This document shows positions 1 through 64,000 of a stretch of 64,000 nucleotides of DNA, one piece after another. Every line of letters starts with the position of its first letter. The first letter of the stretch is position 1. The stretch is from Cladocopium goreaui (taxonomy: Eukaryota > Sar > Dinophyceae > Suessiales > Symbiodiniaceae). A model generated the notes under the pieces. It was not told the origin of the DNA and searched no databases. It worked only from the letters and a program-made list of their open reading frames with translations. Position numbers and translations under genes: made by a program. The DNA is taken from positions 1 to 64,000 of the forward strand of contig CAMXCT020001441.1 of NCBI GenBank assembly GCA_947184155.2, read 5' to 3'.

Positions 1-7
1 GCCGCAG

Positions 8-936
8 GACTGGGAATGGAGCGGAGCAAAGCACCGACGCTACACGCAGGATGAGATCGAGAGGTGGGAATTGGGCACTTCCAACTGGGGTCTCCCAGAA
101 TCTTTGCCAGGAATGGCAATCGCTGAGCAGAACATTTTGGTTGTAAGTTTGAATTGCATGTTTTAAAGGCACCCGGACAGGATGGGAATGGTTTGCGCTC
201 GGCGCATCCAATCGCTTCAACCGCTCCAGGTGGCGAGAGCTTGCAAGAAACGAGTCAGCGAAAGACGTGATGCTGGAGCTTGGGAAAAAGGACCGGGGTA
301 AGTAAGCATTTCGGGCAGTTCGTAAATATTTTGGGCTGGGTCAGAATCTGATACCCTCGATTCGTGTGAGAGTGGGGGGTGCCCGAACATGGCAATTGTG
401 AATTGGGTGAAATGATGACAAACCGACCTTGAGAGTCTGGTTTCCAAATTTTGACACAACTCCAGGACTGATATTTTGGGGAATGAATCGCAAAAGCAAT
501 GTAAGCTATTTCGATGTTCACCAAGGAACAGGGGTTTGATCCACAGTCCTGCATCATCATTTTTTTGGGGTGCCTACTGTAAGTTTGACCCAGAATTGAT
601 CATGCATTATGGCAGGGAAAATATGATGGTATATTAATTAGTAAAGCCTTCTTTTGTGCCAATCAAGATTGATCGATCTCTGAGACGCACATGGTTCAAA
701 CCAGCCCTCATGTAATCCCAGTTACTCCATACATGACTTTGTACCTTACTATTCCCAGCATCCATACTAGAACAAGGCCATCAAAAACTTGCGGATTTTC
801 AATGACCTGTAGCACCTTTAGGGTTCCCATTCTTGGCCTATCCTTGCAGCCACCATGGTTTCAGGACCTGAAGCGCTGGCCTCATCAACTCGCCTGCCTG
901 GCTCAATGCCAGAAGTTTCTGACCAACTCCAAGCGG
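8..936 (+). CDS. 5' exons of the helicase gene (8-139, 230-283, 865-936)
   Basis: Three short open segments precede the long helicase exon and can be joined in phase 0. The first follows an AG|G acceptor at the window edge, is Trp- and charge-rich (DWEWSGAKHRRYTQDEIERW) and ends at a GT donor at 140. The second is basic (VARACKKRVSERRDAGAW) and ends at a GA donor at 284. The third (DLKRWPHQLACLAQCQKF at its start) ends at a GA donor at 937 and joins to the AG|G acceptor at 1162. The third segment resembles the Q-motif region normally found just before the Walker A motif of SF2 helicases, which is what the long exon lacks. The gene continues to the left of the window. The joins are inferred from phase and splice rules only. 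The first two exons could belong to another gene. Confidence 0.45.
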
Positions 937-1066
937 GACTGGGTGCTGATTTCGAAGCCGTTTGTGTATTTGTGAGATTTTGTGAGTAGTATAAAGTTAT
1001 ATAAAATTCAAGTAAGAAGTACCAATTGTTCGACTTGTATTACAGTTCAGACTCCTACTTGGCAAC

Positions 1067-4000
1067 ATGGGAAAATTGTCAAATGATATTGTGCATTCTT
1101 TTGCATATTTGTACCGACTGAACGGCCAGTTTGGCAAATGGGTAGAAGCCACCACCCAACAGGACTTCTTTGTTGAAATGGCCACTGGCACTGGGAAGAG
1201 CTTGGTCATGACAGACTTGTTGGCTGGCTTGGGCCTGGGCCCAGGGAAGGCATGCATCATCGTCCCAAAGTTGGATCTGATGGAGCAACTGGCCGATCTG
1301 CTGGAAGAGACGTTGCCATTTCGAATCTCCCGTGTGGGCACGGGATACCCTGCGGACTTGTCAGCGCAGCTCTTCGTGTGTGTGCGGAATTCGGCCTGGC
1401 AGCTGCAGAATTTGACCTTCGAACTGCAGATTTTGGATGAAGCTCATCACTACGAGCCCAGCTCAGAAGATGCTTCAGGGAATGAAACTGTAGATGGTGT
1501 TCATGCGATGCAAGTGCTGGGGTTGGATGCCAAGAAAAGGATCTTCTTCAGTGCAACCTTGCTGAGAAACAAACCCGACTTTGAGTTTGGCCTCCGTCCT
1601 GCCATTGAGGCTGGCATTATCAGCGACTACAGTGTGATGGTGCCAATTCTCACTGCAGGTGATCCACGGCCCGGTTTGGTGGAACTTATTCAGGACCTGC
1701 CGATGGCAAGGAAGATCCTGGCATTTTGCAACACCGTTGACGAGGCAAGATATTTCACACGGCTCCTTAACAGCAAAGGCATCCCTGCCGATCATTACAA
1801 TGGCCACACATCCAAAGCACATCGTCAACAGATCTTGCGAAGCTTTGGTCGGAGCCCAGCACATGGAGGGATCAGGGTTTTGGTCACGGTGGATGTCCTG
1901 AGTGAAGGGGTTGACCTGCCATGTGCCGATACCTGCCTCTTCGTGGCACCGAGACATGCGGTGCGCCTGCGCCAGTGTGTGGGAAGAGTCTTGCGGAAGC
2001 ATCCGCGCAAGATTGATGCCATGGTCATTGCACCTCCACTGTCGCAGGTTGAGGATGGGACGTTGGTTGAGGACATTGAGTTGGGACGATTGTTGATGGA
2101 GCTTGCGCAAGCTGACCTGCTTTTGAGAACGTCTATAAGTCAGACCCTCAAAGATGCAAGTGTCAACTCGAGGATTTCGGTGTATTCGAAGCATTTGAAC
2201 AGCCAGAACCATGACCCTATTGAAGAAGCAGCCCGCCTTTTGCGTCTCCGCGTTTTTCCATCACTCTTCAAGACAAATTCCATGGACTGGGAGCTGGGCT
2301 TCCGCAATCTGACTGCATACCATGCTGAACATGGACATGTTAGGGTTCCCAGCAACTTCGAGACTGCTGACGGCGGCAAACTTGGCACCTGGATTCGTAA
2401 GCAGCGCCACAGCAAAGCAAAGCGGAAGCTGTGCCAAGAGCGTGTGGAGCGCTTGAATTCTCTTGGTATGGTTTGGGATCCATTCGCTGAGGATTGGGAG
2501 CTGGGCTTCCGCAATCTGACTGCATACCATGCTGAACATGGTCATGTGAGGGTTCCTTTCCATTTCGAGACCGCTGATGGTGGCAAACTTGGCACCTGGG
2601 TTGGTACGCAGCGCAACATCAAAGCAAAGGGGAAGCTGTGCCAAGAGCGTGTGGAGCGCTTGAATTCTCTGTGTATGGTTTGGGATCCACTCGCTGAGGA
2701 TTGGGAGCTGGGCTTCCGCAATCTGACTGCATACCATGCTGAACATGGACATGTTGGGGTTCCCAAAAAATTCGAGACTGCTGACGGTGACAGACTTGGT
2801 CGCTGGGTTCAAAGGCAGCGCAACATGAAAGCAAAGGGAAAGCTGGGGCAAGAGCGTGTGGAGCGCTTGAATTCTCTTGGTATGGTTTGGGATCCATTCG
2901 CTGAGGATTGGAAGCTGGGCTTCTGCAATCTGACAATATACCATGCTGAACATGGGCATATCAGGGTTTCCTTCCATTTCAAGACCGCTGACGGTGGCAA
3001 ACTTGGCATCTGGGTTCAAAGGCAGCGCAACATGAAAGCAAAGGGGAAACTGTGCCAAGAGCGTGTAGAGCGCTTGAATTCTCTTGGTATGCTTTGGGAT
3101 CCATTCGCTGAGGATTGGGAGCTGGGCTTCCGCAATCTGACTGCGTACCATGCTGACCATGGTCATGTGAGGGTTCCTTTCCATTTCGAGACCGCTGATG
3201 GTGGCAAACTTGGCACCTGGGTTGGTACGCAGCGCAACATCAAAGCAAAGGGGAAGCTGTGCCAAGAGCGTGTGGAGCGCTTGAATTCTCTTGGTATGCT
3301 TTGGGATCCACTCGCTGAGGATTGGGAGCTGGGCTTCCGCAATCTGACTGCATACCATGCCGAACATGGACATGTTAGGGTTCCCAAAAAATTCGAGACT
3401 GCTGACGGTGACAGACTTGGTCGCTGGGTTCAAAGGCAGCGCAACATGAAAGCAAAGGGAAAGCTGGGGCAAGAGCGTGTGGAGCGCTTGAAGTCTCTTG
3501 GTATGGTTTGGGATCCACTCGCTGAGGATTGGGAGCTGGGCTTCCGCAATCTGACTGCATACCATGCTGAACATGGTCATGTGAGGGTTCCTTTCCATTT
3601 CAAGACCGCTGACGGTGGCAAACTTGGCACCTGGGTTGGTACGCAGCGCAACATGAAAGCAAAGGGGAAGCTGTGCCAAGAGCGTGTGGAGCGCTTGAAT
3701 TCTCTGTGTATGGTTTGGGATCCATTCGCTGAGGATTGGGAGCTGGGCTTCCGCAATCTGACTGCATACCATGCTGAACATGGACATGTTGGGGTTCCCA
3801 AAAAATTCGAGACTGCTGACGGTGGCAAACTTGGCACCTGGGTTGGTACGCAGCGCAACATCAAAGCAAAGGGAAAACTGGGGCAAGAGCGTGTGGAGCG
3901 CTTGAATTCTCTTGGTATGGTTTGGGATCCACTCGCTGAGGATTGGGAGCTGGGCTTCCGCAATCTGACTGCATACCATGCTGAACATGGTCATGTGAGG

Positions 4001-4411
4001 GTTCCTTTCCATTTCAAGACCGCTGACGGTGGCAAACTTGGCACCTGGGTTGGTACGCAGCGCAACATGAAAGCAAAGGGGAAGCTGTACCAAGAGCGTG
4101 CGGAGCGCTTGAATTCTCTGTGTATGGTTTGGGATCCACTCGCTGAGGATTGGGAGCTGGGCTTCCGCAATCTGACTGCATACCATGCTGAACATGGTCA
4201 TGTGAGGGTTCCTTTCCATTTCGAGACCGCTGACGGTGGCAAACTTGGCATCTGGGTTCAAAGGCAGCGCAACATGAAAGCAAAGGGAAAGCTGGGCCAA
4301 GAGCCTGTGGAGCGATTGAACTCTCTTTGTATGGTTTGGAGCAGAAATGGCATGAAAAAGGCAACTCTCCGTCAGGCTTATATATATATTATAATATTAT
4401 ATACTGCCTAG
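1067..4411 (+). CDS. DEAH-type SF2 helicase with ten tandem helicase-associated (HA) repeats, long exon
   Basis: Open frame of 1114 codons. Counting from the ATG at 1067, the helicase core shows Walker A ATGTGKS (residues 39-45), DEAH (124-127), SAT (162-164), motif V around VDVLSEGVDLP (275-285) and motif VI QCVGRVLRK (303-311). From residue 407 (position 2285) there are ten repeats of exactly 69 residues. Each has the HA signature W-ELGF-NL-Y-HGH-VP, LG-W, QR, KL, ERLNSLGM-W. The family uses ATP to remodel nucleic acid; HA domains are presumed nucleic-acid binding. The ATG may not be the true start: an AG|G acceptor at 1161-1163 lies in frame just before DFFVEMATGTGKS, and upstream exons fit onto it, so the mature exon may begin at 1163. 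The last repeat stops at MVW near 4337, next to a possible GA donor. The AT-rich tail to the TAG at 4411 may therefore be intron. Confidence 0.85.
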   Translation: MGKLSNDIVHSFAYLYRLNGQFGKWVEATTQQDFFVEMATGTGKSLVMTDLLAGLGLGPGKACIIVPKLDLMEQLADLLEETLPFRISRVGTGYPADLSAQLFVCVRNSAWQLQNLTFELQILDEAHHYEPSSEDASGNETVDGVHAMQVLGLDAKKRIFFSATLLRNKPDFEFGLRPAIEAGIISDYSVMVPILTAGDPRPGLVELIQDLPMARKILAFCNTVDEARYFTRLLNSKGIPADHYNGHTSKAHRQQILRSFGRSPAHGGIRVLVTVDVLSEGVDLPCADTCLFVAPRHAVRLRQCVGRVLRKHPRKIDAMVIAPPLSQVEDGTLVEDIELGRLLMELAQADLLLRTSISQTLKDASVNSRISVYSKHLNSQNHDPIEEAARLLRLRVFPSLFKTNSMDWELGFRNLTAYHAEHGHVRVPSNFETADGGKLGTWIRKQRHSKAKRKLCQERVERLNSLGMVWDPFAEDWELGFRNLTAYHAEHGHVRVPFHFETADGGKLGTWVGTQRNIKAKGKLCQERVERLNSLCMVWDPLAEDWELGFRNLTAYHAEHGHVGVPKKFETADGDRLGRWVQRQRNMKAKGKLGQERVERLNSLGMVWDPFAEDWKLGFCNLTIYHAEHGHIRVSFHFKTADGGKLGIWVQRQRNMKAKGKLCQERVERLNSLGMLWDPFAEDWELGFRNLTAYHADHGHVRVPFHFETADGGKLGTWVGTQRNIKAKGKLCQERVERLNSLGMLWDPLAEDWELGFRNLTAYHAEHGHVRVPKKFETADGDRLGRWVQRQRNMKAKGKLGQERVERLKSLGMVWDPLAEDWELGFRNLTAYHAEHGHVRVPFHFKTADGGKLGTWVGTQRNMKAKGKLCQERVERLNSLCMVWDPFAEDWELGFRNLTAYHAEHGHVGVPKKFETADGGKLGTWVGTQRNIKAKGKLGQERVERLNSLGMVWDPLAEDWELGFRNLTAYHAEHGHVRVPFHFKTADGGKLGTWVGTQRNMKAKGKLYQERAERLNSLCMVWDPLAEDWELGFRNLTAYHAEHGHVRVPFHFETADGGKLGIWVQRQRNMKAKGKLGQEPVERLNSLCMVWSRNGMKKATLRQAYIYIIILYTA
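2285..4340 (+). repeat. 10 x 207-bp tandem array encoding HA domains
   Basis: Units start at 2285, 2492, 2699, 2906, 3113, 3320, 3527, 3734, 3941 and 4148, with no length variation. The units are nearly identical at DNA level and differ at a few cassettes: after VP they read SNF, FHF or KKF, and before QRN they read RK, GT or QR. Units 2-3 closely match units 5-6, so a 621-bp (three-unit) duplication is visible inside the array. This points to recent unequal exchange or gene conversion while keeping the frame. Confidence 0.9.
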
Positions 4412-6421
4412 TCTAGCATTTGGTGGTGCAACATTTCAAAGCACATCTTTTTTCATGAAGTGAACCACACATGTGTTTTTCAACAGACATGTTTTTTTTT
4501 GATACCCCCTATGTTAAGAGTTAAGAGCATTGAATCGAGCCGTATGTGGGTTTTTGATGGTTTTTGCTCAGTAGATCAGTAGGTAATACGACAGATTCCT
4601 GCCAAAGAATCAGGATGGACAATTGACTTGGCTTGAAATGGCTCAGTGGATCTCACAATGTTGCTTCTAAGGCGTGAATTCCACTGTCGCTGTTGAAGTA
4701 CAAAGATCAGATACGACAAAGTATGTGATATGATATTTTAGTACATTGCATTGATGTGTATATAAGTATATAACCAGTTTGGAAAATGCGGCACCCATAC
4801 TGCAATAACAACAGGGACCTCAAGAGAATCAGTTCATTTGGGCACGAGTCAAAATCGGATCAGACCCTGGGGCCCACTCCATACCCTTGAATTGCCGTGG
4901 AACGATCTACCCAAAAAAATATTTTTGATTCATACCCATACCTACTGTAGCACCAAAACCTGTAGAATTCTACGGGTGCAAGAAAAGCCGCGGGCATTTC
5001 CACATGTCGAGGAAAACCATGGAAAACCTCAGTTTTTTGGGGGAAACCTCGGGTTTTGGTTCTTAAACCCGTATTTGACCCGCACTGAACCCGTACTTTA
5101 CCGGTAATTACTAACCCGTACTTTCAGAATGGGTTGAACATATCCAAGGTTTTGCAGGAAACCGCGGGTATTTTGTATGGCCTTGAGTTTTTGCCGGTTT
5201 GGAAGCTTATTATATATATATCATATATATATATATTATATAATATAGAGGATTATATAGGTTTATCCACCGTCACTTGAGTATGTATCGATTATATAAG
5301 CATTCCCAAGAATCGTTTAGCCGTTCTACCCCGGAAAGTCTAAGGGGCATCAATCTCTTTGTGAATATTCCTTTGCGGGATGGAGCCGAAAGTAAAGATG
5401 ATTTCACCGGGTTTGAAGAGGATCATCGGGCTCAAGCCAAGTGCACGGATGGTGTGGGGGACCCATAGGATAAAAATGGGAAGTTAAAATGGTGGAGATG
5501 ATATGCTTATAATGGGGCGGGATATGTTGGGGATATAGAACCAACGTTAACCAACAAAATGGAACATATGGGATAGTATCTGGACAAATGGAGATAATAT
5601 ATGAGATATAATTGGGATATAGTGGATCAAATCTGGATAAAACATGGTAAGCCATTGATTGAGGACCTCTATTTTTTGCTGATTTATAATGGCCCCCCAA
5701 TAGTCGATAAGTGGGGAACAATTAGTTCTCAATTCGAAACCACATCAGAGATGACATCTGCAGTCTTTGCCGGTGAATCCTAAACCGTGTCTATAGAGAG
5801 ATGCGGTTACCCTCCGGTAATCAAACGTGGCAATCGGAAGTTCTCTATAAATGGAGGTTTTAACTTTAATGGAAAATAAATAGGGGATTTCCATTGCTAG
5901 GTTTGATTGCCAGAGGGTATATACATGTATATACAGCATGTTCAAGGGGTATTTAAAAGAAATGCGGGTTTGAAGATTCCCTTTGGATGTTTCTGAACAT
6001 TGGGGACCCAGAGAAATTGTTGTATACGAGCATACTTCCTCAAATTAGTGGAGTCCGATGCTTAAAAACGATGGTCTGCTTCCCTAGTTGCTGGAGTGAT
6101 ATTCGCCATTCTTATTGGTCGCGTACCCATGGATTGCTTGCGCCAAAATGATGGATGGAAGAATGTGGAATAGGGCCATCTCCAGCAGAAACTTGAACAT
6201 GGGAGACTCGAGATCTTTAAGCTGGTTCAAAATCGGGTTGAAGTGTAAAATCCTCTAGTTGTCATCCCCGCAATATTATATAAATACCCCAATATGGGCT
6301 CTCAAAATTCATATTTCAAAAAAAATGTGGGGATGGATGGGGATGGGCTCATTTGCTCTCCTGACTCTTAGATGGTTCTATCGTTTCACCTGTGTTGCAG
6401 TACCCATGCAGCGATCGCCAG
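4412..6421. other. Spacer or 5' intron region between helicase and first recognised cullin exon
   Basis: AT-rich, with a (TA)n tract near 5208-5247, an array of aaacccgta-type words around 5040-5135, and one Stowaway-like element at 5808-5919. A possible further cullin exon lies at 6174-6236: it follows a TAG|G acceptor, is open for 21 codons, contains EIFKLVQNR (compare the cullin MYKLFSR motif), and ends in phase 0 at a GT. I consider it weak. The remaining N-terminal half of the cullin must lie here or further left, but I could not identify it. Confidence 0.5.
5808..5919. mobile_element. Stowaway-like MITE, diverged copy
   Basis: Inverted ends TACCCTCCGGTAA and TGCCAGAGGGTA with TA at both borders. 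The interior (TAAATGGAGGTTTTAA) differs from other copies and is shared with solo fragments near 10310-10400 and 31440-31510. Confidence 0.6.
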
Positions 6422-9075
6422 GTGATGATGGACTGCATGTGTGAAGCAGGAGCTGTTTCAGTTCATCTCTGGGATGATCATGGCTAATACCCTTTTTCGG
6501 ATGCTTGAAAATACCCATCAGACTAAGATCAGCAGGTGCTGGTTATCACCTGGCAAGTCATGAAATTTCCTCTTCCCTTGCCCTGACCTTGCTCTGATTA
6601 GCCCATTCCTGCAGGACGGGATGTGTTAAATGACCCGGAGAAAGTGAAGGACCCAGTGTCCTTCATCACAGCGATCTTGAACCTGAAGTACAAGTGCCGC
6701 ACACGTCTCCGCGGGCAAATTTTGGGCAGTGGCTAAGCGGGGTTAAACGTATTTCAACTTGAATGGTGATAACATGTAAAAGCTGACCTACAACAGGCAA
6801 ATACACCATCCCTAAGTAACACTATCCCCAACTAACACTTTCCTCTTGGGATGGGGGATTTCAGGATCTATGTTGCTTTGGGGATAGTCAGATGGTCTAT
6901 GGATCTTATAATATGGTACATACAAACATAAACACGCAATAGGCATATTTGTAGATTACCTAGACTAAAATCGCGAAATCCGAGGTTTCCTGACCGGATT
7001 TGATTGAGGGCACGCGTGTTGCAAAGAATCACAAAATGTACTCATTTGCTGATCATTTACTGTACATATGGAGGTTTCTTAAAATGGGGGAATCCCCAAA
7101 ACCATGGGTTTCAATACTAAAATAGTCTAATTTAGGATGATTTGTGGGTACCCCTATTTTAGGAAACCCTCTCTGTACATATATACACACGCACTGTATA
7201 TGTATATAAAATTATATAAATATTTTCCCATGAAACATGGGACTTCCCCAGCCATGTTTGGTTACTCCTTAGGGTGGCCACTCTTGAAACTGTCACTATG
7301 TTTCATTCAGTCCATCAGCCCTCCCATCTCGAGAGGTTTGTGCCAACACCAGGTACGACAGGTTTGTGAAGGAATCCTTCAAAGAGAGCAAGGACTTGCG
7401 AGATTTGGGTGCAGTTGACCCCAACATGATTTACATATGTATATGCTCTAGAGAGTTTGTTTGTTTTGATCAGCATAGCTTGAACTGTCATGGTTATCAG
7501 AAATCTGTTGTTTTTCCTGACATTGGTGGCTGATCGAATTGACTCCTTGCTACGCCTTTGCAGCTTTTGGGTGTATCTACCTACCTACCTACCTACCTAT
7601 CTATCTATCTATCCATCCATCCATCCATCCATCCATCCAAGTCGACGTGTGTTTCGAATATGACCTGTGCAGTTCAATTTTATACGCAACTTTTTGTCCA
7701 CCACCATCCACTGCGTTTCTTGATTTCAGGATCGTCTGGGATGATGGGAAAAAATTGCAGGAACCTCTATAATTGCTGGCAAAAACGTGGTTTCTGGCAG
7801 ATTTTCCCAAGAAAACCAATCCACTGAGATATAGGCAGCGCATCTCCAGTCTCAAAGACATCCCTCTGAAGCAGCTTCTTGGGCCTTCGTTTTTGGACGA
7901 CCATTTTCCCCAGTTTAACTCCTAGAGTTTGACAAAAGGTGGGGGGGATGCCAGCCCAATGGAGGACTTTCAGTTGGCCTTGAAACAAGCCTTCGAGTCC
8001 TTTCTGAACAAGGCAGGTCGCCAAGACTTCCCTTGGGAATGGAGTCATAGACGTTCAAAACATCGGCAACCATGGGGCAGAAGAATATGGAACACTCCTA
8101 TTTCGCAGTACAGGCATTGAAACCATGGAAACCATTAAAGAATGTTGGGACTTACGATTTGGAGTCGCACCCAACTAAGTAGTGGTGCCATGTGCTTGCA
8201 AATGATTGCAAATAATGCATGTTTTGTGGTAAATAACTTGATTGCAATAGATTATTTCATGGATTCATCAAACAAGTTGAACAAAAAACATGATCAGAAC
8301 AGAGAATGTGTATATGTCACTTTGTGACATTTTTGCCCCCCAAGATATCCCCACTACTCCCAGGACACGCGCACGGCGCAATACTTGTCACTGTATGTGG
8401 ATGACCAGCGACTTGGGCTGTGGGATGGTTCGGGTGTGGAACATGGGGCCGATATTGCCATTTTTTAATGGAAAAACCGGTGCTTTCAACCATCAACATT
8501 TTGTGGTAACGGTTTTTTTAAAACACCCACTTGGTCATTTCTGTTCAGTTTGAGGATGTCAGCAGCAAAGTACCCAGGTTTCCACCAGGTTTGCGGCCTT
8601 TGGGCTACCCGGCTACCCCCTCTGCTGGATCCCATACTGACAGACCGGAACTTAGGATGTTCTGTCATGTTCATTTTCCAAAATTTGATACCCACTATTT
8701 AGAATGACTACAACGACTACAATCCCAGCGAATCATAGCAATTACCTTCCGATACCTCGCTACCATTCTGGGGTGTTATCGTTCTAAGTTCTGGTCATTC
8801 ACATAATGGTTCGAGTCCTGGTTTCCACACCACATAAGCAATACTACTGTGACACTCTAAGTACGCTGGAACAAGTTATCATAACCACGTAGCCTCTGGA
8901 TCGAAAAACTCCGACTTGCCCTAAGCTGGTAATGATGGCATCAGTATACATATTATATCACATAATCCCCACATGCAATAGTTGGTGCTTCCACGCACCT
9001 CGCTGAGTTCTCAGGTTCCGTAAGGGTCTCAAGGGAATGTCCAGCGACGCAGATGTCGACACGGCCCTGGAGCAG
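6422..9075 (+). CDS. CUL3-like: Cullin gene: end of the N-terminal cullin repeats
   Basis: Six exons (28, 79, 40, 48, 44 and 61 nt) encode the last helical cullin repeat, including [41 protein letters not shown] and [20 protein letters not shown]. In known cullins this arm binds the substrate adaptor (a BTB protein in the case of CUL3) and leads into the cullin homology domain. Introns here are 165 to 659 bp. Confidence 0.88.
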
Positions 9076-12000
9076 GCGACGAACTGGGAACTGGGGGGAA
9101 TTGAACCATAGAAAGTGGTGATTTTAACGATCAAAAGTGAGGACTTAACCATGAAAAATATTGATGTTTCCATCAAAAGGGGTGATTTAACATATTTAAC
9201 CGTTTAACCATCATAAATAGTTATTTATCCATCAAAAGAGGTGAGTTCACCATCAAAAATAGTAATTTATCTATCAACAGGGGGTAAATTTCACCATGAA
9301 AAATAGTGATTTAACGATAGGCAGTGGTGATTTAACCATGTACCCCCTGGTAAGCTGATAGTTTGCCGAGGAAATAGCCGTGTCTAGATGGTGTACCTTT
9401 TAAACGTGGTGGTTCTGCATAGCAATGCTAGATTACTTACTAGAAGGTAACCAATCACTAAATTTGAGGATGAAGTGATATCACATCCATCCATCCATCC
9501 ATCCATCCATCCATCCATCCATGCATGCATGCATGCATGCATACACACATACATACATACATATTTATTTATATATTTATATATTTATATTTTCATATAT
9601 TCATATATTCATATATTTATATACACATACACATGCAACCAACAATCTGAAACCCTGATGTCTGGGGGGGTCAAACGCCTTTTCTTTCCTGCACATAAAT
9701 CCATCAAATGATCGTTGAAATCAATAAATGGGTGTGGGTCAAAGTTTCAGACCTTGTGGACCACAGATATATTGCCATTGCCCATCCATTATTGGGTACC
9801 CAATTTTTACCTTGCCAAATGAATTGGGTTGTAGGGGTTGCATCCGTTGCATCCTATCAGAAAGGCTCAGACATGATTTGGATCAAAGTTTGTGTGGCAA
9901 CAAAAAGTCGTGGGATATGTACCTACTGTATGGATATTATATGTGTATACATTTGTTGCTGAAATGCGCAGTATTTCAATATCCCATAATCTCCTCGTAA
10001 TCTCCCCCTAATCTCCCCGTAATATCCACGTACTATCATGATGATATTCCGAATGATATTCCCATCATATTCCCACTGGATCGGCATGACATCCCTTTTT
10101 ATATACCATTTTAAATCAGCAGGTTTTGAACAGAACACATGCAGAGCCTTGCCATTTTGATCGACAGGTTGTCACAGTCTTCCGCTTCTTGCAAGACAAG
10201 GACGCTGTTGGTCGATCAGCTCCAAGTGCTGATGGAACATCCCCTAGAAATGAGGGGAACATCTACAGGAAAGCGTGGGTTTGACTATCAAATATGGGGG
10301 ATTTCGTGGGAAATTCATCTGTAAGTGGAGGTTTTTAATGGGGAGATCATTGAACTAAATGGAAGATTCTCCAGCACTCCATGTTTGATTACTGGAGAGT
10401 ACCCCCAGTTTCTATGGCAATTTTGATATGGATAATGATGATACACTGCAATTTGAAGTTTGCAATTTGAAGTTTCGCCTAATTTTTTTTTGGACACACC
10501 ATTTTTGGCAGGTTCGCGCCTTTGGCTTGTCCTACCTGATTTCGTTGTCACGAAACCACCATAGAGATTCAGCCCTGAAAGCGCTGCTCTGCAGGATGTC
10601 TTTGAAAACTTCTACAAACAGCACTTGTCGCGGCGTTTGCTGACAGGCCGGCTGGCCCGTTGACAAGTTGGGCCCGATTTTTGGGACAGGTTGATGTATA
10701 TTGCCATGTCGGTTGCCCCCTATATGTGTATACTCATGATATTAAACTATATATATAGATAGATTTGTCAGTTGTTGTTGATAAGATTCCCATGATATTT
10801 TGATTGTTGTTGGTCAATTCTTAGTTTTTGTAGGTCAAATCACGTCTTGTTGGTCTAACAACCATGTTCAAATCACAATCAATGTGGTCATTGCACTGTA
10901 GTTGCATTTGTAATTGCAACTTGTTTTGTTTCTGTTTTGGTTGTCAGTGTTGCTTTCCCCGTCGCTGTGGTTGTCGTGGTTGTCGTGGTTGTCGTGGTTG
11001 TCGTGGTGGTCGTGGTGGTCGTGGTTGTAGTGGTTGTCGTGGTTGTGGTTGTTGTGGTTGTTGTGGTTGTTGTGGCTGTTGTTGTTGTTGTTGTTGTTGT
11101 TGTGGTTGTTGTGGTTGTTGTGGTTGTTGTTGTTGCTGTTGCTGTTGCCGTTGCCGTTGCCGTTGTTGTTGTTGTTGTTGTTGTTGTTCTTGTTGTTGTG
11201 GTTGTTGTTGTTGTTGTTGTTTTCATCATTATTACTAGAATTCCTATCATCGGTAATATCATCGTTCTTTGGTTGTTGTTGTGGTTGCTGATATTCCCAG
11301 TACATTCCCATTATTATATGTCTCTCTGTCTCTATATAATATAATATATATATACACTGTGTCCCATGAAACCACTATATCTCTCCATTATCGTTGTTCT
11401 TTGGTTCTTCAAATGATCAACAAAATCTCCGCTGGTTCCCAGGTCGAAGTGTGAGCGATGAGGCGGAAAGGAGCATGATCTCCAAGCTCAAGAGTCCCTT
11501 GGGATCGATTTGCGCAAAAAAGATGATTTTACCTATGAAAATGGTGATTTTATGGAATATTACGATCAAAACTGGGGATATCTAACCAACGAAAATGGTG
11601 ATTAAAATTAAAGCATACTTAAGCATCGAAACTGGTGATTCAACCATATTTAACCAACAAACATGGTGATTTTTATGGAGTGTTACTGGTATGGGATATT
11701 CTGGGATAGTGAGATACTGAGGATTTCAGAAGCCATTCTGGGGATTTGAGAAGCCATTTCATGGGGTTTTAAGCATCAATAACAGGAGTTGGCTGCGGAC
11801 CTGAAAATGAGGGCATTAACTAACCCCCTTTTTATAGCCATGTGATGAAGATACACCCTGGGCTTTTAGGGGTACCATGTTTTCCAACAAACAATTTAAG
11901 ATTTTAGGCAACAAAAAATGGTGTTGAATCACCAGCAAAACGGAGTTTCGTTAACAAACAACAACTTTGAAGCGCTTAACTAAAGCTACGGGAGTTAACG

Positions 12001-15000
12001 AAACAAGTGAGGATTTAAGACGCGCGACAATGATTGATCGGACAGAAGTGGTGATGCAACCTGAAAAGACGGCCTGTGGATGTACCAAGAAAAATGGCAT
12101 ACAGATTTTCAAAAAAACATTTCAATCATAAGGGGCCTGGTGGTGAAATGCCCAATAGACCTTTTACATCCTTTTACCTTAATTGATGCTTCTTGGCCAC
12201 CAAACCTTCGATATGTTCTGCCATCAAATGCATGTCTCTTAGAGTTCGTTATTGCCATCGGCTTCGAGATACTTGCCTGCAAGGTATACAAGAGAGGGGA
12301 AAGTTACCAGCAAGAATATCGTCTAGAGTCTAGCGATGATGAAACAATGTTGGGGGCAGCATCGTTTGGTTGGTGATGACATTGTCTATGTGGGTCAAAT
12401 CTACATACCCTTTTGACACTATATCATATTCAGAAACCAATAGAAAGTGGATTTGTAAACTTATTTTCCTACTAGAAAAATGGTTTTCCAGTGAGTAAAC
12501 CGAGGGTGCTTGGGATAATGTTTAGGGTTCACGACTATAGAGGTTCACTGTGTAGCTGCAAGATATAGTTTATAGCACTCCCCAAAGAAGATAGAACAGT
12601 AAAATCCTAAATCATGGGGGATGTTGGGATTATTTTATGGGGGTTGCCATGTTTTCTTGTTTTTTTTGTCTTTTCTTTTCAACACAAACCTTGCCCCGGC
12701 GGGGCAAGGTCACCAAGATATCGCCACCGAGGTGAATGTGGTCATCAATACACCTCCAAGTTGGAGGGAATGTCGGGACTCAGAGAACCCTCGTAAACGT
12801 TTAGAAAAAGCTATCGAAAATCACCATGTTTAAGTTCGGTAAATCAACTATTTAATATGTGCCACTTTTTTTTGGCTATCTGCTAAATTTCCAGAGAACT
12901 TTTTTTTTTCCTACCATGACATGTCAATGGTAGTTGCATAGTTTGTCGTTGATTTTCTGCCAATCCCTTTGGAGAAGTCGTATCACCAAGATACTGGATG
13001 ATTTGGAAGCATGTATTTTTCTTTTCACCTCCTTTGTGCCTGACCACACATCACACAATACACATACTGTAATTAAATACAAGTACATAGTACGTACATT
13101 ATAAATAACGGTAGCAGAGGATCAATCACCCCAACCCCAAGCACCAAGCACGGGGGTGGCGGACTTCTCCTGGCTGACAAGCTGGTGGTCTCAAGTATTT
13201 CGATATTTCGTTCCAAGTTGAAATGATCGTTTCAACTAGTTGAAATGACAGTTGGTTGATGTCTCATCCTAGTTGCTTGTTTGTGAGTTGTGTGTGTGTG
13301 TGTTTTTTGTATTCAAAATAACATACGAACCAGCTAGGATCACTGTTGGATCGTTGGCTGAAGAATTGCTGCAACGGATGATGAACACTTGGTCAGATTT
13401 GCTCATCCAAACATCAGGTGGAAACTGAAAACTGGGCATGTTCCCTATGGTTTCCCAACATTTTATGGCAACTGGATGAGATCCCAAGAACCACACCCTT
13501 TTACTCAGTAGACATCATGGGTTTTCTATCCATTTCTAGACATTTCTATATGGAAGTTTCCTAAAAGTGGGATAGCCCAAAACCAAAATGGTTTCAATAC
13601 TAAAATGGTTTCATTTTGGATGATTTTGGGTACCCCTATTTCAGGAAACCCTCATATTATTCTAGAATTTCTATATGTTTATTGATCTTGGGGGCGGTCT
13701 GACATATTATTGACCCCCTAAGATGTGCTGCTGCTGCTTTCGCTGTGAAAGGCCGAACCAGCGTCCGCCTCAGGTTTCAGGACATGAAGTTGTCTGAGGA
13801 CATCATGAAGCAGTCGCCCGGTCAAGATATGGCTCGATGTTGCTGTTGGTTTAATGGTGGTTACTGGTGGTTAATGTTCGTGTTGTTTTTGGCAACTTTT
13901 GTCCAATTTGCTCTTACAAAACGGTTCAAGCAAAGGTTGAATGTTCGTCCCATTTGTGGCTGGGTAAACTTAACCCACTGACGAACGAACTACAGTACTC
14001 ACTGGGATGAATCCTCCAAAGAGACACCGATGGCTAGTTCGGGGAATTCCTATTGCCAGCCACGTTTGATGACACCAGAGGGTAAGATCTCATGATATCC
14101 CCATTGTATCCGTAATAGTACTATATATCCCTATTATCTTTCCAAGATATCCCCATTATATCCCGTAAAATCACAATTTTTGTTGGTTGAATCAGTATGT
14201 TTCATCCTTTTTTCCTGGGTATATCCACTATAAATCCACGATATCCCCAATGTCGATCCCCATGATCACCGCCACTTCTCCAGGTACAAGAACTCCTTTA
14301 CCAGTCCGTCCATGGCGCCCGCAGCCCAAGAAAGATGGAAACGTGAAGGGTCCCTGGTTGGTTTATGCTGGAAAATCACCCAAAAAATGGATGATTTAGG
14401 GGTACCACCATTTCAGGAAACATCCCATATTATATACTATTTGTTTGGGATTCAGCAGCCCTATAAAGCCATTCATAAACCCTTTATAGAAATGATACCT
14501 GGATAAAGATATCAATTCCCATTATATACCATACAAAAACCATATAGAATCATATAGATCTGGTTACAGTAACTTGTGACGACCTCACAGCGAACTCACT
14601 GGAATGATGGTTAGTTAGTAGGGGTAACTATCCCAAAATAGCCTTGTATATTGGAGGTGTTTCTATTCTTTCTCACTCAGGACAGACCGGTCCCTGTCTG
14701 CTTCTGCTGGGGTTGGACAGTAGACAGATCTCCTCCGGATTCCTCTGGTAATTTCATGATATTGAACGTAGCTATCAAAAATCACCGTTTTGAATTTTAA
14801 GTTCGGTGAATCGTATATATTTTTTAATCATGTAATGTATCTAAACGGGCCATGTTCCATAGATATGTTACGAAATGTGGCCAACCCAATGCCATAAACC
14901 TACCATTTGGGGATGGTTGGAATCCCACACATAAAAATGGTGATTTTAGGGATGGTGTATGACATTGGGTTTACCACATTATTATAATTTATCCAGATAC

Positions 15001-18000
15001 ACCAATAATATAAACATGAAATAGTATGTATACATATATAAATCATATGAGATATATGCAAATCATATATACATCATACAAAAATCACATAGAAACCTTT
15101 TAAACACCATATAAAATATGTATAGCTTAGATTCTGTATAAAACCTGTATAAAAACCATAAATTAAACAAACCCCTGGAATTCAATGCCCCAGGCGAGGC
15201 GCAGGCAGTGCTGGGCCCGCTGGACGTCCAGGCACAGGCACAAAAAACGGCTGCGGCCACCCGCAGAAAGGGGGACATTTATGATTTGTGTTCATTATAC
15301 ATATATATATACAAAGGATAAAATAATTACATGATAGACAATGTATATAAATATATGGATATGTACATATATGTATTTATACACAACATGCGAAAGAAAT
15401 AGGTATGACACCAGCCAAAATAGGGATTGAGAGTGATTCAATATTATTGAACGAATTTTGACCAATGAATGGTGTGATGGAAATGGGGCTGTCCAAAAAT
15501 AGCGGGGATTTACCCTAGCTTCAGACAAATCCGGCCAACAGTATAGTGATTTGGCAGATTTAACAGTACCAGATATGTGGTGGTTCTGGTGAACAAAGGG
15601 AGTTCTTTGAACAGGAATTGAATTGAAGCACTGAACAGCGGGGCTTCACCAACAAGAAGGGGTATGTATATACATACATGGGTATGGGTCAATATCTATT
15701 GATACCATTTTTAGAGGGATGAACATCCATTTACCAGCTATTTTGATGTTCACCAGGGGTACAAGGTTTTGACACACTGCCACATGTATATGGGTTTATG
15801 ACCAGTGAAGTGGGTGGTTTCAAATGCTACTGCTTTGGGACTTTGGGATTCCATTAGTTGGGAGGATGAACCCCGACTCATATTCTTAAGCACCGTGCAG
15901 CACTAGTCTATCAAAAGCTCATCGGAAGCCAACATCGGAACCTCAGAATGGCCCGGAAGGGCAAATCAAGGCATGGAGTATTGACAACACATTGGTAATG
16001 ATGCCTTTTGGACATCTAAACTTTGAATATATTATATAGTTATGTGGCAAACCCAATGTCATACACCATCCCCAAGATCATCATTTTTTCAATGGGAATT
16101 TCAGGATCCTAAAATGGAGGTACTGTACCATATAAGGACATATTTTGTGGGGATATTCCCTTACATAGGCCTTACATAGGCCTTATATATGGTAGGTACC
16201 TCTGGTTTAGGTTCCTGAAATGGCCATTGAATTTTATGTGTGGGATTCCAACCATCCCCAAATGCTAGGTTTATGGCAGCCAGGGGTTCCCACCACGGAA
16301 ATCTTATAGTCGCCGGCGTGTGCCCAGGGCTTCCGGCGCTGTCTTCGTCCATTGACTTGAAGGCCCGCACCAATCTTTTTGGTATCACTCGAGATGATGG
16401 GGAAGATTACAGTAGATAGAACATAGGGATACACCGATATATATATATATATATATATAGATACATATACCGAATTAGTAGATATGTATATATCCTAACA
16501 TCAGTAAACTAAATATACATATATCTGTACGTTTGTGGGGATCTCTCTCTCTCTCTTTTTATATATATATATATACACATGTATATGTATAAACAGTTTA
16601 GTATTAGAACTACTCGATCCACAGATGATCAGGTTCGGCTTTTCAGCGCTACCCAGCACCTCGCATCTCCTTTTTCAGGGGTAAAGCATCCTGGCGACAA
16701 AACTTTCCGTTTCTGGAACATCTCCAGCTTCATTCCCGTTGTTGCCCTCTAGTAAACACTGGTAAAGTGACATACCGGGGCAGCTATGGACAATCACAAT
16801 TTTTAATATGTACCCTTTGGTAATTTAACGTAGCTATTGAAAATGGCCATTTATAGTGGATTTACCCATTAATAATGGCCATTTTCAATAGCTATGTTAA
16901 ATTACCAGAGGGTAAATCATCTTCAAATGGGTCATTCTCAACGGCTCTGTTAGTTTCCGGGGTGGATGCGGGTGATCGGATTTCCGTGAGCCATGACGGC
17001 TGGCAGGTCTCCGTCCTGACCAGCGGATTTTGGCCAGGCAGTCCGAAAAAGTCAGGTGATAGCCACTGATAGCAGCAAGAGGTCCAGCATTCTGCACAGC
17101 CCCAAGGTACCTTTGCCATCATTTGCGATCACAAAATCGTTATTTTCCATTCATAGCTATGTAGTTAATGAACGATAAATTTTCCAATGATCATAGTGAA
17201 TCAGTAATATTTATAGAAATGATATACTTAACCAGTAATATATCATGCCATCTTTTCCCCAACAATTCTGATCAACAAATCCCAAGCAAGTTGAGTTGTT
17301 GCGGGCCATGAGCCCTCGCACGACGATGGTAGGACCTCCTGGAGCTCCCTGTGAGTTGCCACCGGAAGTGCAGGAGCAACAGCGCTTCGTTGCATGGCTG
17401 GCCGCTGGATTTTCTCTTTACGACCTACGTGACGTTTGAAGACTGGGCAACACATTGGCCATACATTGGCCCCTAATTTTAGGATATTTTAGGATTTTTG
17501 TTTTTGACAAAGCCAACTTTCCTGTCTTAAGCCCATCTGTGTTTCTTGGTGTGAACCATTGCCATTTTTGTCCTTACAGCTGTTGTCTATGGTTTCATTC
17601 TCAATCTACATCCCCATGACTGGCCCGGCATCTCTGGGCTTCAAAGTGTTTCAAGGGCTTCAAGCAACGGTAACCCATAAAACTTGCTTGACCCTGCAGG
17701 AGTGCTGCAGCCGCTTTGAAACTTTTTACCTGGCAAAGCACACAGGCCTCCGTGCCTGTTTTGCGGTGGAAACTATGGGGCATCAAGCACGGTATCAGTG
17801 GGCTAGGCTGTAGCAGAAATTGGAACCAGAGCCCCCATTCTGTCGATCCACCCGCTGGGACCCATGGACCGGGTACCGAATGAAGACCTTTGGAGTTTTT
17901 GAGAACATGGAGCAAAATACAGGTCTATTAAATTATGGTCCATTTATGTGTTGTTTTGCAATCTTTGTATTTCCGTTTGCATATCTTTCACAGCAATTTT

Positions 18001-21000
18001 GTGTCTTGATGAGTTGTTTTAAACGTTTCTTGTCGTTCGGTTTCTGCTCAGCGCCCAACGGTTCCAGGTCGAAAGCTCTTTTGGCAGCCACAGAACGGTT
18101 TCGCCGACATCAAGGTGCGCTTGGACCGGTTGATCCATCGCCAATCCAGCCATGGGATCGCTAGACCGACACCCTGAGGCTCAGATGCCAAAGACCAAGC
18201 ATGAATTGAACGCAGGGCGGCAAAATTCGGGCGGAGATTGCAGGGGTAAGTTGATGGTTTGCTATGGAAAATGGTCCATTTATAGATGATTTATGTAGGT
18301 GTTAAACATGGTGAGGCTATGTTAAATTACCAGAGGTAGTTGATGGGGCTGCAGGGTTAGAGTTTAAAACTGAAAAGAACAACATGGGATTTCTGATGGC
18401 ACGCCTCCGGACATTTTTGTGGTACCCAATGACTTGGTATATGCAGCAGGGTGGTAAATAGCCGTCTGCAAATGGTAGGTTTATTTACTGGGTTTGCCGG
18501 TTTATTCCACATTAATACGAAATCATTGAAGGTAGATGCTGCAGATATGATGTTGCAGTACTGGCAGTACGCGAGTGGATTCTGAAAGGCGTGAGATCCT
18601 TGAGATGAGCAGTGGCCAAGCCATATGGCGGACGCATGTTTCCTGAGGTTTTTAGATCAGCTTTACAATTTACCATGATTGAGGATTTTGCGTTTCGATC
18701 TTTTACCCTCTGGTAAACTAACATAACTATGGAAAGATCCACCATTTTCAATGGGAAAATCCACTATAAATCATCATTTTCAATAGCTATTTTGACAAAT
18801 TACCAGAGGGTATTTGGTCATATTTGGTCACCATAAGAGGCTCCAGCTCTCCACTTCCCAGGTCACAACTTATCAGATGTGCATCTTGATGCTCTTCAAC
18901 CAGCAGACCACCTGGACCTATCAGGCGATTTGAGAACCTGAAAATGAACTCATGTCCATGGTATGGACTGGTTCAAGCAATCTGACCAGTATAGGGCAAC
19001 TTTTCCGAATGCAGTTGGCTGCACACTTTTGACACACTGTGATGCAATCAACACTGAATCACTGGATCAACAATCAAACAACAATCAATCAACAGTCAAC
19101 TAACATTCAACTATATCATATTATTCAAATCATTATTCTATATATATATATATATATTTGTGTACTATTATCATCATTATTTTTATTGTCATTCTTATTA
19201 CAGTTTTATATTGCCACAGCTTCGCCACAGCTGCCACCAGGACCTGGCGGTGCGCACCAACATTCCCTTGGAGGAGTTGAAACGCCATTTGATGAGCCTC
19301 TACGTCAACCCCAAGGCTCGCGGCGTGCTGCGATGTGTTTTTGGACCGGAAAAAATTATCAAATCTGAACTCATTGGTGTATCATAGTTGATCATCAAAT
19401 TTGATATTGACATGCCAATTATAATTCTATAATATTCTATATCTATATCTATATATATATATATATCTATATATATATACACATACATACACATACACAT
19501 ATATATATATACATATATATATACATATATATATACATATATATATATATGTATGGCATATGTATATATATATGTAATGTATTACACACATCTTTTTTGG
19601 GGACCGCTTCAAGCTCTCACGGCCAAGGCCAAAATCCTGGTGAAGCTGGGGGACTCCGAGAAGAAGGAGCCGGAGGAGAGCGACCAGCGCGGAACGCCAA
19701 GGGGTTTCACCGGGGGCATCCCCTGGATTTACCTGGTGAAAATGGGGATTTACCTAGTGAAAATGGGGATTTACCTAGTGAAAATGGGGATTTACCTGGT
19801 GAAAATGGGGATTTACCTGGTGAAAATGGGGATTTTTGGTGGATTTACCCTTGGGGATTTACATAAAGATGTGGAACAGGTAAGATCTAATCAATCGATA
19901 TGAAGTGGATTTTAAATATGATAAAGCATGATAAAGCAATGGATCTTAGATACCTCTAAGACAGAAAAATCCAAGATCCATTGGTTTATCATGGTTTATG
20001 ATCTTCATTTCCTATGAAAACAATGTTTTGGAGATGAAAGTGTTTGGTATGTTTGAGGTCAAATAAGGTGGCAGAGCGCAACACATTCGAATCTGATTTG
20101 GTAAGTTAGTCCAAAATCGAAATCCACGGATCGTAGTGCTTCCAGGAGTCCCCAGAGCATCCCCGACCTGAAATTCTGATTTTCAGACACGAATTCCCTG
20201 GGGGCCTGAAACTAGGGATAGCTCCAATTCATGGCACTTTCATAGGGAACATAGTAGGGAACATGATCTCCTAAGCCACTGGATTTTAGGGTAGATACGC
20301 CGTATATAACTTAACTGATTTTCCAGATAAACCAATGTCTTTTCCTTCTCAAGATCTGAGTGAAATAGATGAGATGGAAAATGAAGAGGGCACAATCTTC
20401 TGACTGGTTGAAGAAGCTTTGTTTGAATGTATTTTTCCTAAAATCCCTTTGGTGAAGCCTGTGTGGCACCCACGATGCCTTTTTCATGTCTTATCTTATT
20501 ATATGTACATACAAATATGTGATTTGTATACATGCAACACATTCAATTCAGTTTTTTTTTTGGAATATGACTGTCTCGCGTATAGACAGCACACACACAT
20601 TGTGTAAGCATCTGAATATATATATATAAATAATATTATTATATAGTATATATTATATAATATATATATACACATACATAGTTGTGTACAAACTGTGTGC
20701 GAAGGACTGACAACATGTCTGTACATTGTGAACATGCACACCAATAAAGAAGGTGTAAGATATGTACCTTATTCACCATTACATGTTATACATATACAGG
20801 CACATCATAGACACACGACATTGTTTCTTTTGGCGGAGATACATATTTGCATGATATTGAAACATCTCATTCTTAAGTCTTAACAAAACTATCGAAGTCT
20901 GAGGTTTACAGTGAATCCTCAGTTCGAGAGCAAGCTGGTGCGAATCAAGGCTGATGCGAATCACCGTGCTTGATATGGGTAAACCCACAGATTGATTCTG

Positions 21001-22878
21001 ATGGTATAGAATCCAACTGTTTGACCATGGGGATGGTGGTACCATGAACAGGGGCTGATATCTGATATTGGAGCCCACTCATGTTGGTGGGATGACCATA
21101 GCCTATATACCATGGTTTGACCACGGCACATACTACTATGGAAAAAAACACAGATTTTTTATTGCTTACATTCTATAACCAGTTTTGTTGCTTAAACCAC
21201 CATATTTGCCCACATCATTGTATCATCAATCAACCGTTAAACAAAGATATTGCTTTTGGCGAAACCCCAATTTTCATATCCTCAGTTTTGCCGAACAGCC
21301 ATACCAATTTTGATTGGTCCCACCACCAGTATTGTTGCATATTATGGACTGCACATTAAATTAGACATGCGTTCTGTTATATGATTTATATGGCTTTGTC
21401 TCAAAATAATGGTAATGGTAAGCCACAATTTGATGGCTAAACATATTTGGCAAATTTCCAGCATTTTCAGACCCAATGACCCATTCATCACTGATCAAAG
21501 CCTGTACTTGACGGTTGAACCCCCATAAAATGGCTGAGTAAATCACCAATCTTTGGGTGCCAACCCCCATGTCAGACCAACTCTTAGAATTAGTTGAAGG
21601 GAACCATTACAGGAACCCCCTACATGCTTGTGGGAGTACAACTATGGTTTCAAGTGTCCACCGTAAAAGTTGCCCTTTATCCCATGATATCCCAAGGATG
21701 TCCCAATTCTGGTTGGTTTTACACCCATGTTCTTGTTTAGCCCCAGATTTTTGTTGATAAAAGTCCGGTTGGCTATATAATTCCAGGATATGCGTTCGTT
21801 TGAACATTTAGGGGAAGAGCCCAAATTTGATGATTATATAATCATGTTCCCCATGAAAATGATCATTGTGGTGGCATGTTAATCATCCAATTTCCAGATA
21901 GACCCACATTCATTCATCACTGGTTAAATCCCTATATTTTATCGTTAAACAACCATGTTTAAATAACAATTTGTGATTGTTACCCTCCACAAAATTGACA
22001 TAGACCCTGAAAATAGCCAAATTTTAGTGGAAACTCATCTTCCAACCCCCAGACTAATGGCAGGCTCGTCATGTGGGGTCTCAAGAATACCACAGGTTGT
22101 TTGGTCAGTATAGGGGCTTATACTGGCTTCTTGGGGGTTACAAACTATCCCACCAAGTCGTATTTCATGAGATGTTTTTTTTTTGAATGAATGATTATGA
22201 ACTATCCCATCAACCAAGTAGTATTTCACTAGATGGTTTTTTGGGGATATTTTTGTAAATGGCTCATGTTGGGAGGTTCCCCTCGTGCAGCTGAAGAGCT
22301 CGGAGACGCCGGCGGCTGGTCGGGAGGCGGATCTGAATCACCAAGCGCCTGAAAAAAAGGGGCGGATCTTAAGTTATAAACCATCGGATCATTGGCAATT
22401 AGGGTTTTAACAAGGGTTTTAACATGATTTAACTTAGAAAATAATGTTGATTTCAGAAACAACATGGGGCAAATTTGGGCTGAGCTGCAGACATGTGGAT
22501 TTTGACCGCAGAAATGAGATCATTTTGGGAACAAACATGGGGGATTTAACCAACCAAAACAGGCATATAACGCAAGCATGAGATTTTGGAGAGCAAAATT
22601 GCAGAGACATGGGGATTTTGACCAGTTAAAACAAAGTCTTCACCAAAGATGGGGATATGTGTTGACCAACAAATACGGGATATTCATGAAACAAGCTGGG
22701 GAATGATTGGTAGGGATTTGTGGAGATACTGTATTTTCTTTCAACAAGATATGCAATGATTAGTGGGTGGCAGCTTGTAGATCGTACTTCAACATATTCT
22801 GCATATATATACATATATATATATACAATTATATAAATTATATATACAGTATATATATAAGTGGTATATTCCCTTTTC

Positions 22879-22931
<53 letters not shown>

Positions 22932-25900
22932 AAATTCCCATGTTCGCTGTGACGCTTAACCGTGCTGCCAGGGCGAAAGTGGTGCGGTCGGAAGCAGTGA
23001 TGTTCCCGCAACTGTTGAAGAGGACAAAGTCGAAGTGACTGGTGGAGTGGATGGGTATCAACGACAATACCACCAATTTAAGGGTCATTGCTGTTTGTTG
23101 TTTGTTCTTACATAGTATACATACTTCATTTTGGGATGGTTAAACCATGAATACACCATTTTGGCATGGTCTAACCATTACGATTGGTTTCATGGTAGTT
23201 TAACCATTCCAAATGGAGAAGAATAACTTTCAGCAAATACTATATCAATGGATGATACATGGGGATACCTGGGGCGTTGAACCATGAACAGTTGGGCTGC
23301 TACCCAACGGCCATTTTATTTGGCAAAATGGTGACAAACCATGCATGGGACATACTCAACAAATGATATCAGGATATCAAACAACAAGAATGGATTATAA
23401 TTGGCTATTTCCCCACACATAAAATCGGGATACTACCACCAAGCAGATCTTATGAACTTTATTTCAGTGGCCATGAAGGTAGAATCTGTGCTTAAAACGG
23501 CTCCGACTTTGTCATCCAACATGAATTGATGGCCAAGAGCAACAATAAAGGCGCCATTTTATGGGGATACAATGCATTGGGAATATGATTGTCTATATAT
23601 ATATATATAATCAACATGGGGTATCCCCCAAGTTGCCATCCAACAATGCAGAACATGAATTTCCAAGCAATTGAGTGTTTTCTTTTTCTATAATTTTGAC
23701 AAAACCACATCATTCCATGTTTGAACCAGCTTGGTTTCAGGGACATATGGTGTGAAACCATGGTTTTTGTCATTGAGCTATAGTTTTCGCTTAAATCTTC
23801 CCTTAAGCCAATCCTATGGTGACGCCATCCACCGTGGTCGCCCTTGGAAAAGGATCGGAAACATTTGGTGGAGGCCAGATCTGAATCGGATGGGGTCTGG
23901 ACTGGTGAGTCAGTCCTCCCTGTGTTTTGGTCTCAAAATGGACCTTGGCAAACCTTATGAACGTGTATATAGTGAAGTACCTGTGGGGCGTAACGCACGC
24001 GCTGCGTTTATTTTTTGAACATGTTACATGTTCATGGTTTTTAGTCTATTTTGAGTGCTAGTGAGCACTGCTGAGTCACTACTGAGTCGCTACTGAGTGC
24101 TTGCTGTTTTCTAGTTTTTTGGTTGGTTTTCATTCATTTGTATCATTTGTTTTTCAATATTGTTTGCTGTTTTACGTGGGTAATTCCCTGGCAGAACTAC
24201 AGAAATGGCCACCGAGTAATCGTTATGCAATTTTTGTGGTCTTGTTTTCATGGATTTGTGCTGGATTGGATGGATGGAATTTATTGTGAACATGGTCTTA
24301 GTAAGGCTTAGTAAGGCGTAGTGAGGCTCAGTAATGCTCAATCATGTTGTGTTGGATAGCAGAGTGAATGGAATTGAGTGGTAAAACGGCCTTAGTAAGC
24401 ACTGCTAGTGCTCGGTCATTTTTTGATGGCTTTTGGGTGTTTTCGCCTCAGTAAGGCTTAGTAAGGATTAGTAAGGCTAAATAAACGCTTAGTAAATCTT
24501 AGTGTTTTTTAGTAAGGCTTACTAACACTCAGCTGAAATCAGCAAGTTGGTGTTAAAAATTGATAGTGCCAACCTTGGGGAGAGGGGTTTGAGACCAGTA
24601 CTGTGAATATTTGATTTGCCATTCTGGGAGTTGACAATATAGCAGACGAATGGGTGGTCCCTGGTGTTGGCGTCGTGTGCTTTCACCTCTCTCAGGCTCT
24701 GACGGGGATATAGATGGGGATACCCCATAGTGGGGGCTTAGTTTGTAGACAAACTATCATCATACTATACCCTCTGGTAACTTAACATAGCTATTGAAAA
24801 TGACCATAGAAATAGTGGATTTTCCCATTAATCATGGTGATTTTCCATAGCTATGTTAAATTACCAGAGGGTATACCCTCTGGAAATCAACCATGGCGAT
24901 TAGAAATCCCCAGAAACCTCCCTGGCTCGGGGATTTCCCTCGATTTCCACGTTGCTTCAGGCGGTGGTGGTTCGCGTCATGAAGAGTCGCAAAACACTGG
25001 ACAGTGGTTTTTTGGGGGAAAACACGGGCCATTGGAGGGGCATTTTTCGTGATTTAAGCCTAGGCCCTAAACATGTATCTGGTTGGTGGTTTGGAACATT
25101 TATTATTTTCCATAATATATGGGATAATCCTTCCCATTGACTAATATATTTCAAGATGGTTAAAACCACCAACCAGGTATAAACCATAGTTAAATGGTGT
25201 GGAAATATCATGACATATCCCTTATGATTTGTGGTTTACATCTGGATTATGAACACATCAACTGGCACATCCAAGTAGCTGGAGGGTAGCTCATCAAGCT
25301 CAGGTCGCGATGTCACGTTGCAAATGGTGGTTGGTTCCCCAAATGACCTTGTTTCAGGTTGGTGAAACAATATATAGCATTATACTTTATCCAGATACGT
25401 CTTCTACTCAGATATCTATATATTTCCCAGTAATCTTCCCCACATTTTCTGTGTGAAGTCTCACAGTTGTCATCACAGTTGACATGTCTTTGGGAGAGCC
25501 AACTGACGCAACGCATGCCACCTGCAGGAGCATAATCAGCTGGTTATGGAGGCGGGTGAGTCATTTCCCACTAAAACAAGATTGAAATGGGGTATACCGT
25601 ATACCCCATCAAAAAGAACAAAACCATAGCATCAAACATCATGATGCTCAAACTGTAGAGGGTTGCAACACAAACTTATTGTTTCTTACATGCCAATGCT
25701 GGTGATTTGTGGATGAGTCAAAACGTAGATGCCGTATTTGGCCGGAGTGAGCTGGGTGAGCATCCATTGAGGGTCATCCAGCGGTAAGGCCGGCACATCC
25801 CCAGGTGTTCACCCACCGGCGCCCCGTTGGACACGACCAGGTGACGCGTCATTTGACATCCCGGTTCCAGCCCTCGCCGACCCTCATCAAGCAGCGGATT

Positions 25901-26052
25901 GAGAAGCTCATTGAGAGGGAGTCTGGGTCCTCAATGGGCTGCAAGTTCCATGACTTCGGAACAAAAAAGCAACTGGTGAAAAGGATGAGGATGAGGATGG
26001 GGATGGGGATGAGGATGAGGATGACGATACAGAGAGAGAGGGAGAGACAGAC

Positions 26053-26085
<33 letters not shown>

Positions 26086-27293
26086 GATAGAGATAAAGAG
26101 ATAGAGAAAGACAGACAGACAGTCAGGCAGGCAGACAGCCAGCCAGCCAGCCAGGCAGGCAGAGAGACAGAGACAGACAGACAAAAAAGATAGATAGATA
26201 TGACTTGACAGGTTTGCCGCAATTTGGGTATTTTTTTCACCAAGCCCATGATCTATGGTTCCATGCAAGTTTGGCGGAAATTGTTCACCCCAAACTCACC
26301 TTCAGCCCACAGATATTGGCAATGTTCAGTATCAACAAGCCATTTATTTTGAAGACACTTTATGGTCAACTGATGCATCCTGAGGTACTTGGAAAGATCG
26401 CAAGGAGACAGGACTGAAACTGATCGGGGGCAACGGCAACACGGGATTAAGAGGACGCAGATGGGGATGTTAGCCACTAATAATGAGATACAACCCACAA
26501 AAACGGGGTAGAATGGATGTGAACATCCGATGACCTAGTGGGTTTGACGTGGTTTGACTACACTATATAATTGATTTTTACATATGATTTTTATTGATTT
26601 TTACATTCAATTGTTGCGTGGGGTTGACCAATATTTTGAAGTGTTGAAACCACTGGCCAGACCAGACATGGTACTTCCTGGCAGACTACGGCGTTTGCTT
26701 TGGAAAATCTGCCATGCCCAGACGCCCAGAACTTCCCTGGCATCTAAAGGGTCAAGTCAAGGCTTGTCAGCTTGGACCCGTGCGCAGATTGAAAACAATG
26801 TATATGTCGGATGATTGATGTCCTGCGCATGTATGCATGCCCTTGTATTTATGTATGTGTATGTCCACATATCCATTCTACACATATTCTAGATATCATA
26901 TCTCTACGCATGTATATGTGTATGCATAGGTTCAGATCTACAATATATATATATATATATCTTTCTCCAAGCATCTGACTTGACACGAAATGGGCAAGGT
27001 TTTTCAGGGCCGTTTCAATCTGAGAGTGTCGGCATCGCACGTGGTTCGTAGAAAACAATCGCTGACATACCAACAAATCATCGCAGGGTCTATTTATCTA
27101 AACGATTTCGTGAACGTGTACATATATCTCCACCTGTACACATACTTGCTGCGGCACTGATAAACTCGTGCAAGAAGCATATTAGACTCTTAGTCCTCAA
27201 ACACATTGGGATATGATTCAACATGTCTACTCTCTCTGATGCTTGTTGATGGGTGCAGCCAGTGCCAGGAGAGTCTACAATTACTTGGCCTAG
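6422..27293 (+). CDS. CUL3-like: Cullin (CUL3-like) gene, 30 exons traced to the stop codon; 5' end missing
   Basis: Scaffold of cullin-RING ubiquitin ligases. Exons: 6422-6449, 6615-6693, 7353-7392, 7965-8012, 8364-8407, 9015-9075, 10168-10200, 10595-10646, 11443-11493, 12732-12771, 13774-13812, 14284-14333, 15194-15231, 17007-17037, 17333-17373, 17700-17745, 18068-18114, 18179-18211, 18862-18924, 19241-19315, 19628-19681, 20068-20100, 22276-22326, 22972-23022, 23853-23873, 24961-24999, 25528-25551, 25841-25920, 26385-26399, 27269-27293. Total 1332 nt: 443 residues plus TAG, with phase kept at every junction. Signatures in order: [174 protein letters not shown]-stop. The order and wording are closest to CUL3. 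Introns: 14 GC, 8 GA and 7 GT donors, all with AG|G acceptors. The weakest joins are 14333 to 15194 and the 15-nt exon at 26385. Confidence 0.88.
7070..7174. mobile_element. Inverted-repeat element, GGAGGTTTCCTAAAATGGGG family, copy 1
   Basis: Ends GGAGGTTTCTTAAAATGGGG and CCCCTATTTTAGGAAACCCT are imperfect inverted repeats. The element is bracketed by the direct repeat GTACATAT (7062-7069 and 7175-7182), a likely 8-bp target duplication. It lies in a cullin intron. Partial relatives occur near 14375-14432, 27455-27545 and 32420-32480. Confidence 0.6.
7575..7640. repeat. Tetranucleotide microsatellite (CTAC/CTAT/CCAT)
   Basis: Runs of ctac, then ctat, then ccat in a cullin intron. ORFs over it are low-complexity and not coding. 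Confidence 0.9.
9105..9345. repeat. Degenerate tandem repeat of about 21 bp (GTGATTTAACCATCAAAAAT type)
   Basis: About ten imperfect copies of gtgatttaaccatcaaaaat in a cullin intron directly after exon 9015-9075. The same module recurs elsewhere (about 11520-11690, 19727-19850, 22500-22680, 47085-47220, 60190-60250, 62155-62260). Confidence 0.7.
9484..9625. repeat. Compound microsatellite (CATC, CATG, CATA, then ATATTTATA)
   Basis: Successive tetranucleotide runs that each differ by one base from the previous run, followed by AT-rich repeats. Intronic. Confidence 0.9.
10168..20100 (+). CDS. CUL3-like: Cullin gene: cullin homology domain (RBX/RING-binding region)
   Basis: Sixteen exons of 31 to 75 nt encode the four-helix bundle and alpha/beta region. 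It begins with [12 protein letters not shown] (exactly one 33-nt exon) and ends with NTFESDL, which fits the cullin F-x-x-N-x-x-F / S-x-L segment. The linker exons at 14284-14333 and 15194-15231 are least conserved: the segment is rich in Ala, Gln and Ser before the diagnostic [10 protein letters not shown]. The intron 18115-18178 is only 64 bp, the shortest in the gene. Confidence 0.85.
10937..11225. repeat. GTT/GGTTGTCGT-type trinucleotide-rich array
   Basis: About 290 bp of ttg/tgg/tcg triplets in a cullin intron. It produces long artificial poly-Val, poly-Cys, poly-Leu, poly-Thr and poly-Asn reading frames on both strands, none of which I regard as genes. Confidence 0.9.
13547..13657. mobile_element. 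Inverted-repeat element, GGAGGTTTCCTAAAATGGGG family, copy 2
   Basis: Starts TATATGGAAGTTTCCTAAAA, ends CTATTTCAGGAAACCCTCAT. The interior (ggtttcaatactaaaatggt, ggatgattttgggtacccc) closely matches copy 1. It is in the cullin intron before exon 13774. Confidence 0.6.
14874..14980. mobile_element. MITE with AATGTGG-AACCCAATG inverted ends
   Basis: Left end AATGTGGCCAACCCAATGCC and right end GACATTGGGTTTACCACATT are inverted repeats. A rearranged relative in opposite orientation spans about 16041-16285. Both lie in cullin introns. Confidence 0.6.
16811..16914. mobile_element. Stowaway-like MITE (CCCTYTGG family), 104 bp
   Basis: Near-palindromic: TACCCTTTGGTAATTTAACG at the left and TTAAATTACCAGAGGGTA at the right, with AAAATGGCCATTT motifs inside. 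It lies 92 bp upstream of the 31-nt cullin exon. Confidence 0.75.
18704..18812. mobile_element. Stowaway-like MITE (CCCTYTGG family)
   Basis: TACCCTCTGGTAAACTAACA at the left, AATTACCAGAGGGTA at the right, TA on both sides. It is in the cullin intron before exon 18862-18924. Confidence 0.75.
19727..19850. repeat. 21-bp tandem repeat (ATGGGGATTTACCTGGTGAAA)
   Basis: Five near-identical 21-bp units starting 46 bp after cullin exon 19628-19681. Open in two frames because the period is a multiple of three, but the GA splice donor at 19682 places it in the intron. Confidence 0.85.
22276..27293 (+). CDS. CUL3-like: Cullin gene: C-terminal winged-helix and neddylation region
   Basis: Exons 22276-22326 and 22972-23022 give a variable acidic stretch ending in TVEE. 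The 21-nt exon 23853-23873 supplies DRKHLVE. Exon 24961-24999 supplies [13 protein letters not shown]; the Lys codon at 24982-24984 aligns with the NEDD8 acceptor lysine of cullins (I-V-R-I-M-K). Exon 25528-25551 is 24 nt. Exon 25841-25920 gives [19 protein letters not shown]. The last two tiny exons (15 and 25 nt) give YLERS-RVYNYLA and TAG at 27291-27293, the standard cullin C-terminus though a few residues shorter than typical. Neddylation is what activates cullin ligases, so the pathway is predicted to be conserved here. Confidence 0.85.
22878..22931. repeat. (GTT)18 microsatellite
   Basis: Pure trinucleotide run in the cullin intron, 40 bp before exon 22972-23022. Confidence 0.95.
24298..24535. 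repeat. Degenerate TTAGTAAGGC decamer repeat
   Basis: Irregular copies of ttagtaaggc/tcagtaatgc at 24298-24340 and 24449-24535 in the cullin intron between exons 23853 and 24961. Confidence 0.7.
24768..24873. mobile_element. Stowaway-like MITE (CCCTYTGG family)
   Basis: TACCCTCTGGTAACTTAACA at the left, TTAAATTACCAGAGGGTA at the right. A second left end (TACCCTCTGG) follows immediately at 24872, suggesting a nested or partial second copy. It lies in the intron before the neddylation-site exon. Confidence 0.75.
25079..25176. mobile_element. MITE with CTGGTTGGTGGTTT inverted ends, copy 1
   Basis: Perfect terminal inverted repeat CTGGTTGGTGGTTT / AAACCACCAACCAG (one base spacing difference), flanked by GTAT on both sides. 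It lies in the cullin intron between 24999 and 25528. Confidence 0.7.
25985..26200. repeat. Purine-rich microsatellites (AGGATG)n, (AG)n, (GATA)n, (CAGG)n
   Basis: A mixed simple-sequence tract on the purine strand right after cullin exon 25841-25920. Reading frames through it are low-complexity. Confidence 0.9.
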
Positions 27294-27955
27294 CTACCTG
27301 AGGCTCTTGAAGAAAAGTGGCGCAGTTCTGATGGCTAAGCACTACTTGGAACATGTGCCAACACCTGAATGATCGAATAATGCCTTTCCCCCATTCATAT
27401 TCAACACCCGCCAGAAAAACATGGGAAAGCAGGGGATTTACACCTTTCTTCTCATTTTTTTGGGGTTTCCTGAAATGTGGCTACCCCAAATCAGTGGTTT
27501 TCCCTATCGATAAATAAGCAATTTGGGAACACCTCCATTTTGACAAAATAGAATGGGGATTCAGGGATGCAAAAAATGGCCGACCAAGCCGTTTTGGGCC
27601 AAGAAATCCGATTTGGGATTGATCATTGACTGTAACAATACTGACAATAATAGCAATCATGATAAAACATGATAAAACTACTGTAATCTTTAAACGTAAT
27701 ATGATATTAATATTAAAGAATAAATAACAATATCCTGACTCCTGACATTAATCTACTGTAGCAATAATAATTAATAATAATAATGTATATCATTTTATAT
27801 CCATACGTATATGATACAACCCCTGGGATACATGGCACTAATGACATTAGTGCCAGCTAGGGGTTAATGAGTACTAATAGTTATGAGATGACGATGTGAA
27901 TCCGCTGTGAAAACAATCCAGGTTGATCCAGGTTGGTATCCCGTGGTATTCCTGT

Positions 27956-28059
27956 TTCCCTCTGGTAATTTAACATAGCTATTGAAAATGGCCATTTATA
28001 GTGGATTTACCCATTAACAATAGTGATTTTCCATAGCTATGTTAGTTTACCAGAGGGTA
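27956..28059. mobile_element. Stowaway-like MITE (CCCTYTGG family), 104 bp
   Basis: Ends CCCTCTGGTAATTTAACATA and GTTAGTTTACCAGAGGG. The interior is almost identical to the copies at 16811 and 37341. Confidence 0.75.
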
Positions 28060-30098
28060 AGTGAAGCCATGCTTTAGCTTGATCTCCAAGCTGCTGAAAC
28101 CCCGATCAGCCATCAGAGGCGCGTGCGAACGATTCATGGTCCGAAGCTGTCCGACTGGGGTGCGTCATCCAGTGCACCATTGACCTGGAATGTTCATAGG
28201 GACATAACTAGTGACCTGCCCATGACCTCCATGCATACTGCGTAGGGGTGGAATCATTCCGAATAAATCGAATAGAACATATCAAGACTCGATAGACCGC
28301 CTGTTTTTTTTGTGCTAGTTACAACATGTTAGAAACCAGACTTAGCGAAGTTTGGGGCACCTGATATCAGCACTCCGGTGGATAGGGAAGAACTCAGCCG
28401 GCCTGTCGATCCTCCAAGTTTTTGGATCGCCGGCTGCGAGGTCGCTGTCGATTTGACAGTTTGGATTCTGGGGGATCTGCTCAAAGAACCACTGGTCGTT
28501 AGCTGCTCAAAGATGCTCAAGGTATCTCAAGGTGCTGGATTCTCAAACACGAGCTGCCAGTTATTGCGAAATGATGTGTGAAGCCGAAGCATAGAGCATG
28601 ATAAGTTTACTATTGACGGATTTATATAATCCAAGTCATACAGATTCAAAAGCTGGAGTTAATTCTTGTACCAGACCACACAACTATACTGGGAGCTCGG
28701 ATCCCCTACGACTTCAGTCTAGCTATTTCTAAAGTTTCACCATGTGCAGAGTTCCCGCCGTCTTGACGATCGGGGACAGCCGCGCGGGGAAAACGGCATG
28801 ATCATATGACATGTGTCTATACGTATGTCTTTGCCTAGACTAATAATTGTACATACATATGATATATCTATTATGTTATACACACGTAGTATATATATAT
28901 ATGTATACACACTATATATCATTATATACACATGTAAATTTTACATGCATCATCTATCTGCTCGTAGACATACACACATAAATTGCATACAATGTAAATC
29001 TTGAAAGATATATTGAATTAATCAATAAATACGTAGATAAAGAAGCGAACAATATAAAATAAACAAAATAGTTACATGAATTAATGAATACTATAGTATA
29101 TACTGTACATGAATAAACAAACAAATAAATGAATAAAAACCATGAATCAATGTATGAAGAGATTCATGAATAAGTAAATGAACACACACACATATATATA
29201 TATATATTAAAAACATAAGTATATAGATAGATATACACACATACGCATTATACGTACACGACGAATACCTCACCTGGACACGTACGTACATCCGTGCCAC
29301 CTCACATCGCATTTGATCCATCCATCACTGGGGGGGTTGGGGATAGAACGAAGCATTATTGGGATATAATGTGATAAAACACTATGTCACATGATAAAAC
29401 ATATGATACACCACATTAAGCTATGTGACACATGATAAAACACTATGTCACATGGTGTCAAATAACTTGGGAAGCAGAGAACATACTCCTGGATTTCCTC
29501 TGCCACATGGCTCCATGACAGCATTGACAGAGCTTGGCAGATTCGGCAGAAGTTCAAACGAGCACCTTAGAATTGAATTATTGATAAAAATGGAACAGTT
29601 TCTAAACACTGATAACTTGAGAAACATCATGTGGAAGAGGGCTCCTCTCTTGAACTGTGCTTTTCGTTCAAAGAAGTCGCTGGCTCTCCAACTCACCATA
29701 GCCAGGCTATGGCCCATGGGATAGTCTAGCCATATCCAGCCTAGTACGGCAACGACCGATATGAAGAGCTAGTCATTCCTTCCTTCCGATGGCGTTTGAG
29801 GCGCCCATGGAATCCCATGGTGGGACATGGATGGCATGGATGACATGGCCTGGATTTTCTTGAAAAAACCCACAAAGGTGGAAAGTTTAGAAAGCCACAA
29901 AGCTGGCGCTTCAACTCAAAAAGGTCGTGAGTTAGGCAACGAAATTGGGGTGAAGACAGTTTCCACCACGTGATTTGGCAGTTGGTCAAGTTCCACCACA
30001 GCAACTGTTCTCTTCGTTCTTGTGATGTGAACAGCTGGATACCAAGGCTTTGAATATGTATGTGAGCTTTCCCTTCATCAAACAAGGATGCATTCTGA

Positions 30099-30203
30099 TA
30101 CCCTCTGGTAAATAAACATAGACCCTGAAAATCACCAATTTTTAGAGGAAACTAGTCTTCCAAACCCTATCTGCCAGGGTCTATGTTAATTTACCAGAGG
30201 GTA
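30099..30203. mobile_element. Stowaway-like MITE, second interior subfamily
   Basis: Same TACCCTCTGGTAA / TTACCAGAGGGTA ends, but the interior pairs CATAGACCCTGAAAATC with GCCAGGGTCTATG. A solo relative is near 21985-22070. Confidence 0.7.
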
Positions 30204-32226
30204 AGTCTTTTCAGGAAGTGCAAGAAAGCACGCATGCATTGGATAAGACGCGTGGATTGGACGTGAAACATGGACGCTAGTTGGAGTTGCACAGAAAGAC
30301 ACAAGCCTTTGTTCATTAGGATACGGTGCCATTGGTCCACAAGACGAAACTGTACCATGAGAAGATTATACCACTTCCACAAAACTTTTGAACGCAGCAC
30401 ACTTCCTGGAAGTGGATTGCGAAGAAGAAAACACGTCATATCCTTCAGTGCACTCGCCAAAAGTTGATCTTCACCAAAATCTGTCAAAACCATCTCAGCC
30501 CATTTGGGTTTGCTCAAAACTTGAGTACACCCCATCATTCCCCTGTGAATTAACATGTTAACATGACATGTTTGGATCATTTTTGGGTGTACTATACCCA
30601 TCTATACCCATCCATAATTCCATACCGTCCATACCTATTTTGACCCGTTTAACCCATCATACCCATCTATACCTCATTCTGGGCAGTCCCCCAGTTCAAA
30701 ATCGCAACAGCAGCGGTGGCAGGGGCTCAACTACCCGTGTTGGGAACTCTTGGATTGCCAGGGAGAGGTGTGCGGCGGATCATGGCGGATCTGATGATCT
30801 GACGGTGAGGGTGAATTCTATCTGGTTACATATCGGGATTATATATGTATATATATAGTGTCATTATAATATAATTATAGTTATTATAAATGTAACCTAT
30901 ACAAGGTATTATTATAATTTCTATAATACAAATATATCGGAATCCTATGACATTATATAGTCAGTATGATAGGAATATACCAAGAAATCATAGTCAGACA
31001 TTCTGAAACTTCCATCCAGTTTCATTGATTTTCACTTCTGCTAGGGACTATGCTTTGCCTAGCTAGCTTATTGATCTCAGCTATGTCCATCAAGGATGCG
31101 AAGTACACATTTTCGTTTTCATCTGGTTGGTCGGTTTCATATGTTTTAATGTGGTAAACCCAAAAATAAACCATCGCATGAACCAACCACTTGGGGATGA
31201 CTTTACATCCCAAAAGGGTGTATGTATACCCAATCAGAAACCTCAATTGGGGGTGGCTTATGGCATCGGCTTTGCGACATTAGTATTTTACGACACGATC
31301 TGTTATGATGAATCTGGTCGACGAGCTTTTCGGGATGAGGGATGAAAAAACACACACCTGTCAAGCTGCTTCCTTCTGAGCTTCTGAACCATCCTGAAAA
31401 ATTGCCTCTGACAATCGAACATGGCTGGGAAATTGGTACTTTTCCCATGGGAAATTCATCTATAGATTGAGATCAACGGCAGATTTCTCCAGTGCCATGC
31501 TTGACTACCAGACAAAAATATATAGAAGCCGAAAACTGAACAAATATAAATGAACATCCACAGATCATCAATAATATAATCATTCCCTTTGTAAATGAGC
31601 ATCCTGGCAATATAATGCTTATAGGGACTAAGAAGAATCCCCTTTGCAGTGCAGATGGATATCGGGATGAGGTTGGTGGCGAAATGTTTGTCCTCTGCAG
31701 AAAGTATTGCTGAACTCTGCTGCACTACTGAATTTTCTGGATGTTGGAACATGCACTAAGTAGATCTTTATCTATGTCTACATATCTGTATTTACATCTC
31801 CATGTATATATATATATATATACGTATGTATATATATATATATATATAAATATGTACAAACACATAAATGAATATTAGTATACAACTCACACGCACCTGA
31901 GGCCTACGCTACCCGTGAGTTCAAGATTCCAAATGGGTGTATCCGTCTCTTTTTCATACCTTCATGAAGGTTCTGATTCTAGAAGGCAACATCGACATTT
32001 TATTCGTGACAGACCCTTTTGTCAAGCACCAGATAAGAATAGTAATAGGAGATATCACGGTCTTTCATATTGATAATCATATAGTTCTAGATTATATATA
32101 TATATGACAATATTGCATGTATATAGAAAATCAACACATATAGTTGATACATGTTGATATTACTTGATATATCAAGATGTTGACAATGAACACATCAGGA
32201 ATATTGCCATACCTGGATACCTGGAG

Positions 32227-35200
32227 GTGCCGCAGAGCAGATCCGGCCATACCTGTGCCCTCTACAACAACCGGTGCCCCCGGGGGTGCAGTTCCAGTGA
32301 ACTCAGGTGAACTCACCAGCTTTCAATCAGTTTTGTCATCAGTCCTGCAGCCCCATAGATCAAGATTCATAAATCTGCTTAAAAACCATATGGATTTACC
32401 ACAAAAAATGGAGAACAACCATGGATTTACCAGAAAAAGTGGAGATGTCCTAAAATGGGGGCACCCCAATTTGCGGTTTCAATAACCAAAGGGTCTCGTG
32501 GTTTAACGAGTTGTCTTGCGAGCAATGGGATCCGTGGATGTGGGATTCACTCAGTGCCAACAACGACCATTGGATGATGATTACCACCCATTGATGGTCT
32601 TTTTAGGGATGGTTTACCACGTCAAAAATGATAGATTATATATACTGTATATATATATGCATATTCATGATATGATATAATAGATGGTATCTGATACAGT
32701 ACATGTATTCTTTCTATCAATTCTATATGGCATCTGAGCTACCCGCTTCGTAGGTACTTGTACATCTTTGGCGGCTTCGATGGCTCCAGTTGCTTCGACG
32801 ACCTCTATGTCTTGGACTTGGAAACGAGGCGCAGCCAGGGGATGGGGACCAGGGAACCCCAAGATACATCGATCCAATGGTAAACCAAGGGTTCGATTAG
32901 GGGTAATGTTGGGGAAATCATCAAGGATTATTGATGAAAATCACCACATTTTAGGAGATTTATTGAAGTTCAAAGGAACATGTTCTGGCGCCACTTGACT
33001 AATCTTCCGTTTTGTCACCCCATTGGTTATATCATCGTTGTGCATTCCCATCTTCATAGATTCCATCCGTATATTCGTCAGCTCAACCAACATCTTCAGA
33101 GTCAGACCGTGTGAGATCTCACTTTTTCCAAGATGAACTTTGATGGGATTCACCCTGTTTTAGGCTTCATCCACATGTTCTTGTAAAGTTTGAAAACCAG
33201 CAAAGCTCCCGGAACAAGCTCCGGAAACCCCATTCTTTTTTTTGCCTAAATCCCATCCAAACATCTTTTTACCATTCATGTTATTTGTATAGATCCCATT
33301 CAAAGATATGGAAAACATATGAAAACATCCCATGAAAATCATGAAATCTGCCAAACGTGGCGAGGCTTTGGCGCCGCATCGAGGCTGGAGGGGATCGGCC
33401 GTCAGGAGGACTCAGCCGATGGAGATGGGAACAGCAAATTTAGACATATGACATACAGATAACTATATATATATGATATGTATATGTATAATTATGTATA
33501 CATGATATGTAATTATATATATGATGTATACATAATGTCAACCCCGGATGAGACTAAACCATGGTTTATGAATTAGGGGGACACTCCTCCAATAGTCATT
33601 TCATCTGATACTTAAATGGTAGCCTCCCAATTAACAATCTAGGGGTTTATTAATCCAGGGTTGACATTATATGTATATATGTGATGTATACGTATATACA
33701 TATATGATATGTAATTATATATATGATATGTAATTATATATATGATGTATATATATATATAGATACGGGGACTGTCATCAGCAAATATACATTGTTTGTT
33801 CCTTTTCAGTATATATGTGGCTGTGGCTCAAGTTATGGGAGGTACTGATATCATGGGACCCACGTATGGCTGGTCATCTAAACCCAGCGACAAACAGATT
33901 GGGATTGGGATTTCAACCAACTGCTCCGAATGGAGATTTACATCAGATGAACCGTATTGCTGTACGAATGCATTCATACATACAGATGCATGTATGACAT
34001 GTATGTATGTATAGGATATTACAGGATTATAAGAAGCACATGTATAATTATGTATATATATACACGCGTTTATGTCATTGCAATCTAAGTATATGATCAC
34101 AATCGAATCATTATTATATATGGTACCCCCACGAAACCTATGCTTTCAAAGATTTTGCTGACCCTTCTACAGTTTTTGAGGTTGTCTTTTCGCCATCCTT
34201 CTTCTCCCTCTCCTTCCCCTTCTCTTAACCCTAGTCTCGCGACGGCAGTGTGGGAAGCAAGTATGTCAGGGCGGGGGTCACTCGAAGGAAGTAATCGCAA
34301 TCAGTCATGTCCGTATCCAGTGCTGAGTTGAATCCCGACCATGAGCGTTTGCTTGGAACCTGTCGTTTGTTTTGGCATTTGTCTTGCTTAACTTTGTGCA
34401 GTCAAGAGGCATGTTCAGGAAAAACTTTTTGCACTGCCCAAAGTTTTTCTTTTCCATACATCCCGTGGACGAACGGGAAAGTTCTTTTTCAAGCTCCACA
34501 TTTTTTTGCAGTCAATGCGGCTTTTTTGGGGGCATGATACTGCTGCAAATTCCCACCAGCAAGAGGCCCGTTCGAGCTCCTCGTTTCGCCATCCGTGTCA
34601 AGCCACGGTCCAGCCATGAGTGTCAAAGTCTTTGCCAATTTCCAGTCTGCAAGAGCTCTAAAAACGTAAGTAGCTGTGCAAGGAGAAAAAGAAGGGACGG
34701 CTGCCGGAGGTAGCTACACTTGAACTTCAAAAATAACGAAGCACGTAGCTAATTTCTAAAGTCTACAGAACGAGGCAAGCTGTTGCAGCCGCTGCAGCCA
34801 TGGAGGAATTTAAGCCACGCGGGAGACGAGCTAAGAAATAAAGTAATTTGCCCGGATGTGTACTGTACTGTGTACCTGCCAACAAGCAAACAAGAATAAA
34901 GCAAACAAAAACATAACACAAACATGTCGAAAGACCTACATAGGCTTTGGGGGAGGTTAGCTATAATATATATATATATATATATCTCTCTCTCTATATA
35001 TATATATGTATGTGTGTGTGTGCACACATCAAAAATATACACTTATATACACTTATCACTTACATGCAAAAGACCTACAGCCGAGGTCTGGCCGGGCGTC
35101 GCATTCTGCGGTGACGGATCAGCTGGCTGGGGCGCGGGCACGCAGATGGGTGATGATTAAGATGAGGTTGAACTGGGAAGGGTGGAATTCACCATGGGGT

Positions 35201-38200
35201 GTAATGGAAATATATAATGGATGTAGGAATATTGGTATAGTAATATATTATACCATGGAATTCAGCATTATTAATGGATATAGAACAACAAATACATGGG
35301 ATGTAATGGAAATAATGGATTTGACTGGGAAACAATGGGATTTATTGGGGAAATGATGGGATATAATGGGGGAATATGGGAAATAATCAATAACATATGG
35401 GATTTGATACAATGTACTTGATCAACAATGGGTTGTAGCACAATCATTTACTAAATGACACTAGATGGATACCAATATGATGTAATCCCTTTTTTTTCAA
35501 GGTTGATATATATATATATATACACAGAATATAGAGCTGGTATATAACTTACATAATTTCAGAACTGATTTGATTTCCATTCCCCCGACTTACAGTTCGA
35601 CCCTGCGAATCAACCTTTAAAAGCCCCAGTCATCATGCAGGGTCTATGATTTAACCATGGGCATCCATGGGATCTTTGGATCTTCTAACACCCCCAGGTG
35701 TTTTCCCATCATTAATGATGAAAATATCCCCTATGGTTAGTGTAATATTATGGGAAATCCATATAATGATCCATATTATATGGATTATATGGGAAATATT
35801 AATCATAGTATCATATTATGGGAAATACATATGAAATATGGATTATATTTTAGACGGACATCCCACCATAATGTACTGATTTGTAATTAATTACGATGAA
35901 GTCCCACCATTTTCCCCGAGGTAAGAATTCGACGGGATCATCATAATCATCATCATCTTCATCATCATCGACATGGTATGATCACGGTCGTTCCTATCTT
36001 GTTATTCCTTGAAAAAAAGCAAACCCACGGTACTCATGTTAATGTGTAATAAAATGGGGACTTGATGATTCATGGAAAGAATTTGGTGTTTCAAGCATGG
36101 TGGTATTTGATGGGGATAGGAATAAGGACATGACCAGCTAACTTGATAAATAAGAACGGAAGAACGGTTGGTTTGCTGTAAAAAAATACGCGAAGTTAGA
36201 GGACTTAATGGGATATAGATATGAATGAATATTAGTGGATATGGGATTTACAATCAACAAGAGATGGGCCTCTCTGAAATCAGGGGTGATCATTGTGGCA
36301 TATGTTATGCTATGTTTTAATATGTTATGAAATTTAAAACCTTGGTTTTTTTTGGGGGGAAACTTATTTCCAAAGACACAAACAACTCATGGGAAACCTT
36401 GGATGGTTCCATTACTACTTTAATTTTTGCCATTTATTCTTCGATTTGGCCATGTCGGCTGAGGTTTTAACGCTTTTGCCGATTGATTGGTGAATTTGTC
36501 AAAATTCAAGAGTTGGGGTATTCCGAAGCAAAATTGCACTTCCAATGGGCAACTTTATTATAAATTATAAACCTTCACATTTTGGCTTACTTTATTTGCA
36601 AACACAGCCATGATATGGGATGTCTAGCAACACGCATGGGGAGATTGCCAAACAGATTTGGGGATTCAACCCACCAATGTGATGGGCAAGTGTTACATTG
36701 TAGCAATAAGACATGTATTTCTGGTTGGTGGTTTGGAACATTTTTTATTTTTCCATATATTGGGAATAACAATCCCAGCTGACTAATGAGGGGTTCAAAC
36801 CACCAACCAGTATTTGTTGGGGTCAATTTTTTCAGGGTTTTGGAAAACAACCCCGAAAAGTCCTTGCGCACTTCAAACCTAGGAATTGTCTTGCGGAGTC
36901 AAGGTATTTTGAAATGTTTGGAGCAATGGTAAGTAGCAACTTGACCATACACACATCAACCATCTCAGCTTTACTTGGCACGGATGTGCTGCAATTCCAT
37001 ACTTACTATAGGAGCACTGGTCGGATGATTTAAGATGAGAACCTGCACTGCCAGGTTACAATTTAAGGGAGAAACCCAACGTTCAGCGCTTTAAAACCTC
37101 ATGTTTCCCATGAAAATTGTAATAACATGCGGGCAATTCCACCATTTGAGGCAAACCCGTGTGGGTATGTGTCAAGTCATTTGGGTACCTTTAAGGACGC
37201 AACAATTCTGCATCAAGTTGGGTCAGTAGTATTGATTGTACATACCGCATGCCCGTTTCGAATATGAAACCAATGAAGTCCCCATTTCTGATGGCCTGGT
37301 GAATCCTTATCCATTGTCAGAACATCCATTTACCATCATTTACCCTCTGGTAATTTAACATAGCTATTGAAAATGGCCATTTATAGTGGATTTACCCATT
37401 AAAAATGGTGATTTTCCATAGTTATGTTAGTTTACCAGAGGGTACCATATTCACTCTCCCATTGCTGGTGAGTTGTACCCCCCTCACATCCGGATTACTT
37501 TCTGGTTATTCAACATATCTATGGAAAATTGCCCCATCCAGGTGAAGATGATAGGAATGATGATTTTCCATGATTTACCCATTAAATCTATTCAGACACG
37601 GTGATTTTCCAGATCACAAATCGTTAAATGACCCGCCCCATCGAGGTGATGTACATCTTTGGCGGTTCTGGGTCCCACTTTGGCTGGGACCCCCTGTTTT
37701 TTTTGGGAAAGGCGATGGGTCCGCACAGGTCAACCCTGGTGGTGTTGAAACTTCTTTCTTGCTGCACATTGATATGGGATATGTATATGTCTGTAAATGT
37801 ATATATATATATATTTATATTATATACATAACACACTTTATACAATACCCATCCGCTAACAGACTAATCAGTAAAAGCTTTTTGTTTTCGCAAGGTATCT
37901 AAGAGTGGCCATGTAACTGGGTTTCTATAGACCACTGGTCATAAGTAGCGGTTACTTGGATGCGCATCCAAGTCCCATGAACAAGCAGGTGTACAGATGT
38001 GTACATACAGTTATACCAACATAGAAAGATAGTATACATGTATGTAGCTATTTTCACACACATATCAATATTATTACAATCTGTATAAATACATATATAT
38101 AGTATAATATATATATATATATATATACATATCACACACACACAGAGCCACAATCCTGAGGTTACACCAACAAGCGCGACCTCTGCGAGTTTTGCTTCGA

Positions 38201-39326
38201 AACCGAATGTTGGAGGCTTCTGTCCAACCCGGTGGAGGCCAGGGCCCTGGGTTTCTGCGGGGGTGGCTTGGCCCGGGAAGGTCGATGTGAAGAGAAAGTC
38301 AGAGGGGCTTGGTGGATCCTCAATATATATATATATAATATATATATAAGATATATATAAGATATATATAAGATATATATATATGTATATGTATTTATGT
38401 ATTATATATGTACGTATATGTATATTTATATGTGTATATCATAGCATACCTAGCTTTGAAGTGGTGATAGCCATGGCAATCATTTGATAAACCAATGATA
38501 GCATTATAACTTGCCAGTTGCCCAGGGATCGTCTCACCCCAGCTGTTTCCAGCTCCAGGACACCCCAAGTGCTCGCTACGGTCAAAGCATGGTGGCGTAT
38601 CAACAAGGTGATCAAAGGGGTGGAGCGGTGGAGTTGCACCTGATTTCAGGGTGAAAACTAAGTATAGCTATTTCAACTAGAGAATATCTGTAGCAGTTCA
38701 TTAGAATTCTATATCTATACAAAGAGCTCCTTTTGCTGGATGACCTTTTGCTGGATGACAAACCCTGCAGGGCCGATGATGTCAACTGGTCGCTGATGTT
38801 TTCTACCGCTGCGCGCTACGATGTCAAGGATGCAAGTATAAAAGTTACACCTGAACCACACCTGAAACCACTGCCATGAAGACACGCTTTGAATCTCCTA
38901 AGTTCCATATTTTTAAAGATTCAACATCATCCAATCAATGGATTGGTTTAAGGGAAAATTTACAGGTTTAAGCCCCATATTTTTCATGGGAAAATCTATG
39001 GTTTCCTGGGTTTCCGGTTAAGATTTTCCCAACAAAACCAATCCATTGATCCAACACTCATTTCCAGCAGCTCCATCGGTGAGAAAAAAACGCGGTTCGC
39101 CATGGCGCCACGTTGCGCCGTCGTCTCTGCGCTGTTGCCGTTGCTGGCAGCGGCGGGGCAGGTGGGCGGAACGCAGATGTATGGTCAGGTTCACCATTGT
39201 AAGGGCGAAAACGGGGTATATATTTAATTGTTTGTTATATAAGTATATATGAATATATGATGTTACATATATATATATATAATAAGTATAATTATATATA
39301 TATATATTTACATGTCATATATGTAC

Positions 39327-39358
<32 letters not shown>

Positions 39359-42300
39359 GTATGTATCTATCCCATTTTTAGACAAACCCATATGGGACCA
39401 GAACTGAACGTATCTGAAACGCTGATATTCAAGGGGGTTCCGTAGTAATGGTTCTGGAGATAGTGGGACTGGCCCCGCAAGGTCTATGGAATGAAGAGCG
39501 GAAAAACACGAGACGCGGGGACATTGTCATATGGATCTGTGCAACCATGAGGTGAACCCACAATTGGGCGCCAAAATATACCCTCTGGTTATTTAACATA
39601 GCCATGGTATAGATGGCCCATTTATAGATGGTTTACCTCTTAAAAATGGGTGGATCTTTCCATGGCTATGTTTGTCATAACCAGATGGTAATTGGGACAA
39701 TGATTTTGTGAGCCAGTGGATTTGGGTGACATGCAACAAGAATGAACATCACAAAGGCAATGGCTTTGATTTCCCATCTGGTAAATTTAACAATGGACCA
39801 TTATCCATAGCTATGTACCCAGAGGGTAAAGGTGGGGTTTCACAATAAACTAATCCACTGACCATTAAAGATCCATAGCTACTAAAATTCATGAAGTATG
39901 AATAATCATTTATAGTAATTTATAGTAATTTATAGTCATTAGATTCATTAGCAATTATTAATACTCCATTAATAATCCATTAATAATCAATAGTAATCAG
40001 TAATAATCATTCATAATCCATTGATCATTAGTAATTATTAGTAATCATTACAATAATCCATTGATCATTCATTGATCATTGATCATTAAAATAATCCATT
40101 ATAGTCATCTTGGGATTTTTAAAACTAATCCATTGATCATTAATAATAATCCATTGATCATTTAATAATCAATACTAATCAGTAATAATCATTCATAATC
40201 CATTAATGATCATTCGTAATCTAATGGATTATTTTAATGATCAATGATGACCCATAATCATAATCCATCATAATCCATTAGATTAATATAATGGATTTTA
40301 ATGATTATAATGGATGGTTATTAAAATAATCCATAAAATAACCCATTCGTAATCTATTAAAATCCCAAGATGGGATGGTGTTGGCTTCCGTGCTGCGCCG
40401 CAGCCGCGGTTACAGGTGGACCCCAGGTATGCCGGACACTCAGAGGGTGGCGATGTGTCCGTTTTCTTTTTGGGAGGGTATGAGTCCGTATGAGTTAAAG
40501 GATAAAAAAGGTGTACACAATAAATAAATAAATAAATAAATATATATATATGTTATATGAGTTAGTCAGTATTGGTAGAATCAATTGTCGGATTCAAGAT
40601 ATCAACCAATGAATGTCAATGGCATGGACCGTTTGCCAAGCAAACTCGGGATGCCTTTTACAGGAATATCGACAGAAAGGGTGATACTACAAAAGTATAT
40701 GAAACCATAATCATGGACATACATGAAATGAACACAATTGCAGGCGCAGAAACCACCAATTGATCGAAATGAGAAAAGAAACTGTGGCAATGAACACAGG
40801 GTATTACATAACTCAACAAGCACCATGGAAATACCGACCCTACAACAGCAGGAATGCATCCAACCACACTTTTGAGACATGTGTATAGCAACATTTGGGG
40901 CCTTTGCGCAGTACGGATATTGCCATAGAGCTTGGTAGAACTTGCAAGAATTGCAGATACATACAGAAAACTAGGAAGGTTGCATAGCCAATGAAGTGGG
41001 ATAGTACACTGACAACCGGAATATCCAAAGTTCGATGCCATTCATCATTCCTTTCTGGGGTCTACCCCATGTTTTGGTTGCGACAAATTCTGGGAGGATT
41101 GGTTACATGAGCAGTGGAGGATGATCCCCTTGGAAAATTGCACCATGTGATATGATATATGCTTTCACACATGACTCATTTCATCACATTTCCATAAAAC
41201 TAGGATAACATACTGTGTTTATTTTTTCCTTAAAAAATGCAAGTATTGTTCTTCACAAGATACGTATGAATATATATATATATATACGCCATATATACTG
41301 TGTAATCATGTACAACTGTTTTGTACGGATAGTGCAAAAATATGTGCACGCCAAACACACACACATGTGTATATATAATACATTATATATAATACATTAT
41401 ATATAATACATTATATATAATAAATAATACATTGTATATATAGAATATATAGATAATAGATACATTATATATAATACATTACATATAATACATTATATAT
41501 ATAATATAGAATATATAGATACATTATATATATGTACAGATACATTATGTATATATATATAAATAATATTTACATACATTATATATATATGCATACAATG
41601 TGTGTATATATATATACATCTTGTGTATATATATATATACATACACAATTACACGCATATACATACTATTTACATGGATATATATATATATATTTACACA
41701 TATATTGATCATCATTGATATAGGACAAGTAACCTTGATTTCACTTGGAGCCTCAAGGCCAAAGAGATCACCGTTTACCACGTCCATGCGGCCAACGTCA
41801 GCAACATTCCCATGGACATGGACACTGGAGACGTGCCCGGAGATCTGTTGCCTGGCGCTGTTGGAGTTGCGGAGGTGAGTTTCCAGAAAGAGAAAAACAA
41901 TGGAGAACTTGCAGTGGAAATGATTGGAAATTTCTACTGTATCTGATTTTTATCTATTTCTGAATTGGTGGCTTCCAATCTTGACACATCACTGTTTCTT
42001 TTTTAGCATCTATCTACATAAGAAGTTCATGTTCCCTGATAAAGTATTGGCCTTTCTGCTCCAGTGTTCCCAGTCTAATCCTGGCGAGTGGTTGGATCCT
42101 ACTCAGAAGAAACATGTCGCTTTGTATTGGAAACCTTCCTTCGCCGTTTTGACGTGACTGCTCAAAGTCCACGATCTCCTGCATGTTGACCTGTCCTAAT
42201 TCAACATATCGATGATAACGTCTCCAGATGTTGGATGAAGCATTCTGACACTCTGGCTGGATTGATCCCGAGTGGAACCTCATATTACTGAAAAAAAGTC

Positions 42301-43249
42301 ACATCAGTGATGTGACATCACTGTTTTTTACAGGAGTGGTTCAAGTCCAAGTGCCCGAAAAATGGCAGATGTTTCTCGAGGAAATCCCAGCAGCACAATG
42401 AATCATATCAGGATCCAGTGGGAATGGTGAAACATCATTCCCGTGGGACATCGGTGTTGGAAATATCGCCTCCGGAAAAACTCTCTACAAGTTCAACTCT
42501 TCCATTTGTGGAAGATTTCCTGTATATATATATATATTATAGGTATACTTGTCGAAACGAGGACTTTCCACTCACCATACTCTGGCGATTCCCCACGTCT
42601 TCCACTTCACTTTCCTCAGAAATGTGGGCCGTTCGATTCCCCAACCGTCGAAAAACTGTCGTCAGCCAGGTTTTTCGAGCTAGATCAGTTCCTACTGCAC
42701 CGATCTCAGTGAAACCGACCGAAACTGTTTGGTTTGGGGAAACTTTTTCTTTCCTTGAATCACTTGAGGTGACTGATCATTTATCCCATTTTGATCCATG
42801 CTGTTGTTGGTAGTCTAACTATGGAAAACCAGCATCTACAACTGGGCCATTTCCATTTCCCATAGCTTTGTTAGATTACCAAAAGGATGTACTGTATCCC
42901 GTTAAAATCCCTATAACATAAACCTAACATTAGATTAATGGGCCATTTCCCCATGGCTATGTATCCCATTAAATCCTATAGAATCCCATTTAATGGCTAT
43001 GTATCCCATTAAAATCCTTTGCTTGGGATGATGGTCCACTTTCCACTGACTATCTGCATATGGGAGTTTCCTAAAATGGGGGTTTATGATGGAAAATCCT
43101 TTTAAAATGGATGATTTGGTGATACCCTAAAATGAACCTCCATGTATACATATACAATCATATATACATAATTACAATATGTGTATATATATATAATCTA
43201 CACCAAGGACCAGAGCCCCAGATTGAAATATCGCCACCATTTTGGGCAG
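32227..43249 (+). CDS. Kelch-repeat (beta-propeller) protein gene, 11 exons traced; both ends open
   Basis: Exons: 32227-32273, 32754-32828, 33365-33400, 35086-35125, 37646-37682, 38161-38237, 38559-38650, 38771-38828, 40416-40477, 41724-41829, 43208-43249. Phase is kept at all ten joins, and every acceptor is AG|G. Kelch blades follow the pattern P-x-x-R-x-GHS, then a hydrophobic run and GG, then a late Trp: SRSGHTCALYNNRYLYIFGG, DDLYVLDLETRLWRRIEAGG; GRASHSAVTDQLVMYIFGG, CEFCFETECWRLL; SARYGQSMVAYQ, ELHLISGADDVNW; DPRYAGHSEGG, VFFLGGTSN. A last blade starts at SPRLKYRHHFG. Donors are GT, GC and GA mixed. Kelch propellers bind proteins; in BTB-Kelch proteins they choose substrates for CUL3 ligases. 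No BTB or other domain was seen. The join 38828 to 40416 may skip an exon. The last exon may read on to a TAA at 43340. Confidence 0.78.
33460..33775. repeat. TATATGATGTATAC-type AT-rich repeat interrupted by a MITE
   Basis: Variants of tatatgatgtatacatatg and tatgtaattatatatatgat on both sides of an inserted inverted-repeat element. In a Kelch intron. Confidence 0.8.
33534..33668. mobile_element. MITE with AATGTCAACCC inverted ends
   Basis: AATGTCAACCCCGGATGAGA at the left, TTAATCCAGGGTTGACATT at the right, about 135 bp, inserted in an AT microsatellite. Confidence 0.6.
35170..35420. repeat. Degenerate ATGGGATNTAATGGAAATA-type repeat
   Basis: Loose copies of atgggatataatggaaataat after Kelch exon 35086-35125. 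Intronic, not coding. Confidence 0.55.
36721..36810. mobile_element. MITE with CTGGTTGGTGGTTT inverted ends, copy 2
   Basis: CTGGTTGGTGGTTTGGAACA at the left and CAAACCACCAACCAG at the right, flanked by TATTT directly on both sides. Same family as 25079-25176. Confidence 0.75.
37341..37444. mobile_element. Stowaway-like MITE (CCCTYTGG family), best-preserved copy, 104 bp
   Basis: TACCCTCTGGTAATTTAACA at the left, GTTAGTTTACCAGAGGGTA at the right, TA target sites, near-palindromic throughout. In the Kelch intron between exons 35086 and 37646. Confidence 0.8.
38315..38440. repeat. AT microsatellite with TATATATAAGA units
   Basis: Simple AT-rich tract in the short intron region after Kelch exon 38161-38237. 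Confidence 0.85.
39579..39690. mobile_element. Stowaway-like MITE (CCCTYTGG family), diverged
   Basis: TACCCTCTGGTTATTTAACA at the left, CATAACCAGATGGTA at the right. A shorter relative follows at 39772-39828. Both in a Kelch intron. Confidence 0.65.
39772..39828. mobile_element. Short internally deleted Stowaway-like MITE
   Basis: TCCCATCTGGTAAATTTAAC at the left and ATAGCTATGTACCCAGAGGGTA-type right end, only about 57 bp apart. Confidence 0.5.
39890..40375. repeat. AATCATTAATAATCCATT low-complexity foldback region
   Basis: The left part (to about 40205) is built from aatccattgatcatt/taataatc words. The right part carries the complementary words aatggattattttaatgatc. The whole could fold on itself. 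In the Kelch intron before exon 40416. Confidence 0.7.
41370..41705. repeat. [18 protein letters not shown] AT-rich tandem repeat
   Basis: Several copies of acattatatataat (about 41380-41480), then TATATACATAC tracts. In the Kelch intron before exon 41724. Confidence 0.85.
43058..43146. mobile_element. Inverted-repeat element, GGAGGTTTCCTAAAATGGGG family, copy 3
   Basis: ATATGGGAGTTTCCTAAAAT at the left, CCCTAAAATGAACCTCCATG at the right, about 89 bp. In the Kelch intron before exon 43208. Confidence 0.6.
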
Positions 43250-43383
43250 GTGATCTCCCCCATGGAGATTATGGCCACCGACTGCTGGTTTCACATTTCG
43301 GGTGTGTCCATCCCTACGTTAGGTGCAGTTCCAGTGAAATAAGTGGTTAAATATCCACATTGAAAAAGGGGTTATATCCCAAC

Positions 43384-44064
43384 CTTAGCATGTTCGTTCG
43401 GTACGTTTGGGCGTTCAGAACGCGCGTTTTAAAAACTCGCGTTCCAGAACGCGCGTTCTGAGTGAATCCTTTTTTCCAATGATATAAAGTCAATTTATTT
43501 CCGGGGTTTGAACAGAGAAACCTTTTTCCCCCACTAAAAAAAAGGATGTTGAGCTCTTGTGGGCTCAAAATGGTAGATGCAGCCACCAGAAGGCTGATCA
43601 GCGATCTGGGCCATGACTTGGACCTTGATGGGATATGTTTGGATTCGGATTGATAATTAAGTGGATAAGTGGATAAGAGTTAGTGGGAAGGGGATATATG
43701 AGATATTAAAAGGATTTTTCTAGGGTTTGATGTTGCTTTGTGTTGCTGAGAAGAACCGTTTGGACAAAAAACCTTAGGTCGGGCAGGCCTAAGATGGAAT
43801 CCTTTTTTTAGAGGCTTTAGAAAGCGCTGGGCAGGCCAAACCTGGTTTTAAAAGAATTGTGCAGGTTAAAGCCTGCAAGTTTTGCTCCTGGACTGCTTGA
43901 AAACTTCTTGAGAAACTCCATGTGCTAGAGTGGATCCTTTTTGCAGGGAGCAACAAAAGGATTCGGACGCTTCTGGGATCCATAAAACCACTAAAAACAC
44001 CCCTGCGTTCGGAACACGCGTTCCAGAACGTACGTTTTGCGTTCTGCGTTGTGAACGTGCTAAG
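43384..44064. mobile_element. 681-bp hAT-like non-autonomous DNA transposon
   Basis: Flanked by a perfect 8-bp direct repeat ATCCCAAC (43376-43383 and 44065-44072). Terminal inverted repeats read CTTAGCATGTTC at the left and, as reverse complement, CTTAGCACGTTC at the right (11 of 12). Both subterminal regions carry repeated GAACGCGCGTTC-like palindromes (about 43410-43462 and 44004-44056), a feature of hAT ends. The interior has no credible transposase. An 8-bp duplication fits the hAT class; P elements also give 8 bp. Confidence 0.8.
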
Positions 44065-44333
44065 ATCCCAACTTATGGAGGTGAACTCACTGTGGTTACA
44101 TCCATCTCCCATACCTTCTTGCGTCGCATCTTCCATCAATTTGGTTCACCAACAAGTCATGTGGGTGGTCTTTATCATTGTTTTTACTATTAGCCAATCG
44201 GTAAATCATCATTAAATGATCTATAAATGAGCCCCCAATACCATAGCTACCTTAAATAACCAGAGGTTCATATGCCATTTTATGGGCTCCCCCATGCTCC
44301 ATCATGGGCTCCTGACACCTCAGCCGCGCTGAG

Positions 44334-44406
44334 GCCGCTTCAGTGCGCCGACCCATCGTACTTCTACGACAAGTTCGAGTGCCAGAATCCGGAGCACCTC
44401 TCCAAG
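44334..44406 (+). CDS. Isolated exon of an unrecognised gene
   Basis: Opens after GAG|G, needs two bases from the previous exon, and reads PLQCADPSYFYDKFECQNPE then HLSK to a GC donor at 44407 (73 nt, phase 0 end). Composition and splice borders look coding. It could be a further exon of the Kelch gene, since the previous exon can also end at a GC donor (43247) giving the needed phase, but the sequence is not Kelch-like. No family recognised. Confidence 0.5.
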
Positions 44407-44685
44407 GCTCTACCAGCGCTGGTGACCAGATTTGTTTTTTGGGGGATGAAGGGTCCCTGGTTTCATTGTGGTTACATGGTGGTTTCATGGTATACTCATG
44501 GAGATATCATGGGATTTATATATATAAATACCAGCATATATATATACTGTTTTTACATCTACATATATATATAAATTGTAAAATTATATATATATATTTT
44601 TTTAAATTATATATTATATAATTATCGAAGGAAGTTTAGAAGTCAAACTTGCGACAATATGGACAGATGAAAAGCAGAGGTGGGA

Positions 44686-44818
44686 AGAGTCAGAGAAGAG
44701 AAGAGAAGAAGAAAGAAGATCAGAGAAGAGAAAGAGTCAGAAGAAAGAAGATCAGAGAAGAGAAAGAGTCAGAAAAAAGAATATCAGAGAAGAGAAAGAG
44801 TCAGAAGAAAGAAGATGC
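44686..44818. repeat. 33-bp purine-rich tandem repeat
   Basis: About four copies of a unit containing atcagagaagagaaagagtc. The period is a multiple of three, so several frames stay open. Confidence 0.8.
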
Positions 44819-45564
44819 AGGGGCGCGAAAAGGTAGAAAAGTCACGAATCACTGTGGCTAAAGCGGCGGGTGCGGAGCCATCTGGCCAGCTGAGAGATGA
44901 ACAATTGCACGCAGTTGTGGCGCGAAGCACATTTCCAAGTCAAAATGTACAAACACCTCAGCGTCGGACCGCTTTTGGAAGTTGACATGTCGAAAAAGCG
45001 CACGCCGTTGTTGCGCGAAGCACATTTTCGAAGTCAAAATGTTAAAAGCACCACATGCTCAGACCACTGTTGAAGATGTTGAAGGTTCAGATGTGGTTTT
45101 GCGTGGCAAGGGATTCTGCGCCTTGCCAAAAGTGAGCAAAACGTGAGGGTTTTGTAGCATTTCCAAAAACGATGGCAGGCGTGGGACGCTTGAAGAGGAT
45201 CTGCAAAGATGCATGTCGCGTTGCAGGCGCAGTACAAGAGACATGTTCATCAGAGATGCTAGGAGGTCAGGGCGCTGATTTCCTGAGAGGGATTGCACTT
45301 TGGAGCATCAGAATCCTCAGGTTTGCTAAGATGATTTTGCGTGACAGGCGCAGCGCTCTGTATGACCTGGCATCACTTTTCGTGGCAGGTGCAGCACTTT
45401 AGACAGATCTAGTGGAAAAATCGCACAACGCATTTGTACGAGGCCGTCAGCTCTGCACTCAATTTTCCATTTTGAAGGAAGTCTGGCAGAATTCCTTCGT
45501 TTTTGACGTTGTCAAATTCAAAAATTGAGGGTTTCTCGCAGAATAGCTTTGTTTTCCAGCTTGC

Positions 45565-45990
45565 AGATAGAGAGAATAGAGAGAATAGACAGAACGGACA
45601 GAATAGACAGGATAGATAGATAGAAAGATAGATAGACAGACAGACAGACAGATAGATATATAGATAGATAGAGAACTACAAGTGCAACTACAACTACAAC
45701 TGCAACTACACTACCACTACAACTACAAATGCAAATTTCCTAGGCTACAGTAGGCTAATTACACTACACTACGCTACACTAATTACAGTACACTACACTA
45801 GTTACACTACAACTATAACTACAACTACATCTACAACTACTATTACTACTACAGCTACAGCTACAACTACACCTACGTTACACTACACTAATTACACTAC
45901 AATAGACTACAACTACAACTACACTACATTACACAACACTACGCTACACTAACTACACTACAACTACAACTACAACTGCAGCTGCACTAC
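45565..45990. repeat. GATAGA tract followed by AACTAC/ACTACACT array
   Basis: Simple-sequence tract with two adjoining but different motif families. No genes. Confidence 0.9.
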
Positions 45991-47023
45991 ACCACGCTAC
46001 ATCCAGCAGCTGTGTGTGAGGTGACCACTGCAACCATTGCAACCGTTTCAAAAAACACAACTCCAACCACCGTTCGGTCCATCAGTGGATTCGCTCTGCC
46101 ATCCATGCGTCACAACAACTCACCTCTCCTATAGTGTCCTATCTTTGAAACTTCCGCCACCACCTGGTGCGGTATTACTGGTATATATATAATATACATT
46201 ACACTATATGTATATATATATATATGTAACCTGATTAATTAGTAAGGGAAATTATCCCAAGAAGAGACCTGATTTCAGGTTAGTGATCTATGATAATTTG
46301 CCCAGATTAATCCCTTTCCCCTAATGGCCAAGAGAGGTTTTTTGGTTGATTATTCGGGGATAATCATGGTCAGTATGGTGAACAATTTTATCACCCTAAC
46401 ATCATCTACTCCCCAGGAATGATCGTAAAAAACAGGTGATTGGAATATATATATATACACATTTTGGGACCATACCATAGGGGTGTTGAACATGCACCGG
46501 GGATGACTGGAGTTTTGACGGTTTTGAACCGTGGCCTTTTAGGACCCTAATATGCATGAGTTCAGTACTAGACCAGGGTGCACTTTTTGGTGGGGTAATT
46601 TAATTATTCCTAGGGGAACCGGATTGCTAGGTTATACCTGATGAATCGTGCCAAAGGAGGAACAAAATATCTATAAACGTACAACCCCTTGAACCCTTGG
46701 CCCTTTTGGCAGAAATTCACTGCTGGGGTTCAAGTAGCAATCCGATGGACATGGACACCCTGCATTTTCCGATATTTCCTGTGAAATAAGTCGGTTGGTA
46801 ATTTGTGATCCAGTAGGTTTCCAGCTGGTGTAGGAATCCCAGGAGATTTTCAGTAGATTTCCAGTTGATACCTTGGGGTAAACATACCAAAAAGACGTGG
46901 CACACCCATGGGTTCCCTGGGAAAATGATCTACCCAGTCGGTGGGTTTTCCACATCTTTTTGTATCTTTAGAGGTTGGAGGAGGCGAATCTTTATTTCCA
47001 GGTGATATTTTCATCCCGTCCAG

Positions 47024-47858
47024 GGGCTGGTGGCAACTGAAGTGCATTTGGAGGCCTGGGCGGTCTGGGGAATGGACCACACCATGGAGATTTAACCCAG
47101 TAAAAGGGGGGATTAAACCAGCAAGAATGAGGGTTACACCAACAATAACGGGGACTCAAGTCGCAAAACATAGGATGTTAACCAACAAACATGGGGATTC
47201 AAGTCCCACCAGGATGGGTAAGTTGACCTGCGTTTAACATATCAAACACATATCAAAAACACATTGGGTCAGTTGATTCGGATAACATGGTGACCTGATG
47301 AAAATTGCCCCGGTGACCGACTCCAGGGTAGTTTGGACCATGGTAGAGCTCACCTTGCCCTCGTTCCCCTTTCTCCATTCTTTCGAAAACAGATGCTCAA
47401 GTTGGAAGACAGAACAATTTCATGCAACTCAACTTACTCAGATCAATCTCTTGAATTAAACTCAGGACTTTGTCTTTTTTCTTTTGCAACCCTTCCATCT
47501 CTACAAAAAAACATGCTTCCCAGCCCCAGGCGACAAATCGCCCCAGCCAACCCCTTGAATCTGGCCCCAAGTCCAGGTCGATTCTCGATACACCAACTAC
47601 TCGGGCTGCAACTTCTGCACTGGCACTGATCCCTTCACACGCAGCTAGGCTGTGGCACTTGTGGGTTTCTCCGATGGGATCCAAAGGGGCACCGGAAGAT
47701 GGGGAAGATGATGTGAGAAACCCAGACTGGTTTGAGGTTTTCCTCGTAATCTTCGGACCATTGGGATGTTCTGGGCGCTGTTGCACTTGTGACGAAGATC
47801 AGCAAACTATCAACTTCAGGGACTTCAAATGTTCGGTGCGGTGGATGCTCCGAAATGG
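47024..47858 (+). CDS. Three in-phase exons of an unrecognised gene (47024-47053, 47577-47627, 47820-47858)
   Basis: Each starts after AG|G and each length is a multiple of three (30, 51, 39 nt), with GC, GA and GC donors. They read GLVATEVHLE, VDSRYTNYSGCNFCTGT and GLQMFGAVDAPKW. An alternative single-frame ORF (47470-48060) crosses these but includes obvious intron-like sequence, so I prefer the spliced reading. A further possible exon follows near 47920-47965 (AGTYVCDAWRFLDDP). No family recognised. Confidence 0.45.
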
Positions 47859-48249
47859 GCCGAAATGGGCATTGGGTGATGTTTCTTTAAGTGACAGCCA
47901 TCAGGTAAGCCTTGCGAGGCTGGCACCTATGTTTGCGATGCTTGGCGATTCCTTGATGATCCCTGATGTTGGTATATCTTGGTTATTCTTGGTTATTGGG
48001 CTGGAGTCTGTCATATTTTTTTTTTGTTGTGTGGATTCTTCCATTAGTTTACCTGGGTGAGTAAACTGGTTGCTAGTTTTGGAGCATTTGATATGGCTCA
48101 AAATCACGAAACCATGGGGATCACATTTTTTTCTCGCTCTCTTTATAGATTCCATCCCAAGTTGAATGGGTCGATCCCGAAACTGGATGCTGATCCTCAC
48201 TTAGCCGGCACCAGTGGGACTTGGGCACCAGCTGGATGTTGTCACCAAT

Positions 48250-48834
48250 GACTTGCTAGAAATGGGTGGTATGAGCAGTTGAGGCTACTTTTATGGCTAT
48301 AACAATGGTATTTTTTGCCCCAGAAGTTGGTATATAACCTCTATATACCCCTATAACATCCTGTAATTATGCTGATATATCCAGTTACTACTGGAACTGA
48401 AACTGCACTTCCAAGCACTTGGAAGTTTGTTCTGATTTTTGCTTATGACATCAGTTGAAATGAGCCCCTCACACTGTTCTGCTGAGGATTGCATGAATTT
48501 CCTGAACCCCAAAGGATGTGACCGTCGTTTCGCAGCTTGCCTGTTGACAGGTGGAATAACTGATACTGCATGAAACTTATCCCAAAGGAAAAGGATTTTC
48601 TTTTGACAAAATCGGAGAATACGAGTTCTGCTTCCTATATATATATGTATACATATATTGGTTGGTCATTTGTTGTCACTAGGGGAAATTGCATGCCATG
48701 CTGTAGATAATTTGTACGTCACGGTGGCTTCCTTGCCAGAAAAGGAGTTTTCTACTCGAAACTAACTAGTCTCGATCGTGTTTTTTCCCGAGAGCGCCTG
48801 CGAAGGGTTCTTCGTAAAAAAGCAGCCGTTATAC
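48250..48834. other. Non-coding spacer before the satellite block
   Basis: No splice-framed exon or clear repeat seen, apart from a short ATATATGTATAC tract near 48638. Confidence 0.5.
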
Positions 48835-49433
48835 TAGATCTTCACACCTTCACACCTGCAGATCTAGATCTTCACACCTTCACACCTGCAGATCTAGATC
48901 TTCACACCTTCGCACCTGCAGATCTAGATCTTCACACCTTCGCACCTGCAGATCTACATCTTCACACCTTCACACCTGCAGATCTAGATCTTCACACCTT
49001 TACACCTGCAGATCTAGATCTTCACACCTTCGCACCTGCAGATCTAGATCTTCACACCTTCGCACCTGCAGATCTACATCTTCACACTCTCACATCTGCC
49101 GATCTACATCTTCACACCTTCACATCTGCTGATCTACATCTTCACACCTTCACACCTGCAGATCTAGATCTTCAGACCTTCACACCTGCAGATCTAGATC
49201 TTCACACCCTCACATCTGCAGATCTAGATCTTCACACCTTCACACCTGCAGATCTAGATCTTCACATCCTCACACCTGCAGATCTAGATCTTCACACACT
49301 CACATCTGCAGATCTACATCTTCACACCTTCACACCTGCAGATCTAGATCTTCACACCCTCACACCTGCAGATCTAGATCTTCACACCCTCACACCTGCA
49401 GATCTAGATCTTCACACCTTCACATCTGCAGAT
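48835..49433. repeat. 30-bp satellite, about 20 copies
   Basis: Unit ttcacacctt/cacacctgca/gatctagatc (30 bp). Nearly every unit contains CTGCAG directly overlapping AGATCT. Units differ by single substitutions (acctt/accct, cacacc/cacatc/cgcacc, agatc/acatc). There are no spacers, so it is not a CRISPR array. Confidence 0.95.
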
Positions 49434-49496
49434 CTCCTTTCGCTCTTCTTCTATTCTCTCTTAAGGCGGGGGCGGTGCCGCCGGAGCGCCACGAAA

Positions 49497-50127
49497 CGCA
49501 ACCCTTTCGCACGAAATGGACGTTGGACGTCCAAAACCTAGGAAAAATTGCGACTTTGAAGCGTCCCGCGCAACCCTTTCGCACGAAATGGACGTTGGAC
49601 GTCAAAAACTGAGGAAAAATTGCGACTTTGAAGCGTCCCGCGCAACCCTTACGCACGAAATGGACGTTGGACGTCAAAAACTGAGGAAAAATTGCGACTT
49701 TGAAGTGTCGCGCGCAACCCTTTCGCACGAAATGGACGTTGGACGTCAAAAACTGAGGAAAAATTGCGACTTTGAGGTGTCAATCGCGACCCTTACGCAC
49801 GAAATGGACGTTGGACGTCAAAAACTGAGAAAAATTGCGACTTTGAGGTGTCAATCGCAACCCTTACGCACGAAATGGACGTTGGACGTCAAAAACTGAG
49901 AAAAATTGCGACTTTGAGTTGTCAATCGCAACCCTTACGCACGAAATGGACGTTGGACGCCAAAAACTGAGGAAAAATTGCGACTTCGAGGTGTCAATCG
50001 CAACCCTTACGCACGAAATGGACGTTGGACGTCAAAAACTGAGGAAAAATTGCGACTTTGAGTTGTCAATCGCAACCCTTACGCACGAAATGGACGTTGC
50101 ACGTCAAAAACTGAAGAAAAAATGCGA
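49497..50127. repeat. 72-bp satellite, nine units, first array
   Basis: Unit contains cgcacgaaatggacgttgga then cgtcaaaaactgaggaaaaa. Spacing is 72 bp, with two 71-bp units after 49799. Because 72 is a multiple of three, a 24-residue periodic ORF runs until the 71-bp units break it. That pattern argues against protein selection. Confidence 0.92.
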
Positions 50128-50143
50128 TGGACGTTTTCGTTTC

Positions 50144-50328
50144 TGTACAAGTGTCTGTGTGTAAAAGCGTCTGTGTGTAAAAGCGTTTGTGTGTGAAAGC
50201 GTGTGTGCGTGTGTAAAACGTATCTGCGTGTAGAAGCGTCTGTGTGTAAAACCGTCTGTGTGTAAAAGCTTTTGTGTGTAAAAGCGTCTGTGTGTAAAAG
50301 CGTTCGTGTGTAAAAGATTTTGTGTGTA
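50144..50328. repeat. 16-bp satellite (AAAAGCGTCTGTGTGT), first array
   Basis: Variants of aaaagcgtctgtgtgt. The minus strand gives long His/Thr/Gln/Phe-rich frames that are artefacts of the repeat. Confidence 0.92.
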
Positions 50329-50863
50329 CTTTGACCGCACGACATGGAACTGTTAGAGATTGAGGGTGACAATGCTTGCTAGTGTATCCGTGCTAGGACG
50401 TGCGGAGCTTGGTTCGTTTGGTGTGGTAATCTGTGTGGGAATTGATACGTTCATAGTGAGCTTCACTGTTCAGTTTGCATGTCTATGCGACAATGATTTT
50501 TGCTTGTCAAACGCAGGAGTCGTGGTCTCAGGCTTCGAACAACACATTCTTTGCATTGAATTGTCCGAGTGTGTAGCAGGTTAGTGCATGAAGTTGTAGA
50601 AGTTACCAAGTACCTCTTTCCTGGGCTCAGACGTGGACGTAGAGACAAGATGCATTGTGCACAGAGTGAACATCCATATTCTTATATGTACGCTGAATGT
50701 TCGTGAAACAAGTGACGATTGGCAAACGGGTATCTGTAACATTTCTTGCACTTCTCGAGGTTTCTGTAGGGGCTGTCCGTGAGATCTCGAGAATTGCATT
50801 GTGACAATGTCAGTGTTTGTTTACGATGCAGTGGATCTATGTAAGTATAGCACGAAAAAAATA
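50329..50863. repeat. 0.53-kb tail, first copy of a long duplication
   Basis: Almost identical to 51730-52264, at an offset of 1401 bp; the only difference I saw is near the end (gtaagtat against gtaatgtat). Its right end (gagatctcgagaattgcatt) is also in the 0.8-kb repeats at 52182, 52981 and 53794, and more distantly at 55069. Confidence 0.9.
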
Positions 50864-50963
50864 NNNNNNNNNNNNNNNNNNNNNNNNNNNNNNNNNNNNN
50901 NNNNNNNNNNNNNNNNNNNNNNNNNNNNNNNNNNNNNNNNNNNNNNNNNNNNNNNNNNNNNNN
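50864..50963. other. Assembly gap of 100 N
   Basis: Exactly 100 N, the usual placeholder for a gap of unknown size. It interrupts the satellite block, so copy numbers and order here are unreliable. Confidence 0.99.
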
Positions 50964-51292
50964 GAAATGGACGTTGGACGTCAAAAACTGAGAAAAAATT
51001 GCGAAAAAAGGTGTCCCCGGGCAATCCTTTCGCACGAAATGGACGTTGAACGTCAAAAACTGTGGAAAAATTGCGAAAAAAGGTGTCACTCTGCAACCCT
51101 TTCGCACGAAATGGACGTTGGACGTCAAAAACTGAGGAAAAATTGCGAAAAAAGGTGTCCCCGGGCAATCCTTTCGCACGAAATGGACGTTGAACGTCAA
51201 AAACTGTGGAAAAATTGCGAAAAAAGGTGTCACTCTGCAACCCTTTCGCACGAAATGGACGTTGGACGTCAAAAACTGAGGAAAAATTGCGA
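50964..51292. repeat. 72-bp satellite, second array (variant units)
   Basis: Same gaaatggacgttg core as the first array, but the spacer reads gcgaaaaaaggtgtcc and alternates between a CCCGGGC and a CACTCTGC form, giving a two-unit higher-order pattern. Confidence 0.9.
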
Positions 51293-51308
51293 TGGACGCT
51301 TTCGTTTC

Positions 51309-51725
51309 TGTACAAGTGTCTGTGTGTAAAAGCGTCTGTGTGTAAAAGCGTTTGTGTGTGAAAGCGTCTGTGCGTGTGTAAAAAGCATCTGCGTGCAAAA
51401 GCGTCTGTGTGTAAAAGCGTTCGTGTGTCAACGCGTCTGTGTGTAAAAGCGTTTGTGTGAAAGCGTGTAAAAGCGTTTGTGTGTGAAAGCGTGTGTGCGT
51501 GTGTAAAACGCATCTGCGTGTAGAAGCGTCTGTGTGTAAAACCGTCTGTGTGTAAAAGCTTTTGTGTGTAAAAGCGTCTGTATGTACAAGCGTCTGTGTG
51601 TAAAAGCGTCTGTGTGTAAAAGCGTTTGTGTGTAAAGGCTTTTGTGTGTCAAAGCGTCTGTGTGTCAAAGTGTGTTTGTGTAAAAGCACCATGTGTAAAA
51701 GCGTTTGTGTGTAAAAGATTTTGTG
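51309..51725. repeat. 16-bp satellite, second array
   Basis: About 25 imperfect copies of aaaagcgtctgtgtgt, between the second 72-bp array and the second tail copy. Confidence 0.92.
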
Positions 51726-51729
51726 TGTA

Positions 51730-52264
51730 CTTTAACCGCACGACATGGAACTGTTAGAGATTGAGGGTGACAATGCTTGCTAGTGTATCCGTGCTAGGAC
51801 GTGCGGAGCTTGGTTCGTTTGGTGTGGTAATCTGTGTGGGAATTGATACGTTCATAGTGAGCTTCACTGTTCAGTTTGCATGTCTATGCGACAATGATTT
51901 TTGCTTGTCAAACGCAGGAGTCGTGGTCTCAGGCTTCGAACAACACATTCTTTGCATTGAATTGTCCGAGTGTGTAGCAGGTTAGTGCATGAAGTTGTAG
52001 AAGTTACCAAGTACCTCTTTCCTGGGCTCAGACGTGGACGTAGAGACAAGATGCATTGTGCACAGAGTGAACATCCATATTCTTATATGTACGCTGAATG
52101 TTCGTGAAACAAGTGACGATTGGCAAACGGGTATCTGTAACATTTCTTGCACTTCTCGAGGTTTCTGTAGGGGCTGTCCGTGAGATCTCGAGAATTGCAT
52201 TGTGACAATGTCAGTGTTTGTTTACGATGCAGTGGATCTATGTAATGTATAGCACGAAAAAAAT
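51730..52264. repeat. 0.53-kb tail, second copy
   Basis: See the first copy at 50329-50863. Here it leads directly into the 0.8-kb tandem repeats without a gap. Confidence 0.9.
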
Positions 52265-54180
52265 ATATATGTGATGTTTTCATTGAAATGCATGAGCAGT
52301 GGACAAAAAAATACTACGGGAATCATTGTACCGTTCAATATTGCACCGTTCACTTTTGTTTTGAAATCAAGCATGTCATGGCATTGTTTTGAAATCAAGG
52401 GAATAGATATGCATGTCTCGGAATTTCTGAATGCAAAATGTTTGTTTGAAGTCACGCACCCGTGACGTTTGTGGACGTTTTGTGGTCGCTGTTTCATTTG
52501 CTGACGGGAACGTCTGTGCGAATGGAGCATGGGACCGCGTCATCCGCGTCGTCCAATGCTGTGGAAATTCGGATGCAGAGGCATTGCGAGATGATGCAAG
52601 ATGGTGTTGCCGAGCTGCTGCGTTTTTTGTTACCGAGCTTTGTTAAACTAGTTTTTTGTTGATGCGTTCAGCGTTCAGTTTGCAGGTCTCTGCGACAGTG
52701 GTTCCTTGCCATGTCAAACTCATGAGTGGTGGTCTCAGTTTGGAAGTCAGAGAACAAATGCTTTGCAGTGGATTGTGCAACTCTGCAGCGACAAGCATAG
52801 TTTACCTCTTTATCTCTTTCCTGGGCTCAGACGTGAACGTAGAGACAAGATGCATTGTGCACGGAGTGAACATCTATATTCTTATATGTACGCTGAATGT
52901 TCGAGAAACAAGTGACGATTGGCCAACATGTATCTTTAACATTTCTTGCACTTCTCGAGGTTTCTGTAGGGGCTGTCTGTGAGATCTCGAGAATTGCATT
53001 GTGACAATGTCAGTGTTTGTTTACGATGCAGTGGATCTATGTGATGTATAGCACGAAAAAAATATATGTGATGTTTTCATTGAAATGCATGGGCAGTGGA
53101 CAAAAAAATGATACGGGAATCATTGTACCGTTCAATTTTGTACCGTTCAATTTTGTTTCGAAATCAAGCATGTCATGGCATTGTTTTGAAAGCAAGCGAA
53201 CAAATATGCATGTCTCGGAATTTCTGAATGCAAAATGTTTGTTTGAAGTCACGCACCCGTGACGTTTGTGGACGTTTTGTGGTCGCTGTTTCATTTGCTG
53301 AAGGGAATGTTTGCTGAGGGGAATGTCTGTGCGAATGGAGCATGCGACCGCGTCATCCGCGTCGTCCGATGCCGTGGAACTTCGGATGCAGAGGCATTGC
53401 GAGATGATGCAAGATGGTGTTGCCCAGCTGCTGAGTTTTTTGTTACCAAGCTTTGTTAGACTAGTTTTTTGTTGATGCGTTCAGCCTTCAGTTTGCAGGT
53501 CTCTGCGACAGTGGTTCTTTGCCATGTCAAACTCATGAGTGGTGTTCTCAGTTTGGAAGTCAGAGAACAAATGCTTTGCAGTGGATTGTGCAACTTTGCA
53601 GCGACAAGCATAGTTTACCTCTTTATCTCTTTCCTGGGCTCAGAGGTGAACGTAGAGACAAGATGCATTGTGCACGGAGTGAACATCTATATTCTTATAT
53701 GTACGCTGAATGTTCGAGAAACAAGTGACGATTGGCCAACAGGTATCTGTAACATATCTTGCACTTCTCGAGGTTTCTGTAGGGGCTGTCTGTGAGATCT
53801 CGAGAATTGCATTGTGACAATGTCAGTGTTTGTTTACGATGCAGTGGATCTATGTGATGTATAGCACAAAAAAAAAATATGTGATGTTTTCATTGAAATG
53901 CATGAGCAGTGGACAAAAAATGATATTGGAATCATTGTACCGTTCAATTTTGTACCGTTCAATTTTGTTTTGAAATCAAGCATGTCATGGCATTGTTTTG
54001 AAAGCAAGCGAACAAATATGCATGTCTCGGAATTTCTGAATGCAAAATGTTTGGTTGAAGTCACGCACCCGTGAAGTTTGTGGACGTTTTGTGGTCGCTG
54101 TTTCGTTTGCTGAAGGGAATGTCTGTGCGAATGGAGCATGCGACCGCGTCATCCGCGTCGTCCGATGCCGTGGAACTTCG
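52182..54180. repeat. 0.8-kb tandem repeat, two full copies and a partial third
   Basis: Boundaries by the shared gagatctcgagaattgcatt: 52182-52980 (799 bp), 52981-53793 (813 bp), and 53794 to about 54180, where the third copy changes into unique sequence containing a short ORF. Copies differ by point changes and small indels. Confidence 0.9.
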
Positions 54181-54400
54181 GTTGCAGGAGCTGCGTAGCA
54201 GTGCTGTGACCAGGGGTCGTGAATGGCTACAGGATGCCCTGGCAAAAATTTCTGTAATGGAGCTTCGCAAAATGGCACAGGCTCGGAATGTTGGCCGTGG
54301 ACCGGACAAGAAGTGGTTTGCGGTTGAAGAGCTGCGCGCTCGATTGCTGGATGTCTTGGCACCTCCAACGCAGGTCCGGTGGGGCAGACTAGGATTGTGA
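54127..54400 (+). CDS. Possible small protein with an SAP/HeH-like helical segment
   Basis: ORF in the divergent end of the third 0.8-kb repeat. It begins at an internal ATG (MSVRMEHATASSASSDAVEL) and continues into SVMELRKMAQARNVGRGP, then FAVEELRARLLDVLAPP and a stop at 54398-54400. The second part looks like two short helices of an SAP/HeH-type fold. The first part is also encoded, with a different ending, in the other two repeat copies (near 52519 and 53335). It could be a gene fragment captured by the repeat. No splice evidence. Confidence 0.4.
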
Positions 54401-54528
54401 CGAAAGTTGCATGTTTGTCACATGGTGCAATGTTGTAGGATGATTGTTGTTTTGTGGTGGCAGTGTGTCGGATGCCGTGGGTGGAGGAGGCATCGGCTGT
54501 CAAATTGGAAGAACTTCGCCAGATGGTG

Positions 54529-54785
54529 ATAATGCAAGACAATGCAAGATGCTGCAAGATGGTGTAAGAGAATGTGAGGCAATGCAAGATGATGCAAGAC
54601 GCTGCAAGACAATGCAAGACGATGCAAGATGATGTAAGACCATGCAAGACGATGCAAGGCGATGCAAGGCGATGCAAGATGATGCAATATGATGCAAGAG
54701 GATGCAAGATGATGCGAGATGATGCAAGATGATGCAAGACAAAGCAATATGATTGAAGGTTGTGCAAGACGATGCAAGATGATGT
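54529..54785. repeat. GATGCAAGA/CAATGCAAGA decamer array
   Basis: About 25 imperfect copies of gatgcaagat. Minus-strand frames across it are Ser/His/Leu-rich artefacts. Confidence 0.9.
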
Positions 54786-55801
54786 GTTACTTCCAAAATA
54801 ACACGAAATGACGTATGTTATACACACCATCATGGTACCGAGCTTTTTTGTGCCATTTGCGTGGAATTTTGCATAATAAAATGAATTATCATGTGTCATA
54901 CACGGCATCATGGTACCGAGCTGTTTTGTCCCATTTATGGGAAAATTTCCAGAAGAAAATGAAATGACATATGTCAGACATGGCATCATGTTTGTGAAAT
55001 ACCAGGGATCGACAAACAAATATCTTCAACATGTGTTGCATCTCTTGAGGTCTCTGTGGGGGCTGTCCGTGAGATCTCGAGACTTGCATAGTGATCATGC
55101 CAATGTTCGTTTGTGATGTAGTGGATCTATGTGTTTTGTTTTCATTGATATGCATGAGCAGCGGGACAAATTTGTAGGATGATGGTTGTTTTGTGGTGGC
55201 GGTGTGTCGGATGCTGTAGGTGGACGAAGCATCGGCTGCCAAATTGGAAGAACTTCGCCTTGGAAGCAGCTTGTGGGAGCTGGAAGCAGCTTGTGGGAGC
55301 TGGAAGGCTTGCATACCGAGTGACACATGGAACTGAGTGCAACTGGCACAAATTAATCTGTAGCAGTGTTCGTCTGGAGAGACTGTTCGTGACGAACATG
55401 CAAAACCAGTAGCCAACTGTTGTTTGTCTGTAAAGTTTTTTTTTTCCATCCTGTAGGGACATCGGAGAAATGCAGTGAAACAGGTGTCATCCTTGCCATC
55501 ATGATATCGAACTTGCTATTGTGGAATCATTCACAGCATTCTTGCACGGACTTCTAGATTCTCTTGGATGCCATGGTACGGAGCCTTTGTTTGCCCACCT
55601 GTGTTGGCAACTGAGGTCATCCACGGCATCATGGTGCCGAACTTATTTTGTATCTCAAAGAGCGGATGCCTTGCATTGGATTGTGCGTTGATCATGGTAC
55701 TGAGCCTGGTCTTGTGCACTTTTGCGATTTTTTTAGCATTTCCATTGCAACTATGTTTGCGCACCTTTGTTTGCAACTGAGGTCACCCAGTGGTGCCGCG
55801 C

Positions 55802-56343
55802 TTTGTGAGCGTCTCTGTGTAAAAGTCTCTGTGGAAGCGTCTGTGTGTAAACGTGTTTGTGTGTAAAAGCGTCTGTGTGTAAAAGGGTCTGTGTGGAAAA
55901 GCGTCTGTGTGTAAAAGTGTCTGAGTGTAAAAGCGTCTGTGTGTAAAAGCGCCTGTATGTAAAAGTGTTTGCGTGTAAAAGCGTCCGTGTGTAAAAGCTT
56001 CTGTGTGTAAAAGTGTTTGTGTGTAAAAGCGTCTGTGTGTAAAAGGGTCCGTGTGGAAAAGCGTCTGTGTCTGTGTGCAAAAGCGTCTGTGTGTAAAAGC
56101 GTTTGTGTGTGAAAGTGTGTGTGCGTCTGTAAAAAGGCATCTGCATGTAAAAGCGTGTGTGTGTAAAAGAGTCTGTGTATAAAAGCGTCTGTGTGTTAAA
56201 GTGTTTTCGTGTAAAAGTCTCTGTGTGGAAATGCGTCTGTGTGTGTGTGCATGAAAAACGTCTCTGTGTGAAAGCGTCTGTGTGTAAAAGTGTTTATGTG
56301 TAAAAGATTCTGTGTGTAAAAGTGTCTCTGTATAAAAGCGTCG
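55802..56343. repeat. 16-bp satellite, third array
   Basis: More diverged copies of aaaagcgtctgtgtgt (also aaaagtgtttgtgtgt), without the 72-bp units or tail beside it. Confidence 0.9.
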
Positions 56344-56520
56344 CGTTTCTTCGCGTTCACGGAATGATGGTGCCGCGCCTTTTTCCGCAATGTGTGTGGG
56401 AATTACCATAATAAAATGAGATAGCACATGTCATTCGCAGACTCATGGCACTGAGCCTCCTGTGCACTTTTGTTGCTCACATTACATTTCTTCATGTTTT
56501 CTTTCTACCCCCCCCTTTCA

Positions 56521-56549
56521 TTCTCTCTCTCTCTCTCTTGCTTTCTCTT

Positions 56550-56586
<37 letters not shown>

Positions 56587-56600
56587 TTATCTCTGCCCCC
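56521..56600. repeat. (CT)n microsatellite
   Basis: Interrupted CT dinucleotide run. Confidence 0.95.
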
Positions 56601-56870
56601 TCTTTCTCTCTGTGGTTGCAAGACACATGTCATCTGATGCCCTTTACCAAATATTCTCTTCTTGATCAATCTTACTTTTTTCACACCATATCTTTCACAC
56701 TATTCACCGACTATCTTTTACGACTACCATCCTCAGAGCTGCTTGAAAAACATTTTTTTCGCTCTCGGGCCAACCGTCGTCTAGTTGTTCTTCCCACTGC
56801 CATGGTTGAGGGTCTCCTTACCAGAGAGGGAGTTGTCCACAGGGGCCTGGCGAAAGTCACCCGGCCGAGG

Positions 56871-56939
56871 TAGGAATGGAGACCGTGGTCCATGAGTTTG
56901 TTCACGATGTGACCGAGGAGTGTAAAGATACGCTGGAGG
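56871..56939 (+). CDS. Exon of an unrecognised gene (start of the right-hand gene region)
   Basis: After CCGAG|G it reads VGMETVVHEFVHDVTEECKD then TLE to a GA donor at 56940 (69 nt, 23 codons). It could extend a little further in frame (EQRGMVES). Acidic and probably helical. A possible next exon starts at 57196 (EVCGHVRYSKWCNLC), whose His/Trp/Cys spacing recalls retroelement integrase-type segments, but that is too short to call. Confidence 0.45.
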
Positions 56940-58107
56940 AGCAGCGCGGAATGGTCGAAAGTGGTGATCCAATCAGTTCCAAGTGCGTGTTGTCTCTGTG
57001 GTGTTCTGGGATTTCCCCAAATAAGGTACGACTATAGTCATAATATGAATAATATGTTACAATTATGATCAATTATGGCTAGGTTCTAGTTCTAGTAATA
57101 GTTGAGGGGGTGCAACAGTCTACAGAACAAAAGTGGCCCTGGTGGATCAGATTCTTTGGCTCAACCAACCACCAACTTTAGGGAGCGACTTGCAGGAGGT
57201 CTGTGGACACGTGCGCTACAGCAAGTGGTGTAATTTATGCCTAGCTCGGCATCAACACATCCTCAACAAGAGCACTTGCAGCGTTCTTTGGTTCGAACGG
57301 TGAGAAAGTAAGGGCACAAAGTTGAGCACCGATTTTGTTGCTTCGCAAGGTAATTCAAAGCGGAATATGGATTTTTGATGATTGTCGGATATGTTGGCTC
57401 AAAGTGTGGTCCTGAATCGAAACTCCAAGCGATTTGGAAGTAAGCACAGTCCTGTAAATGACGTCCATGTGATTTCGATATATTTGGATTCGAATAAAGA
57501 AATGCAGAGATACAGATGATACAGTTGTGGGTGTAGGATGTTGTAGGAAATTGATCTTACACAGGTCCTCATACTTTCGGTCCAACTCCCAGCATCGACT
57601 ATGGACACTTTTGGATTTGGACCCGCAGTTCTTCATAAACTGAAACTATATGTGTATCAAACACACACACACACACACGTACACACTTTATATATCTTTA
57701 TAATATATCTTAAGTATATACACATTATGTATAGATATGACATGATATACAATCATTTCCATGACGTATTATTGACACGAGACATATAGACATCATACAT
57801 CTCCGTACATAGATCTATACATTCACACACCCTCTGTCCCCCTGAATAAAATTGGCAGCGACCTCATCATCATATCCGTATCCTCTTCCCATTGGTTGAT
57901 TAGAGGCTTCTTCCCAGCAGTAACTAGGTGAGAATCAATCATATTGGATGGAGGACATATATATATATAGAAATATTATACATGAATATGTACATTGCTG
58001 TTATGTTATTTACAAACTAACAGGGTTCTTCCCAAACAGGCCCCTCTGTTTTCCTACTTTAGGACGTCATATTTCCTTCAGCGGGACTCGTTTCCGCAAA
58101 CGGTGAG

Positions 58108-58525
58108 GCAGATGCTAAGAGCTACTGTCCTGGCATTGGCTTCCCCTTGTGCACCTCCGACTCTAAGAACTACGACTGTTGGCACATGAACCTTGGGAGA
58201 AAGACGAAAGGACAGCCGGGGTCTGGAGCCAACAAGGTCCTAAGGTGGGGAAACGGTCATATTATGATGGGGGTTTAACTGAACATGGGGGGATTTCACA
58301 TGATTTTCACAGCCATTTTATGGGCATTTTACCATCACAAACGTGGGTTTACTTACGTTTGACGGATTTTGGTTGTCCAAAAATGTGGGACCTTGCCATG
58401 AATGGGAAACATGAGGTGTTGAAGCATCTTTTTTTTTTTTGGGGGGGGGGTACCGGGTATTTTCAGAGAAACCCATTTAAATAACCAAGTTCCAACAAGC
58501 AGGAGTACCTTGGTCGGCAAGACTG
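58108..58525 (+). CDS. Two possible exons, Cys-rich then EYLGRQDW
   Basis: 58108 to about 58196 follows GAG|G and reads ADAKSYCPGIGFPLCTSDSK and onward through NYDCWHMN: Cys/Gly/Trp-rich, perhaps extracellular. 58503-58525 follows CAG|G and reads EYLGRQDW to a GT donor. They may or may not belong together. An overlapping frame at the first locus (TVRQMLRATVLALASP) is also open, so the frame is uncertain. Confidence 0.35.
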
Positions 58526-58879
58526 GTGTGGATTGTGAGGCAGGTGCGGATGCACATTGTTTACATCACTGTGATATACATATATATATATATATATACA
58601 TATGTACACATAATATGTTATACAACATCTACAGCTGTACAGGTTACAGATACTTTACACATTTTACATGCGATATATATATATATATTATAAATATTTG
58701 TATATATACATTATACACTTTCTATACTATATGTTGTAGATGGATGGATTGATGAACGGAGGGACTGATGGATGAATAGATGGATGGAGAATATCCAATA
58801 AGATAGGAAAGAAATAAACAGATACCTAGATAGATTGAAAGCGATTTATGATTTCGTAAATTGATAGACTGATTTGATA

Positions 58880-59012
58880 AATAGCTTAGCTTAGAATAGC
58901 TTGCTTAGATTGCTTTGCTTTGCTTAGCTTGGCTTAGATTAGACTAGAGATAGGATAGATTCGATTAGATTGGGTTAGATTAGATCAGATTCTATTTGAT
59001 TGGATTAGATCG
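58880..59012. repeat. GCTTA/GATTA pentamer-like array
   Basis: Irregular tagctt, ttgctt and ttagatta words. Non-coding. Confidence 0.75.
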
Positions 59013-59685
59013 GTAGGTAGAACACACCACACCAGACTCTCCAAGCACCAGGACTTTGGTTCTCCACTTTCCGTCGCTTACTCAGTACTCGGTCCGTGTG
59101 AAACAAGGGAGAAAAACCTCGAGGAGATGGCCCCTTTTAAACATGGCGAACAACATGTTGAGACTATGGGATTATATGGGGAAAAACATGCTTAAACTAT
59201 GGGACAACTATGGGATTGGATGGGATTGGTATTTTTGTTCCCTAAACGAAATGTCTGGGAAAGATCTGGCTTTTTATATGCTTTTCTCACATCGTCTATG
59301 GCCCAAGGTGATACGGGTGGGAAAACCTTGGTGAGTTGGCCACGACCTCCACCGAGGTGAAGGCTACTGCGATGATGAGTCGCCAGATGCCTTTTGTAGT
59401 TGGAAGGTGCCGCATTTCTTTGTCCAAAAGGGAGATATTTCATCACCAAACTATGGTATAATTATGTAATATTATATATATATAATGACATGTGATATAA
59501 ACATATTGATTGTGTATGATGGGTAACGTATACATGTATATATATATATATACATATCATGTTATACAAACCATTTAGGCATGGATAGCAAACATTTGGA
59601 TTTGTGCCAAAAGGTGGGGGAGAACCAATAGTGACAAGGAATCCATGGGGCGTTTGTTGTCGATCCTCCATCACCCACCTTTGAG

Positions 59686-60029
59686 GAGGAACCTCGTGAC
59701 CCATGGCGCCATGGCGCCACTTCCACTGAACTGGGGCAGTTGTACAATGGGTGTTTTGGAAGATCATTTTCCCTCTGAAAATTGCCATTTATGAGTGGTA
59801 AATCCCTTGTTCCATTATTATATAGTTGGTTACATATCCCCGCACAATGGTCACTGAATTTCCAACAATTTCATACAATTCGCCCATTTTCCCAGCCATG
59901 TTGATGATTAAATCCATTTTTGGGGGTACATCCCTCATTTTCAGACCCACATGGGCCAGGTGCTGTCGTCCAAAACCATCCAAGAGGAGTGCGTCAAGAC
60001 GCGTTTGAGGGACACCGTGGAAGAGGAAG
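59686..60029 (+). CDS. Two possible exons of an unrecognised gene (59686-59739, 59960-60029)
   Basis: 59686 follows GAG|G and reads EEPRDPWRHGATSTELGQ. 59960-60029 follows CCAG|G and reads VLSSKTIQEECVKTRLRDTV then EEE to a GT donor at 60030. Both have strong coding composition against the AT-rich surroundings. I could not set the exact end of the first, and no family is recognised. Confidence 0.45.
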
Positions 60030-61328
60030 GTGCTGAGTGTCGCTTGGACTAGTGGTTGACTCCGGCTGAAGGGATATATAACTGCTAAACAAGTGGTTGT
60101 ACAAGCCTGCAAGATCCGAATCTAACTATATACAGGAAATGATGGTTGGTGGTTGATTGGAACAGTATAGAGACCGAACCTAGGGCTAGGGGATTTAATC
60201 ATCAGAAGTGAGTTTTACCGCCAAACATGGGGATGTGATTGAAAAATGATGGTTGGTTGAGTGCTTATTATATGAAGTTATACCATTTTATACTATGGTT
60301 TATTTGGGACTATATTTTATAAACCAGGATGGAAATTCCTTTCGACAAACTGTTACACAGGGATGATATGGTTTTCGATGCAGCTCATGTGTTGAATCTT
60401 GAATCGTCCTAGAAGTGCAGCTGGTTTGGGCCTAGAATATTGTGTATAGAAGTCACTCCAAGTGCCTAGAAATATGTGGCTTCAATCACATCCTGTGCCG
60501 CCAAGAGTCTTTATTTTTGGTGAATTAAGCAACTTGTGAGTAGCCCCCAAGGTTTAACATACCTTAGGCATCCCGAACTTGGGATACTCGTTGTACCCTT
60601 AGGTAATCCTTCTCAAAATCAAACATTGCAATGCACAATTCTCCAAAATCAAGCATATATTAATATATATATATACACATACATGTGACATTACAACTAA
60701 TTATAACATATATGTATATTTATATTATATTATATATATATATTATTTTTTGCTACTACGTACTATCTTTTTAACAGTATAGTACATATAATCATGATAT
60801 GTATATATATATATATACACATATAGATACTACATATAATGTATATGTAGCACAAACTTTTGCAAGGACTTATTACCATCCAAATTTCTTTCCCCAATTG
60901 GCCAGATTGGACCATGACTTCTGCGTCTCGCGAAACGTAGATTTTGGGCAGTTCATTCGGGATTAATGGACAGACTGAACTGACCAAATGGCTTCAATGG
61001 AATATCCTTAGTCAATCAATGGACATTTGATGTGAATTACTCATTGACCGACCTTTAACAGTGACGTGGTCTCCTTAAGAGTGATCCCCATTACCACGGG
61101 CATATCTTGCGGTGATCTCGTGGCCTGTGGTTCCCTGTAGCGGCTAAACATGTTGCATTGTGTTATATACTTACTTGCAACATCCTGGTGATATCCTGAT
61201 ATGATCTCCATATTATGTGTCTGCATGAGTGTTTACATCTCCATAATACATATATATATATATGATATATGTGTACATATATGTATATATACATATATAC
61301 ATATGTATATATACATATAAACGCACAC

Positions 61329-61359
<31 letters not shown>

Positions 61360-62004
61360 CATATATGATATGTATATATATAATATGATATGTACATGAT
61401 ATATACGATATGACATGATATATATATATATATGTATATGATATGATATACATATACATATATATATACACTATGTATATATATGATAAATATATATATA
61501 GGATACATATATACATATATGTACATAGGATATATATATATATATATATGTGTTATATGATATATATATATATATTATATTTATGATACATATATATATG
61601 TATATATCATATATATATATATATCATATATATATATATCATATATATATATATATATATATATCATATATATATATATCATATATACATATATCACACA
61701 CGTATATATTGTATAGCCCCCGAAAAGATACATATGTAATACCCAAATCAAAATATTATTTCTCTTGGACAAATGATCAGAGATGATATTACATAGATAA
61801 AGCAAAGTCATGATTTCAATTAGATAGTTTTCCGGAATCCTAATAGAAATGGGACTATAATTGCATGATGTTTGGATTATACAATAATATTTCTTATTGT
61901 TCAGGATGTTTCTATCTATAATTTTTAGTCATCTATATATTTCCGTCTTTTTACAGCTTTCATTTTTTTTCACATAGCGCGCAAAAAATCGCTGCAGCAA
62001 CGAG
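60030..62004. other. AT-rich spacer or intron
   Basis: Dominated by [24 protein letters not shown] tracts (60650-60850 and 61240-61710) that create Tyr/Ile-rich artefact frames on both strands. No exon or MITE recognised. Confidence 0.65.
61245..61710. repeat. Long (AT)n/ATATATCAT microsatellite block
   Basis: About 460 bp of almost pure AT with regular GATATG or ATCATAT interruptions. The two halves are roughly complementary. Confidence 0.9.
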
Positions 62005-63173
62005 GCTTTGAGGCCTGTGGAACAAGGAACCAATCCTCACCTTGTTGGGTCGGTTGCTTCTTCACCACGGTGCTGGGACCACAGTCGTGCCTTGGCGCAC
62101 ATGGCGCACATGGTGGGGCACCTGGCAGCGGCTTTCTGGATGGAAAACCTGAAAAAGAATGGGGTTTCACTGATTTCACCAGTGAAAATGTAGATTTAAG
62201 CTATGAAAAGTCATTGAAGGAATGGATTTCACCAGTCAAGATGTGGATTGAAGCAACGAATTGATATCCATTTGGCTCAAAATGGGCTATCGGACACACA
62301 TTTATGGCCATTTCATTCTGAAAAAAACATGCCGAGAGATGGATATATATATATATATACATACATACATACATACATACATACATACATACATACATAC
62401 ATACATACATACATACATACATACACATAGCTATAGTAATATACATATCATCTATATAAACGTATATACACAATATATATATATATATATATATGTTATG
62501 GGCGCTGAGGACACTGGCCTCTCAAATCAGCCACCTGCTGCTGAGGCACAACTCCACCAATGTGACGGGCATGGCCTTGGAAAAGCTGACAGATGCTTGG
62601 TCCAGCTCCTTCCAGGCCAGGGCGGCTGGAAAAGAAATGGCTGAAACTTGGGAAAAAACTGGGGAAAACAGGGGAGATCTGCAGGGATTACCTTCTGATT
62701 TTGGGGTGAAAACTTGTAAAAACCCTGCTTTCCGGTTGTAAAACACTATATTGATGCATTGCAACTAGGGATCTAGCATGATTTGCCCTTCAAAACTTGA
62801 TAGGACCAAAAAGGAACACTGAAAGTTTGAACGCAAAATGGATTATAAAAAGTGCGAACTGAAGAATAGACAACGTATTAGCGAACAAACCTTGACAACA
62901 ATTTTCAAACCTCGCAGGCGGCAGTGGTAACTGGAATCCCATCTGGGCAGAAAAAATACGCTTACACTTGGCCATCCAAGCTTAGCTCTACTTGGAGGAT
63001 CCCCCGAATCGTATATGTGGTTAATAACTCTAGGTTTGTTTTCGCCCATTTATAGATGGTATAGCCCACAGGGGACTTACAAACTAGCGTTACTACTCAG
63101 TTACCGTGGTTCCTGGTGGTGACCCGGCGCAGGTATGTCCAGAAGTGGAAGAGGAAACCAGCCTCGCCACTGG
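62005..63173 (+). CDS. Exons of an unrecognised gene (about 62005-62117, 62510-62615, 63133-63173)
   Basis: The clearest is 62510-62615: after GAG|G it reads TLASQISHLLLRHNSTNVTG, then MALEKLTDAWSSSFQ to a GC donor (106 nt), with two N-glycosylation-type sequons (NST, NVT). 62005 onward reads ALRPVEQGTNPHLVGSVASS and later ALAHMAHMVGHLAAAFW; its end is uncertain. 63133-63173 reads YVQKWKRKPASPL to a GC donor and is basic. All follow AG|G. They may be one gene with 56871-60029. No family recognised. Confidence 0.45.
62360..62425. repeat. (CATA)n microsatellite
   Basis: About 16 catа-type tetranucleotide units between the first and second exons of this region. Confidence 0.95.
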
Positions 63174-63254
63174 GCAAAAGCCAGCTGGGACCGATTGGGA
63201 TTACGTTGAATGCTACATATATACAATTTATATAATTATACATGTAATATATAC

Positions 63255-63410
63255 ACATTGTTATTATTATTAGTAGTAGTATTGTTATTATTATGAGTAT
63301 TATTATAATTAGTATTATTATTGGTATTATTATTATTACTTATTATTATTAGTATTATTATAATTATTACTACTATTATTATTGTTGTTATTATTATTGT
63401 TATTATTATT
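63255..63410. repeat. (ATT)n-rich trinucleotide tract
   Basis: Irregular att/agt/gtt triplets. Non-coding. Confidence 0.9.
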
Positions 63411-63840
63411 ATATATACACACGTAATATATTATATGTAATATATATGCATATAATATAGGTATATATTGTTATATATATATGTACATTACATATTCAAT
63501 ATGTCACCTTGAGCAAAAGTGCTTGGGAGTGCGTACAAGCATATTCAAAGATAATCAGAGAGGAGAAGTATTCGGTGTTCCTCAGACATGTGACATGGAC
63601 CTGGCGAAGCAGTGCGTGATAGACATAGATTGGTCAATGCGAATCGTCATCAGCGCCTCTTGTAGGAGAAATCATGCGGAAACCATGCCTGCTAGCCGAC
63701 ATGATATTAACATATATTGTCCATAAATCGTAATTTCTGTGCCTGTTTTGATTTATGGATTGTTTGTCCAAATAACACACCCAGACAATATCATATACAA
63801 GAGGATCAACAAAAATACTCGCTGTACGCAGGTTTCAGGA

Positions 63841-63874
63841 TTTAGGGTTTTAGGGTTTCAGGGTTTTAGGGTTT
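63841..63874. repeat. Interstitial telomere-like repeat (TTTAGGG)
   Basis: Consecutive TTTAGGG, TTTTAGGG, TTTCAGGG, TTTTAGGG. TTTAGGG is the telomere repeat of plants and also of dinoflagellates. Too short and degenerate to be a chromosome end. Confidence 0.75.
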
Positions 63875-64000
63875 ATTGTTTTAGAACGTTTAAAAAACGC
63901 AAGCCGTACGCCCTACGCAAGGATTTGAGCATGTCAAAGGATGTGGGGGATCCCCACAGCTACAGATCCATTGGTTAAGGTGGGAATCTTTGGGAGATTC

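Follow-up and report, generated by a model that had tools for sequence, protein, structure and literature searches.

A Cullin-3-type gene in very short exons in the dinoflagellate Cladocopium goreaui

The gene in the window

The window analysed here comprises 64,000 nt (C1441:1-64000) of an assembly of 1.17 Gb in 6202 contigs, which was searched alongside it. Between positions 6422 and 27293 of its forward strand, the hand-corrected model places 29 exons, which are 21-80 nt long (mean 45, median 44), and 28 intervening introns, which measure 64-2022 nt (mean 699 nt). When joined, these exons are free of stop codons from 6422 to a TAG at 27291-27293 and specify a product of 435 amino acids. The original prediction, a cullin gene in tiny in-phase exons that continues to a C-terminal YLA and a stop, is borne out as a whole by this 435-aa reading in 29 in-phase exons, by Pfam cullin matches and by a colinear paralogue. 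Its counts of 30 exons and 444 codons become 29 and 435, and its upper exon length of 80 nt holds, while the shortest exon is 21 nt instead of 15 nt and the mean moves from 44 to 45 nt. It was also correct that ordinary ORF calling would miss the gene, since just 6 of the 29 exons lie within stop-free frames of at least 100 codons.

The first exon within the window (6422..6449, 28 nt) has the true 5' exons off the contig, and is followed by intron A (6450..6614), which is shared with a copy on contig C305 and absent from a paralogue on contig C546. Exons 2-11 (6615..6693, 7353..7392, 7965..8012, 8364..8407, 9015..9075, 10168..10200, 10595..10646, 11443..11493, 12732..12771 and 13774..13812) were placed by spliced pair alignment together with the gene model, as were exons 14-18 (17007..17037, 17333..17373, 17700..17745, 18068..18114 and 18179..18211), 19 (18862..18924), 22 (20904..20949), 23 (22972..23022), 26 (25528..25551) and 28 (26385..26411). 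Intron B, the eighteenth intron (18212..18861), is present in the window and C305 copies and absent from C546 and from the cullins on C6191 and C2026. Exon 20 (19241..19315) is the last one common to the window copy and C305, exon 21 (19628..19686) was joined by hand from two aligner pieces, exon 24 (23853..23873) is the shortest at 21 nt, exon 27 (25841..25920) encodes the core of the neddylation domain, and exon 29 (27269..27293), extended by hand to the stop, ends with RVYNYLA and the TAG.

The junctions of the window gene were set by comparison of genomic copies, and the least certain ones flank a variable linker, where the 3' end of exon 12 (14284..14333) was placed by hand to hold the frame and the 5' end of exon 13 (16328..16362) is likewise uncertain. 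Both borders were moved during hand correction, so the frame across the linker in the stop-free reading is a hand-set one, and the linker could conceal one further exon. A consensus border is missing from the C546 counterpart at this point, and the C305 equivalent of exon 12 ends at a TC donor. The window has a GC content of 0.418, and the introns of the gene have 40.8% GC versus 52.2% for the exons.

Several introns contain repeats. A palindromic MITE of ~108 bp occupies 16808..16917 in intron 13, where the C305 copy lacks it; further copies lie in intron B (18702..18812), in intron 24 (24768..24875) and 3' of the stop codon (27954-28060, palindromic and also ~108 bp). For intron 18 the reverse case is seen, in that the C305 copy carries an insertion absent from the window copy. 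With up to 3 mismatches allowed, a 32-base arm of the element is matched 27,208 times across the genome, versus 0 times for the control. The MITE was considered as an intron maker and rejected, as no window intron consists of it and it sits inside introns. Elsewhere in the window, repeats of 30, 72 and 16 bp form arrays with extended stop-free frames at 48834-51729 and 55808-56342, and the 100 N bases of the window start at 50864. Rfam and tRNA scans of the window gave no matches.

The original prediction had proposed a profile search of the spliced product, and this matched both the cullin domain (PF00888, E = 2.3e-122, 410 bits against a cut-off of 33.2, profile positions 285-620 of 620) and the neddylation domain (PF10557, E = 2.2e-27, 95 bits against a cut-off of 36.9). 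Among solved structures, the best relative is Cullin-3 (363 bits, E = 2e-107, over the C-terminal half), followed by CUL4B (291 bits), CUL1 (239), CUL2 (219) and CUL5 (152), so by these pairwise bit scores, as opposed to a tree, the product appears closer to CUL3 than to CUL1, 2, 4 and 5. In exon 25 (24961..24999), the AAG codon at 24982-24984 encodes the lysine of a VRVMK motif that aligns with VRIMK of Cullin-3, whose lysine we take to be the neddylated residue (712 in human CUL3). In Cullin-3, the C-terminus binds RBX1 and the N-terminus binds BTB-type adaptors. By analogy, the protein is a predicted scaffold of a cullin-RING ubiquitin ligase that would hold RBX1 C-terminally and BTB-type adaptors N-terminally. 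The adaptor-binding region is off the contig in the window copy, and the N-terminal exons of C546 match CUL3 in sequence, with stretches of 17 aa at 82% and 16 aa at 81% identity; the value for a 23-aa stretch, 56%, is approximate. The 16-aa and 23-aa stretches match human Cullin-3.

Genomic copies and selection

When the genome was searched with PF00888 in six frames, seven places were listed at E ≤ 0.001, one of them on C546 and none in the window; with PF10557 one window exon was matched, below the cut-off. The blank PF00888 result for the window is a warning that profile searches of such genomes can overlook conserved genes. The translation at the C546 place closely resembles the window residues, and a blastn comparison of window 1-32000 with C546:488001-528000 yielded 24 colinear hits of exon size between window positions 6419 and 25914 amid many repeat matches (a non-colinear match at window 14059 was dropped). 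A spliced pair alignment of window 4001-28500 with C546:497001-523500 used base identity, GT, GC or GA donors and AG acceptors with AGG favoured, and no cullin sequence. It scored 763, and 717 once repeats were masked; the unmasked alignment also proposed three AT-rich blocks (window 4379-5247), which were discarded as low-complexity matches. Control scores were 19.5 with C546 reversed, 24.6 with C546 reverse-complemented and 29.7 for two CCT-gene loci of the same genome, which are smaller (15.5 kb). The CCT pair was rejected as an in-genome yardstick because its loci have no DNA-level alignment, and it was used as a null. Exons this short could mislead if their borders were chosen freely, and the gene would then be an artefact of chance matches picked out across 21 kb. 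Their recovery from two genomic loci without a cullin model, at a score of 717 versus at most 29.7, makes this exceedingly improbable.

The C546 paralogue shares the exons and their order, and its introns no longer align with those of the window. Its 43 listed exons, of which two linker exons and one N-terminal exon are weak, extend over ~34.5 kb back to approximately C546:486731, and it is the only near-complete copy seen, the window being without the 5' half and C305 without the 3' exons. Window 1-19447 recurs at C305:50599-69225, the aligned blocks having 83-97% identity except for one at 71%. Base 1 of the window aligns to C305:50599, 1.2 kb past a cullin exon that ends at C305:49391 and within a 7.6-kb intron. 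The start of the gene at the last N-terminal repeat, as originally described, is therefore produced by a contig edge inside an intron, and the search of window 1-6421 found no 5' exons because C305 shows that stretch to be intron. The same contig-start intron holds a 207-bp tandem repeat of ~10 units (window 2284-4339), which is also found in C305.

The upstream cullin exons of C305 reach approximately C305:40959 and include many of the N-terminal Cullin-3-like exons of C546. The earliest N-terminal exons were not found in C305:7001-42000, and no exons beyond the equivalent of window 19447 were found in the remaining 17.8 kb searched. In the alignment of C305 with C546, the first block (C305:40954-40986) is weak and was retained from its AG border onward, blocks of 5 and 22 nt that would add spurious exons and one C546-only intron were dropped, and several C305 exon ends were placed by analogy to the window. 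The match between C305 and the window ends at an AT microsatellite, where truncation and an assembly break are both possible.

Over 434 codons, the window and C546 copies differ with dS 1.24 and dN 0.068 (dN/dS 0.055). The window and C305 copies, compared over 312 codons, show eight synonymous changes and one nonsynonymous change (dN 0.0013, dS 0.043, dN/dS 0.031), and their introns differ at 478 of 10,083 aligned positions (4.7%). About nine synonymous changes would be expected at the intron rate; silent sites thus change as introns do, a pattern that speaks against the exons having undergone gene conversion. The single nonsynonymous change, which sits at the hand-placed end of the linker, compares with ~35 expected at the intron rate, or ~18 if one copy drifts (P = 4e-7). 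For most of the interval since the two diverged, both copies have been maintained as coding sequences. Exons and protein have been kept while introns drifted, which rules out both a chance collection of exons and a dead gene. A pseudogene in decay, or the remnant of a segmental duplication, could be suspected from the lack of a 5' part in the window copy and, in C305, of the 3' exons after window 19447 and, in the fetched stretch, of the first N-terminal exons. We consider this very unlikely, given a missing 5' part that is explained by the contig edge, 29 stop-free exons (with the linker frame set by hand), the two low dN/dS values and the shortage of nonsynonymous changes. On this comparative evidence, the region very probably represents the 3' portion of a functional Cullin-3-type nuclear gene in a dinoflagellate.

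The C305 copy also bears on the number of genes. C1441 and C305 might represent a single locus, as two haplotypes or as two versions in the assembly, instead of two genes, which would fit the match of window 1-19447 to C305 and breakpoints that coincide with a contig edge and an AT microsatellite. Intron divergence of 4.7%, many indels and differing MITE insertions are large for one locus, however, and on balance we regard a single locus as possible but doubtful.

Splice sites, intron gain and exon recognition

The donors of the 28 window introns are GC in 14 cases, GA in eight and GT in six, and all 28 acceptors are AG/G, a constancy that is partly imposed by the aligner and includes one hand-set border. 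In the published Cladocopium analysis, donors are 43.6% GC, 36.6% GT and 19.8% GA and the acceptor is AGG in 96.1% of cases (PMC9412976). With GT, GC or GA donors and AG/G acceptors, the introns have the sequence features of dinoflagellate-type spliceosomal introns and probably belong to that class. The 21-mer of the spliced leader occurs at 251 places in the assembly with up to 1 mismatch (control, 0), which marks the host as a dinoflagellate.

The window/C305 gene has ~42 intron positions, three of which are absent from C546: intron A, intron B and C305:42688-43178. No intron specific to C546 was found in this comparison, apart from the one implied by the dropped 5-nt block. The site of intron B is also uninterrupted in the C6191 and C2026 cullins, and by parsimony its sequence distribution indicates a gain. 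The sites of intron A and of C305:42688-43178 are uninterrupted in the intron-poor C2026 gene, which is weaker evidence of gain than for B. In one test, intron A had just one other copy, in C305, and its assignment to a large repeat family was set aside. A GCAGGA repeat flanking it was also dismissed as a signature, being near the chance expectation from AG/GA borders. The 25-nt intron ends showed no excess of pairing over shuffled partners in the window (28 introns), C546 (38) or C305 (12 and 19), the nearest approach being the 12-intron set, whose longest-match mean was reached by 310 of 5000 shuffles; intron-end pairing was accordingly discarded both as an introner signature and as a bridge between splice sites. 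The case for introns A and B as introners is weak. The exons would be joined by the ordinary spliceosome, and the fragmentation of the gene may reflect repeated intron insertion at AG/G proto-splice sites, mostly before the window and C546 paralogues split and with a few later gains, after which MITEs and simple repeats would have lengthened the introns.

The splice sites themselves carry little information. Across 27 window introns, donors hold ~5.0 bits and acceptors ~7.5 bits, mostly in the first G of the intron, the AG/G and the exon-final AG, with no clear pyrimidine tract in the same 27 introns; one linker intron each was left out of these statistics for the window and C546, leaving 27 and 37. 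Singling out 28 sites in 20,874 positions requires ~9.5 bits for each kind of site, and there are 252 AGG triplets versus 28 acceptors. Composition adds a further feature. In the outermost 25 nt at either end of an intron, GC is 57-59% in the window (28 introns) and 56-57% in C546 (38 introns). Further in, it drops to 37-43% (50-75 nt) and 35-39% (75-100 nt) across the sets from the window, C546 and the N-terminal part of C305. These GC-rich rims span 25-50 nt (window 6450-27268, C546:491594-521231), and none of 5,000 random placements within the same introns reached the observed GC of the 50-nt ends, for 26 window, 33 C546 and 12 C305 N-terminal introns. Apart from repeats, the window and C546 introns cannot be aligned, so the rims in each are separate observations.

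Between the window and C305, rim positions 0-25 differ less often, at 27 of 908 sites versus 353 of 6,796 deep sites (Fisher P = 0.003, or 0.009 with 57 forced positions set aside). The rims showed no excess of pairing with each other over shuffled partners. With approximate exon ends, the fall in GC is also present for six exons of C6191, where GC rises again beyond 130 nt, and three of C2646, and is hardly visible for two of C571. A limited literature search returned no paper on such GC rims in dinoflagellates, which does not imply that they are absent from print. Since the splice sites are so poor in information, exon recognition probably uses composition too, each exon lying in a GC-rich island of ~100 nt within AT-rich introns, and the rims are a candidate exon-marking cue. 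A stronger proposal is that, for such short exons in dinoflagellates, the compositional island matters more to recognition than the splice-site sequence does; this is speculative and we think it rather unlikely, although, if true, an exon-island code would permit GT, GC or GA donors and exons down to 21 nt. The gene is a clean natural case of a spliceosome finding exons with GT, GC and GA donors and no clear pyrimidine tract, and its three copies, which split at different times and have unconstrained introns between matching exons, allow conserved features to be told apart from the rest. The GC rims and this three-copy comparison are the most interesting leads.

Exon density and comparison with known systems

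The window gene has 28 introns in 1.31 kb, or 21.4 per kb. A similar Cladocopium assembly has published means of 17.2 exons per gene, 120 nt per exon and 16.2 introns in 2018 bp (PMC9412976). These published means convert to 8.0 introns per kb, and the window gene is ~2.7 times as dense. Under an exponential model of exon length, which is crude, means of 85, 100 and 120 nt predict ~58, 4.6 and 0.2 of 45,322 genes with 29 exons averaging 45 nt or less. The original description of the gene as extreme even among intron-rich protists is upheld only in part, by the 2.7-fold density, and is tempered by a crude model in which 0.2-58 such genes would be expected.

MCM matches in the genome give a second yardstick: 24 of 32 run 48-129 nt (for example five on C513, MCM positions 48-213), the other eight, in long frames, being set aside as probably bacterial, and the yardstick is biased against short exons. 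Full-length intronless GroEL-type frames are present on C1 and C2380, and C1 also has long AAA-type frames, which suggests that the assembly includes bacterial contigs. Two other cullins have longer exons. On C6191, six stretches taken as exons measure 66-144 nt (excluding a gapped match of 258 nt), and C2026:7845-10435 holds a cullin in one 515-codon frame with few introns and two stops in its last matched stretch, possibly a retroposed copy.

The architecture may then be ordinary, the gene falling at the short end of the exon-length distribution in an intron-filled genome. The published means, the short MCM matches and the modelled numbers of such genes favour this explanation, against which stand the longer exons of the C6191 and C2026 cullins, the crudeness of the model and the tendency of profile-match yardsticks to overlook short exons. 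We lean slightly towards it. The exon density is an outlier, in the strong tail of a known dinoflagellate architecture, and is not proof of a special mechanism.

The closest protein system is Cullin-3, the scaffold of BTB-CUL3-RBX1 ligases, which the product resembles in its C-terminal half, its neddylation domain and the lysine in place. It is unlike Cullin-3 in being divided into 29 exons for 435 codons in the window and in a linker after approximately residue 180 that differs in length and varies between paralogues. In gene structure, the reported features of intron-rich Symbiodiniaceae genes (Cladocopium goreaui SCF055) are shared in the GT, GC and GA donors, the AG/G acceptors and the many introns per gene of 0.7-0.8 kb, while the 45 nt per exon found here differs from their mean of 120 nt (PMC9412976). 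The Amorphochlora genome, with a mean of 101 nt per exon, is comparable in its long introns, AT repeats and gains at AG/GN sites, although its genome mean is ~9.3 introns per kb versus 21.4 here. Finally, introner-driven intron gain has been described in dinoflagellates (Roy et al. 2023, as summarised in PMC11453091), and the gene shares with it lineage-specific intron gain in a dinoflagellate, but differs in that intron A has one other copy and the intron ends of the window gene are without inverted repeats.
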